Below, in pieces: positions 1-64,000 of a DNA stretch of 64,000 nt. Position 1 is the first letter of the stretch, and the number at the start of each line of letters is the position of its first letter. The DNA is from Caenorhabditis elegans (taxonomy: Eukaryota; Nematoda; Chromadorea; Rhabditida; Rhabditidae). The notes under the pieces were generated by a model. The model was not told where the DNA came from. It saw only the letters and a list, made by a program, of their open reading frames with translations, and searched no databases. A program made the translations under genes and the position numbers. The DNA lies in contig NC_003280.10 of the NCBI RefSeq assembly GCF_000002985.6, positions 992,001 to 1,056,000 on the forward strand. Reading direction: 5' to 3'.

Positions 1-1
1 A

Positions 2-1095
2 TTGAAGATGACGCCAGTCAAGCTGGGAAGCACTACCAATCACATTCAGCTCTGGATTAATGGGAACCTCTACGCAAAAACCGTCAGCGAACCGCAGAAC
101 AATAAAGAGCTGGCTTACCTGGTCTGTAAGCTTCTGCGTCAAGCCTGGGAAGCGGTTTTGTATGTTGGGACGCTGGTTTATGGAAATTTAATTTTCCCCG
201 GTTTCCCAAAGTTTTTCAAGTTTCACGTTCAACATTTGGTCATCGGAAAAGATCAAGACGCGTCCGATGTTCTGCGGAGATTCGGTGAAAACTTCCAAAA
301 TTCAAGCTTCAAGTCTTTGGAGCTATTTCGTACCAGTAGTTTCGAGGTCCCACTGATCCAGTCAGCGGAGAAGCTGATTATCAACGAGCGTATGGACTTG
401 AGTGCGCTCAAGAGTCGGAGAGTTCACGTGGAATTTAAGATCGACTCAAAGTTCCTCACAGATCTTATTGATTGCTGGTTGTGGAATGGAGCTGTGGGGA
501 AGACCGAGAAGGAAGCTGGATCAGTGTTCATTTTTGCGATGAAAGGATTTCGGGAGGCGAGGATGTTCGTTGATGATGTTAAGATGAAGTTCGAGGGAAA
601 GTTCTATGTGGATAAAAGGTAAGTAATCCTAAATCCGAGTTATCACATTTGAAAGATCAAATTCCACTCATGGAAGATCGGATTCCACATATAGAGTCCG
701 AATTCCGATCTTCCTTAGGTGAAATCCGATTGGTAATAGCTGAATAATAAAATTCTACCTGGGGATGATCAGATCCCATCTACTGAGTCCGATTTTCGAT
801 CTACCACAGGTGGAATCTTTTTTTGTTCAAAGCATAAAGTTTTCACAGTTGAAAAATCAAATTCCACTTATGGAAGATCGGATTCCACCTAGGGATTCCG
901 AATTCCGATCTTCTATAGATGAGTTCATATCTTTCACAGCTGAAGCATCATATTTTTATTTTCCTTATTTTTAGGTGGTCACACTACAAGCCGTGCTTTG
1001 AATTCCCGATGCAAAATTCTTCAAGCTTGCAGCTTGACTACTGTGTGGAGGATGAGAAGGTCATTTTGGTCATGAGAGTTGAACAATCGCTTTGA
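2..1095 (+). CDS. FBXC-type protein, DUF3557-like region, 3' part
   Basis: This is the 3' end of a gene that begins before the window. Exons are 2-618 and 975-1095; the join AAAAG/GTGG keeps frame and ends at TGA 1093-1095. The protein resembles the C. elegans FBXC family, whose members pair an N-terminal F-box-like segment with a DUF3557 region. Visible family features are the IQLWINGNLY segment, the FPGFPKFFKF strand, VLRRFGENF, and the SRRVHVEF...LIDCWLWNGA block near the C-terminus. The F-box itself would lie upstream, outside the window. The expected role is substrate recognition by an SCF-type ubiquitin ligase, but that is inferred from the family. The intron holds a short hairpin-forming repeat. 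Family call is by pattern memory; no search was possible. Confidence 0.7.
651..935. repeat. Hairpin-forming short repeat in FBXC intron
   Basis: Three related blocks carry GGAAGATCGGATTCCAC followed about 10 bases later by its near inverse (TCCGAATTCCGATCTTCC). Two blocks (about 651-735 and 855-935) are well matched and the middle one (765-815) is decayed. Each could fold as a stem of roughly 15-18 bp in the pre-mRNA. Confidence 0.6.
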
Positions 1096-1237
1096 TTTTT
1101 TATTGATTTTTTAATACGTTTTATAATAGTAGTTTTGTTTTATCTTTCGGCTTATTCAGAATAAATTATTGGTTCAGTTGTTTCAGATTTTCAGGCTTAA
1201 CAATTCAGGTTTAAAAATTCAGGCTAAAACTTTTAGG

Positions 1238-2189
1238 CTCTTTTCCAATTCTCCGTCTCCCGGAATCTGCGCTGCAAGAGTCTTTGAAATTGATGAGCAT
1301 GAGGGATCAGTAAGTTAAAAAAAACTATTTTTACGTTTTTTTTTACATTTTATTTGTTTCAGGTTAGCTGTATCAGTTCTCTCGAAGAAAACAAAACGAC
1401 TTATTACATCAGTTGTGAATAAAAATCAAGCCATCGGTTATGTAGAAATGACATCATCAACATCAATTTTGTTAACACTTCGGAGCAGATCGTTTACTTC
1501 TTCAATCAAATGTAGAAATACGCGAATATTTAAACAACAGATACATAACTACATACGTAGATGTTCCAGGATTTACTGAGAAACAATGGTTCAAACATAT
1601 TACTGATGTTTTCTTCAGGAATCCGTATACATTTTTGAAAATCAGATACTCAGCAGGAAGAAGTATTGAAGAGGTATTTGAATATACAAAGGAACTGCAA
1701 ATACAGGGTTTGAAAGTTGAGTACTCTTTAATTCAAAACTGCGAGCTTCTCAAACTGTTCCCATCACTAATATATTTAACCGTTTATGGCCAGGATCCAC
1801 TTCCAAAATCTTTCCTCAATCTGAGTTTAGAGGGTCTAGAACTTTATTACATTGATGTGACACTCGACGAGCTTCTAGCTTTAAATCACTCTGAATTTGC
1901 TCTAAGCACTCAGAATTGTTCCGATAATGATATAAACCTCTTCCTGAAACATTGGATAAGGGGATCAAACCCAAACCTCAAAAGTCTCAATTTATATACA
2001 TCGAATGAGGAACAAGTGTTTAATAGGGATATTTTCAAAGGTGTTGATGGTATTGAAATGTTGAGAGAAAAATTGGAACGATTTTTTCCGACCAGACAAA
2101 TGTTCGAAGTCAGAAGACGTGATGGAACGAAAGCAATCTGCGAGGTTGACTCATCAAATCCGCTATATTTTTCTATGCAAGTCTATTGA
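1238..2189 (+). pseudogene. FBXB-type F-box gene copy A, 5'-truncated and frameshifted
   Basis: Left-arm copy of the outer FBXB gene. Exon 1 remnant is 1238-1309 and exon 2 starts at 1363. The F-box reads FPILRLPESALQESLKLM, followed across the intron by SVLSKKTKRLI. No ATG is available because the duplication breakpoint removed the first codons. In exon 2 a deletion near 1485-1515 (compare gene B at about 2790-2840) shifts the frame and gives TGA near 1580. A long open stretch, 1635-2189, then resumes the FBA_2-like part, with LDELLALNHSEF, INLFLKHWIRGSNPNLKSL and a C-terminal RRDGTKAICEV. The same frameshift is in the right-arm copy, so it predates the duplication. Confidence 0.75.
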
Positions 2190-3318
2190 TAGTTTTTAAT
2201 GTTTTTCTGTGGAATAAAGTGTGATAAGCAATACTGTCCAGTTCTACAATAAAAAATAAACGATTCATTTTAATGTCAAGAAATCTTACATCCGCGTAGT
2301 TATTGAGGTAGTTATTTCAGAGACTCATTACAAATCCTTATCTCATACCAGGAACTGTTTCAAGTCATGGAGATCTGCAATCTACTCTACTTGACCTCAT
2401 CTAGAAATTACACTTTTCGCTTGGCTGTCTGAACCTCTCGTCTATCTTCCCACGCTAGATGGTCCTGCCATCTGCTCCATCAACTCACCTAACGGACCAT
2501 CTATCTAATTCTTTGTGTTTTCTCATCGTCATGACTGCCGTCTCTTTTCCAATTCTCCGTCTCCCGGAATCTGCGCTGCAAGAGTCTCTGAAACTGATGA
2601 GCATCAGGGATCGGTAAGTTTCAAATCACTTCATGATCGGTTTCTAACTTTCCAACTCAACTTTGTTTCAGGTTATCCGTATCAGTTCTCTCGAAAAAAG
2701 CAAAACGACTTTTTACAGTTGTGAATAAAAATCCAATCACTGCTGTAGTAAGCATGACATCAACATCATTTTGTTTTAACAGCAGACCGTTTCAACATTT
2801 TCAATTTGTTCTCAATTCCGACAAATCAAATGTAGAAATACGCAAGTATTCAAGAAACGGATACAAATGGACATATTTAAATGTACCAGGATTCGCTGAG
2901 AAACAATGGTTCAAACATATTACTGATGTTTTCTTTAGGAACCAATGTACGATTTTGATAATCGAAAATTCACCAGGTAGAAGTATTGAAGAAATATGTG
3001 AATGTACAAAGAAACTGAAAATAGTAGAATTGCGAGTTGATCACTCTAAAATTCAAAACTACCAGGTTCTCGAACTGCTCCCGTCACTAAAAAAGTTAAA
3101 AGTTCGTAGCCTAGAAGGCCCAAATCCTAAATCCATCCTCACTCAGAGTTTAGAAAGTATAGATATTAACAGTTTGAATGTGACACTCGATGATCTGCTA
3201 GCTTTAAATCACACTGATTTCACACTACACACTCAGAGTTGTTCCGATAGTGATATGAATCTCTTCCTGAAACATTGGATCAAGGGATCACACTCCAATC
3301 TCAAAAGTCTTGCAATAT
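1238..3318. repeat. Left arm of a 2,081-bp inverted duplication
   Basis: This segment recurs in reverse complement at 3425-7582. With the 2,077 bases of the transposon and its TA duplication removed from the right arm, coordinates pair exactly (position sums 8820 outside the insertion and 6743 inside), so the arms have no net length difference. The left boundary falls inside codon 5 or 6 of an F-box gene, so this arm lacks the start codon that the right arm has. That makes the left arm the derived copy. Confidence 0.85.
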
Positions 3319-3371
3319 ATATATTTAAATATATATTTAAATATTGCAAGACTTTTGAGATTGGAGTGTGA
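2531..3371 (+). CDS. FBXB-type F-box protein copy B, C-terminus lost at palindrome axis
   Basis: Exons 2531-2613 and 2672-3371 (83 + 700 bp) give 260 residues. The ATG at 2531 precedes the F-box (FPILRLPESALQESLKL, then SVLSKKAKRLF across a phase-2 intron, the position used by all FBXB genes here). The associated region shows LDDLLALNHTDF and MNLFLKHWIKGSHSNLKSL. After that the frame runs into the AT-rich axis of the inverted duplication and ends with a novel tail (from about residue 245) instead of the usual 40-50 residue C-terminus. SCF-adaptor function is inferred from family; the missing end makes full activity doubtful. Confidence 0.6.
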
Positions 3372-4212
3372 TCCCTTGATCCAATGTTTCAGGAAGAGAT
3401 TCATATCACTATATATATATTTAAATATTGCAAGACTTTTGAGATTGGAGTGTGATCCCTTGATCCAATGTTTCAGGAAGAGATTCATATCACTATCGGA
3501 ACAACTCTGAGTGTGTAGTGTGAAATCAGTGTGATTTAAAGCTAGCAGATCATCGAGTGTCACATTCAAACTGTTAATATCTATACTTTCTAAACTCTGA
3601 GTGAGGATGGATTTAGGATTTGGGCCTTCTAGGCTACGAACTTTTAACTTTTTTAGTGACGGGAGCAGTTCGAGAACCTGGTAGTTTTGAATTTTAGAGT
3701 GATCAACTCGCAATTCTACTATTTTCAGTTTCTTTGTACATTCACATATTTCTTCAATACTTCTACCTGGTGAATTTTCGATTATCAAAATCGTACATTG
3801 GTTCCTAAAGAAAACATCAGTAATATGTTTGAACCATTGTTTCTCAGCGAATCCTGGTACATTTAAATATGTCCATTTGTATCCGTTTCTTGAATACTTG
3901 CGTATTTCTACATTTGATTTGTCGGAATTGAGAACAAATTGAAAATGTTGAAACGGTCTGCTGTTAAAACAAAATGATGTTGATGTCATGCTTACTACAG
4001 CAGTGATTGGATTTTTATTCACAACTGTAAAAAGTCGTTTTGCTTTTTTCGAGAGAACTGATACGGATAACCTGAAACAAAGTTGAGTTGGAAAGTTAGA
4101 AACCGATCATGAAGTGATTTGAAACTTACCGATCCCTGATGCTCATCAGTTTCAGAGACTCTTGCAGCGCAGATTCCGGGAGACGGAGAATTGGAAAAGA
4201 GACGGCAGTCAT
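3288..4212 (-). CDS. FBXB-type F-box protein copy B', mirror of copy B
   Basis: Reverse-complement twin of the gene at 2531. Exons 4212-4130 and 4071-3288 (83 + 784 bp) give 288 residues. The two twins are tail to tail across the palindrome axis, and each reads into the other's 3' end. This copy carries an extra repeated block (a second DMNLFLKHWIKG segment) because the roughly 80-bp direct repeat at the axis keeps frame. Transcripts from both copies would overlap and could form long double-stranded RNA. Confidence 0.55.
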
Positions 4213-4810
4213 GACGATGAGAAAACACAAAGAATTAGATAGATGGTCCGTTAGGTGAGTTGATGGAGCAGATGGCAGGACCATCTAGCGTGGGAAGATA
4301 GACGAGAGGTTCAGACAGCCAAGCGAAAAGTGTAATTTCTAGATGAGGTCAAGTAGAGTAGATTGCAGATCTCCATGACTTGAAACAGTTCCTGGTATGA
4401 GATAAGGATTTGTAATGAGTCTCTGAAATAACTACCTCAATAACTACGCGGATGTAAGATTTCTTGACATTAAAATGAATCGTTTATTTTTTATTGTAGA
4501 ACTGGACAGTATTGCTTATCACACTTTATTCCACAGAAAAACATTAAAAACTATCAATAGACTTGCATAGAAAAATATAGCGGATTTGATGAGTCAACCT
4601 CGCAGATTGCTTTCGTTCCATCACGTCTTCTGACTTCGAACATTTGTCTGGTCGGAAAAAATCGTTCCAATTTTTCTCTCAACATTTCAATACCATCAAC
4701 ACCTTTGAAAATATCCCTATTAAACACTTGTTCCTCATTCGATGTATATAAATTGAGACTTTTGAGGTTTGGGTTTGATCCCCTTATCCAATGTTTCAGG
4801 AAGAGGTTTA

Positions 4811-6885
4811 CCGTATATTCTCTATTAGTGCTGCGTATCTAATAGAACGGCGTATCTAATAGAGCTGCACCCAACAGGCATTTCCGAAAATTACAGCGGC
4901 AGTCTCCAATAGAGCGGCAGTCTCTAATAGAGCGGCACCCTTTTCGCTGCGAGACCCGCCGCTGCTTTTCAGCTTATTTTTTGAATTTTTTTCAGTTTAT
5001 TTACTTTTTTTTCAACATTTTTCAATTGTTTTACGTGGTTTTTTTGTTTGAAATCCTTGTATTAAAACTTTACATGTAATTTTGAAGGAAAATGCCAAGC
5101 AATTCGACAACTGGTGCTCAAAAATGCTCGAGGAAAGTTCACAGTCTGAAATTCAAGCTAGAAGCAATTGAATATGCTTCGAAGTTCAGCAAAACCAAAG
5201 CAGCAAGAGATCTGAAGGTCAGCAGACAGTGTATTCAAGACTGGGTGGCACAAAAAACCAAAATTGAGTCTCAGTTGTAAGTTTGAAAATGCTGATTTGT
5301 GAATGCTTAGTTATATATTTGAATTATAGGAAATCTACAAATAAAACAGCTCCAAAACGTTTAGAAGGTGGTGGCCGACCAGTCCAACGCGAAACCGTGG
5401 ACGAAAGTGTGCTTCGCTGGTTTCGGGATCAACGAGAGAAAAAATTCCGTGTGAGCAGAAATTTAATCAGACAAAAAGCTAAAGAAATTTGTGGAGAGGA
5501 TGACTTCAAGGTAGCAAACTGCGTACTTTGTTAAAGAAATTCAACTCTCATTCAGGCGTCGACCGGCTGGCTCCAAAAGTTCATGCGTAGGCACCACCTC
5601 AGTACACGACGAGCTACTACAACTTGTCAAAAAGAGCCTGATGAATTTGCCAAGAAAATCGTTGATTACGTTCTTTTTGTGGAAAAAATGCGACTCCAGA
5701 ACAAGTATACAGATACTCACATTTTTGCAGCGGACGAGACTGCTGTTTATTTGGACTTTTCGAACTCGTTGACCTTGAACGAAAAAGGTGCTCGAGAGGT
5801 GGGAAAAACTAATACTCTTTTTTTCTATTTCAGTCACCCTATGATGAAACGTTGTCTAATACTCTTTCAGGTGCCAGTTAAGACGACAGGTCATGAAAAG
5901 ATGCATGTTACAGTGCTTCTAACTGCTCGAGCCGATGGATATAAGTGCCGTCCATATGTGCTCCTTCCTCGTACCAGACCTGACAAAGAAATTGCCGCAA
6001 GATTCAAGAACAGTCTGCAACTGAGCTGGTGTAATCGAACGTTTTTCAACGATGAAGTGACAGAAGATTACTTGAACACTATCATCGGGCCTCCTTTTTT
6101 TGGAAAAAGACTTTTGGCTTGGGACGCATTCAGATGCCATATCAGTGATGCAACAAAACGAGTGCTCAAAAATTTGAAAGTGGATACAGCAGTTGTTCCC
6201 GGTGGATGCACAAAGTTTGTACAGGTATGATCATCATCTGAAACGGTACATAAATTGTTCGCTTAGGCTCCCGACGTTTACTGGAATTCTCCTTTCAAAG
6301 CTAGCATTCGTCGAAGTTATGAGGATTGGATGGTGCATGGACAGAAAAGCTTCACAAAAAGCAACAACATGCGTCCGCCGTCAATGCTCCAATACTTGGA
6401 ATGGATTGAAAACGCATGGAATGATCTTCCAAAGGATTTGATCTTGAAATCCTTTAAAGGATGCGCCTTGACAATCGCTACAGATGGAAGTGAAGATAAT
6501 CAGGTTCACTGTTTTGCACCAAACGGATCGATTCCGTCGGGTCTGGATCTTCTCAACAGCACGCGTATAGAAAATTCTCTCGTCGACCTCGTGCAGGATA
6601 TTGGAATCGATGAAAGTCAAGAAGAAGGCAACGAGTCTGACAATTCTATCATTTCCGTAGGATAATTTTTGTTTTTTTTCTGTTGTTTGTTTTTCTTTGA
6701 TTTTTTTTTCATTTATGAAAAATTGTTATTTCTACTCCACCATTAATTGAAACTCCTGAAAACAAAAAAAACTCGTTCGAAAATTAGAGCGGCAGTCTCC
6801 AGTAGAACGGCAGTCTCTAATAGAGCTGCAATCGAGAAGGCTCTGAAAATTAGAGCGGCATGCAGCACTAATAGAGAATATACGG
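4811..6885 (+). mobile_element. Complete pogo/Tigger-type DNA transposon with TA target duplication
   Basis: The ends are perfect inverted repeats of at least 24 bases (CCGTATATTCTCTATTAGTG at the left, its complement ending at 6885). TA flanks both sides (4809-4810 and 6886-6887), and the twin arm of the palindrome shows the unfilled site with a single TA, which proves the boundaries. Subterminal copies of a motif like AATAGAGCGGCAGTCTC occur several times at each end (4850-4940 and 6785-6865), likely transposase-binding sites. The inner gene is an intact five-exon transposase. Insertion happened after the inverted duplication. Confidence 0.93.
5092..6665 (+). CDS. Pogo/CENP-B-like transposase (HTH + DDE_1 superfamily)
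   Basis: Exons 5092-5276, 5330-5510, 5556-5798, 5871-6224 and 6267-6665 join in frame to 453 residues. The N-terminus has a psq/CENP-B type helix-turn-helix (LKFKLEAIEYASKFSKTKAA...VSRQCIQDWV, about 18-55), then a second DNA-binding region (GRPVQRETVDESVLRWF). The DDE catalytic acids are visible as AADETAVYLD (D182), LAWDAFRCH (D288) and QAPDVYWNSPFK (D324), a spacing of 35 between the last two as in pogo/Tigger transposases. No stop or frameshift is present, so the element may be autonomous. It reads opposite to the F-box gene it interrupts. Confidence 0.88.
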
Positions 6886-7593
6886 TATATCATTATCGGA
6901 ACAATTCTGAGTGCTTAGAGCAAATTCAGAGTGATTTAAAGCTAGAAGCTCGTCGAGTGTCACATCAATGTAATAAAGTTCTAGACCCTCTAAACTCAGA
7001 TTGAGGAAAGATTTTGGAAGTGGATCCTGGCCATAAACGGTTAAATATATTAGTGATGGGAACAGTTTGAGAAGCTCGCAGTTTTGAATTAAAGAGTACT
7101 CAACTTTCAAACCCTGTATTTGCAGTTCCTTTGTATATTCAAATACCTCTTCAATACTTCTTCCTGCTGAGTATCTGATTTTCAAAAATGTATACGGATT
7201 CCTGAAGAAAACATCAGTAATATGTTTGAACCATTGTTTCTCAGTAAATCCTGGAACATCTACGTATGTAGTTATGTATCTGTTGTTTAAATATTTGCGT
7301 ATTTCTACATTTGATTGAAGAAGTAAACGATCTGCTCCGAAGTGTTAACAAAATTGATGTTGATGATGTCATTTCTACATAACCGATGGCTTGATTTTTA
7401 TTCACAACTGATGTAATAAGTCGTTTTGTTTTCTTCGAGAGAACTGATACAGCTAACCTGAAACAAATAAAATGTAAAAAAAAACGTAAAAATAGTTTTT
7501 TTTAACTTACTGATCCCTCATGCTCATCAATTTCAAAGACTCTTGCAGCGCAGATTCCGGGAGACGGAGAATTGGAAAAGAGACGGCAGCCAT

Positions 7594-8473
7594 GTCGATG
7601 AGAAAACAAGGAGAAGGAGATAAATGGTCTTGTAGACTGCGCAGCTAGGGAGAGAGAAGAGATTCAGACAAAGAATGGTGTGGCTGGAAAAGGTCAGTTG
7701 CTAGGCCTCCTGTGTATCATTAATTCTATTGAGCAGAGCCTAAGCATATTAATCGGATCTCCAACAAGAAAACTATATATAATAGTTGACCAAAGTTTGG
7801 CTTCTTTTCGGGCAGGCCTATTTCAAGCTTGGCTCAGCTTTCTACTCAACTCGACCAAGTTACGACATTTTGACGTTGCCGAAAAAAAATCCTTGATGCA
7901 CCCCCTTTGAAAAAAATCTAAAATTTTCACTAAAAAATTGTTTTTCTGAAAGTTGATAAAAAATAGTTGTAATCGATTTAAAATAGTAAAAAACATATAT
8001 TATACAAGTTTTAGCCCATCACTCTCAAAAACACCCTTAAAATAATCTACATATCTTGAGAAAAATTCCAAAAAGAAGATGTTCATGTAGACCAATTCAA
8101 GGGTTTTTTTGAGAATTATGAACTGAAACTTGTATGGTATGATTTTTCCATCATTTTCAACTATTTGAAAACGTTTATATCAACTTTTAGAAAAAAAAAC
8201 AATTTGTTTTGAATTTTTGGAATTTTTAAAAAGGGGTATTTTGGCACTTTCAAAATGTCGTAACTTGGTCGAACCTGCTCTGAAGCAGCTAAATTTTTTG
8301 GAGGGATCATCCGTAACTATTCTCTATCGAATGTATACAATGGCGTAACGATGTCCAATAACGAGTTCAGAGCCTTTCCTTGTTAGGAGCTAGGCTTCAT
8401 GTCGAACTTTTTCGGATATAAAACACCAATTATAACAATCAGTTAGAAAATTTATTGAATGAAAAAAAAAACA
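7594..8473. repeat. Intergenic stretch with a long imperfect foldback element
   Basis: The core is an inverted repeat: CGACCAAGTTACGACATTTTG near 7853-7873 and its complement near 8250-8270, with pairing that continues inward (for example CAAAAACACCCTT near 8025 against AAGGGTTTTTTTGAG near 8100). This is the form of a MITE or foldback element of roughly 430 bp, possibly extending to about 7690-8400. No gene was found here. Confidence 0.6.
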
Positions 8474-9444
8474 TCAACCAACAACAGTCATACAAAAATG
8501 AAACGAAGTGCTTGCAAATACCGAAACCAGCGCCGTCGTCCCATCATGCCTCTTGAACTTCTTCCGGGTCACTTCTCCATGCTTAATAGAATCAATACAC
8601 CTGATACCCTTGAAAAGGATGGTTCCATCGAGCCCAGTTTGTTCATAGTCCGGGAAACAGACTTCGAATGTTTTGAGGTTAGGATTCGACTCTTTGATCC
8701 AGAGCTTCATGAAGCGGTTTAAGTCTTTGTCGGGGAGAGTTTGCAGGAAAATTAGGAAACTGGAGCAGTTGGATATTAAAATATTGTCGAGTGAAACTTT
8801 GATATCGTCAAATCGCAACTTTTTGAAGTTCCGACTCAAAATGGAGCTGGGAATTTTGTCCCTGGTAACTGTCAACTCTTCAACTTTAGGGAACATTTTG
8901 GAAAGTTGAGTGTCTTGAAGTTCTGAAGATTCAATTTTCAGTCTTACAATATTCAGTTCTCGTGTATAATACTGAATTTCTTTGATGTTGAATTTATTCG
9001 AATTTTGCAATTTCAGCAAAACACCTTTATCTTGGATAAAAACTTGAGCAATAAGCTCAATCCATTGTTTTGCGGTAACTCCCAGTACACATTGATTTGT
9101 AGACAGATATGAATTGAAAAGTGGCCTAGTAGTTATATATTTGCGAATTTCCAAATCCGATTGACCAGGTGTAATAATGAACTCAAAGTTTTGAAACGAT
9201 TTTGTTGTCAGCCGTAATGAAATCGAAGATGCTTTGTTTATATGCACATATAGCGGCTTCTCATTGACCGCTGTGATGCATCGCTTTGCCTTCTTTGAAA
9301 TAATTGATAGATATAGGCTGAAATTGAAAATTATTACCGAAGAAGGAATGTTGGATCTTACTGAGGTACCACGCACATCAGCTTCAGAGTCTTGTTAAGT
9401 GCAAAGTTTGGAAGTTGGAGTAAGGGAAAGGAAATTGCAGCCAT
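8474..9444 (-). CDS. FBXB-type F-box protein, intact
   Basis: Exon 1 9444-9362 (83 bp) and exon 2 9317-8474 (844 bp) give 308 residues, the usual FBXB length. The ATG at 9444 starts MAAISFPLLQLPNFALNKTL, the F-box core, continued across the phase-2 intron by LSIISKKAKRCI. A middle region with AKQWIELIAQVF leads to the FBA_2-like C-terminal part: VSLDNILISNCSSF, KDLNRFMKLWIKESNPNL, and a terminal RHDGTTALVSVF. Expected role: substrate adaptor of an SCF E3 ubiquitin ligase. It is divergent from the palindrome genes. No break is seen. Confidence 0.82.
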
Positions 9445-9701
9445 GTTGCTCTAATAAGAATGAGGGTTGTATAGATGGACCTGTTGAGTAGCAGGTGGGG
9501 TGGTGGCTGGAAGAGATCGCCCGCCCTTCCCACCTTGTTAGACCTAGACAGCGCTGCTAGAATTCAGTCGATAATAAGAGCGGTCCTGTGTTGGACACAA
9601 GAGAGCATCTCTCACTCTCATTCTCTCCGCGAAAATGTCACCACAAAAATTTGTGCTCTTTTTTTTTTAAATTTCAGCTTTCCATCTTAGATTTTATTCC
9701 A

Positions 9702-10544
9702 GGGTAATAAAGTATTGGCGCCATAATGGTGACCTCCGAGTGAATCTCGAGCCTCCACGAGGACCCTTCGGGCTCTCATGGGGTGTTAAGGTCAAGTACG
9801 CAATCAATTTGAAGTTGGCGAATGGAGTTCAAGCGACATCGAAGTCCGTCGTCCAATCACCTATGGCATGATCTCTCTCAATGGAAGTAATCGGGCGGAA
9901 ATTGAGATCCGCGTGCGCATTAATTCATCGTCAGGCTTGCCAAAAAAAGATCTTAAGTGCTTCGACGAGCCGGTGGAGGACCTGACTGATGTGGTGCTTA
10001 TTGTTGAAGATCGGAAGTTCCATGTTATTAGAAAGTTCCTGGCCTCCCATTCGTCCTACTTCAAGAATCTTCTGCTCGGAAACTTCCCAGAGCCCGGAGG
10101 TGACGCTACCAGGCGTTAACGCTGCGGATTTTCAGAATTTCTTGGAAGTTCTATATCTAGAACCAGCTATTGATGGTATCCAGTTTCTTTAATTCTACGT
10201 AGAAAATATAATTATATTTCAGAGAACACCGTTATTGGGATTCATCACCTGGCAGACATGTACGATGTGGAGCCAGTTGTCCGAAAGTGTGAAAAGTTTC
10301 TGATAGAGAAGTCACAGCTGACCGTCAATGAGAAGCTCCATTTTGCGATGCAACACAGAATGGAGAATCTGAAGGAATACTGCCTTTCGAAAATCAAACT
10401 TTGGACGATATCCGCTCAGTTCTACCGGCTGACCTGACCCAATTGGATCCTTCGCTAGCAACTGTTCTTCTCGAGAAAGCAGTGGCTCAGAAATCTCATT
10501 CGTCGGATGGTTGGCTTAATTGTAATGGTTTGCATGATGCCTAA
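9702..10544 (+). pseudogene. BATH (MATH+BTB) gene remnant with at least two frameshifts
   Basis: From about 9868 a frame encodes DLTDVVLIVEDRKFHVIR and FLASHSSYFKNLLLG, the N-terminal half of a BTB domain. A shift near 10090 moves the frame; the next phase continues GVNAADFQNFLEVLYLEPAI. After an intron (about 10180-10221) it gives HHLADMYDVEPVVRKCEKFL and LKEYCLSKIK, typical of C. elegans BATH proteins. A second shift near 10400 leads to LDPSLATVLLEKAVAQ and TAA 10542-10544. Upstream, 9702-9867 holds a decayed MATH-like segment. Intact relatives act as CUL3 ligase adaptors. Confidence 0.75.
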
Positions 10545-10973
10545 ACCTCTTCGCTTGAAAAATGTCCGTTTTAATTAAGGGATTTTCATGAATAAAAGTT
10601 ACCAAGTTACCAAGATTTTATTTTGAAAAATATATTTTTCCAATTTCGCCGTACGGGATCGGCAATCTGAAAATGTACCAAAATTGGTCTTAATTTTGCG
10701 TCTGTTTCTCTTTTTTCTTGAACTTCACCACCATCTTAGTAGTACCGCCTTTCCTATAGATCATATTACCTTTGAAACTTGAGAGTTTTGAAAAATTTAA
10801 AAATCAGTGCACATTTGGAATTATATATTCTCTATCGTTTACCTCAATCGGTTTCATGAACTTTTCAGTATTTATTTGAATCTCAATTTTACAAAGCATA
10901 TTTAAAAAAATTAAAATAATTATTCGACAATTTTGACAATCATAGTTAGATATAACGAACGTAATGCATCGAC
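10545..10973. other. Intergenic; possible small coding remnant on minus strand
   Basis: Mostly AT-rich. On the minus strand, about 10770-10697 reads GGTTKMVVKFKKKEKQTQN then a stop, which looks like a lysine-rich protein C-terminus, but no upstream exons were found. Nothing else stands out. Confidence 0.25.
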
Positions 10974-11329
10974 CGTTTCTCGTGCATTTGAGCACAACAC
11001 GAAAACATGTGATGAATATCAGAAGAAAATGAAGAATGACATCCGTGGAGAGATTCAAATATACAAACCTCGCTGGTGCTCGCTGGTAGTTATGAAGCAG
11101 TGGCCTCGATCGGCAGTGGTCTCATTCGAAGGCGAAGAACGAGTTCAAGGGATGCTCGTACTTTTTGGGGTTTTCTTCCGGAAAGGTGGCTGGCAGACAT
11201 ACGACTAAAAATGGGGCTGAACAGGGTCCAGGATTCGTCGAATGGAATGGAAAATTCAAAGTTTTCAAGGAAGATTTGTTGTTTCCACATTATACCACGT
11301 GGAATATGCTCTACATGGTTGGAGAGTAA
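10974..11329 (+). pseudogene. 3' fragment of the tandem plus-strand pseudogene
   Basis: Matches 16802-17157. It retains the last exon's SRAFEHNTKTCDEYQKKMKN and then the same frame loss, and ends with the MLYMVGE codons and TAA at 11327-11329. It has no 5' part. Confidence 0.85.
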
Positions 11330-12615
11330 TTTTCCCTGTAGTCGTTTCAACTTAAACTCAGTTAAGGACTACAGAAGTACTTTTTTAAAGTATTATTTTG
11401 TGTTGTAAATGTATGATTTGTAAAATTAAATAATAAAATGTTCCATTCTGATAATTGTTTTTTTACGAAAACGAGAGATGAGAGAGTTTCCTCGTGACCA
11501 AGAGCCTTTCAATTGTTTATAGCCAAACTGTTATGCCCAGGTGTTGTCAAGGTGCTCAAATTTCAAATTTTATCAAATTTTAGGTCATTTTTTGAGCCAC
11601 CATGTTTTTTGAGAAGTTTCCAAGAAGTTTCATCAGGAAATTCGGCGTATTCAGAGAATTTTAAGTCTGATAAAGCAATACAAAAATTCGGCAATACAAC
11701 TTTTAATATATTAATTTACATTCTCCGTTTTGAAATGTCTCTCGCTTTTCTTATCAAAAACTATAACCAAACCACAACAATGTTTGAGTTTACAATTTAA
11801 CACCGAAACAAAAAATCATTTCACGAATAAACGAGAATTGTTGATCACGAATCTCTTTTTTCTAAAAAATAAAATAAACTCGTAAAAAATGGACCAAAAC
11901 AATTTTATTGGTCTCTCTCATGAAATTCCTCAGCCCAAGTGAATTTCAAAGCGTAGGAGTGTACTGAGACTGGAAGAATTACTGCCAAACTTACTTTTAA
12001 AAAATGAAATAAAAAAAAACAATTGATCTCAGGAGTTTTATGGTTTGCAAAACTCCGCAACAGTTACGCGACTGTTATCGTCAATTACCCCCAATGTTCC
12101 ACCTTTACACTTTACGTTGGGAAGCTTCATTTTTTCGATCATTAAAACTCTGTGTAATTGTCGCCAAGTTTTACTGCGTATATTCTAACTAAATTCCATG
12201 AAATTAAATTAAACTGCTCAAAGAAATAACCAACAATTTTATTTTATTTTATAAAAACTAACAAATCGGATTGGGCAAACAAAAAACAACTGGAATTCAC
12301 ATTACTCATGCTATTACTCAGGCAACCACGTTAAGGGTCTAATTAGAAAAAATGGTAATAAATTAGAAAAAAGCAATTCTAATTCGAACACGTTAGATCA
12401 CCTATTTTTCTAATTAGACCACCAAACGGGTTGTCTAAGTAACAAAACCATCTTATCTCTCGTTTTTGTAAAAAAAAAAACAATTATTACAATGAAACAG
12501 TTTATTACTTAATTTTACAAATCATACATTTACAACAGGAACAGAAAATAATATTTCAAAAAAAGTTCTTCTGATGCTCTAAAATCAGTTCAAATGAAAA
12601 CGACTACAGGGAAAA

Positions 12616-14475
12616 TTACTCTCCAACCATGTAGAGCATATTCCACGTGCCAGTGGTGACATTGAAAACAGTCAGTTGTCCATCCCAATTGATGAATCCT
12701 GGACCTTTTTCAGCCCCATGTTTTCTTGTCCATCTGACAGCCACATTTCTGGAAGAAAATGCCAAGAAGTATGAGCAACCCTTGAAGTCGTTCTTCGCAT
12801 ATGATGCCACTGCCCATTGAACGAACTCCTTCATATGAGTCTCCAAAGCATACCAAATGCTTCTTTCAATTCTCCGATACATAATATTATCCAGTTTCTT
12901 CCAATATTGTCCACATGTGTACTCACTGTGCTCAAATGCACGAGAAATGATCACGCTGAACTTTCCGCGATTTGTCGAGACAAACACCATTTCGGGTTTC
13001 ACGACGTGAATCTCGTAGTGAACGTTTTTCTCGAAAACATACAGATAGAAGTTGTCCCTGAAATATTATCCTGATTTTCTGAAAAGCGAAAGATGACGTA
13101 CTCTGTGAGAATAGAATCTAATCCTTTTTTGAGCTCGGTGGCCATGTCTTCGTCCTTATCAAACGATCCTTCTCCTTGAATTCTCTCCACGTACTTTTTG
13201 AGTTTCGGCCAGTATGGTCTATCGTTCAAATAATGTTTCTCCCATTGTTCGACCAGAGTAGTGTAGTAAGTTATCTTCTCAATTATTTTCTTACTGTCAC
13301 TTTCGTCTTTTGGATGAAGAAATCCCATTGCGAAGCATTCCAAGAGTAACTTAAAGTCAACAGTGAGTGTGTGAAGATGTTTTATTGAACTTACGAATTG
13401 TGAAAGTGTGCTATTGAGCACGTCTTTCCACTTTTGGAATGTTGCTTTTGAAGTCAGCTCGTCTCCCGCCATACTAACTTTGAGAGGGTTTGTCACATCC
13501 GACTCCAGCTTGATCAACATATCCTGGAAATGGATCGTATCAGAAACTTCAAGCTATAAATCTTCTCTTACTCTGACATATCTCTCTGGTTTAATTTCGT
13601 TGTAGCATTCTTCAAATCTCTCCTTAGTTTTCGTGTCAATAGTCGCCACACAGTCAATCATGTAGTCAAAAAGAAGAGAAGCCTTGTGTGCGTAATTCTG
13701 GAAGGATTCTGATAATATTAATAAAAGGTTTTTTTCACTGACATTATAGAAATCTTTCTCCACCATAAACGCTTTCAATTCGTCAAATTGGACGACCATC
13801 TTTTGCGAGAGCTGAAACCGTATTCGTTTTGGTATAAATTTGTATACCATGAAACAAAGATTACCGATTCAAGTTGACTCTTGAGATTTCCCAACTCTTC
13901 AAGCACAGGATCCTTCTTTTCTGGTTTCGTCATGTCGAGAATATCTTTCAGAAGTGATCCGAATGGACCAAAGAACTGAAGATATTTGGGAAACTTTTCA
14001 AAAACAATCTTTCCAATGTCAACCAAATCCTTTGTGATAGTTGCGACGTTTTTCACAGTGGTTCGAGCATCAACTCCTTCTGCAATAAAATTATTCGTGT
14101 TATTACGTGTTTGTTCTACAACTTACGTGGAGAATATCCTCGTGGAACAACGGTATATCTCAGCGCCTCGTTGAGAAATTCTGAAAGTCAAGTGAAGGTA
14201 ACCATTTTTTGAAAAAAGGCAATATACTCACTCAATGATTGGTCGCTGAGAATGTCTCCTTCTTCCTTCGCAATCGAAATGATCTCCATGGTGGCTGGAG
14301 AATAAATTTCAAAAACTTCCGATGGCTCCAACAGCTCCATCGTTTTCTTCTCATCCATACCGTTTTGCTGCTTCTCGTGCAGAGCATCGTACTCCGCGAA
14401 AAGCTTCGTCGTCAGTCGGTTTGGATCGGGCTTACCGTACTCCTCAGTCTCCATTTTCTCAACAGTTGACGGCAT
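12616..14475 (-). CDS. Unrecognised 508-aa nematode protein, tandem copy 1
   Basis: Eight exons (14475-14232, 14180-14127, 14079-13865, 13811-13743, 13697-13572, 13523-13395, 13349-13102, 13057-12616) join in perfect phase to 508 residues. All introns are short; one acceptor is TTTAAG. I do not recognise the family. There is no signal peptide. Residues 1-80 are acidic; about 100-195 look helical with a hydrophobic patch (FPKYLQFFGPFGSLL, 129-143) and coiled-coil-like heptads after it; about 195-360 are charged helices; the last 150 residues look beta-rich, with GKFSVIISRAFEH, FKGCSYFLAF, GPGFINWDGQL and a terminal MLYMVGE. A TATA-like TTTTATA lies on the complementary strand about 55 bp upstream. 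Function unknown. Confidence 0.85.
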
Positions 14476-14527
14476 TCTCGAGTGAAATCAAAGCGACGAA
14501 TGATGCCAAGTCTTCTCCGAAGTCTCC

Positions 14528-14534
14528 TTTTATA
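14528..14534 (-). promoter_or_regulatory. TATA-like box of the 508-aa gene (repeated in units 2 and 3)
   Basis: TATAAAA on the minus strand, 53 bp before the ATG at 14475, followed by the GGAGACTTCGG leader shared by every member of this family in the window. Equivalent sites are at 20356-20362 and 26174-26180. Confidence 0.45.
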
Positions 14535-15853
14535 CGAACGTTTGGACAAAGATCAGAGTTATCGTGCCACCGAACGTGCTTACGGGCAGATGAAGTTTAG
14601 TCGCTACACGGCGATAAAAGTATGTACCTACTGATAACATTTCTATGAAGAAAGAGAGAGGAGGCATAAAGACGTGCCGTTCGTGATCAACAATTCTTGT
14701 TTATTGGCGAAATGATATTGTGTTTCGTTGGAAAATTGTAAAATCAAATATTGTTGTGGTTTGGTTATAGTTTCTGATAAGAAAATCGAAAGACTTTTCA
14801 AAACGAAAACTCTCTATTACTACAGGGTGGCAATTAATTATATTAGTTAGGATCTATAGCTTGGAGTAACTTCCGATATATTTGAAAAAAAATGTCAGAA
14901 ATTAACAAAGATGGGCACTATGTAAAAGTCATGTTTTGAGTAAAATTTCAAGTGAGCCTCTAATATAGCTTTTCACAAACAGTATTTGATGATTGTGATA
15001 TTTTTTTACCTTTGAGCGTTATCGAATAATCTAAAACACATGTTAATTATAGTCAAGTAGTTTGTCTACTGTTTTACAGTTGTATTAAACCGACCACATC
15101 AATATCCGACGCGTTAGATGACCTCAAAACCAGTAGTGGCTTTTTTTTCTTTTTTTGTTGCTCCTAAAAATCAAAATAGACAACTTATAAAAAATTACTT
15201 TGGTATGCCTTTAAAAGACGGGCCCCATTCCACATGTAAGCACCTATTAGGTTCCAAATTCAAGCTGGTTTAATTGTCTCGAGTGACTTGAATTTCTGGC
15301 ATAATAACTTTTAATGTTGTGCAATTAACATTGTTATCGTGTAGTCAAATTAAAGAAAAATATTGAAAGAACCCGTTTTGATTAAATTCGACATTGAAAT
15401 AATTCCTTCATGCCTAGAACACGTTAGTTTCTTTTTTGCAGAGCAAATTTCATTTATGAATTCTTGTTCACAATTAATTTGTTGTAATTGTGATTTAATT
15501 TTGTGAATTTATATTTTTTCTGAAAGTTATTTCCCGACATTACCTTGTCGCTAAAATTAATTGTCACCATGTATTAATAGACAGTCTCCGTCTTGAAAAG
15601 TCTCTCGATTTTCTTATCAAAAACTATAACCAAACCACAACAATATTTGAGTTTACAATTTAACACCGAAACACAATATCATCTCGCCAATAAACAAGAA
15701 TTGTTGATCATGAATCTCTTTTTTCTTCTTTATTTCTCTACTTCTTTCTTCATTGATATATTATCAGTAAGCAATTACTCTTATCGCCGTGATGCGACTA
15801 AACTTCATCTGCTCGTATGAATTTTTGGTGGCACGTAACTCTGTTCTTTGTCC

Positions 15854-15868
15854 GAACGTTCGTATAAA
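15854..15868 (+). promoter_or_regulatory. GAACGTTC site and TATAAA before the plus-strand pseudogene
   Basis: GAACGTTC (15854-15861) fits the two-module heat-shock-element pattern GAAnnTTC and touches TATAAA (15863-15868), 54 bp before the old start codon at 15922. Copies are at 21682 and 27500. The fuller gene at 29534 has GAACATTC in the same place (about 29465). The intact genes have a decayed form, AAACGTTC. Confidence 0.35.
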
Positions 15869-15921
15869 TGGAGACTTCGGAGAAGAGTTGGCATCATTCG
15901 TCGCTTTGATTTCACTCGAAA

Positions 15922-17157
15922 ATGACGCCGCCACCTGTCGAGGAAGTGGAGAATGTGGAGAACGGAAGCCAGATCCGAACCGACTGACGACGAAACTTTT
16001 CGCGGAGTACGATGCTCTGCACGAGAAGGAGCATAACGGCACAGATGAAAAGAGAACGATGGAGCTCTTGGAGCAATCGGAAATTTTTGAAATTTATTCT
16101 CCAGCCACCATGGAGCCACCATGGCAAAGGAACGATTTGAAGAATGCTACAAGGAAGTTAATCCATTGAGATATATCGGAGTAAGATAATATTTACAGTG
16201 TGAAGTTTCTAATACAATTCATTTCCAGTATATGTTGATCAAGCTGGAGTCGGATGTGACGAACCCTCTCAAAGTGATTATGGAGGGAGAGGAGCTTCCT
16301 TCAAAAGCAACATTCGAAAAGTGGAAAGACGTGCTCAATAGCACACTTTCACAATTCGTAAGTTTATTCGAGCATCTTCACATACTCTGCTGACTTTAAG
16401 TTGATGTTGGAATGCTTCGCTACGGGACTTCTTCATCCAGAAGACAATAGTGACAGTAAGAAAATCATGGAAAAGTTGACTTACTACGATACTCTATTCA
16501 AACAATGGGAGAATCTTTATTTGAACGACATACCATACTGGCCGAAACTCAAAAAGTACGTTGAGAGAATTCAAGGAGAAGGATCGTTTGACAGGGACGA
16601 AGACATGGCCACTGAGCTCTTAAAAGGATTCGAGACCATTTTCACAAAGTACGTCATCTTTTCGCCACTCAATAAATCATGATAATGTTTCAGTGACAAC
16701 TTCTATATGTTTGTGTTCGCCAGAGACATTCACTACGAGATTCACGTTGTAAAACCCGAAATGGTGTTCATCTCGAAGAATATCGGAAAGTTCGACGTCA
16801 TCGTTTCTCGTGCATTTGAGCACAACACGAAAACATGTGATGAATATCAGAAGAAAATGAAGAATGACATCCGTGGAGAGATTCAAATATACAAACCTCG
16901 CTGGTGCTCGCTGGTAGTTATGAAGCAGTGGCCTCGATCGGCAGTGGTCTCATTCGAAGGCGAAGAACGAGTTCAAGGGATGCTCGTACTTTTTGGGGTT
17001 TTCTTCCGGAAAGGTGGCTGGCAGACATACGACTAAAAATGGGGCTGAACAGGGTCCAGGATTCGTCGAATGGAATGGAAAATTCAAAGTTTTCAAGGAA
17101 GATTTGTTGTTTCCACATTATACCACGTGGAATATGCTCTACATGGTTGGAGAGTAA
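15922..17157 (+). pseudogene. Broken copy of the 508-aa gene, unit 1/2 junction
   Basis: ATG at 15922 begins an exon-1 like segment, but one base is missing near 15965 (AACGGAAGCC against TACGGTAAGCCC in the gene at 29534), giving TGA in frame 1. The shifted frame continues DPNRLTTKLFAEYDALHEKE to PATME and then jumps, at about 16118, straight to codons for KERFEECYKE: roughly 650 bp with exons 2-4 are deleted, and GCCACCATGG is duplicated at the joint. A T in GTAAGATAATA adds a stop. Further on, the last exon shifts frame near 16925. It cannot encode the family protein. Confidence 0.88.
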
Positions 17158-20100
17158 TTTTCCCTGTAGTCGTTTCAACTTAAACTCAGTTAAGGACTAC
17201 AGAAGTACTTTTTTAAAGTATTATTTTGTGTTGTAAATGTATGATTTGTAAAATTAAATAATAAAATGTTCCATTCTGATAATTGTTTTTTTACGAAAAC
17301 GAGAGATGAGAGAGTTTCCTCGTGACCAAGAGCCTTTCAATTGTTTATAGCCAAACTGTTATGCCCAGGTGTTGTCAAGGTGCTCAAATTTCAAATTTTA
17401 TCAAATTTTAGGTCATTTTTTGAGCCACCATGTTTTTTGAGAAGTTTCCAAGAAGTTTCATCAGGAAATTCGGCGTATTCAGAGAATTTTAAGTCTGATA
17501 AAGCAATACAAAAATTCGGCAATACAACTTTTAATATATTAATTTACATTCTCCGTTTTGAAATGTCTCTCGCTTTTCTTATCAAAAACTATAACCAAAC
17601 CACAACAATGTTTGAGTTTACAATTTAACACCGAAACAAAAAATCATTTCACGAATAAACGAGAATTGTTGATCACGAATCTCTTTTTTCTAAAAAATAA
17701 AATAAACTCGTAAAAAATGGACCAAAACAATTTTATTGGTCTCTCTCATGAAATTCCTCAGCCCAAGTGAATTTCAAAGCGTAGGAGTGTACTGAGACTG
17801 GAAGAATTACTGCCAAACTTACTTTTAAAAAATGAAATAAAAAAAAACAATTGATCTCAGGAGTTTTATGGTTTGCAAAACTCCGCAACAGTTACGCGAC
17901 TGTTATCGTCAATTACCCCCAATGTTCCACCTTTACACTTTACGTTGGGAAGCTTCATTTTTTCGATCATTAAAACTCTGTGTAATTGTCGCCAAGTTTT
18001 ACTGCGTATATTCTAACTAAATTCCATGAAATTAAATTAAACTGCTCAAAGAAATAACCAACAATTTTATTTTATTTTATAAAAACTAACAAATCGGATT
18101 GGGCAAACAAAAAACAACTGGAATTCACATTACTCATGCTATTACTCAGGCAACCACGTTAAGGGTCTAATTAGAAAAAATGGTAATAAATTAGAAAAAA
18201 GCAATTCTAATTCGAACACGTTAGATCACCTATTTTTCTAATTAGACCACCAAACGGGTTGTCTAAGTAACAAAACCATCTTATCTCTCGTTTTTGTAAA
18301 AAAAAAAACAATTATTACAATGAAACAGTTTATTACTTAATTTTACAAATCATACATTTACAACAGGAACAGAAAATAATATTTCAAAAAAAGTTCTTCT
18401 GATGCTCTAAAATCAGTTCAAATGAAAACGACTACAGGGAAAATTACTCTCCAACCATGTAGAGCATATTCCACGTGCCAGTGGTGACATTGAAAACAGT
18501 CAGTTGTCCATCCCAATTGATGAATCCTGGACCTTTTTCAGCCCCATGTTTTCTTGTCCATCTGACAGCCACATTTCTGGAAGAAAATGCCAAGAAGTAT
18601 GAGCAACCCTTGAAGTCGTTCTTCGCATATGATGCCACTGCCCATTGAACGAACTCCTTCATATGAGTCTCCAAAGCATACCAAATGCTTCTTTCAATTC
18701 TCCGATACATAATATTATCCAGTTTCTTCCAATATTGTCCACATGTGTACTCACTGTGCTCAAATGCACGAGAAATGATCACGCTGAACTTTCCGCGATT
18801 TGTCGAGACAAACACCATTTCGGGTTTCACGACGTGAATCTCGTAGTGAACGTTTTTCTCGAAAACATACAGATAGAAGTTGTCCCTGAAATATTATCCT
18901 GATTTTCTGAAAAGCGAAAGATGACGTACTCTGTGAGAATAGAATCTAATCCTTTTTTGAGCTCGGTGGCCATGTCTTCGTCCTTATCAAACGATCCTTC
19001 TCCTTGAATTCTCTCCACGTACTTTTTGAGTTTCGGCCAGTATGGTCTATCGTTCAAATAATGTTTCTCCCATTGTTCGACCAGAGTAGTGTAGTAAGTT
19101 ATCTTCTCAATTATTTTCTTACTGTCACTTTCGTCTTTTGGATGAAGAAATCCCATTGCGAAGCATTCCAAGAGTAACTTAAAGTCAACAGTGAGTGTGT
19201 GAAGATGTTTTATTGAACTTACGAATTGTGAAAGTGTGCTATTGAGCACGTCTTTCCACTTTTGGAATGTTGCTTTTGAAGTCAGCTCGTCTCCCGCCAT
19301 ACTAACTTTGAGAGGGTTTGTCACATCCGACTCCAGCTTGATCAACATATCCTGGAAATGGATCGTATCAGAAACTTCAAGCTATAAATCTTCTCTTACT
19401 CTGACATATCTCTCTGGTTTAATTTCGTTGTAGCATTCTTCAAATCTCTCCTTAGTTTTCGTGTCAATAGTCGCCACACAGTCAATCATGTAGTCAAAAA
19501 GAAGAGAAGCCTTGTGTGCGTAATTCTGGAAGGATTCTGATAATATTAATAAAAGGTTTTTTTCACTGACATTATAGAAATCTTTCTCCACCATAAACGC
19601 TTTCAATTCGTCAAATTGGACGACCATCTTTTGCGAGAGCTGAAACCGTATTCGTTTTGGTATAAATTTGTATACCATGAAACAAAGATTACCGATTCAA
19701 GTTGACTCTTGAGATTTCCCAACTCTTCAAGCACAGGATCCTTCTTTTCTGGTTTCGTCATGTCGAGAATATCTTTCAGAAGTGATCCGAATGGACCAAA
19801 GAACTGAAGATATTTGGGAAACTTTTCAAAAACAATCTTTCCAATGTCAACCAAATCCTTTGTGATAGTTGCGACGTTTTTCACAGTGGTTCGAGCATCA
19901 ACTCCTTCTGCAATAAAATTATTCGTGTTATTACGTGTTTGTTCTACAACTTACGTGGAGAATATCCTCGTGGAACAACGGTATATCTCAGCGCCTCGTT
20001 GAGAAATTCTGAAAGTCAAGTGAAGGTAACCATTTTTTGAAAAAAGGCAATATACTCACTCAATGATTGGTCGCTGAGAATGTCTCCTTCTTCCTTCGCA

Positions 20101-22629
20101 ATCGAAATGATCTCCATGGTGGCTGGAGAATAAATTTCAAAAACTTCCGATGGCTCCAACAGCTCCATCGTTTTCTTCTCATCCATACCGTTTTGCTGCT
20201 TCTCGTGCAGAGCATCGTACTCCGCGAAAAGCTTCGTCGTCAGTCGGTTTGGATCGGGCTTACCGTACTCCTCAGTCTCCATTTTCTCAACAGTTGACGG
20301 CATTCTCGAGTGAAATCAAAGCGACGAATGATGCCAAGTCTTCTCCGAAGTCTCCTTTTATACGAACGTTTGGACAAAGATCAGAGTTATCGTGCCACCG
20401 AACGTGCTTACGGGCAGATGAAGTTTAGTCGCTACACGGCGATAAAAGTATGTACCTACTGATAACATTTCTATGAAGAAAGAGAGAGGAGGCATAAAGA
20501 CGTGCCGTTCGTGATCAACAATTCTTGTTTATTGGCGAAATGATATTGTGTTTCGTTGGAAAATTGTAAAATCAAATATTGTTGTGGTTTGGTTATAGTT
20601 TCTGATAAGAAAATCGAAAGACTTTTCAAAACGAAAACTCTCTATTACTACAGGGTGGCAATTAATTATATTAGTTAGGATCTATAGCTTGGAGTAACTT
20701 CCGATATATTTGAAAAAAAATGTCAGAAATTAACAAAGATGGGCACTATGTAAAAGTCATGTTTTGAGTAAAATTTCAAGTGAGCCTCTAATATAGCTTT
20801 TCACAAACAGTATTTGATGATTGTGATATTTTTTTACCTTTGAGCGTTATCGAATAATCTAAAACACATGTTAATTATAGTCAAGTAGTTTGTCTACTGT
20901 TTTACAGTTGTATTAAACCGACCACATCAATATCCGACGCGTTAGATGACCTCAAAACCAGTAGTGGCTTTTTTTTCTTTTTTTGTTGCTCCTAAAAATC
21001 AAAATAGACAACTTATAAAAAATTACTTTGGTATGCCTTTAAAAGACGGGCCCCATTCCACATGTAAGCACCTATTAGGTTCCAAATTCAAGCTGGTTTA
21101 ATTGTCTCGAGTGACTTGAATTTCTGGCATAATAACTTTTAATGTTGTGCAATTAACATTGTTATCGTGTAGTCAAATTAAAGAAAAATATTGAAAGAAC
21201 CCGTTTTGATTAAATTCGACATTGAAATAATTCCTTCATGCCTAGAACACGTTAGTTTCTTTTTTGCAGAGCAAATTTCATTTATGAATTCTTGTTCACA
21301 ATTAATTTGTTGTAATTGTGATTTAATTTTGTGAATTTATATTTTTTCTGAAAGTTATTTCCCGACATTACCTTGTCGCTAAAATTAATTGTCACCATGT
21401 ATTAATAGACAGTCTCCGTCTTGAAAAGTCTCTCGATTTTCTTATCAAAAACTATAACCAAACCACAACAATATTTGAGTTTACAATTTAACACCGAAAC
21501 ACAATATCATCTCGCCAATAAACAAGAATTGTTGATCATGAATCTCTTTTTTCTTCTTTATTTCTCTACTTCTTTCTTCATTGATATATTATCAGTAAGC
21601 AATTACTCTTATCGCCGTGATGCGACTAAACTTCATCTGCTCGTATGAATTTTTGGTGGCACGTAACTCTGTTCTTTGTCCGAACGTTCGTATAAATGGA
21701 GACTTCGGAGAAGAGTTGGCATCATTCGTCGCTTTGATTTCACTCGAAAATGACGCCGCCACCTGTCGAGGAAGTGGAGAATGTGGAGAACGGAAGCCAG
21801 ATCCGAACCGACTGACGACGAAACTTTTCGCGGAGTACGATGCTCTGCACGAGAAGGAGCATAACGGCACAGATGAAAAGAGAACGATGGAGCTCTTGGA
21901 GCAATCGGAAATTTTTGAAATTTATTCTCCAGCCACCATGGAGCCACCATGGCAAAGGAACGATTTGAAGAATGCTACAAGGAAGTTAATCCATTGAGAT
22001 ATATCGGAGTAAGATAATATTTACAGTGTGAAGTTTCTAATACAATTCATTTCCAGTATATGTTGATCAAGCTGGAGTCGGATGTGACGAACCCTCTCAA
22101 AGTGATTATGGAGGGAGAGGAGCTTCCTTCAAAAGCAACATTCGAAAAGTGGAAAGACGTGCTCAATAGCACACTTTCACAATTCGTAAGTTTATTCGAG
22201 CATCTTCACATACTCTGCTGACTTTAAGTTGATGTTGGAATGCTTCGCTACGGGACTTCTTCATCCAGAAGACAATAGTGACAGTAAGAAAATCATGGAA
22301 AAGTTGACTTACTACGATACTCTATTCAAACAATGGGAGAATCTTTATTTGAACGACATACCATACTGGCCGAAACTCAAAAAGTACGTTGAGAGAATTC
22401 AAGGAGAAGGATCGTTTGACAGGGACGAAGACATGGCCACTGAGCTCTTAAAAGGATTCGAGACCATTTTCACAAAGTACGTCATCTTTTCGCCACTCAA
22501 TAAATCATGATAATGTTTCAGTGACAACTTCTATATGTTTGTGTTCGCCAGAGACATTCACTACGAGATTCACGTTGTAAAACCCGAAATGGTGTTCATC
22601 TCGAAGAATATCGGAAAGTTCGACGTCAT
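16802..22629. repeat. Tandem repeat unit 2 (5,828 bp)
   Basis: No difference from unit 1 was seen in the stretches compared, including the diagnostic bases near 17330 (AGAGCC) and 17427 (GAGCCACC) and the TAA-containing GTAAGATAATATT near 22010. Its intergenic parts are 17158-18443 and 20304-21749. Confidence 0.93.
18444..20303 (-). CDS. Unrecognised 508-aa nematode protein, tandem copy 2
   Basis: Exon for exon the same as the copy at 12616-14475, shifted by 5,828 bp: 20303-20060, 20008-19955, 19907-19693, 19639-19571, 19525-19400, 19351-19223, 19177-18930, 18885-18444. All predicted peptide segments are identical to copy 1, so the two genes should give the same protein and would be hard to tell apart in short-read data. 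Upstream sequence, including the TATA-like box, is also the same. Confidence 0.85.
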
Positions 22630-22985
22630 CGTTTCTCGTGCATTTGAGCACAACACGAAAACATGTGATGAATATCAGAAGAAAATGAAGAATGACATCC
22701 GTGGAGAGATTCAAATATACAAACCTCGCTGGTGCTCGCTGGTAGTTATGAAGCAGTGGCCTCGATCGGCAGTGGTCTCATTCGAAGGCGAAGAACGAGT
22801 TCAAGGGATGCTCGTACTTTTTGGGGTTTTCTTCCGGAAAGGTGGCTGGCAGACATACGACTAAAAATGGGGCTGAACAGGGTCCAGGATTCGTCGAATG
22901 GAATGGAAAATTCAAAGTTTTCAAGGAAGATTTGTTGTTTCCACATTATACCACGTGGAATATGCTCTACATGGTTGGAGAGTAA
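21750..22985 (+). pseudogene. Broken copy of the 508-aa gene, unit 2/3 junction
   Basis: Same lesions as the copy at 15922: the single-base loss in exon 1, the exon 2-4 deletion with the duplicated GCCACCATGG, the extra stop near 22013, and the frameshifted last exon. All were therefore present before the unit was multiplied. Confidence 0.88.
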
Positions 22986-25900
22986 TTTTCCCTGTAGTCG
23001 TTTCAACTTAAACTCAGTTAAGGACTACAGAAGTACTTTTTTAAAGTATTATTTTGTGTTGTAAATGTATGATTTGTAAAATTAAATAATAAAATGTTCC
23101 ATTCTGATAATTGTTTTTTTACGAAAACGAGAGATGAGAGAGTTTCCTCGTGACCAAGAACCTTTCAATTGTTTATAGCCAAACTGTTATGCCCAGGTGT
23201 TGTCAAGGTGCTCAAATTTCAAATTTTATCAAATTTTAGGTCATTTTTTGAGCCGCCATGTTTTTTGAGAAGTTTCCAAGAAGTTTCATCAGGAAATTCG
23301 GCGTATTCAGAGAATTTTAAGTCTGATAAAGCAATACAAAAATTCGGCAATACAACTTTTAATATATTAATTTACATTCTCCGTTTTGAAATGTCTCTCG
23401 CTTTTCTTATCAAAAACTATAACCAAACCACAACAATGTTTGAGTTTACAATTTAACACCGAAACAAAAAATCATTTCACGAATAAACGAGAATTGTTGA
23501 TCACGAATCTCTTTTTTCTAAAAAATAAAATAAACTCGTAAAAAATGGACCAAAACAATTTTATTGGTCTCTCTCATGAAATTCCTCAGCCCAAGTGAAT
23601 TTCAAAGCGTAGGAGTGTACTGAGACTGGAAGAATTACTGCCAAACTTACTTTTAAAAAATGAAATAAAAAAAAACAATTGATCTCAGGAGTTTTATGGT
23701 TTGCAAAACTCCGCAACAGTTACGCGACTGTTATCGTCAATTACCCCCAATGTTCCACCTTTACACTTTACGTTGGGAAGCTTCATTTTTTCGATCATTA
23801 AAACTCTGTGTAATTGTCGCCAAGTTTTACTGCGTATATTCTAACTAAATTCCATGAAATTAAATTAAACTGCTCAAAGAAATAACCAACAATTTTATAA
23901 AAACTAACAAATCGGATTGGGCAAACAAAAAACAATTGGAATTCACATTACTCATGCTATTACTCAGGCAACCACGTTAAGGGTCTAATTAGAAAAAATG
24001 GTAATAAATTAGAAAAAAGCAATTCTAATTCGAACACGTTAGATCACCTATTTTTCTAATTAGACCACCAAACGGGTTGTCTAAGTAACAAAACCATCTT
24101 ATCTCTCGTTTTTGTAAAAAAAAAAACAATTATTACAATGAAACAGTTTATTACTTAATTTTACAAATCATACATTTACAACAGGAACAGAAAATAATAT
24201 TTCAAAAAAAGTTCTTCTGATGCTCTAAAATCAGTTCAAATGAAAACGACTACAGGGAAAATTACTCTCCAACCATGTAGAGCATATTCCACGTGCCAGT
24301 GGTGACATTGAAAACAGTCAGTTGTCCATCCCAATTGATGAATCCTGGACCTTTTTCAGCCCCATGTTTTCTTGTCCATCTGACAGCCACATTTCTGGAA
24401 GAAAATGCCAAGAAGTATGAGCAACCCTTGAAGTCGTTCTTCGCATATGATGCCACTGCCCATTGAACGAACTCCTTCATATGAGTCTCCAAAGCATACC
24501 AAATGCTTCTTTCAATTCTCCGATACATAATATTATCCAGTTTCTTCCAATATTGTCCACATGTGTACTCACTGTGCTCAAATGCACGAGAAATGATCAC
24601 GCTGAACTTTCCGCGATTTGTCGAGACAAACACCATTTCGGGTTTCACGACGTGAATCTCGTAGTGAACGTTTTTCTCGAAAACATACAGATAGAAGTTG
24701 TCCCTGAAATATTATCCTGATTTTCTGAAAAGCGAAAGATGACGTACTCTGTGAGAATAGAATCTAATCCTTTTTTGAGCTCGGTGGCCATGTCTTCGTC
24801 CTTATCAAACGATCCTTCTCCTTGAATTCTCTCCACGTACTTTTTGAGTTTCGGCCAGTATGGTCTATCGTTCAAATAATGTTTCTCCCATTGTTCGACC
24901 AGAGTAGTGTAGTAAGTTATCTTCTCAATTATTTTCTTACTGTCACTTTCGTCTTTTGGATGAAGAAATCCCATTGCGAAGCATTCCAAGAGTAACTTAA
25001 AGTCAACAGTGAGTGTGTGAAGATGTTTTATTGAACTTACGAATTGTGAAAGTGTGCTATTGAGCACGTCTTTCCACTTTTGGAATGTTGCTTTTGAAGT
25101 CAGCTCGTCTCCCGCCATACTAACTTTGAGAGGGTTTGTCACATCCGACTCCAGCTTGATCAACATATCCTGGAAATGGATCGTATCAGAAACTTCAAGC
25201 TATAAATCTTCTCTTACTCTGACATATCTCTCTGGTTTAATTTCGTTGTAGCATTCTTCAAATCTCTCCTTAGTTTTCGTGTCAATAGTCGCCACACAGT
25301 CAATCATGTAGTCAAAAAGAAGAGAAGCCTTGTGTGCGTAATTCTGGAAGGATTCTGATAATATTAATAAAAGGTTTTTTTCACTGACATTATAGAAATC
25401 TTTCTCCACCATAAACGCTTTCAATTCGTCAAATTGGACGACCATCTTTTGCGAGAGCTGAAACCGTATTCGTTTTGGTATAAATTTGTATACCATGAAA
25501 CAAAGATTACCGATTCAAGTTGACTCTTGAGATTTCCCAACTCTTCAAGCACAGGATCCTTCTTTTCTGGTTTCGTCATGTCGAGAATATCTTTCAGAAG
25601 TGATCCGAATGGACCAAAGAACTGAAGATATTTGGGAAACTTTTCAAAAACAATCTTTCCAATGTCAACCAAATCCTTTGTGATAGTTGCGACGTTTTTC
25701 ACAGTGGTTCGAGCATCAACTCCTTCTGCAATAAAATTATTCGTGTTATTACGTGTTTGTTCTACAACTTACGTGGAGAATATCCTCGTGGAACAACGGT
25801 ATATCTCAGCGCCTCGTTGAGAAATTCTGAAAGTCAAGTGAAGGTAACCATTTTTTGAAAAAAGGCAATATACTCACTCAATGATTGGTCGCTGAGAATG

Positions 25901-28447
25901 TCTCCTTCTTCCTTCGCAATCGAAATGATCTCCATGGTGGCTGGAGAATAAATTTCAAAAACTTCCGATGGCTCCAACAGCTCCATCGTTTTCTTCTCAT
26001 CCATACCGTTTTGCTGCTTCTCGTGCAGAGCATCGTACTCCGCGAAAAGCTTCGTCGTCAGTCGGTTTGGATCGGGCTTACCGTACTCCTCAGTCTCCAT
26101 TTTCTCAACAGTTGACGGCATTCTCGAGTGAAATCAAAGCGACGAATGATGCCAAGTCTTCTCCGAAGTCTCCTTTTATACGAACGTTTGGACAAAGATC
26201 AGAGTTATCGTGCCACCGAACGTGCTTACGGGCAGATGAAGTTTAGTCGCTACACGGCGATAAAAGTATGTACCTACTGATAACATTTCTATGAAGAAAG
26301 AGAGAGGAGGCATAAAGACGTGCCGTTCGTGATCAACAATTCTTGTTTATTGGCGAAATGATATTGTGTTTCGTTGGAAAATTGTAAAATCAAATATTGT
26401 TGTGGTTTGGTTATAGTTTCTGATAAGAAAATCGAAAGACTTTTCAAAACGAAAACTCTCTATTACTACAGGGTGGCAATTAATTATATTAGTTAGGATC
26501 TATAGCTTGGAGTAACTTCCGATATATTTGAAAAAAAATGTCAGAAATTAACAAAGATGGGCACTATGTAAAAGTCATGTTTTGAGTAAAATTTCAAGTG
26601 AGCCTCTAATATAGCTTTTCACAAACAGTATTTGATGATTGTGATATTTTTTTACCTTTGAGCGTTATCGAATAATCTAAAACACATGTTAATTATAGTC
26701 AAGTAGTTTGTCTACTGTTTTACAGTTGTATTAAACCGACCACATCAATATCCGACGCGTTAGATGACCTCAAAACCAGTAGTGGCTTTTTTTTCTTTTT
26801 TTGTTGCTCCTAAAAATCAAAATAGACAACTTATAAAAAATTACTTTGGTATGCCTTTAAAAGACGGGCCCCATTCCACATGTAAGCACCTATTAGGTTC
26901 CAAATTCAAGCTGGTTTAATTGTCTCGAGTGACTTGAATTTCTGGCATAATAACTTTTAATGTTGTGCAATTAACATTGTTATCGTGTAGTCAAATTAAA
27001 GAAAAATATTGAAAGAACCCGTTTTGATTAAATTCGACATTGAAATAATTCCTTCATGCCTAGAACACGTTAGTTTCTTTTTTGCAGAGCAAATTTCATT
27101 TATGAATTCTTGTTCACAATTAATTTGTTGTAATTGTGATTTAATTTTGTGAATTTATATTTTTTCTGAAAGTTATTTCCCGACATTACCTTGTCGCTAA
27201 AATTAATTGTCACCATGTATTAATAGACAGTCTCCGTCTTGAAAAGTCTCTCGATTTTCTTATCAAAAACTATAACCAAACCACAACAATATTTGAGTTT
27301 ACAATTTAACACCGAAACACAATATCATCTCGCCAATAAACAAGAATTGTTGATCATGAATCTCTTTTTTCTTCTTTATTTCTCTACTTCTTTCTTCATT
27401 GATATATTATCAGTAAGCAATTACTCTTATCGCCGTGATGCGACTAAACTTCATCTGCTCGTATGAATTTTTGGTGGCACGTAACTCTGTTCTTTGTCCG
27501 AACGTTCGTATAAATGGAGACTTCGGAGAAGAGTTGGCATCATTCGTCGCTTTGATTTCACTCGAAAATGACGCCGCCACCTGTCGAGGAAGTGGAGAAT
27601 GTGGAGAACGGAAGCCAGATCCGAACCGACTGACGACGAAACTTTTCGCGGAGTACGATGCTCTGCACGAGAAGGAGCATAACGGCACAGATGAAAAGAG
27701 AACGATGGAGCTCTTGGAGCAATCGGAAATTTTTGAAATTTATTCTCCAGCCACCATGGAGCCACCATGGCAAAGGAACGATTTGAAGAATGCTACAAGG
27801 AAGTTAATCCATTGAGATATATCGGAGTAAGAGAATATTTACAGTGTGAAGTTTCTAATACAATTCATTTCCAGTATATGTTGATCAAGCTGGAGTCGGA
27901 TGTGACGAACCCTCTCAAAGTGATTATGGAGGGAGAGGAGCTTCCTTCAAAAGCAACATTCGAAAAGTGGAAAGACGTGCTCAATAGCACACTTTCACAA
28001 TTCGTAAGTTTATTCGAGCATCTTCACATACTCTGCTGACTTTAAGTTGATGTTGGAATGCTTCGCTACGGGACTTCTTCATCCAGAAGACAATAGTGAC
28101 AGTAAGAAAATCATGGAAAAGTTGACTTACTACGATACTCTATTCAAACAATGGGAGAATCTTTATTTGAACGACATACCATACTGGCCGAAACTCAAAA
28201 AGTACGTTGAGAGAATTCAAGGAGAAGGATCGTTTGACAGGGACGAAGACATGGCCACTGAGCTCTTAAAAGGATTCGAGACCATTTTCACAAAGTACGT
28301 CATCTTTTCGCCACTCAATAAATCATGATAATGTTTCAGTGACAACTTCTATATGTTTGTGTTCGCCAGAGACATTCACTACGAGATTCACGTTGTAAAA
28401 CCCGAAATGGTGTTCATCTCGAAGAATATCGGAAAGTTCGACGTCAT
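22630..28447. repeat. Tandem repeat unit 3 (5,818 bp)
   Basis: Same content as units 1 and 2, with a 10-bp deletion in a TTTTA run near 23896 that changes the offset from 5,828 to 5,818. Further marks: AGAACC near 23158, GAGCCGCC near 23253, CAATTGG near 23935, and GTAAGAGAATATT near 27826, where units 1 and 2 have a stop-creating T. The first two marks are shared with the partial fourth unit. Confidence 0.92.
24262..26121 (-). CDS. Unrecognised 508-aa nematode protein, tandem copy 3
   Basis: Offset 11,646 from copy 1; exons 26121-25878, 25826-25773, 25725-25511, 25457-25389, 25343-25218, 25169-25041, 24995-24748, 24703-24262. The peptide is again identical. Its downstream flank carries the unit-3 differences (10-bp deletion, CAATTGG), so the coding part is at least as conserved as the spacer. 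Three intact identical copies next to four broken relatives suggests recent amplification, dosage selection, or conversion. Confidence 0.85.
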
Positions 28448-28803
28448 CGTTTCTCGTGCATTTGAGCACAACACGAAAACATGTGATGAATATCAGAAGA
28501 AAATGAAGAATGACATCCGTGGAGAGATTCAAATATACAAACCTCGCTGGTGCTCGCTGGTAGTTATGAAGCAGTGGCCTCGATCGGCAGTGGTCTCATT
28601 CGAAGGCGAAGAACGAGTTCAAGGGATGCTCGTACTTTTTGGGGTTTTCTTCCGGAAAGGTGGCTGGCAGACATACGACTAAAAATGGGGCTGAACAGGG
28701 TCCAGGATTCGTCGAATGGAATGGAAAATTCAAAGTTTTCAAGGAAGATTTGTTGTTTCCACATTATACCACGTGGAATATGCTCTACATGGTTGGAGAG
28801 TAA
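27568..28803 (+). pseudogene. Broken copy of the 508-aa gene, unit 3/4 junction
   Basis: Shares the exon-1 base loss, the deletion and the last-exon shift, but reads GTAAGAGAATATT near 27826, so the local stop seen in the other two copies is absent and the frame from ATG 27767 runs 90 codons (KERFEECYKEVNPLRYIGVR and on). This is either the ancestral base or a conversion tract. Confidence 0.85.
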
Positions 28804-29335
28804 TTTTCCCTGTAGTCGTTTCAACTTAAACTCAGTTAAGGACTACAGAAGTACTTTTTTAAAGTATTATTTTGTGTTGTAAATGTATGATTTGTAAAAT
28901 TAAATAATAAAATGTTCCATTCTGATAATTGTTTTTTTACGAAAACGAGAGATGAGAGAGTTTCCTCGTGACCAAGAACCTTTCAATTGTTTATAGCCAA
29001 ACTGTTATGCCCAGGTGTTGTCAAGGTGCTCAAATTTCAAATTTTATCAAATTTTAGGTCATTTTTTGAGCCGCCATGTTTTTTGAGAAGTTTCCAAGAA
29101 GTTTCATCAGGAAATTCGGCGTATTCAGAGAATTTTAAGTCTGATGAAGCAATACAAAAATTCGGCAATACAACTTTTAATATATTAATTTACATTCTCC
29201 GTTTTGAAATGTCTCTCGCTTTTCTTATCAAAAACTATAACCAAACCACAACAATGTTTGAGTTTACAATTTAACACCGAAACAAAAAATCATTTCACGA
29301 ATAAACGAGAATTGTTGATCACGAATCTCTTTTTT
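28448..29335. repeat. Partial fourth repeat unit, ended by an internal recombination
   Basis: The sequence follows the unit to about 29325, then switches. Up to TCTTTTTTCT it matches the 11733-11865 type segment; from CTTCTTTATTTCTCTACTTC it matches the 15596-15790 type segment. These two segments of each unit are about 130-bp imperfect repeats, so the fourth unit has lost the minus-strand gene by recombination between them. Confidence 0.82.
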
Positions 29336-29533
29336 CTTCTTTATTTCTCTACTTCTTTCTTCATTGATATATTATCAGTAAGCAATTACTCTTATCGCCG
29401 TGATGCGACTAAACTTCATCTGCTCGTATGAATTTTTTGTGGCACGATAACTCTGATCTTTGTTCGAACATTCGTATAAAAGGAGACTTTGGAGAAGAGT
29501 TGGCATCATTCGTCGCTTCAAGTTCATGAGAGA

Positions 29534-31410
29534 ATGTCGTCACCTGTCGAGCAGATGGAGAATGTGGAGTACGGTAAGCCCAACCCGAACCGACGGACGA
29601 TAAAGCTTTTCGCGGAGTACGATGCTCTGTACGAGAAGCAGCATAACGATATGGATGTGAACAAACCGATGGAGCTGTTGGAGCAATCGGAAGTGTTTGG
29701 AATATATTCTCCAACCACCATGGAGATTATTTCGATTGCGAAGGAAGAAGGAGATGTTCTCAGCGACCAATCATTGAGTGAGTAAATTTCCTTTTTTTTA
29801 AGATGGTTATATTGATTTGACTTTCAGATTTTCTCAATGAAGCGCTGAAATATACCGTCGTTCCACAAGGATATTCTCCACGTAAGTTGTAGAACAGACA
29901 CGAAAAACGAAAAAAATTGTTTTGCAGAATGAAGTGATGCTCTAAACACTGAAAAACGTCGCCAGTGTCACAAAGGATTTCCTTGGCGCGGGAAAGATTA
30001 TTTTTGACAAGTTTCCCAAGTTTCTTCAGATCTTTGGACCACTCGGATCACTTATCAAAGACATTATCGACATGGCGAAACCAGAAAAGAAAGACCCTGT
30101 GCTTGAAGAGTTGGGAAATCTCAAGGGTCAACTTCAATCGGTAATCTCTGTTTCATGGTATACAAATTTATACCAAAACGAATACTTTTTCAGCTCTCGC
30201 AAAAGATGGTCGTCCAATTTGACGAATTAAAATCGTTCATGGTGGAGAAAGATTTCTATAATGTCAGTGAAGAAACCCTTTTATTTTTTAATCATATTAT
30301 CAAAAACCTTTCAGAATTATGCTCACAAGGCTTCTCTTCTTTTCGAATACATGATGGACTGTGCGACTGTTGACAAGAAAGCGAAGGAACGATTTGAAGA
30401 ATGCTACAAGGAAATGAAGCCAGAGAGATATGTCACAGTAAGAGAAGAATTACAGCTTGAAGTTGTTACTAATACAATTAATTTCCAGGAAATGATGATC
30501 AAGCTGGAGTCGGACGTGACGAACCCTCTCAAAGTGATTATGGCGGGAGACGATCTGACTTCAAAAGCAACATTTGAAAAGTGGAAAAGCGTGCTCGCAA
30601 GCACACTTGCACAATTCGTGAGTTTGTTCGAACATCTTCACACACACATACTGTTGTTTTTTTTTAATTTTAAGTTGATGTTGGAATGCTTCGCTATGGG
30701 ACTTCTTCATCCAAAAGACGAAAGTGACAGTAAGAAAATCATGGAAAAGATGACTTACTACTCTACGCTGGTCCAACAATGGGAGAAGCATTATTTGAAC
30801 GATAGACCATACTGGCAAAAACTCAAAAAGTATGTGCAGAGAATTCAATTCGTTTAACAAGGACGAAGACATGGCCGACGCGCTCTTGAAAGGATTCGAG
30901 ACCATTTTCACAAAGTACGTCAACTTTCCGGAGCTCAGAAAATCATGATAAGGTTTCAGTGACAACTTCTATATATGTGTTTTCGACAGAAACGTTCACT
31001 GCGATTATCACGCAGTGAAACCCGAAATGGTGTTCGTCTCGACGAATAACGGAAAGTTCAACGTGATCATTTCTCGTGCATTTGAGCACAATGAGTCGAC
31101 ATGTTTGCAATGGTGGGAAAAACTTTACGATATCAAGGATCGGAAGGTTAAAGTAGGAAACATTTTCTACTCTTTGACAATTCATATGAAAGAATTCCTT
31201 CAATCGGCTGTGGTATCATATGCAAAGAACGAGTTCAAGGGATGCTCGTACTTCTTGGCGATTACTTCCCAAGATGTGGCTGTCAGATGGACGAAAAAAA
31301 ATGAGGCTGCTAACTATAAGGGTCCAGGATTCTTCAATTGGGATGGAGAACTGATGGTTTACAATGTCCTTAATGCCAAGTGGTTTATGCTCTACATGGT
31401 TGGAGAGTAA
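29534..31410 (+). pseudogene. Fuller plus-strand relative of the 508-aa gene, two lesions
   Basis: Exon 1 29534-29777 and exon 2 29828-29881 are clean, and later exons (for example 30308-30434 region and 31015-31410) are readable over the whole family length. Exon 3 (from 29928) starts with an in-frame TGA and has a 2-base deletion relative to the intact genes. Near 30846 an 8-base deletion gives RIQFV then stop. The last exon is intact to MLYMVGE and TAA at 31408-31410. It lacks the internal deletion of the tandem pseudogenes, so it represents an older state. A working product would need unseen alternative splicing; pseudogene is more likely. Confidence 0.75.
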
Positions 31411-31746
31411 TTTTCCCTGTAGTCGTTTCAGTTCAAACTTAGTTTAGCGCGTCAGAAGAACTTTTTCGAACTTTTATTTTGTGTTGTAAATGTATGATTT
31501 GTAAAATTTAATAGTAAAATGTTCCATTCTAATAGTTGCTTTTTTTACAAAAACGAAAGATGAGAGGATTTTCTCATGATCAAGAAGGTTATATTTTTTT
31601 ACAGCCAAACTGTGAAGCCCAATTGTTTTTTTTTGCCCAGCGCGCAGTTGCTATCGACCTGTAAAAGTCCTGTACTAAAGGATGTAATATTTCGAAAAAA
31701 GTAACAGAATGGTTTATTTTCAAGAATCAAGTCAAATTGAAAGAAA
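31411..31746. other. Convergent 3' flank
   Basis: AT-rich 3' flanking DNA between the 508-aa pseudogene and the BTB gene. No gene or recognisable repeat was seen. Confidence 0.5.
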
Positions 31747-32779
31747 TCACGATAACTCAATGAGTCGATCGAAGATCTTGGCCTTTGTCGCATCCGACAA
31801 CTGCAAGTAATCGTCCGATCCTTTGAACTTCTTAGCCTGGTCGAAGCTTTTCATCTTCTGGATTTCCATAGCCAATAGCTTTTGAAGTCCGTATTTCTCT
31901 GCCAGGGAAATCAACCGTTTATTTGGGAACTTGGTGGTGTCTCCAACGATTTGGTTTTCCACGTGACGCATCACAGCCGGAATCTTGAAACGATTTCCCA
32001 GCTCGAGAAGGACTTCAGCGTTCTGGTCTGAAAATTGAGATTAGTAACTGGAAGGGATTAGGAGTAACTCACGATTCGAGAAAACCGCTTCAGGGTAGAT
32101 GACACTCATGAGAAGCCCGAAATTCTCATAGGTCACGTTTTCGATCGGGATCCCGTTCTTCTCGTCGACTTTCTCAGCGAATAGATCAGAAAAATAGTCG
32201 GAGTGATAGGAGAGGAACTAAAATTTTCAAGCTAAACTTAGCAAGATTCCAAATTAAAACTTACAGCCTTGTTCACATGAAGCTTCTTCTCCCCAATTAA
32301 GAGCACCGCATCGTGCTTCCTGGATGGCTCAAACATTGTGTCATAAGACACCTGAGATTTGAGGTCATTAGAAATCTGGGGTGGTTTGGCTGGGTCGCGG
32401 TGAAGTTTTAGATTGAACGAAAACGACCAGCGGTATTCATATAGGAATTTAGGAACTATTATTGTGCAGATTCCTCCTCGTTTGTCAAAGTTCGAATCAA
32501 TAGGTTTCAGTTGATGGCCATCATACGACAATTGGATGAAACCAGTGATCTTCTCTATGTCTCGCTCATCCCAATCCAGTTTTATTTTCAGGTGAATCTC
32601 GTCCGTCTCGATTTTATTAGTTATAACACTAAAAAAAATACTGTTTTATCTGTCATTCAATAACATTTTTATTACCATGTTAATCCGTTCAAAAAACTGA
32701 TATCGAAGAGGTGGTAACCTCTTTGGAGGTAATTTGGTTCGCTTTCAAATTTAATACTTTCAGTAACAATATTGTCCAT
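31747..32779 (-). CDS. BTB-domain protein, intact (CUL3 adaptor type)
   Basis: Exons 32779-32676, 32628-32265, 32217-32073 and 32027-31747 join in phase to 297 residues. The first half (to about 140) resembles the divergent MATH-like region of nematode BTB proteins (TNKIETDE..LKIKLDWDERD..., ITGFIQLSYDGHQLKP). The BTB fold follows: HDAVLLIGEKKLHVNKAFLS, HSDYFSDLF, ENFGLLMSVIYPEAVF, VLLELGNRFKIPAVMRHVE, then a helical tail ending LIELS. BTB proteins with this layout recruit substrates to CUL3 ubiquitin ligases; the substrate here is unknown. It lies next to the broken 508-aa gene, tail to tail. Confidence 0.85.
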
Positions 32780-34032
32780 TGTTTCTGTAAATTCTGGAAA
32801 GATACAAGGATACAAAAATAGATAAATTAAGCAGAAGAGAAAACAGAAAAGATGGTTGTGGTGTGGCTCACAAAAATGTAGAGTGAGAGTAGGCAAAAAG
32901 ATGCGCGCGCACACGGTGTTGCAGATCGATACAAACTGTGCGCAGATGGGAAAGGTTGCTGGAAATCTTGGGAAGGTGGAAGGCTCTTTTCCCGCAACGA
33001 ATCTATGTGTTCAAATCAATCTGCTGAATTTCTTATCGAACTGAGAATTCGCTCCGAGAAACCAGTCGTCCCTGAACAGTTTGGAGAAAACTGAAAAGTC
33101 AAAGGATCTACACGGGATGTAAATGTGCACCTCTTACTTTTGGTTTTTTGTAAATTTTCTAGAAAAACATGGTAGAAAACCCTTTCTGATGCACTTTAAA
33201 ACATCTGCGATTATAGTTTTATTAAATTTAAAAAATATTAAAATTGTCAAGACTTTTTGATCTACATAGTACTAAATTTCTTTGGTTTCTTTTTGGCTTT
33301 TCTAATCATATGGCAAGTTTTTAGCATAATTTTTGTGTTGCGAATATGTCTAATAAATTAATTCGACACGTTTAAACAATTTGCGACGAAAAAATATTTC
33401 TTAGTAAATTTTCTCAAAAAAAATTTTCGCTTCCAATTTTGATGGAACTTTGAAAAATGAGTTAATTGTGTCATTTTCCATATTAAAAATAACATTAAAA
33501 CTTTCGATTCTTACTGAGGATTTTAAAATATTGAAGTAAAGTTGGCGTTTTTCAGTTGAAAACAGTAGGTTTACATATACAAACTGTTATATCTCAAATA
33601 AAGTATATAATTTTTTTTGAAAATATTACCAAAAATGTTTCCATAAATTTAACTTTCTGGAAATAAATTTTAATTTTTTGTAGCTAATAAGGTTCTAAAG
33701 TTATGTCAGTTTTCGCCAAAGGTACCCATTTACAACCCGTGATCTACAGTCGGATTTGTCGAATTTGCCGTTTGCCGAGCTCAGCAAATTTTGAGATTTG
33801 CCGCAGACCCCTGGACCTTTTTGGTTGTTAATCCTACCCACAAGTACCCAAATCAGTGTTGTTCCACATTTACCTCACATTCGTCACATCGAATTATGTC
33901 GAATCCCCTGAATGCTTGCGGTGTTTGAAACAAGCTAAACGGCAGATGGCCTAAGCCACCTGGCTAATACCTCACCTCCCCCTAATTGCTGCTCGAGTCT
34001 CCTAGTGTGCTCATTTTGCTCCGTAAGCTGCC
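32780..34032. repeat. Intergenic with dispersed repeats
   Basis: About 33250-33730 is an inverted relative of 63510-64000 (shared blocks include TTTTCTAATCATAT, TATATCTCAAA and the AGCTAATAAGGTTCTAA region). Next to it, 33755-33815 holds the TTTGCCG/CGGCAAA repeat type common in this window. 33900-34030 is the leader of the next F-box gene. Confidence 0.6.
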
Positions 34033-35725
34033 ATGGACGCTGGTGAGCCCCCTCCTTTTCCTATACTCCGACTACCTGAAAAATCAAGGATAAATGTGCT
34101 TCGCAGTATGGAAATTGTCCATTTGTAAGTTTATTTCGAATTTAATTTGTTTTAAACACATTTTGAAATATCATACAAATTTTGTATTTTAGAAAACAAG
34201 CTTCATTTCCAACAAATGTTAAATTTCCATTTAAAAAATAGAGAATTGAAAAGTTTTTTCTGGAAAATATAGTGCAAAGTATAAATTATTAAGTTCATTT
34301 TTACATTAACAACATTTGAAAGAGCATGTTTAAAAAATTTCCAGTAAATTGAATTAATTATTTGAAATTCCTAACTTGTTTTAGACTAAAATTTAGACTA
34401 AGGCTCCCATGAAGTCAACGGTGCCTGCACCGGCCTGAGCATTCGCCGCGCCGGTCTCATGGCGTTATGACGAGGAACCCCGAACTTGTCGGCCGCTTCC
34501 AAATAACCACCTTTTTGCACCACGTTGAGCACGCACTAAGCTACTCATTTCACGAAAAGCTGCGGAGCCCCGAACGCAGAAAAAAAATAGTTAAAATTTT
34601 CTGGAAATTTTAAACAAAAAAAAATTTTCAGAAACACATTTCCGCCTGTGTTTCACGCCGAACTTTTTTATTTTCTAAATAAAAAGAGATTTAACCTTTT
34701 TTCCCAATTAAAACTTTTTTCACTTCCAGGCTCGCCCTCTCCTTATGCTCCGAGGCCACCAAAGAAATCGTAAAATCGCTCCACCTGAAAGTCGACTCGA
34801 GTGGGCTCAATTTCGCAAAAGGCTTCAATTTCAAAATGAAATTTGGAAACAAACGAGTGTGGCTGAAGTTCTACAATAGATGCCGATGCTTTGTGCCAAG
34901 TTTTGACATTCCTCAGTTTGTAAAAATATCAATGCACGGTCACCATGTGAATGTGTTCACCCGGAAACCATGAGATCTTGGCTCGAATTCTTGATGGATG
35001 TGCTGGCGATTCAGAGGATCGATTTTAGTCTCACAACTCCCTTGGACTCCAGGAATTTAGACATTGAAGGTCTAACAAGGGTTCTGGAGGGGATTGACAT
35101 AAGGCTTTTAGCTGTTGATTTCTCATCGGCAACCCCAAGATTCGATGAATTGGCTTCGAAGCTCTTCTGGGCCAACTTACCATCTGCGAATCAAGTTCTA
35201 ATTCGAAACTGTCTGTACAGAGACTCACAGGATTATCAGAAAGTTTTCATTCAGAACCTCGACAGACTAGTTCTTAAGCCAACTCTTCTATTCACCCTGG
35301 AAGACCTTCTCTCATGCGGCAGCTCTTGTATAAAAATCCCGAACACTTCACCGTTCACCGATAAGGATTTCAACCTGTTCATGAAGCATTGGATACGAGG
35401 ATCCAACCCGAACCTTGAGTATCTCACAATCAATGCAACAACTGATTTGAGAGAACATTTCATGACTTACTGGTATTTATTGAAAGGGATTAATTTTCAC
35501 GATGGACCGGGTCCGGGTGCTCTTCGTGGCACCTATCGGATCAATGGCCATAGTGGAAGTTATCACTGGAAACATGAGAAAATTGTGGAGTTGAAGGGTG
35601 GCGTAGATGTTGAAAACGCGGATGGAACGATAGCTACGATCGTTTTGTGGTATGATGAGGTGGAAGTGCAACATTTAACTTTTGAGATGAGAGTTTGGCG
35701 GTATGATGAATTAGTTCAAAGTTGA
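34033..35725 (+). pseudogene. FBXB-type F-box gene with one apparent frameshift
   Basis: Exon 1 34033-34124 encodes PPFPILRLPEKSRINVLRSM; exon 2 starts at 34730 (LALSLCSEATKEIV). The frame stops at TGA 34969-34971, while the next phase is open from 34970 to 35725 (RSWLEFLMDVLAI onward) and carries the whole FBA_2-like part: FTLEDLLSCGSSCI, FNLFMKHWIRGSNPNLEYL and a C-terminal NADGTIATIVLW. No intron fits the joint, so a one-base indel in the genome or in the sequence is the simplest reading. If it is a sequence error the gene is intact at roughly 335 residues. The 605-bp intron carries a GC-rich dispersed repeat (34390-34590). Confidence 0.6.
34390..34590. repeat. GC-rich dispersed repeat in an F-box intron
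   Basis: It shares blocks GGAACCCCGAAC, GTCGGCCGCTTCCAAATAAC and the CGCCGGTCTCA(T/C)GGCG motif with 54985-55265, which lies in an intron of the Str chemoreceptor gene. Base composition is unlike the surrounding introns. Confidence 0.7.
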
Positions 35726-36986
35726 TAATTGTATTGATTAATTTTTTGATTTTATTTGGAAGATGTTATCAATTTTCAAATAAATTATTGTCGGTTATTT
35801 TTTTTGTCGAATTTTAATAAGATTCTCAGAATTTTCCGCAGACTTTTTTTTCAGAAAGTTATAATCTCAAACCAGAAATGTTTATTAAAATAAAATTTAA
35901 TTCCCCGCCAAAATGGTTTTTCATACATTTTGAATTCCCGCCAAAAAAATTTTCCTCAAAAAAGTTGAATTTCTGCAAAAATTGTTTCTCAAAAAATTAA
36001 TTCCCCGCCACTATTTGTTGTTTCAAAAAAGCTAAATTTCCCCTTGATGTTCTTTTCACGAAAATTTCAATTTTCCACTATAATTTTTTTGAATAAATAT
36101 TTGGTTTCCCGCCAAAAGATTTTCTTAGAAAAATTCCTCAGAAAACTTGAATTTCCTGCCAAAATCATTTTTTTAAAAAATTGAAGCTTACGCCAGAATT
36201 TTGTCTCAGTGTTAGAAAATTTGAATTTTCAGCCCAAAAAAAAAAAAATATATATATATATATTAGTTTTTTGCCAAAAACGTTTCTTATTAAAACTTAA
36301 ATTTCGCGACAAAATTTATTCTCAAAAAAAAAAAAGAATTTCGGGTTAAAACTATTAAAGCTTTTTCGTAAAAAATAATTTCATATCAAAAATTTCTCTC
36401 AAAAATTTGAATTTCCCGCTAGAATTCTTTTTCAGTTAAATTTAATTTTCTATCAGAATGCTTTCTCAGAAAATTTTGAATTTTCTGCCAAAATTTTTTC
36501 TCACAACTTTGAAATTTGAAAAGTCTTGCCAAAAATTTTTTCTCTAATATTTTTATTACAAGAAAAAACCACACCGCCACAATTTTTTTTTTAAATTTCG
36601 ATTTTCCGCCATAATTTTTCTTCAGTAAAAGTTGAATTTCCGGTTAAACTTTTTTTCCTGAAAAAAAAATTTCCCGCTAAAAATATTACTCCAGAAATTT
36701 AATTTCCCGTCAAATTTCTGATAACTTCAAAAAATTCCCATCACCTTGTTGACTGATAGTTCCGTGAAATGATCACTGAAACTGATAAGCACATTTTACC
36801 GCCGTTTCTCCTGTCATTTCGTTTTTGTTGGAACTCCTATCTATTAAATATTTTATGTTTCCTTGTGACTTCTTGCTATTGTTAAGTTATTTTTTAAGAT
36901 GAAATTTTGGCGATTTTTTTATTCTTTTTTTGAATTTGGGTTCATTGCTAATCCAGTTCTCATCATTTTTCAGAGCTCCCGTAAAA
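35726..36986. repeat. Degenerate minisatellite between F-box and MATH genes
   Basis: From about 35890 to 36720 a unit of roughly 40 bases like TTGAATTTCCCGCCAAAA followed by TTTTTCTCAAAAAA is repeated around 20 times with many changes. A short AT microsatellite lies at 36245-36265. 36720-36986 is the leader of the MATH gene. Confidence 0.65.
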
Positions 36987-39900
36987 ATGGCAGATTTCCT
37001 TCTGCAACATGAATTTGAATATGTTGACGGCTTAGAAGATAACGCTTCCTTGACAGGCAACTCCGAGAGCTTTGGAGACTTTAAATGGTATTATTATATT
37101 TTTTTCAAACTTTACCAAATATCAAAAATCAAAAAAAAAATTATTTTTTTATCTGTAATTATGGCTTACCCAGTATTAAAGTTCAAATTTCAAGTCATAT
37201 TAATATTCCAGGACACTTGGCATCACCCGTTCCGAGGACTCTTTGTGGCTTTCCTTGGAGTGCTCCAGCAAGAAAAACGTGGAGCAAGTGAAAACAAATC
37301 TAAAACTCATTTTAATATCTCTCAACGGAAATCGCTGGGCAAAACAATTCGATGGCTCCTGCTTCAAGTTTGACAAGTCAGAAGTTGACAGAAAAATCGA
37401 GCGAATTGTTGGATGGGAGTCCATCGAGAATGATTTCCTGGTGGATGGGAAGATCAAGGTGCAGGCTCATCTGGGGGGTCTGGAAGTTGAAGAGTCCGGA
37501 GTTGGCGAGTTTGAGATGGAGAATGTTTTTAAGAATATAGAGTTCATGAGGCCAGGGGACGAAATGTACAGCGAGAAGGGGTCACATTTGAACTACTGGT
37601 GGTGAGTCAAGCCCCTATCGCTTCGAGACCCATATTTTCAGAATTTTATCTTTTAGGCCCATTTTCTAAAAGTACTCTAGCTTTAGGACATTTGAGACTA
37701 AAGCCTTTAATTCTATCACATTAGACCAGGGATGAGCGGCAAACGATTTTTTCCTGCAAATCGGCAAACTGGCAAATTGCCGGAATTGAGAATTTCCGGC
37801 AAATCGGCAAACCGGCATTTGCCAAAAATGAAAGTTTCCGGCAAATCGGCAATCCGGCAAATTGCGAGAATTGAAAATTTCCAGCAATTCGACAAATCGG
37901 TAAATTGTTGGAATTGAAAAATTCCGGCAAATCGGCAAATCGGTAAATTGTTGGAATTGAAAAATTCCGGCAAATCGGCAAACCGGCAAATCGGCCAGCC
38001 GGCAAATTGTCGGAATTGAAAATTTCCGACAAATCGGCAAACTGGCAAATTGTCGGAATTGAAAATTTCCGGCAAATCGGCAAATTGGCAAATTGCCGGA
38101 ATTGAAAATTTCCAGCAAATCGACAAACCGGGAAATTTCGAGAATTGAAAATTTCTGGCAAATCGGCAAATCGGCAAATTTGCCGAATATGTTTTAATCG
38201 GCCAAATTGTGCGCATCCTATAAATGTTCCTACATCTATTTTGAAAAAAAAACAAATTCTATGAAAATGTGTAAAAAAAATCGGAAAAATTCAAATAGAC
38301 ACAGTTTTAGGTGTTTCCGTCTTTTAAAAATCCCTCTAAACATATCCGGCAAATCTGATATCCGGCAAACGGCAAACCGGCAATTTGCCGAAAATGAAAA
38401 TTTCCGGCAAATCAGCAAACCGGCAATTTGCCGAAAATGAAAATTTCCGGCAAATCAGCAAACCGGCAATTTGCCGATTTGCCGTTTTTTTCGACAAATC
38501 AATTTGCTTCCTTTAAGACTGTTACACGATTTCCAGTAATCTAAACTGTACTTCAGGAGGATCCATTTAATGCGCAGGGATGATTATATTGGCGTCGGCA
38601 TAACCTGGAGACAAAAGTTCGGTCAAGATTTCCGCAAACTTCGAGCAGAAATTGATCTGGTTATATCATCGGAAAATGGAAATCGATTCGCCAAAAAGTT
38701 GAAAGGTGGGTCATTCATAATAAGGATTCCATGATAGAAATTTTTCAGATGCCGTGTTCGAGTCAAAAATCTACGGACAGTACTGCATTCAGGGGAAAGA
38801 GATCTTTGACTGGGAGTCTGTTGGTGATTTTCTTGTCGATGGAGCATTGAAGGTTGAAGCTCGTGTTAATGTTATCGATTCCGTCCTCATTCCAAAGCAG
38901 CAGACGTTGAAGGGCGATGTAAGTCATAGTCATGCGGCCGACATTTTCCGGGTAACCCGGGAGGAGTCGGGCGCTGAAATAGAAAAGGTGAACAATCTCC
39001 CATACTTTGATTCAGAAGTTAGAAGAAATTGAAGATTTCGAATCAAAACTGAAAGTGCTCGATAACCTGATAAATGAGAACTCAGGAGCAGGAACACTAG
39101 ATGCTTCTGGAATCAATGATGATGTAAGTTATGCTGCGACCGACATTTTCCGGGTCTCCGTAATTTTTTTCCATTTCAGAAACCAGAAGAACTTGAGGAT
39201 TTCGAGTCAAAATTAAGAATCCCCGACAACTTGATAAATGAGAATTCGAAAGCAGGATCAATAATTGATATTGGAGTTAGAAGCAAATTTGGTAGATCTA
39301 CCACAGTTCAAAAACGAATTAAAGACTTGGATACAAGGAATAAAGATCTGAGTTCTGACATTGGAACGCTTGGTGATGTTGTGAAGCAGCTGACACTGAT
39401 GAATGAGAAGATGGAGAAGGAGGCTGATCAACGCGCGGAGGTTAACATGGAACGTGAATTGAAATCGGTGAGCTTTTGGTCTGGGTAAGCTCTCAGGAGG
39501 AGCCAGCCTTAGTCAGTGACAGGTCGAAAAGCTCAGAAAAATGTCAATAAATGTCGAGAAATGTATGTATAAAAATGTCGAAAAATGTCGAAAAATGTCG
39601 AAAAAATGTAGGGGAAAGTGTCAAAAAAAAAGTAGGGGAAACTGTCGACGAATATAGAAAAAATGTCGAAAAATACCGAAAAATGTATCAGGTTGTCCCA
39701 TAAGTTTTTGTACTATTTTTTTTTTGAAAAAAATTTATTTCTCTCAAGCGACAAGTAGTACTATTCACACAAGTATTCACCATTAGTGTCCACCACTTGT
39801 TGCCATTTACTAGGTAACATCATGATGCCACGGGAGAAGAAATCCGGCGAACGCGATGAGAAGAAAGTGGAGAGTTCAGTTTTGAGATGCTCTTCGTCGT

Positions 39901-41597
39901 CGAATTGCTTGTCGCGCATGTAGTCACTGAGAGACAAGAACAAATGGTAGTCGGTTGGTGCAAGATCTGGAGAATATGGTGGATGCGGTAAAACAGTCCA
40001 ACCAAGATCTTGCAGCTTTTGGAAAGTCTTCTTGGCGACATGAGGCCTAGCATTATCGTGAAGAAAATATAGTTTTTCATATTTTCCGTTGGTCTTTTCT
40101 GCAACTCGGTCCAATTGGGCACAATAGTAATCAGCAGTGATAGTTTTATTAGTTGGCAACAATTCCCAGTGCACGGGTCCTTGAACACCCCACCAGACAC
40201 AGATCATAATCTTTTTTGGGTGAAGATCAGGCTTTGGCGTCGGTATTCCTTTCTCACCGATCGGAAGCCATTGACGTTTTCTGGAATGGTTAACATAGAG
40301 CACCCACTTCTCATCTCCAGTAACCAGATTGTTCAGCCAATCGAACTTTCGACGAAAAGTTAGAAGTTGAGTACAAACGTTGACCCGAGTGAGCTTCTGT
40401 GATGCCGAAAGTTCATGAGGCACCCAAATTCCAAGTTTTGAAGTAAAACCAAGGCGACCCAAGTGACGTGCAATTGTGCTATGACAACACTCACGCTTCT
40501 CTTCCATTTCACGAAGACTAAGACGAGGCTCTTCCTCCACCAGCTTCACTAGGTCTTCTTCATTTAACTCTACCGGTCGCCCAGAACGTTCTATTTCTTC
40601 GAGACTGAAGTCGCCGTTCTTGAACTTTTGAAACCAACTCTTTGCTGTATTATAAGAGAGTGCTCCCTCACCCATCGCACCGCATATGTTTCGTTCCGCT
40701 TCCATTGCTGAATGACCAAGACGAAATTCATAAAGAAGAAGCAATCTAACGTCTCGACGTTCAAGTTTGATGATTGTCATCGTGGCAAAGTAGAAATGGA
40801 TGAAATGAATCTTTTCTGAAAGGGGACGACCCGACCTTGACACGACCTACGATGAAAAAATTTTAAAACTTTCTAGAAGTTTTGGAAAAATATTTGAAAA
40901 AAAGTACAAAAACTTATGGGACAACCTGATAGAAAAATGTCGAAAAATGTAGAAAAAGGTAGAAAATTGTAGAAAAATGTAGAAAAATGTCGATAAATGC
41001 GAAAAAATTCAGAAAAATGTCGGAAATTGTAGAAAAATGTAGAAAAATGTCAAAAAATGTAGGGGAAATGTCGATAAATGCCAAAAAATGTGCCAAAAAT
41101 GTCAAAAATGTAAAATTACATTTTTGAATTTTTCGATATCACAGGAATAACCCCATTAATTTTTCAGGCTCTAAAATCGAAACAACAGCTGAAAAATGAC
41201 ACTTTGAAAAGCCCTGCGATCACTGGTAAGCTCCTGATCACCCTATTACTTGCACAGTACATTCTACAGACGAAAATGTGAACACCAAGTTGAGATCTGC
41301 CACCGAACAAGAAGACCTGATAACTATTTACCAGTGCGAGGAGTTTTTGACGTCGAAATCCAAAAAATCTACAAGTGAGATGCTCCGAATCGCAATGGAG
41401 TTCAATTTGGATAATTTGAAGGTAGCGAGAACTTCATTTTGAAGGAAAAAAAAATCAAAAAAATTCAGAATCACTGCTTATCAAATATGACGACATCTGA
41501 ACAAATCGCAGAGATTGTCAGCGACTTGAAGCTCGGCGGATTGGACAGGCCGTTGCTGGAGGCCTTGATAACTAGAGCCTTGGAGTTGAAGTCATAA
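36987..41597 (+). CDS. Protein with two MATH domains, a coiled coil and a BATH-like tail
   Basis: Nine exons (36987-37087, 37212-37601, 38557-38705, 38749-38918, 39016-39123, 39180-39467, 41168-41225, 41270-41421, 41469-41597) join in phase to 514 residues. MATH domain 1 is residues 1-125 (QHEFEYVDGLED; WTLGITRSEDSLWLSLEC; ENDFLVDGKIKVQAHL) and MATH 2 about 155-270 (WRIHLMRRDDYIGVGITW; DFLVDGALKVEARV). Then comes a charged coiled-coil stretch with a duplicated exon. The last 100 residues (YQCEEFLTSK, LKNHCLSNMTT, LLEALITRALELKS) resemble the post-BTB tail of BATH proteins, though no BTB domain is visible. MATH domains bind substrates in ubiquitin-ligase adaptors. Two introns have been filled, one by satellite, one by a mariner. 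Confidence 0.82.
37727..38495. repeat. CGGCAAAT repeat array inside a MATH-gene intron
   Basis: Dozens of degenerate copies of a unit like CGGCAAATCGGCAAACC with interspersed GAATTGAAAATTTCC. It opens with GGGATGAGCGGCAAACG, a variant of the CAGGGGTGTGCGGCAAAT end seen at 53644, 60929 and 61302, so it belongs to the same repeat family. Its reverse strand stays open in several frames only because of the repeat. Confidence 0.8.
39540..39687. repeat. GAAAAATGTC minisatellite, left part
   Basis: Short units such as GAAAAATGTCGAAAAATGT run up to the mariner insertion and resume after it (40930-41120). The mariner has split one array. Confidence 0.8.
39688..40929 (-). mobile_element. Complete mariner element in a MATH-gene intron
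   Basis: A 1,242-bp element with 27-bp perfect terminal inverted repeats (TCAGGTTGTCCCATAAGTTT at each end), flanked by TA on both sides (39686-39687 and 40930-40931), as expected for Tc1/mariner insertion. It carries an uninterrupted transposase on the minus strand, opposite to the host gene. Perfect ends and an open gene suggest recent arrival and possible activity. Confidence 0.95.
39761..40780 (-). CDS. Mariner transposase, apparently intact
   Basis: A single exon of 339 residues from ATG 40780; the open frame extends upstream to 40843, but the usual mariner length favours this start. The N-terminal bipartite helix-turn-helix (residues 12-110) includes NTAKSWFQKFKNGDFSLEE and RSGRP. The mariner signature WVPHEL is at 119-124. 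Catalytic acids are D156 (VTGDEKW), D242 (LHDNARP) and D277 (PTDYHLF), giving the D,D34D spacing of mariner transposases. There are no stops and the length matches the family (about 340-350). It would cut and paste the element at TA sites in the nucleus. Confidence 0.93.
   Translation of the reverse strand: MTIIKLERRDVRLLLLYEFRLGHSAMEAERNICGAMGEGALSYNTAKSWFQKFKNGDFSLEEIERSGRPVELNEEDLVKLVEEEPRLSLREMEEKRECCHSTIARHLGRLGFTSKLGIWVPHELSASQKLTRVNVCTQLLTFRRKFDWLNNLVTGDEKWVLYVNHSRKRQWLPIGEKGIPTPKPDLHPKKIMICVWWGVQGPVHWELLPTNKTITADYYCAQLDRVAEKTNGKYEKLYFLHDNARPHVAKKTFQKLQDLGWTVLPHPPYSPDLAPTDYHLFLSLSDYMRDKQFDDEEHLKTELSTFFSSRSPDFFSRGIMMLPSKWQQVVDTNGEYLCE
40930..41120. repeat. GAAAAATGT minisatellite, right part
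   Basis: Continuation of the array at 39540-39687 beyond the mariner, with units such as GTAGAAAAATGTCGATAAAT. Confidence 0.8.
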
Positions 41598-41689
41598 TTT
41601 ATTGATTTATTTGAGAAAATTCTCTTGTGATTTATCATTACTTATATATAAAAAAATACATGGGGGATGTTACAATTGTAGTTTGTAGT

Positions 41690-42335
41690 CGGTGACGTCA
41701 CACTTGAAAGGTGTTTCGGGCTGTGGAAGGGATCATGGGTTGGGGTTGGTGGGGGGACATGGTCGGGGTACTGTAGTAGTACTGTAGGGGTACTGTAGGG
41801 TTACTGTAGGATTACTGTAGTTTGGGAAAAATGGACTTTTTGTCTTTTGAAGTGATATTGCTTTGGGGTTAGTGGCGGGATATGGTCAGGGTACTGTAGT
41901 AGTACTGTAGGGGTACTGTAGGGTTACTGTAGGATTACTGTAGTTTGGGAAAAATGGACTTTTTGTCTTTTGAAGTGATATTGCTTTGGGGTTAGTGGCG
42001 GGATATGGTCAGGGTACTGTAGTAGTACTGTAGAGGTACTGTAGGAGTACTGTAGGAGTACTGTTGGATTACTGTAGTTTGGGAAAAATGGACTTTTTGT
42101 CTTTTGAAGTGATATTGCTTTGGGGTTAGTGGCGGGATATGGTCAGGGTACTGTGGTAGTACTGTAGAGGTACTGTAGGAGTACTGTAGGATTACTGTAG
42201 TTTGGGAAAAATTGGCTTTTCGTCTTTTGAAGTGATATTGCTTTGGGGTTAGTGGTGGGATATGGTTGGGGTACTGTAGTTGTACTGTAGGATTACTGTA
42301 GTTTGGGAAAATTGACTTTTCATCTATTGAAGGGA
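41690..42335. repeat. Minisatellite of about 125-bp units with TACTGTAG runs
   Basis: About five units share TTTGGGAAAAATGGACTTTT, GAAGTGATATTGCTTTGGGG and TAGTGGCGGGATATGGTC, each followed by several TACTGTAG octamers. TACTGTAG is a familiar C. elegans repeat word. There is no coding potential. Confidence 0.88.
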
Positions 42336-42365
42336 TATTGGAAACTTTGTGAAAATTCCGAAATG

Positions 42366-42423
42366 TTCCAGAACCTTCTGGAAAATTTGAGAAAATTCTG
42401 GAATGTTCCAGAACCTTCTTGAA
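42366..42423. promoter_or_regulatory. Dense heat-shock elements, left of satellite 1
   Basis: Two runs of perfectly spaced GAA/TTC modules: four at 42366-42383 and six at 42396-42423 (TTCTGGAATGTTCCAGAACC then TTCTTGAA). Six contiguous modules is an ideal HSF-1 trimer-pair site. The position, beside a tandem satellite and far from a start codon, fits transposon-borne elements. Confidence 0.75.
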
Positions 42424-42436
42424 AATTCGAGAAAAT

Positions 42437-44470
42437 TCGTGGTAGGGCCCTTCGTGGTCAGGCCCATCGTGGTGAGACCCATCGTGGTGAGATCCATCGT
42501 GGTGAGACCCTTCGTGGTGAGACCCATCGTGGTGAGTCCCATCGTGGTGAGACCCATCGTAGTGAGACCCATCGTTGTGAGACCCATCGTTGTGAGACCC
42601 ATCGTGGTGAGACCCATCGTGGTGAGACCCATCGTGGTGAGACCCTTCGTGGTGAGACCCTTCGTGGTGAGACCCTTCGTGGTGAGACCCTTCGTGGTGA
42701 GACCCATCGTGGTGAGACCCATCGTGGCGAGACCCATCATGTTGAGACCCTTCGTGATGAAACCCTTCGTGGTGAGACCCATCGTGGTGAGACCCTTCGT
42801 GGTGAGACCCATCGTGGCGAGACCCATCGTGGTGAGACCCTTCGTGGTGAAACCCTTCGTGGTGAGACCCATCGTGGTGAGACCCTTCGTGGTGAGACCC
42901 TTCGTGGTGAGACCCTTCGTGGTGAGACCCATCGTGGTGAGACCCATCGTGGCGAGACCCATCGTGGTGAGACCCTTCGTGATGAAACCCTTCGTGGTGA
43001 GACCCATCGTGGTGAGACCCTTCGTGGTGAGACCCATCGTGGCGAGACCCATCGTGGTGAGACCCTTCGTGGTGAAACCCTTCGTGGTGAGACCCATCGT
43101 GGTGAGACCCTTCGTGGTGAGACCTTTCGTGGTGAGACCCTTCGTGGTGAGACCCTTCGTGGTGAGACCCATCGTGGTGAGACCCATCGTGGTGAGACCC
43201 ATCGTGACGAGACCCATCGTGGTGAGACCCTTCGTGGTGAGACCTTTCGTGGTGAGACCCATCGTGGTGAGACCCTTCGTGGTGAGACCTTTCGTGGTGA
43301 GACCCATCGTGGTGAGACCCTTCGTGGTGAGACCCTTCGTGGTGAGACCCTTCGTGGTGAGACCCATCGTGGTGAGACCCATCGTGGCGAGACCCATCGT
43401 GGTGAGACCCTTCGTGGTGAAACCCTTCGTGGTGAGACCCATCGTGGTGAGACCCTTCGTGGTGAGACCTTTCGTGGTGAGACCCTTCGTGGTGAGACCC
43501 TTCGTGGTGAGACCCTTCGTGGTGAGACCCATCGTGGTGAGACCCATCGTGGCGAGACCCATCGTGTTGAGACCCTTCGTGATGAAACCCTTCGTGGTGA
43601 GACCCATCGTGGTGAGACCCTTCGTGGTGAGACCTTTCGTGGTGAGACCCTTCGTGGTGAGACCCTTCGTGGTGAGACCCTTCGTGGTGAGACCCATCGT
43701 GGTGAGACCCATCGTGGTGAGACCCTTCGTGGTGAGACCCATCGTGGTGAGACCCATCGTGGCGAGACCCATCGTGGTGAGACCCTTCGTGATGAAACCC
43801 TTCGTGGTGAGACCCATCGTGGTGAGACCCTTCGTGGTGAGACCCTTCGTGGTGAGACCCTTCGTGGTGAGACCCATCGTGGTGAGACCCATCGTGGCGA
43901 GACCCATCGTGGTGAGACCCTTCGTGATGAAACCCTTCGTGGTGAGACCCATCGTGGTGAGACCCTTCGTGGTGAGACCCATCGTGGCGAGACCCATCGT
44001 GGTGAGACCCATCGTGGTGAGACCCTTCGTGGTGAAACCCTTCGTGGTGAGACCCATCGTGGTGAGACCCTTCGTGGTGAGACCTTTCGTGGTGAGACCC
44101 TTCGTGGTGAGACCCTTCGTGGTGAGACCCTTCGTGGTGAGACCCATCGTGGTGAGACCCATCGTGGTGAGACCCTTCGTGGTGAGACCCATCGTGGCGA
44201 GACCCATCGTGGTGAGACCCTTCGTGGTGAAACCCTTCGTGGTGAGACCCTTCGTGGTGAGACCCTTCGTGGTGAGACCCATCGTGGTGAGACCCTTCGT
44301 GGTGACACCCATCGTGGTGAGACCCTTCGTGGTGAAACCCTTCGTGGTGAGACCCATCGTGGTGAGACCCTTCGTGGTGAGACCCTTCGTGGTGAGACCC
44401 ATCGTGGTGAGACCCTTCGTGGTGAGACCCATCGTAGTGAGACCCATCGTGGTGAGACCCATCGTAGTGA
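42437..44470. repeat. 15-bp satellite, block 1 (about 2.0 kb)
   Basis: About 135 copies of GAGACCC(A/T)TCGTGGT with a higher-order pattern (periodic GATGAAACCC, GAGACCTTTC and GGCGAG variants recurring every 8-12 units). Because 15 is a multiple of three and most units lack stops, several frames stay open for 580-710 codons on both strands; these are not genes. Confidence 0.95.
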
Positions 44471-44571
44471 TGGCGGGAAATTCAAATTTTCAGAGAAAAA
44501 TGTTTGACGGGAAATTCAAATTTTCTGAGAAATAATTTTTGTCGGGAAATTCAAATTTTGGTTCTAGAATC

Positions 44572-44619
44572 ATCTGGAAAATTTGAGAAAATTCTGGAAT
44601 GTTCCAGAACCTTCTGGAA
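44572..44619. promoter_or_regulatory. Dense heat-shock elements, right of satellite 1
   Basis: TTCTAGAA at 44572-44579 and a perfect six-module run at 44592-44619 (TTCTGGAATGTTCCAGAACC then TTCTGGAA), with further partial modules to 44660. The same order occurs left of the satellite. Confidence 0.75.
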
Positions 44620-44854
44620 ACTTCGAGAAAATTCTGGAATCATCTAGAATCGTCTAGAATAATATTTATGAGAAAAGCTTAGAAGGAAGCCAGACGGAGC
44701 ACGCGCTTTAGCGCGTGCGAACGGCTGGTTACATATAAACAATAAAACGCATGAACAGAAATCCATTAGAAATGTAGAAATCCAAAGATCCAGTAGTTCT
44801 ACGACGCTCCTCAGTCGGTGAGGCCACTCCATACATCTCAATTTTCCACCCAAG

Positions 44855-45505
44855 TCAATGGGGTATTCCTGCAAGAATAGTGCTTTCGACGAAGTTTACG
44901 GCTGATATTTGGAAGGATATATATTCAAGTTCAGGTTTCAATCCGGCCGCCCAGTGTTTCAAGAACAAATTGATATCCTTCCCTCTTAACCTTTCACTGT
45001 AAAAGTCAGAAGTTGCAGAGTTGTTGAGAAGAAGCTCGTTCAGCGTTATATCAATTACTAGGTTAAGTTTTTGGATCTTCCGGTGCAAAATTTGGCGCAG
45101 AGTCGACAGCTGAAACGGTTGATTTGAGTTTTTCACCAGGCTGAGCCTGTTGGTCTGCGGAAATGCATTGACAAGCCGGACAATATGATTCATTTGAGGA
45201 ATGCACTTTGCAGAAAACTTTAAGATCTTGACGCCTTTTAAGCAATCCACGGTCATTTGAAATTGAGATTCATCGGAAACCTCATTGGATTGTCTATTAA
45301 ACAGAAAAGCGAATTTCGATGGGTCGAGAATATCCGGTAAATGTCCAAGGATCTTTTCATATCCAAGAATGTGAAACCCAAATGTGATTCGTCTGGACTT
45401 GCATATGTTCCAAGCCCTGCCGTCCCCAAATGAACCATGATTGGCCCCTCCCCCTTTTAAACTATTCAACCCCCATGCGTTGGATGAAGCCTTCCCAATG
45501 TCCAA
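44855..45505 (-). pseudogene. FBXB-type gene copy, 5' half corrupted
   Basis: From 44855 to about 45280 this is the same as 47697-48122 (FBA_2-like part, ITLNELLLNNSATSDF, DINLFLKHWAAGLKPELEYI). Beyond 45280 agreement with 48122-48650 falls away gradually with many small indels and C-rich substitutions, and no F-box, splice site or start can be read. It is either a decayed duplicate or poor-quality sequence joined in assembly. Confidence 0.7.
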
Positions 45506-45810
45506 CCTTTACTTTCCCAACTCTCGAATTACCTCTACTTTGGTGGCACTACCAAAACCTATTCTAAACTTTGAACTTGACCTTGATATTCTATAGGGGG
45601 GAACCCCGGCCATAATCCCATTCGCGGAAACCCTCTAGTTTCCGAGGAAACGATTAAGGAGTCTTCCCTCCCCCGTAACGCCTTACCCAAGTTGCCCACC
45701 CCTTGCATGTCTCCTCGGCCGTTCCCTTTCCCTTCGCAAGTCCTAAGTCTATTAATTGGCTCCCCCTCGACGCGATTGACCCCCGCCTGGTCCATTACGC
45801 CCTGCGACGT
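45506..45810. other. Degraded sequence alignable to the F-box promoter region at 48.4-48.65 kb
   Basis: Short blocks stay in order relative to 48360-48650, for example TATAGGGGGGAA against TTAAAAGGGGGGAA and CATTCGCGGAAACC against ACTTGGCGGAGAAC. C-rich runs replace mixed bases. No gene. Confidence 0.6.
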
Positions 45811-47310
45811 GAGACCTTTCGTGGTGAGACCCATCGTGGTGAGTCCCATCGTGGTGAGACCCATCGTAGTGAGACCCATCGTTGTGAGACCCATCGTTGT
45901 GAGACCCATCGTGGTGAGACCCATCGTGGTGAGACCCTTCGTGGTGAGACCCTTCGTGGTGAGACCCTTCGTGGTGAGACCCATCGTGGTGAGACCCATC
46001 GTGGCGAGACCCATCGTGGTGAGACCCTTCGTGATGAAACCCTTCGTGGTGAGACCCATCGTGGTGAGACCCTTCGTGGTGAGACCCATCGTGGCGAGAC
46101 CCATCGTGGTGAGACCCTTCGTGGTGAAACCCTTCGTGGTGAGACCCATCGTGGTGAGACCCTTCGTGGTGAGACCTTTCGTGGTGAGACCCTTCGTGGT
46201 GAGACCCTTCGTGGTGAGACCCATCGTGGTGAGACCCATCGTGGTGAGACCCTTCGTGGTGAAACCCTTCGTGGTGAGACCCATCGTGGTGAGACCCTTC
46301 GTGGTGAGACCTTTCGTGGTGAGACCCTTCGTGGTGAGACCCTTCGTGGTGAGACCCATCGTGGTGAGACCCATCGTGGCGAGACCCATCGTGGCGAGAC
46401 CCATCGTGGTGAGACCCTTCGTGGTGAAACCCTTCGTGGTGAGACCCATCGTGGTGAGACCCTTCGTGGTGAGACCTTTCGTGGTGAGACCCTTCGTGGT
46501 GAGACCCTTCGTGGTGAGACCCTTCGTGGTGAGACCCATCGTGGTGAGACCCATCGTGGTGAGACCCTTCGTGGTGAGACCCATCGTGGTGAGACCCATC
46601 GTGGCGAGACCCATCGTGGTGAGACCCTTCGTGATGAAACCCTTCGTGGTGAGACCCATCGTGGTGAGACCCTTCGTGGTGAGACCCTTCGTGGTGAGAC
46701 CCTTCGTGGTGAGACCCATCGTGGTGAGACCCATCGTGGCGAGACCCATCGTGGTGAGACCCTTCGTGATGAAACCCTTCGTGGTGAGACCCATCGTGGT
46801 GAGACCCTTCGTGGTGAGACCCATCGTGGCGAGACCCATCGTGGTGAGACCCATCGTGGTGAGACCCTTCGTGGTGAAACCCTTCGTGGTGAGACCCATC
46901 GTGGTGAGACCCTTCGTGGTGAGACCTTTCGTGGTGAGACCCTTCGTGGTGAGACCCTTCGTGGTGAGACCCTTCGTGGTGAGACCCATCGTGGTGAGAC
47001 CCATCGTGGTGAGACCCTTCGTGGTGAGACCCATCGTGGCGAGACCCATCGTGGTGAGACCCTTCGTGGTGAAACCCTTCGTGGTGAGACCCTTCGTGGT
47101 GAGACCCTTCGTGGTGAGACCCATCGTGGTGAGACCCTTCGTGGTGACACCCATCGTGGTGAGACCCTTCGTGGTGAAACCCTTCGTGGTGAGACCCATC
47201 GTGGTGAGACCCTTCGTGGTGAGACCCTTCGTGGTGAGACCCATCGTGGTGAGACCCTTCGTGGTGAGACCCATCGTAGTGAGACCCATCGTGGTGAGAC
47301 CCATCGTAGT
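45811..47310. repeat. 15-bp satellite, block 2 (about 1.5 kb)
   Basis: Same unit and same higher-order variant order as block 1 when aligned from the right end at an offset of 2,842 bp; shorter by internal loss of units and beginning abruptly at GAGACCTTTC. Confidence 0.95.
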
Positions 47311-47413
47311 GATGGCGGGAAATTCAAATTTTCAGAGAAAAATGTTTGACGGGAAATTCAAATTTTCTGAGAAATAATTTTTGTCGGGAAATTCAAATTT
47401 TGGTTCTAGAATC

Positions 47414-47570
47414 ATCTGGAAAATTTGAGAAAATTCTGGAATGTTCCAGAACCTTCTGGAAACTTCGAGAAAATTCTGGAATCATCTAGAATCGTCTAGA
47501 ATAATATTTATGAGAAAAGCTTAGAAGGAAGCCAGACGGAGCACGCGCTTTAGCGCGTGCGAACGGCTGG
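47414..47570 (+). mobile_element. Second copy of heat-shock elements and Helitron-like 3' end
   Basis: TTCTAGAA at 47414, a six-module heat-shock run at 47434-47461, the hairpin at 47541-47560 and CTGG at 47567-47570 all repeat the features at 44572-44728 with offset 2,842. Confidence 0.6.
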
Positions 47571-47696
47571 TTACATATAAACAATAAAACGCATGAACAG
47601 AAATCCATTAGAAATGTAGAAATCCAAAGATCCAGTAGTTCTACGACGCTCCTCAGTCGGTGAGGCCACTCCATACATCTCAATTTTCCACCCAAG

Positions 47697-48564
47697 TCAA
47701 TGGGGTATTCCTGCAAGAATAGTGCTTTCGACGAAGTTTACGGCTGATATTTGGAAGGATATATATTCAAGTTCAGGTTTCAATCCGGCCGCCCAGTGTT
47801 TCAAGAACAAATTGATATCCTTCCCTCTTAACCTTTCACTGTAAAAGTCAGAAGTTGCAGAGTTGTTGAGAAGAAGCTCGTTCAGCGTTATATCAATTAC
47901 TAGGTTAAGTTTTTGGATCTTCCGGTGCAAAATTTGGCGCAGAGTCGACAGCTGAAACGGTTGATTTGAGTTTTTCACCAGGCTGAGCCTGTTGGTCTGC
48001 GGAAATGCATTGACAAGCCGGACAATATGATTCATTTGAGGAATGCACTTTGCAGAAAACTTTAAGATCTTGACGCCTTTTAAGCAATCCACGGTCATTT
48101 GAAATTGAGATTCATCGGAAACCTCATTGGATTGTATATAAAACAGAAAAGCGATTTTCGATGGGTTGAGAATATACAGTAAATGTTTCAGGCAGCTTTT
48201 CATATCGAAGAACTGTGAAGCATCAAATGTGAATCCGTCTGGATATTCATTATGTTCACAAGCTCTGCCGTCTCGAAATGAACAGTGAGTGGCTCCTTCT
48301 CCATTTTTAAACAATTCAAGCTCCACTGCGTATGGATGAAGCCATACCGAAAGTTCAAAACCTTTAAAGTCGCAAAACTTTCTGATATACTCCTTAGTTT
48401 TGTTGGAAAGTAGCGAGAGCCCAATTCTGAAAACTTATGAAGTTAGAAACTTAGAATAGTCTTAAAAGGGGGGAAACTCACTGTTCAATAATTTCCACTT
48501 GGCGGAGAACACTTGCAAGGTTCTTCGGAGGGAGACGGAGTAGAGGGAAGGAATGTGCAGCCAT
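47697..48564 (-). CDS. FBXB-type F-box protein, C-terminally shortened
   Basis: Exon 1 48564-48482 (MAAHSFPLLRLPPKNLASVL) and exon 2 48426-47697 give 270 residues, with the phase-2 intron inside the F-box as in its neighbours (LSLLSNKTKEYIRKF follows). The middle part has FDMKSCLKHLLYILNPSKI, and the FBA_2-like part has ITLNELLLNNSATSDF and DINLFLKHWAAGLKPELEYI. The frame ends early at ILAGIPH; a shifted phase downstream (ERRRTTGSLDFYISNGF) looks like the original C-terminus, so a small indel has cut about 40 residues. The Helitron-like end lies about 125 bp further on, near the old stop codon. Confidence 0.65.
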
Positions 48565-49363
48565 CACAAGAGAAGGACTATGAGCAGAATGATGGCATCG
48601 ATCTCACAGTGCGATTGTCTTCTACTCTGCTCACGTATTCACCTTTTTCTAATTGTTGGAAGAGGTCAGTAGGAGGTGCTATAATGATATTGGTCCTACA
48701 CCGCCTTTCGGATTGCAATTTTAGATTCTCGTACATTAATTGTGTCTAGATATTTAAAAGTCCGTAAACAAGAGCGAGCGGTTTTTCAGATCGCACGAAA
48801 AATAGGTTTTTGCAAATAAAACTGGTTTTTTTTTCAGAATTCAGAATTTCGGATTTTTATTGGATTACAACCAATATGTATAATGTAATTGAAAATATGT
48901 TTAATTTCTATCGTAATTTATATCGTAAAAATGGCTGCCCATCAACATATGACCATATTTGCCAAACTTCGAGGAACTCCTTACAAACTCCATGAATCGG
49001 ATTCTATGAATCGGACTCCGAAACAACTGGCTAACTACAGCTAGGTAACTACGGACTCCGTGGATCGAACTCCGTGGTTCAGATTCCGTGGATCCCAATC
49101 TTTGAGTAAAAACTACGTCCGTAATAAACGGACCTCGTAATTACAGACTCTCTTCCTACGGACTAAGGACTAATAACTATAGGCTCCGTAAATTTGATCT
49201 CCGCAATTCAAGAATCCGTAACTATGTACCCCGTAACACGGACACCTAACATTCCCAGCTGGTAGTTTTTCAAAATTGCAAAGATTTTTAGTGTACTAAA
49301 CGCATAAAATGATAATACATATGTATAACAAGACTTTATTCGAATGAAATGAATTTTGATTTA
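48565..49363. other. Intergenic: F-box leader and CTCCG repeats
   Basis: 48565-48720 is the upstream region of the F-box gene; part of it (about 48595-48700) recurs inverted at 57995-58110. From about 48990 to 49250, imperfect repeats such as GGACTCCGTGGATCGAACTC occur. No gene. Confidence 0.55.
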
Positions 49364-50302
49364 TCAATCCACAGAGACCAAGATTGGTGTGAATTTATGA
49401 ACATCTTTGAAAACTATAGTTGCTTTGTTTCCTTCGGCCAGTTGTATATCTACTGCGTAGTTTGAAGCGTTTCCGGGTGGCAATCGCAATTTTCTGTCGG
49501 CTGGTGTATCTTCAAAGGGTATTCCTTTCAGAATCATGCTTCGATCGTAATTAGGCCTATGTGAATTAAAACCAAACGTCTGTAGTTCTGGCAACAATCC
49601 AGCCGCCAAATGTTTCAAGAACACATTGATATCCTTTTCCGTTAACAGTGAATCGCGTAAATCGATGCATGAACAGCTGGTGCATAGTAGGTCATTTAAA
49701 GAGTAGTCGGCTGGTAGAAAAACATGTTGGTATTCAGGTGTCCAAATTTGACGTAGTGCAACAAGTTGGGACGAACTCAAAGAACGGTGACGAGCATATC
49801 CTAGGAAGAGCGATTCGGTTGGTGGAAGTGTTTTAATGAGTTCAATGGTGTGCTCCATTGGGGAAAGGGGATCAGCTGAAAATTCTAGACCTTCAATTTT
49901 TGAAACATTCAGGACATAGAGAAAGTGATTAAACCAGCTTTTTGCATCAAACTGTGGTACTGGAAACATTGCTTCCGGTTGGGGTGTTTTGTTGCCGCGG
50001 TAGATGCTAGTTGTTCCGTTTTTCAAGACACAATAGTAAGAATTTCTATTAGAGTCGGAAAACATAAACTCCACGAATCCAGAAAATCCAATATATAATT
50101 TTATTTTTTTGAAGGTGCCAAAATCTCTGATGAGTTGCTTAGTTTTGTTGGAAAGCAGGGAGATACACACTCTGAAAATTTATTGTTGGATAAAATAAAT
50201 TGAAAAATCAACTTACTGTTCGATAGCTCCCATATTCAGTATTACAGTTTTCAGGTTGTTACGTGGAAGACGGAGGAGGGGAAACAAAGACACAACAGTC
50301 AT
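49364..50302 (-). CDS. FBXB-type F-box protein, intact
   Basis: Exon 1 50302-50217 (MTVVSLFPLLRLPRNNLKTV) and exon 2 50171-49364 give 297 residues. F-box continues ISLLSNKTKQLIRDFGTF. Central motif FDAKSWFNHFLYVLNVSKI; FBA_2-like part YSLNDLLCTSCSCIDL, DINVFLKHLAAGLLPELQTF; a full C-terminus (EGNKATIVF...) is present. It is tandem with, and in the same orientation as, the gene at 50969-52025. An ATATCGAT site lies about 70 bp upstream of the ATG (50366-50373). Confidence 0.83.
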
Positions 50303-50968
50303 CGCAACAGAATAAGAGCAGAATGAGAGGAGACAGTGGTCCAGAGCTGGGGAGCACCTTTAATATCGATTGTGACGCGGTGGGAAACTGTGCTCTAGAT
50401 AGCGCACCTGTCATTCTCTAGCCCATATTCTAGTCTCTTATGTAGGTCACAGGTATTTACATTACTCCAACTGCTCTGAATTTTTGATGAATCAGATTGA
50501 AATGATTCGTGCAGGGGTTCTGCTAAATCCGGATCCAATATATGTATTTAGCGAAAGGAAGGTTGAAGATGTCTAAAACTCCAGAATATGTATAGTGGGT
50601 GTGTGTGTGTCCCAGAGCAATTCCTTACAGAGCAGGGGTGCGCGGCAACCGGCAAAATTCAGGCTATCGAAAAATTCGGCAATCGGTCATTTCGGCAATT
50701 GCCAAAATTTCCGATTCCCCGACATTTTCAGCAATTTTCAAGCCTAATTATAATTTCGGAAATTGAAAAAAAGTCGTCTTGTTTTTTATTACTCGGTCAG
50801 TCATTTTCTGAAAGAAAACGGTCAATACTTAAAGGATTAAAACATTTTGAGCTTGAAAATAGAAAATTGTTTAGACTCCTAAATCTACAAAAAGTATCAA
50901 CTTTATATTTCCGGCAATTTTATTATACATTTAATGATGTTGAAAAAGTTTATTAGAACAAAAAAAAA
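50303..50968. promoter_or_regulatory. F-box promoter and a CGGCAAAT repeat remnant
   Basis: 50330-50410 carries GAGGAGACAGTGGTCC, then ATATCGAT (50366-50373), a block shared with two other FBXB genes. 50630-50735 has CAGGGGTGCGCGGCAACCGG and a decayed CGGCAAT repeat. A (GT)n run is near 50598. Confidence 0.45.
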
Positions 50969-52025
50969 TCAATAATTAAAAGAAATGTATTTTGAACCAT
51001 GAACAGCAACATAAATCATTGAATAGTTAAAGGCAAATATGAAGTCAAAAATAATGGTTACTTTGCTTTCATGGCTCATTTGAATATCAGCTCCTCCTCG
51101 AGTGTATTTGTTCAAAATTCGGACTTTCCGCTCAATAGGTGCAGTTTCATATTGTATCCCTTCAAGAATAATGTCTTGGTTGAAATGAGTTCCTTGTTTT
51201 GGAATAGAAAAGTATTCCAGTTCTGGCTTAAATCCAGCTATCCAATGTTTCAAGAACATATTGATCTCTTTTTCAGTTAAGATAGTAGTGGAAATTCGTG
51301 AGCAGTTGGTAAAAAGTAGCTCATTTAAAGGAACATGCATCTCAAAGAAACGATGAAGTGTTTCCTGGCACAATACTTGGCGAAACGCCAGGAGTTCAGA
51401 TGAGGTGAATGTATCTTGTGAACCTCCCAAAAAAGCCAACTGCCTAGTTGGCATAAATGCGTTAACAATTTTGACAATATGTTGCATCTGATTCATGTTT
51501 TCGAACATAAGAACCGAAATGCTGAGCCCTTTCAAACAATCTTCATGCATTTGGAACTGCCTCTCATTAAACTCCTGAGCGGTGCGGAAAAAGCTTAGAG
51601 ATTCGATTTCCGATGGGTTTATGGTGTACAGAATGTGTTTCAACCAGCTTTTCGCATCAAATTGTGACGCAGAGAAAACGATGCTCACTCGATGGGCATT
51701 TGGATATCGAGGTGACGCAGATACGTTTCCGTTATTTAATAAGAACCAAAAAGTACTGTTATCGATAGGGTCATAAATCTCATATTTCACCGGATCAGAA
51801 AAGTGCACACAGAGCTTCACATTCTCGAAAACTCCAATGTCTCTGATGAATTGCTTTGTTTTATTGGAAAGCACTGAGAAACAAAATCTGAAGCAAATAT
51901 TAAATTAAAGAAATGAAGAAAAATATAGTAACTTACTGTTCGATAATTCCCATAATGAGTAGAACATTTTTCAGGCTTTTTTGGGGCAGACGCAAAAGGT
52001 GGAAACGAGATACAACAACATCCAT
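50969..52025 (-). CDS. FBXB-type F-box protein, intact, longest in the window
   Basis: Exon 1 52025-51937 (MDVVVSRFHLLRLPQKSLKN) and exon 2 51887-50969 give 335 residues. The F-box continues FSVLSNKTKQFIRDIGVF. Central motif FDAKSWLKHILYTINPSEI; FBA_2-like motifs VPLNELLFTNCSRI and KEINMFLKHWIAGFKPELEYF. The C-terminus is complete (SHESKVTIIFDF), with a 15-residue extension beyond its neighbour. The upstream region has the same GAGGAGACAGTGGTCC and ATATCGAT block at 52055-52105. Confidence 0.83.
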
Positions 52026-53290
52026 CACCAGAGAAAGGAGACAGGCAGAATGAGAGGAGACAGTGGTCCTTCAGAGACGGTGAGCGCCTTGAATATCGAT
52101 TTTTACATGTCATAGTACACCTGCCGTTCTCTAGCTCATTCTCTAGTAAGAACATTTTGCTGGCGGGTTACGCGCGCGTATTCTTGATCTTATGGGGTTA
52201 TTCAAGTAATGTAGAAAAATGTATTTAAATACATTTGTGACGTCACAAATGTATAAAAATACATGTTTTTATGTATTTTAATACAGTTGTGACGTAATTT
52301 TTCTACACTTTTTAATTTTCCGACACTACTTGAATAACCCCATTATGGAAACTTTAAACTTTAAAACTAAAATATTACTGACAAAATTGAAAATACCCGG
52401 CAAATTAAAATCCTTAAATAATGGAAACCTGGATGTGCGGCTCTTTTTTCGGCGGAGCAATAAGCTTATCATTTTATAAAATTTTTGAAAAGGATGGTTA
52501 TAGCGTAGAGATATATGGCTTGAATCAATGAATCGAGAGCCGCATTGCGAATGGTATGGAATGGTGTGTACACTTTTTTTCAAATTTTAATGCTTTCAAT
52601 GATAAAGTAATTGTTCTAGCTATTCAACTAGTATAACCATTCGCAAACTTTTTCTTGCTAAAACAATGAAAAAAATGGAATTTTCAGATGCTCCGAGAAA
52701 AGAGCGCCCCAGATGGAAACATGGCATCTCTCAAAAATGTATTATTAACTCAAAAAGAAAGTAAATGCATACACATAAAACAATGAAAAACATATATTAT
52801 AATAATAATTTTAAAAAGATAATTCTCATATTCAAAATGAAGTTTTCACCCCCTATACCGTAGTTGAGATGTAAGCTTGAAAAATCACGCATTGGGAATT
52901 CAAAACTTAGCACGTAGGCTGACCATCTGTAAAAATCTGAAAATTATTTTGGAAATTTTAATTTGACAATTTGGAATTTTTCACCCAAAAATTCAGATTT
53001 TCTGAAATTGAGTTTACAAATTATTGACTCAAAATTTTTTATTCGACTTTTCTTTGCTTTCCTTATAAATAATCTCGAACATTTTGGCAAATTTTTAATG
53101 ATAAAGTAATTGTTCTAGCTATTCAACTAGTATCATCATTCGCAAACTCTTTCTTGCTAGAACACTGAAAGAATATAATTTTCAGATGCACCGAGAAAAG
53201 AGCAACCCAGATGAGAACATGGCATCTCTCAAAAATTTATTATTAACTCAAAAAGAAAGTAAATACACACAAAAAAAACAATGAAAAACA
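52026..53290. repeat. Intergenic with duplicated F-box 3' flanks
   Basis: A block of about 210 bp (AGTAATTGTTCTAGCTATTC through TTATTAACTCAAAAAGAAAG) occurs at 52600-52770, 53100-53265 and 56710-56880. A second block (TTTTCACCCCCTATACCGTA through TGGCTGACC-like end) occurs at about 52845-52940 and 56505-56600. These are 3' flanks of the FBXB gene at 56913, copied here. 52200-52345 holds an ACATTTGTGACGTCACAAAT palindrome. Confidence 0.75.
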
Positions 53291-53400
53291 TATACTACGC
53301 TATTTTTGTAAAGTGAATCGTCGCGCCATCCTGCTCCCTGAATAGAGACTCACTGAAAACTTTTCAAGTTCCGGTTTCCGTTGCTCCAAATCTGCTTGGT
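53291..53400 (-). pseudogene. FBXB 3'-end fragment
   Basis: GTAAAGTGAATCGTCGCGCC and CTGCTCCCTGAATAG match the last codons of the gene at 56913 (minus strand), followed after a deletion by CAAGTTCCGGTTTC from further inside the same gene. Only about 100 bases remain, with their 3' flank. Confidence 0.75.
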
Positions 53401-54504
53401 GCGTATTAGACTTTTAAATGAAGTGATTAATATGGAAACTATAAAATGTGACCTAGGATACGAATACTACCATAAGTTAATACTACTTTTGCTAGAATTC
53501 AAAAAAAATTTGGAAAAAAAACCTTTCTTCTGTAATTCTTAGAATTTCAAAATGGGGATTGTGTTTGAAATATCCGATATTGCGGATATTGATGAACAAA
53601 TATTTTTGCTTGTAGAAAAATGGTTTTTTTTTTCATTTACGACAGGGGTGTGCGGCAAACGATTTTTACCGGCAAATCGGTAAACCGGCAAATCGGCAAA
53701 CCGGCGAATTGCCGATTTGCCGAATTTGCCGGAAAAACGAGTATTTTTTCAAAAATTTTCGGCAAATTGTGGTTTCGCACTTATTTTTTGGAACCTTCAG
53801 AATTTCAATTTCAACTCGCAAAATTAAACGCATCCGATGAATATTCCTATATCCATTTTGAAAAGTAATAAAATTCTATGAAAATATGTAGAAAAAACGA
53901 AAAAAAAATTCAAAAAGACACAGTTTTAAACGTTTCCGTCTTATAAAAAATCCCTCTAAACATTTCCGGCAAATCTGACATCCGGCAAATCGACAAATCG
54001 GCAATTCCCCGGAATTGAAAATTTTCGGCAAATCGGCAAACCGGCAGTTTGCCGATTTGCCAAATTTGTCGACAAATCAATTTGCCGAACGGCACTTGTT
54101 GCCCATCTCTGATTTACAACTCGGCCCATAGCGTAATTAAAAATGTTTTCACTGCAATCGAATACTCCTTTTTTAACATATAGTTTTTCGTTTTTCAATC
54201 ATTAAAATAAAGTGTATTCATTTGTGATCGGTTGAATATGACTAATAATGGGATGTATTTTAAAAAAATACGATGTACCCACTACACTACGTTTTTTTGT
54301 ATCTGTTTTTATAAAGTAGTGTATTCATTTGTGATCGGTTGAATATGATTAATAATGGGATCTATTTTAAAAAAATACGATGTGTCACTACACTACGTTT
54401 TTTTGTATCTGTTTTTATAAAGTCTGTTTATAAAGAAGCATCTACTACTAACCCGTTTAAAAACCACTCACAACTTTTTCATTTCACTCCAATTTTCCAC
54501 GAAA
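53401..54504. repeat. Intergenic with CGGCAAAT repeat and a 105-bp direct repeat
   Basis: 53640-54110 is a member of the CAGGGGTGTGCGGCAAA repeat family with inward-facing ends. 54207-54425 holds two direct copies of about 110 bp (TGTGATCGGTTGAATATGA through GTATCTGTTTTTATAAAG) directly upstream of the Str gene. Confidence 0.7.
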
Positions 54505-56196
54505 ATGCTTTGGCTGCATATCATACAATATTCTGGGTTTTTTATGGCTCAAGTGACCAATGCTCTTTTGGTTTATCTCATTTGGACAAAAGCTGAGAAG
54601 CTTTTTGGAACGTACCGTCACGTGATGTGTACATTTGCACTGTATTCCTTGGTTTACGCATGGATAGAGGTTCTAACTCAACCTGTAGGTTAATTAGAAG
54701 TACAGATGAACTAATGATATTCCCGTTTCCTTTTAGGTCATGCATATAAAAGGACCAATATTTATTGTAATTATGGATAGTCCGTTGAAATATCAAAAAT
54801 GGATTGGTAATGATTTAACATGTAAGTTCTACTTTAAAACTTTAAAGAATACAAATCTAATTTTAGGCTTGTACTGTGGATCTTTTGCTCTGGTGATTTC
54901 TCTCCTGGCAGCTCAATTTTTCTATCGTTATGTAGCCATGTGCAGGTAGATTTTGCTCAGAAATGAAGTTTTTTAAATGTGAATTAAGGTCTCATGAGGT
55001 CGCCGTATCGGCGCCCGCGCCGGTCTCACGGCGTCACTCACGCCGCTTGTATCCAACTGTATAGTGTTGCGCGGAACCCCGAACGTGTCGGCCGCTTCCA
55101 AATAACTATTTTTCGCACTATGTTGCGCACACACACCAAGCTAATCGTTTCACGTTAAGCTGCGGAACCCTAAATGTGTCGGCCGCTACAGATAACTAGC
55201 TTTCGCACTTCATTGCACACACACCTCGGCGTGAGGCTCGTAGTTCGCGCCTCACTCAGCTGGGAGCGTTAATATGAATACATATTTCAGATCGAATTTT
55301 CTGCAAAACATTGAAGGCATCAAGTTGACATTTATTTTCATACCATGCCTAGTATGCTTTGTTTTGTGGTTTGAATTTGTTTATTGGGGAATGTCAAATA
55401 CTGTTGAGAAACAGTTGTACATGAGGTGAGTTATTTACTGTAATGTAATGTAATGTAATGTAGTGTATTGTAATGTACAGAAATGTAATGTAATGCAATG
55501 CAATTTTAATAACGTAATGTAATTTAATGCTTTAGAGAAGAAATAGAAGCTTATTACAATGAAGATTCTACGAAAGTCTCGTTTATTGCACCGATGTACT
55601 GGTCGGTTGGAACAAATGGTGAGAAGATTTGGAAGTTTTGGGAAATTATGTCTTCTGTGGAATGTGTTTGTATAATTGTAAGTACATATTTCTGAAATTC
55701 ATTTTTGGAAAAATATTACTTCAGGCTGTTTGTTTTTCAACAATTTTGTTTTGCGCATCAAATATTTATTTTACAATGAAAAGTGCCAGTGGACATATGA
55801 GCCGAAAAACTTTGGAACTAAATCGCCAACTGTTTATCACTCTTACATTTCAAGTAAAGTCATTTTTTGTGTGTTTTATAAAAATGAAACATGGTTGACG
55901 ATTTTCAGACAATTCTACCTTTTGTAATGATGTATAGTCCTGTTGGATTATTGATCGTTTTGCCATTATTCGAGGTCTACGTTGGAAGCATTGCGAATTT
56001 TGTTGGTGCAAGTCTAGCTGTCTATCCATCACTTGAACCGTTGATTGCGATGTTTTGTATTAAGGAATTCAGGAAAACTGTTACATGTGGGTACAGCTTG
56101 CCAAATACGCAATTAATTGAACATGTTTTAGGTCCCTCACTTCGAAAGGTGACTCCAGCAACTGTCTCTTATACTACCAGTTCACGTGCAGTTTGA
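54505..56196 (+). CDS. Str-family seven-transmembrane chemoreceptor
   Basis: Exons 54505-54684, 54737-54821, 54867-54945, 55291-55425, 55536-55677, 55725-55853 and 55909-56196 join in phase to 345 residues; a possible 45-bp intron (56091-56135) would give 330. The start resembles Str receptors: IIQYSGFFMAQVTNALLVYL, then TKAEKLFGTYRHVMCTFALY. Seven hydrophobic segments can be traced. TM3 ends in FFYRYVAMCR, and the family's final motif appears as YPSLEPLIAMFCIKEFRKTV. No stop or frameshift occurs, so it may work as a G-protein-coupled odorant receptor in sensory neurons. The third intron carries a GC-rich dispersed repeat and the fourth a TAATG microsatellite. Confidence 0.85.
54985..55265. 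repeat. GC-rich dispersed repeat in the Str gene intron
   Basis: Related to 34390-34590 (GGAACCCCGAACGTGTCGGC, CCGCTTCCAAATAACT, AAGCTGCGGAACCC). It contains an internal duplication of the GTCGGCCGCT(TCC)AAATAACT part (55087 and 55177). Confidence 0.7.
55436..55532. repeat. (TAATG)n microsatellite in Str intron
   Basis: Imperfect pentamer run, TGTAATGTAATGTAATGTAG and variants, reaching to the acceptor of the next exon. Confidence 0.8.
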
Positions 56197-56912
56197 GTTT
56201 GTTTCATCAAACCCATTAAAAAGAAATTAAATTGCTTATCAGTTAATTTATTTTTGAAAAATTGTATTGACACTGAAAAAACTAAAAACATAATGTTTTA
56301 ATGTCTCTCTTAAAAATAAATATATTCTTTTTTGAATATTCACCAAATGCATGTTTATTTTCATTTATTTTAACTTTTAAACTTCTAATTTTTTTTCCAA
56401 TCGCAACGATGGTTTTAGGATATAAAATATAAAACAGAAATCTGAAAATATCAAAAAAATAATAATTTTAAAAAGATTGAATAATTCTCATATTCAAAAT
56501 GAAGTTTTCACCCCCTATACCGTAGTTGAGATGTAAGCTTGAAAAATCACGCATTGGGAATTCAAAACTTGGCACGTAGGCTGACCATCTGTAAAAATCT
56601 GAAAATTATTTTGCAAATGTTCTGTTTTTTGTGTTTTTTAAAATAAATTTTCTTTATATTCGACTTTTCTTTGCTTTCCTTATAAATAATCTCGAACATT
56701 TTGGCAAATTTTTAATGATAAAGTAATTGTTCTAGCTATTCAACTAGTATCATCATTCGCAAACTCTTTCTTGCTAGAACACTGAAAGAATATAATTTTC
56801 AGATGCACCGAGAAAAGAGCAACCCAGATGAGAACATGGCATCTCTCAAAAATTTATTATTAACTCAAAAAGAAAGTAAATACACACAAAAAAAAACAAT
56901 GAAAAACATATA
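56197..56912. repeat. Convergent 3' flanks, source of the repeats at 52.6-53.3 kb
   Basis: 56460-56605 and 56655-56905 match blocks at 52800-52940, 53040-53290 and, less well, 52590-52780. No gene. Confidence 0.7.
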
Positions 56913-57821
56913 TTATGATATTTTTGTAAAGTGAATCGTCGCGCCATCCTGCTCCCTGAATAGCGACTCTTGAGATATCCCTTCGAGAATAATATCAAAG
57001 TTAAATGTATCTTCATGTCGTTGAACTAAAAATGTTTCAAGTTCCGGTTTCAAACCGCCCATCCAAAACTTCAAGAACAAATTGATGTCGTTATTCGATA
57101 ATATTTCACTAAAACAGTGAATCCGTGAGCAGTTCGTGAGAAGCAGGTCATCCAGTGAGATGTCGATTTGGAAGATAGAAAGTATTTGAAATTTCTGAGT
57201 CAAAATTCGTTTTAGTGAGAGCTTTTGAAACGAGGTTAGTGTTCGATGAAAGGTGGGATGTATTTTAAGGTGCTTGGTAGGTAAGAATGCATTGATTACT
57301 TTGAAAAAGGGATCCATTTCGAATTTCCAATAAACATGAAGGTTATAAATCTCATGACTTTCCAAGCATTCACTGAGTGATTTGAATTGGGCTTCGTCAA
57401 ACTCATTGTACACTGGAAAGTGAAACAAATCAATGTTCGATGGGCTGATTATAGACAGAAAGTGATTTAAGAAGCTCCTCACATCAAATTGTGGTACAGA
57501 AAATATTCTCGTTTGAAGTAGATTGTACGCTGTAACTAGTCCGTTTTCGAAATAAAAAGTTGCCTTAGATTGATTTCCAGACAATGTATAGGTAATCAAT
57601 CTCCAGTTTTCTATACAGAAGTTTGCGTCTTTGAAAACTTGAAACATTCTGATAAAGTCCTTAGTTTTATTGGAGACCAGTGAGAAACAGATTCTGGAAA
57701 AAAGAATTGGTTAATGATTTGAATTGAAAAAAGTAACTTACTGTTCGATAATTCCCATATTGAGTAGAACATCTTTTAGATTTGGGAGACGAAGAAGAGG
57801 AAAAGGGGAGACAGCAACCAT
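56913..57821 (-). CDS. FBXB-type F-box protein
   Basis: Exon 1 57821-57742 (MVAVSPFPLLRLPNLKDVLL) and exon 2 57693-56913 give 286 residues. The F-box continues FSLVSNKTKDFIRMF. Central motif FDVRSFLNHFLSIISPSNI; FBA_2-like motifs ISLDDLLLTNCSRIHCFSEI and NDINLFLKFWMGGLKPELETF. A short but plausible C-terminus with REQDGATIHFTKIS follows. It is head to head with the truncated paralogue at 58230; the two share nearly identical stretches (IHPTFHRTLTSFQKLSLKRI) and mirrored upstream DNA. An ATATCGAT site is at about 57901. Confidence 0.8.
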
Positions 57822-57842
57822 CACGAGAGACGGATTACGAAC

Positions 57843-58229
57843 GGAATGAGAGAAGACAGTGGTCCATTTATATAGCTGCAGAGCTGGTGAGTTACTTTAA
57901 TATCGATATTTTCGGTTTGAGCCAAGAGGCATGATCTGCAGCGGTCCAGTGACTTGAGGAGACTCAGTTATCTCGGGATCCCAGGGGCTAGCGTAGGACC
58001 AATTATAGCATCACTGCTGACCTCTTCCAACAATTAGAAAAGGGCGAATACGTGAGCAGCGTGGGAGGCGATTGCACTGTGAAATCGATACCAAAGACCC
58101 AGGTCTTTTGTGCCACTCTCTCCACTTGGCCCAAACCCAAAATATCGATATTAAAGAAACTCACCAGCTCTGCAATCATATAATTGGACTACTGTCTCCT
58201 CTCATTCTGTTTGCAGTCCGTCTCTCCTG
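57843..58229. promoter_or_regulatory. Mirrored bidirectional promoter region of two FBXB genes
   Basis: The two sides are inverted copies: GAGCTGGTGAGTTACTTTAA then TATCGATATTTT at 57885-57920, and its mirror AAAATATCGATATTAAAG with CTCACCAGCTCTGC at 58138-58180. The unpaired middle (about 57995-58110) matches, inverted, the upstream region of the FBXB gene at 48564. Confidence 0.6.
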
Positions 58230-59023
58230 ATGGGTGCTGTCTCCCCTTTCCCTCTTCTTCGTCTCCCAAACCTGAAAGATGTTCTACTAAATATGGGAAC
58301 TATCCAACAGTAAGTTATTTTCCTCCTTAATTAAAATCATTAGTCAATGATTCCAGAATATGTTTCTCAATGGTCTCCAAGAAAACTAAGGACTATATCA
58401 GAATGTTTCAAGTTCTCAAAGGTGTAAGTTTATGTATAAATTCACTTGGATCGATCCACTATGAATTGTCTGGAAATCAATCTAAATCAAATTTTTATTT
58501 CCAACACGGACTAGTAACATCGTTCAAGCTACCCGAAATAAAGATAATCAAGTTTTCTGCGCCACAGTTTGATGTGAGAAGCTTCTTAGATCACTTTCTG
58601 TCTATAATCAACCCATCGAAAATTGATTTGTCTTATTATCAAAGGTATAATGAGTTTGACGATGCCGAATTTGAAACCCTCAAAGAATTCTTGAAAGGTC
58701 ATGAGATTTCTAGCCTTCGTCCTTATTCGCTACTCGAAATGGATCCCTTTTTCAAAGTAATCAATGCATTCTTACCTACCAAGCACCTTAAAATACATCC
58801 CACCTTTCATCGAACACTAACCTCGTTTCAAAAGCTCTCACTAAAACGAATTTTGACTCAGAAATTTCACATACTTACCATCTTACGAATCCACATCTCA
58901 CTGGAAGACCTGCTTCTCACGAACTGCTCACGGATTCACTGTTTTAGTGAAATATTATGCAAGAGCACCCCCACTGCAATTCTATCGATTCATTTCAGAG
59001 CGCGCACAGCAGATGTGCTCTAA
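58230..59023 (+). pseudogene. FBXB-type F-box gene, C-terminus truncated by an inserted element
   Basis: Exon 1 58230-58309 (MGAVSPFPLLRLPNLKDVLL) and exon 2 58357-59023 stay open for 248 residues. The F-box (FSMVSKKTKDYIRMF), FDVRSFLDHFLSIINPSKI and ISLEDLLLTNCSRI are intact. Right after SEIL the sequence leaves the family: a small inverted-repeat element at 58958-59070 supplies a foreign tail and a stop, and everything from DINLFLKFW onward is missing. The F-box could still be made, so a dominant-negative or decoy product is possible, but truncation makes pseudogene the safer call. Confidence 0.7.
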
Positions 59024-59070
59024 TTACGACCTAGAAAAAGATTGATCAATAGATTTTGGGCCCTCTTGCA
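58958..59070. mobile_element. 113-bp MITE-like insertion
   Basis: TGCAAGAG at the left end and CTCTTGCA at the right end form inverted ends, with an inner GAGCAC...GTGCTC pair. It begins exactly where the F-box gene stops matching its paralogue. Confidence 0.5.
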
Positions 59071-59162
59071 CAGTTGGACTAGTTTCCTCTGACGTCACCA
59101 AAACACAATTGCAACCGCCATAACACTCAGCTACGCAGCGTTGAAATGGAGTATTTGGATCA

Positions 59163-59520
59163 GGGGTGTGAGGCAAATCTCAAAATTTGTCGAGCTCGAC
59201 AAGTTCGGCAAATTCGGCAAATTTGCCGTTCTTAACAAACTCCGAGGATTTGGTACTTTTTTATGGTTTTTGGAGCACAAAAACTACTGAATTCTGAACA
59301 AACATCTGGTTTCCGAATAAGTTCCGTGTAGTATGTCTGCTTAAACATCTAAATAACTCAATTTTGTTTTATTTTACTAAATTTTCGGCGACAAAATCAA
59401 TAGTTTTGGTCAAAATTGTACTGTCAAATTTTTGATGTGTGCGGCAAACTACTAAATTTGCCGAGCACGGCAAATTCGGCAAAGCTGCTTTTTTTTTAAT
59501 TTGCCGTGCTTGCCAAATTT
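59163..59520. repeat. CGGCAAAT-family repeat
   Basis: Starts with AGGGGTGTGAGGCAAATCTC and contains TTTGCCG and GAGCTCGACAAGTTCGGC blocks like those at 60929-61302, in opposite orientation. Confidence 0.7.
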
Positions 59521-59622
59521 TTTGGAGTTTTTCATTTTCAAAAGTGGGATAACTTGAATCACAGCTAGATGAGTTTAAAATACTATAAACTTGGATTCTA
59601 CTAAAGATATGGGTTAGCGGTA

Positions 59623-60052
59623 TTAAAGGTGAAGTAGCGCCAGTGGGGATTTTGTCTAAATGCACTTTAAATTATCCAGAACAACCAAATATCATAATAA
59701 AACACTCCAAAAAATTTTAGATTTTTCATAATTTCCGGTCAAAGTTTTGGCAAATTGCCAAAATTTTGAAAAATACGAATTTTTAGGAAATTTAAAGAAA
59801 TGTCGAATGTTTCGACCCCTAAAATGTTTTAATAAAAATAATTTAAACAAAATTAAAACATAAAAAATGTGGAAAAATTTTTTTTGAACGTCTTCCAAAT
59901 TTATGAGTGGCAAAAACTGAGTAATTGCCACTTATACAGTAAATAAAAATGTTTCAAAAAGCTTTCGAAAAGTTTTATCATGATATTTGGTCATTTTGGG
60001 AGCAAAGGAGTGGTTTTTAACAATTTCCCCACTGGCGCTACTCCACCTTTAA
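59623..60052. mobile_element. Foldback MITE of about 430 bp
   Basis: Inverted ends: TTAAAGGTGAAGTAGCGCCA with GTGGGGA at the left and TTCCCCACTGGCGCTACTCC with ACCTTTAA at the right. Pairing continues inward (AACCAAATATCAT against ATGATATTTGGT). The AGTAGCGCCAGTGGG end is, as I recall, very common in C. elegans. Confidence 0.8.
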
Positions 60053-60928
60053 GTGTTCAGGTAAAATGCCAGCCACATGGGATAAGCAAATTCAGACATC
60101 TAAGAAAAAACCTCAATGGCCCCAACTGTGTTTTCAAAAAAATTAGCCAATGTATACCTCATTTTTTGAAGAAAAAAATTCCAGCCTGAGCTTTAAGACA
60201 TTCGTTTTGGCTCAAAAATTTTTTTGGCTCGCAACGTTATTAACTGCCATAATTTAGTGTGTAAAGCAGTTTCGAACAAAAAATTTGCAAAAAAAAAATC
60301 AAGAAATTTTTGGACTGTTTGCTATATCAGTAGATCCACAATAAATCTCGGCAATATATTCTAAATACAGTATTACAGATTTTATTTGAAAAATGGTGAA
60401 TGCAGTTCGGTTCCGACTCTACAACGATGAGTTGCTGAAAATCTGCCCCAGACCAGTGCTCAATTTGGCAGTCAGAAATCGGAGTTTTCAAAATGTTTAT
60501 AAGTAGGTGAAAATATTATAACTCAACTTGAAAATGTTTAAAACTACATGAAAAGTTAATGAAAAATATATTTAAAATATTAGTTTTTTGTTAGAAGTAT
60601 TGAGAATAACCGAAATACAAGATATCATATCATTGATTGAAAACTGGAAAAAAAACGTGAATACACAATAATTTTTGACATCAGAACCATTTTTGGAAAC
60701 TTTTGATCTACAAAATTTTTTTCATATGGATTTGATCTACACATTTTTGTGCGGCAGAAATCGTTTTTTTGTGAGTAAAATAACAGAAAAAGAAGGACAG
60801 ACACACATGGTGTTAGGCTGTCTCATTACAGTTTGATCTACAAAAAATGCGGGAATATTTTTCCAGAAAAATAGTGACGTCAAACCAAAATGTGAGCTCA
60901 GGTAGTCAGCCGAGATTTGAGATTCAAA
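60053..60928. other. AT-rich intergenic with one possible exon
   Basis: From 60393 an ATG opens a frame (NAVRFRLYNDELLKICPRPV and on, about 37 codons) ending at a GTAGGT-like donor near 60507. No continuation was found, so this is at best a gene remnant. 60740-60928 is an inverted copy of 62725-62865. Confidence 0.3.
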
Positions 60929-61302
60929 GCAGGGGTGTGCGGCAAATTTGCCGTTTGCCGAGCTCGACAAATTTCGAAATTTGCCGCACACGTCAAAAAT
61001 TTGACAGTACAATTTTGACTAAACCTATTGATTTTTAGCCAAAAATTTAGTAAAATGACACAAAATTGAGCTATTTTGATGCTTAAACAGACATACTACG
61101 CGGAACTTATTCAGAAACCAGATGTGTGTTAAGAATTCAGTAGTTTTGGTGCTCCAAAAAACATAAAAAAAATATCAAATTTTTCCGAGTTTGTTAAGCA
61201 CGGCGAATTTGCCGAATTTGCCGTGCTCGGCAAATATTGAAAAAAGAGATTTGCCGAATTTGCCGAGCTCGGCAAATTTTGAGATTTGCCGCACACCCCT
61301 GA
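60929..61302. mobile_element. CAGGGGTGTGCGGCAAAT inverted-repeat element
   Basis: CAGGGGTGTGCGGCAAAT at the left and ATTTGCCGCACACCCCTG at the right are perfect mirrors. The inside is a loose palindrome rich in TTTGCCG and GAGCTCGGCAAA. Fragments of the same family occur at 33755, 37727, 50634, 53644, 59163 and 62695. Confidence 0.8.
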
Positions 61303-61361
61303 ATTCAAAGTTGTTAAAACTAATAAAACAAAGGCTCAACAATTTTATTCAATCTGAGTTG

Positions 61362-61830
61362 TTAATGTAAAGTAGGAAGATCTTCTGCACTTCGAACTTC
61401 GAGTTCGCAAATCCACTCGTCTCCAGATCCTTTCACAACGCTGAGCCAAACTTCCGAAGAAAAGCGTGTTCGGATTTTCCGTGTATCAGGATAATTAATA
61501 GGCCTAGCCTGATAGCCTAGAGCATCTAACCTCCGATTTGCCACGATTCTATTGTTATAAATAAGTATTCTTTGTGATCATCCAGAAACTCCGAGCTCCA
61601 TCCTCCGTTGTACCGAAAGAATTAATTGTAAAATGAGTCCCAACCTCTATGCCGTTGTTCAACCAATGTTCGACCAATTTAGTTATCATGAACGAGAATG
61701 TCGGATGCTTTAAGTGTACTCTAAGATTTGAAATTCTCTGGACATACAACGGAAAACCGTTAATTCTCAGTACTTCCGCCGTTCGGACAACACGATGGCT
61801 GAACTTTTCCGACCGATCCCACAAGAAATG
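61362..61830 (-). pseudogene. FBXC-type 3' fragment
   Basis: Two minus-strand open blocks, 61824-61555 (NLRVHLKHPTFSFMITKLVE then HWLNNGIEVGTHF) and 61544-61362 (WLSVVKGSGDEWICELEV), resemble the C-terminal third of FBXC proteins, the same region as SRRVHVEF...LIDCWLWNG in the gene at the left edge. No F-box or upstream exons are seen, and the upstream frame (61830-61950) has stops. Likely a remnant. Confidence 0.5.
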
Positions 61831-62095
61831 CTCTTAGAAAAATAGATTAAGATCCTCGAACTCCCAAACACATGTGTTACCAAATACTCGTTTAAAACTA
61901 AATAAGATTGTTGACGTTGACGACTTCATCGGTATGATCGCCGGCTCAAAAATAACAACTGCTCCAAAAATTTCTTCTCATCTTTGAGAATTGAGATTAA
62001 GAGCATATGATACTCAGGAAAGATACTAAAGGTGAAAAAGTAATTCAAGGTTTTATTAAATTTTAAAGTTATATAAAAACGTAAAAAAACCATTT

Positions 62096-62690
62096 TCAAA
62101 GTGATCCAAATAGCTGCACCACCCGTGACGTTCTCCTCTTGAAGCCAGGTACCTTTGAGCACAACTTATCCACACAGAAATTTCGATACGGAATATGTAT
62201 ATAGAGCATGATAAGCGTGGAAAACAGGCCGTGGGCTCCGATGGTTATAAAACAAAAATTGTTAGCAACTTGGTTGTAGATCAGGAAAACCCGGGAAATC
62301 ACCAAATAGCACAGTGGGATCAAGAGTATGGCAAGTGGGATGCAGGTTTGGATGTTCAGGGCTCGTAGGAACTGCTTTTGCATTTTTATAGTTTGTGGGG
62401 ATAGGGAGAGCTCCTTGCTTTGGGCGCTCATATTTTTGTAGATCAAAAATGTGAAAATTCCGGATTCCAGCAATAATAGGGTCGACATAAAAAACACGGG
62501 TAGTACTATAAACCGGAAATCTGTGGCTAGAACGAAGATTTTTGAGGTTTGGAGCTCTTTGGGGAGCTCGGGGAGCATCTGAAATTAGAAGTTATTTTTT
62601 CTCGGGCCTGTGAGACGTCGGCCGCTCTAACAAAATTACCTCAAAAACCTCCTGCAGCGCCTGTTTCTGGTCTGGAACATAATAAGGAAC
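62096..62690 (-). pseudogene. Srh-type chemoreceptor, 3' fragment
   Basis: A C-terminal exon (62578-62096) and the end of the exon before it (about 62685-62641, DQKQALQEVFE) join as VFE/MLPELP. The long exon has Srh hallmarks: MLPELPKEL, LSPQTIKMQKQFLRALNIQT, CIPLAILLIPLCYLV, YNQVANNFCFITIGAHGLFS and MLYIHIPYRNF, i.e. the last three membrane segments. Upstream the gene is cut by a repeat (62690-62870, an inverted copy of 60740-60960), so the first four or five membrane segments are lost. Confidence 0.75.
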
Positions 62691-62870
62691 ATAATTTGTC
62701 GAGCTCGGCAAACGGCAAATTTGCCGCACACCCCTGCTTTGAATCTCAAATCTCGGCTGACTACCTGAGCTCACATTTTGGTTTGACGTCACTATTTTTC
62801 TGGAAAAATATTCCCGCATTTTTTGTAGATCAAACTGTAATGAGACAGCCTAACACCATGTGTGAGAGAT
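62691..62870. repeat. Repeat inserted in the Srh gene
   Basis: Reverse-complement match to 60780-60960, including GAGCTCACATTTTGGTTTGA, CTGGAAAAATATTCCCGC and AATGAGACAGCCTAACACC. It ends in TTTGCCGCACACCCCTG, the terminus of the CGGCAAAT family. Confidence 0.8.
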
Positions 62871-63023
62871 TTATGACGTCACTTTCATGGGTGACCTTGC
62901 CATTCTCCTCTTGACGGGTGTACGGGTCCGCACTGTTCACTCTCCGAGAAATAGTGGTGAACTGGAGAGAGTGTAAGTTGGCTAGAGTAACACAAGAAGA
63001 CGGCATTTATTCATAGATTTCCT

Positions 63024-63492
63024 ATGAGACTACTCAATACTTTACGGAAGCCTTTTAGAGTTTTCCGCCGATTTTTAAACTCTTTAACTACTCGAAAAAT
63101 AGGTGGGAAGGCTTTTTCCAAAAAAAAAAAACGTTCTGAACACTAATTTTTTTTATTCAGAAAACAAATCATTCACCGAGCAGCTAACTGAGGAAGCAGA
63201 TGAATTTATATTTTCTAGCTCAAAATGTTGGCAACCTTCCAGGTTAAAATTTTTAAAAAAGTATTAATTGCCAAAATATTCGAATTTTCAGAGATGAACT
63301 CTCTCAACGATGCCCATCACCCCAAGATTCCTATATTAGCACTTCCTCAAATTTCAGCACTGTTTCCGAAAAAACTTCCAGTTTTGGCATCCCAGAGGTT
63401 CTCAGCAAGAGTGAACATTTCACAAAAAGCCAAAAGATGATGACGTATCCATGCCTGAAGTCTGTGCTCGTTAACTTCGATCCAAATTTGAG
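63024..63492 (+). CDS. Start of an FBXC-type F-box gene, cut by the window edge
   Basis: Exons 63024-63102, 63161-63242 and 63292-63492 join in phase (MRLLNTLRKPFRVFRRFL; NKSFTEQLTEEADEF; DELSQRCPSPQDSYIS). The third exon ends MMTYPCLKSVLVNFDPNLR before a GTGAGC donor; that is the usual FBXC F-box opening (Y.SLK.VL..MDPN.R). The basic N-terminal exon and the serine-rich linker ahead of the F-box are unusual for the family, so the true start could be the ATG of the F-box exon. From 63493 to the edge is intron, mostly a dispersed repeat. Confidence 0.55.
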
Positions 63493-63509
63493 GTGAGCGG
63501 GCGGCAAAC

Positions 63510-64000
63510 ATGTACCTTTCCCTAAAACTGGCATAACTTAAGAACCTGATTAGCTACAAAAATGCCAAATATATTTTCTGAAAGTTCAATTTATGGGAAT
63601 GTTTTTGTTATTTTAAAAAAAAATATTCCATGTTTTCTTTGAGATATAACAGTTTGTATGTGTAAATCTACTGTTTTTAACTGAAAAACTCAAAGTATAC
63701 TTCAACCTTTTAAAATTCTCAGTGAGAATCGTAAGATTTAATGTTAGTTTTGTAATGGAAAATAACACAATTAACTTATTTTTAGAGTTTCATCAAAATT
63801 GGAATCAAAATTTTTTTTCACTTTTTTCAAAAGTTTTTCTTTGAGAAAATTTAGAAAAAAAAAGATTGTTTTCGTCGCAAATTGCTCATTTGCTCTGCTC
63901 ATTTGTAATTGCAACAAGTTTAAAAAAATTTTGCTAAAAACTTGCTATATGATTAGAAAAACCAATCAGAAACCAATGAAATATAGTACTAACAAAAAGT
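63510..64000. repeat. Dispersed repeat, inverted relative of 33250-33730
   Basis: It fills the intron after the FBXC exon and runs off the window. Shared landmarks with 33.25-33.73 kb, in reverse order, include the GATATAACAGTTTGTAT and TATGATTAGAAAAACCAA blocks. Confidence 0.7.

What the first reader, a model, noticed from the sequence alone, without database searches (positions are those of the whole stretch)
10974..31410. Tandem array of an unrecognised 508-residue gene: three identical intact copies, five broken ones
Three 5.8-kb units each carry one intact eight-exon gene on the minus strand and one broken relative on the plus strand; a fuller broken relative sits at 29534. The intact copies are the same in every predicted peptide segment while every plus-strand copy is broken. 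The protein fits no family I know: an acidic N-terminus, a helical middle with a hydrophobic patch at 124-149 next to heptads, and a beta-like C-terminus. A helical bundle with a hydrophobic hairpin recalls membrane-acting proteins, but that is speculation. Amplified lineage-specific genes amid SCF/CUL3 adaptors are candidates for an immune or genetic-conflict role.
Basis: partly seen in the sequence, partly recalled or inferred. Interest (0 to 1): 0.85.

Follow-up and report, generated by a model that had tools for sequence, protein, structure and literature searches.

The report
Tandem-amplified nematode DUF684 gene
A worm gene of the known but functionally uncharacterised DUF684 family has recently been copied three times in a row next to older dead copies; the duplication is real in this sequence, but the protein is not from an unrecognised family and the arrangement is fairly ordinary for such gene clusters.

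Summary
Window 10974-29337 is about 3.15 head-to-tail units (5828, 5828, 5818 bp). Units 1 and 2 are identical; unit 3 differs by four substitutions and a 10-bp deletion. Each holds one intact eight-exon minus-strand gene for the same 508 aa and a broken plus-strand relative; a full-length broken relative lies at 29534-31410.

Corrections. The protein is not family-less: residues 160-483 match Pfam DUF684, E 9.6e-77. The identical peptides and 'five broken copies' are not independent facts: whole units are 99.7-100% identical, and four of the five broken pieces are one defective gene copied with the array.

DUF684 is among domains enriched in C. elegans genes induced early in microsporidian infection (PMC4063957, P 0.049), so an immune role is plausible, not shown. 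The membrane-hairpin idea stays unproven: no strong hydrophobic stretch, a sub-threshold HBL match that did not recur, low-confidence models.

Most likely an inducible cytosolic stress/infection protein in a fast-duplicating cluster. New member of a known kind; modest interest.

The parts
12616..14475 (-). Intact DUF684 gene, copy 1 (exons 14475-14232, 14180-14127, 14079-13865, 13811-13743, 13697-13572, 13523-13395, 13349-13102, 13057-12616)
   Evidence: GT-AG splicing, 508-aa open frame; Pfam PF05075 E 9.6e-77
18444..20303 (-). Intact DUF684 gene, copy 2, same protein
24262..26121 (-). Intact DUF684 gene, copy 3, same protein
10974..16801 (.). Tandem unit 1, 5828 bp
16802..22629 (.). Tandem unit 2, 5828 bp, identical to unit 1
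22630..28447 (.). Tandem unit 3, 5818 bp; 4 substitutions and one 10-bp deletion against unit 1
28448..29337 (.). Partial fourth unit, right edge of the array
10974..11329 (+). 3' piece of the defective plus-strand gene, left edge of the array
15921..17157 (+). Defective DUF684 relative (lacks end of exon 1, exons 2-4 and part of 5; frameshifts), copy 1
21749..22985 (+). Same defective relative, copy 2
27567..28803 (+). Same defective relative, copy 3
29534..31410 (+). Full-length defective DUF684 relative; stop and 2-bp deletion in exon 3, 8-bp deletion in exon 7
   Evidence: piece 30231-30854 matches PF05075 E 4.3e-31
14476..14790 (-). Promoter side of copy 1: TATAAA box 59 bp and CTGATAAG GATA-type site about 300 bp before the ATG
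   Evidence: the function of these motifs is inferred

Best explanation
This is a recently amplified locus of the nematode DUF684 family. Shown: three near-identical units with one intact 508-aa DUF684 gene each, beside two separate losses of relatives. Inferred: unequal exchange in a cluster that already held several DUF684 copies in both orientations made the array, and the three copies raise the dose of one protein. Inferred: the protein has no evident signal peptide (by eye) or transmembrane stretch, works in the cytosol, perhaps of the intestine, and is switched on by stress or intracellular infection, its long helices and its C-terminal mixed domain serving binding rather than catalysis.
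For: DUF684 match over profile positions 1-325 of 338. Array anatomy. DUF684 among domains enriched in C. elegans genes up at 8 h of N. parisii infection, P 4.94E-02, with DUF713, MATH and FTH (PMC4063957, passages). F45D11.14, labelled DUF684 in PMC3527274, is in a table of cadmium-responsive genes with 2.1 and 2.6 fold (PMC2394766, passage) and higher in daf-2(e1370) than in two other daf-2 alleles (PMC2775958, passages). A CTGATAAG site, of the type recalled for intestinal ELT-2, lies about 300 bp before the ATG. Gene against full-length relative: omega 0.47, bootstrap 0.35-0.65. Other recent duplications in the window: 1933-4810 inverted, 98.4%; 42967-45511 against 45809-48366, 96.8%.
Against: No expression data for this gene or species. 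The microsporidia enrichment is marginal, and knock-down of most genes tested in that study had little to no effect on pathogen load. F45D11.14.15 and .16 were lower, not higher, in stressed aak-2 mutants than in wild type (PMC3045954). The GATA-type site is one 8-mer and may be chance (5 occurrences in 64 kb on both strands, three of them copies of this one). No enzyme, partner or confident fold identified. The branch test for constraint on the intact gene is only a trend (P 0.062; 0.27 without exon 8).
Confidence: 0.6

Rival explanations
1. Neutral amplification: the triplication is drift in a duplication-prone cluster and has no functional meaning; copies will decay as the plus-strand ones did.
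For: F-box neighbours show recent duplications too; two separate DUF684 losses lie in or beside the array; the units are so alike that selection has had little time to act; none of the 5 differences falls in the gene, but with 1,860 of 5,828 bp that is unremarkable (about 0.15 by chance, simple arithmetic).
Against: Omega 0.47 shows past constraint in at least one lineage; the intact lineage has fewer replacement changes per silent change (1.64) than the broken ones (2.79, 3.30; P 0.062).
Confidence: 0.3
2. Membrane-acting host effector: the helix-turn-helix at about 103-149 followed by a heptad helix inserts in membranes as in alpha-helical pore-forming proteins, with the C-terminal domain aiming it.
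For: Exon 3 modelled as long helix, FFGP turn, second helix; weak Bacillus_HBL match at 139-188.
Against: The HBL score is about half the cut-off and did not recur in exon-3 pieces; hydropathy of the patch is low; models are of fragments with 2-row alignments; no PDB sequence relative.
Confidence: 0.1
3. The copy number is an assembly artefact (duplicated haplotype or mis-joined repeat).
For: Units 1 and 2 are identical over 5,828 bp; no independent reads.
Against: Unit 3 differs at 5 sites, and the window resolves other hard repeats (about 2-kb and 1.5-kb arrays of a 15-bp unit), which points to long-read data (inference).
Confidence: 0.1

Closest known systems
Pfam PF05075 (DUF684), called a Caenorhabditis domain of unknown function in PMC4063957
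   Same: Near-full-length profile match, far above cut-off
   Different: About 160 N-terminal residues lie outside the Pfam domain; local triplication
C. elegans F45D11.14 (labelled DUF684 in PMC3527274) and the neighbouring gene numbers F45D11.15 and F45D11.16
   Same: F45D11.14 carries the family label; the three consecutive numbers respond together in PMC3045954, which suggests a cluster; that .15 and .16 are also DUF684 is recalled
   Different: Sequences not compared here; no C. elegans protein set is on hand
Infection-induced expanded families of Caenorhabditis (DUF713, PALS, MATH/BATH, F-box/FTH)
   Same: Listed with DUF684 as families implicated in the Nematocida response
   Different: No sequence relation tested; PALS and DUF713 get expression detail in PMC9762603, DUF684 does not
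Bacillus_HBL (PF05791), alpha-helical pore-former family
   Same: Weak local match of 50 residues
   Different: 14.2 bits against a 29.1 cut-off; no full-domain match; not a member

Membership tests
DUF684 (PF05075) | Score above Pfam gathering cut-off | tested here: met
   258.7 bits against 25
DUF684 (PF05075) | Match over most of the profile | tested here: met
   Profile 1-325 of 338
DUF684 (PF05075) | Inducible by intracellular infection (reported as an enrichment of the family, not a defining feature) | not testable with these tools
   No expression data for this locus; literature only
Bacillus_HBL / alpha-helical pore-forming proteins | Score above Pfam gathering cut-off | tested here: not met
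   14.2 bits against 29.1; the two exon-3 pieces gave no HBL row
Bacillus_HBL / alpha-helical pore-forming proteins | Strongly hydrophobic membrane-inserting hairpin | tested here: inconclusive
   Helix-turn-helix model, mean pLDDT 67; no 19-residue window of 124-149 among the top eight printed, maximum elsewhere 1.29
SCF/CUL3 adaptor (F-box, BTB, MATH) | F-box, BTB or MATH domain in the 508-aa protein | tested here: not met
   None among the 5 Pfam rows up to E 10

The most novel reading that the evidence does not exclude
DUF684 proteins are a nematode-specific class of intracellular, membrane-acting defence effectors: a helical hairpin plus heptad helix acts on the membrane and a C-terminal domain aims it. 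This lineage has tripled one of them under pathogen pressure beside an expanded ubiquitin-adaptor cluster.
Probability: 0.08. Interest if true: 0.65.

Novelty: new member of a known kind. Interest (0 to 1): 0.27.

Why it matters
DUF684 has little literature: 4 papers in the held library contain the name, and none of the passages I saw gives a mechanism. A lineage with three identical copies gives a natural dosage case for asking what such proteins do in the infection and stress response. Otherwise it is an ordinary example of fast gene turnover in a nematode F-box/BTB cluster.

Tried and rejected
Searches that led nowhere: PDB by sequence, 0 matches up to E 10; NCBIfam and PHROGs, 0 families; viral contigs and genome contigs, 2 and 8 stretches matched a pattern, none confirmed by tblastn, so there is no sign of a viral or prokaryotic source at that sensitivity (six peptide patterns each). 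Foldseek of the exon-8 model: 0 of 130 matches at E <= 0.001, best E 0.47; the model is too poor (mean pLDDT 42) for the rows to mean anything. The exon-3 model was not searched.

Heat-shock idea: the promoters of the broken plus-strand genes have a GAANNTTC element just before the TATA box, but in the intact gene's promoter the first half is changed, and neither GAANNTTC nor TTCNNGAA occurs in 600 bp; each of the two occurs about 0.8 times per 600 bp in the window anyway. Positive selection: omega is below 1 overall (0.47), in each of the 8 exons taken singly (0.09-0.82) and for exon 8 (0.53, 0.32-0.91), so no evidence (501 of 509 codons kept, 8 with gaps dropped, 2 of the 501 being stops that were passed over). 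Branch counts used 346 codons aligned in all three sequences, in exons 1, 5, 6, 7 and 8 only. A rapunzel/cephalotoxin link was recalled, not tested; the one paper that holds two of the words rapunzel, DUF684 and cephalotoxin does not hold DUF684. A six-term search for an AlphaFold or pore-forming paper on such a protein returned 0. F45D11 is in 11 papers (10 listed); I saw passages of 5 of them and not the rest.
Full report
Observation. The window (64,000 bp, 38.4% G+C) contains a head-to-tail array from 10974 to 29337. Unit 1 (10974-16801) and unit 2 (16802-22629) are both 5,828 bp and identical; unit 3 (22630-28447) is 5,818 bp and differs from them by four substitutions and a 10-bp deletion; a partial fourth unit runs to 29337. 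Each unit has one minus-strand gene of eight exons. All seven introns are GT-AG, the CDS is 1,527 bp including the stop, and the three 508-aa products are identical. On the plus strand there are five pieces of broken relatives.

Two points change how this should be read. The three copies of the shorter plus-strand relative, and the 3' piece at 10974-11329, belong to the repeated unit, so they are one defective gene copied along. The full-length relative at 29534-31410 is a separate loss, with a stop codon and a 2-bp deletion in exon 3 and an 8-bp deletion in exon 7. So there are two losses, not five. Likewise the identity of the three proteins follows from the near-identity of the whole units, and none of the five differences between units falls in the gene; that is no evidence of selection, since by simple arithmetic it would happen about 15% of the time.

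Family. The protein is not of an unknown family. Pfam-A gives DUF684 (PF05075) with E 9.6e-77, 258.7 bits against a cut-off of 25, over residues 160-483 and profile positions 1-325 of 338. Pieces of the broken relatives also match DUF684 (30231-30854, E 4.3e-31; 16362-16679, E 2.2e-15), but the exon-8 piece (30961-31407) and the exon-3 piece (29946-30140) of the full-length broken copy did not, nor did exon 3 of the intact gene, which lies almost wholly before the Pfam domain. No sequence relative has a solved structure, and nothing was found in NCBIfam, PHROGs or the two contig collections scanned.

What is published. Four papers in the held library contain the word DUF684; I saw passages of all four, and section 18 of PMC9762603. 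PMC4063957 lists DUF684 among domains enriched in C. elegans genes up at 8 h of Nematocida parisii infection (P 4.94E-02), beside DUF713, MATH and FTH, and says that knock-down of most genes tested had little to no effect on pathogen load. PMC9762603 and PMC10030041 include DUF684 among families examined; section 18 of PMC9762603 reports expanded families rising in both C. elegans and C. briggsae but gives details for PALS and DUF713, not DUF684. PMC3527274 labels F45D11.14 as DUF684. F45D11.14 is in a table of cadmium-responsive genes with 2.1 and 2.6 fold in PMC2394766 and is higher in daf-2(e1370) than in two other alleles in PMC2775958. F45D11.14.15 and .16 are lower in stressed aak-2 mutants than in wild type in PMC3045954, which suggests that they are co-regulated neighbours. 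That .15 and .16 are also DUF684 is recalled, not tested. The passage of PMC3325191 holds F45D11.1 only and says nothing about these genes.

Anatomy of the protein. No 19-residue window reaches a mean Kyte-Doolittle value above 1.29, and that maximum lies at 271-289 across the exon 6-7 junction, not at the patch 124-149; the usual transmembrane cut-off of 1.6 is recalled. The start of the protein is acidic (net charge -7 over residues 1-60), and by eye it has no signal peptide. Exon 3 (residues 101-171), folded apart with one relative in the alignment, gives helices at 103-128, 137-149 and 157-170 with a short one at 130-133, mean pLDDT 67. Exon 8 (residues 363-508), folded likewise, gives three strands, two helices and four strands, but with mean pLDDT 42 and no usable fold match. 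The Bacillus_HBL row (E 0.041, 14.2 bits against a 29.1 cut-off, residues 139-188) is the only trace of a pore-former, and it did not recur in the exon-3 pieces of the gene or its relative, though those pieces end at residue 171 and so cut the match.

Selection. Between the gene and its full-length broken relative the distance is 13.9% in exons and 15.7% in introns. Nei-Gojobori omega is 0.47 (bootstrap 0.35-0.65), 0.44 for exons 1-7 and 0.53 for exon 8. In a three-way count over 346 codons the intact lineage has 36 replacement and 22 silent changes, the full-length broken copy 53 and 19, the repeated broken copy 76 and 23; the contrast of intact with broken has P 0.062, and 0.27 without exon 8. 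The gene evolves fast but under some constraint; there is no sign of positive selection in this one pair.

Promoter. The intact gene has TATAAA 59 bp before its ATG and a CTGATAAG site about 300 bp before it; TTATCA-type sites stand at like distances in the relatives' promoters. CTGATAAG occurs 5 times in the window on both strands, three of them being the copies of this promoter. This is the type of site recalled for the intestinal factor ELT-2, so intestinal expression is a guess.

Surroundings. Of 20 neighbouring ORFs that I chose for scanning (159 ORFs of 80 aa or more are listed for the whole window, array included), 10 match FBA_2 (F-box associated), 2 match BTB (pieces of what looks like one gene), 1 a mariner-type transposase, 1 a Tc5 domain just below its cut-off, and 1 an Srh chemoreceptor; 5 had no match at E 0.01. 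The F-box neighbours show recent duplications of their own: an inverted one at 1933-4810 (98.4%) and a tandem one at 42967-45511 against 45809-48366 (96.8%). So recent duplication is the habit of this region and not peculiar to DUF684. That the window is from a Caenorhabditis-like nematode is inferred from these families; the species was not identified.

Verdict. A real, recent tandem triplication of a DUF684 gene, as far as the assembly can be trusted. Best reading: an inducible, probably cytosolic stress or infection protein whose dose has risen by local duplication; mechanism open. Known family, ordinary setting, modest interest.

Noticed in passing
1933-4810: Near-perfect inverted duplication (98.4% over 2,887 columns) that includes an FBA_2 ORF (2637-3368), with an 84-bp tandem repeat (3329-3496) near its centre; looks like a recent inverted copy of an F-box gene.
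   Followed up: partly
42339-44640 and 45809-47482: Two long arrays of a 15-bp unit containing GAGACCC (135.7 and 100.3 copies), with overlapping GAANNTTC/TTCNNGAA runs, like multimeric heat-shock elements, on both sides of the first and to the right of the second. PMC6927752 (start of abstract and one passage seen) reports heat-shock elements inside Helitrons in Caenorhabditis; a Helitron origin here was not tested. Each array lies beside an FBA_2 ORF within a 96.8% tandem duplication.
   Followed up: partly
39764-40846 (-): Long mariner-type transposase ORF, 361 aa, with Mos1-type HTH and Transposase_1 matches.
   Followed up: no
9790-10434 (+): BTB exons just left of the array.
   Followed up: no
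31750-32645 (-): Gene-like ORFs right of the array; the two ORFs scanned gave no Pfam match at E 0.01.
   Followed up: no
37750-38477: Tandem repeats of a 43-bp unit rich in CCGGCAAATCGGCAAA, with a related array at 53983-54078.
   Followed up: no
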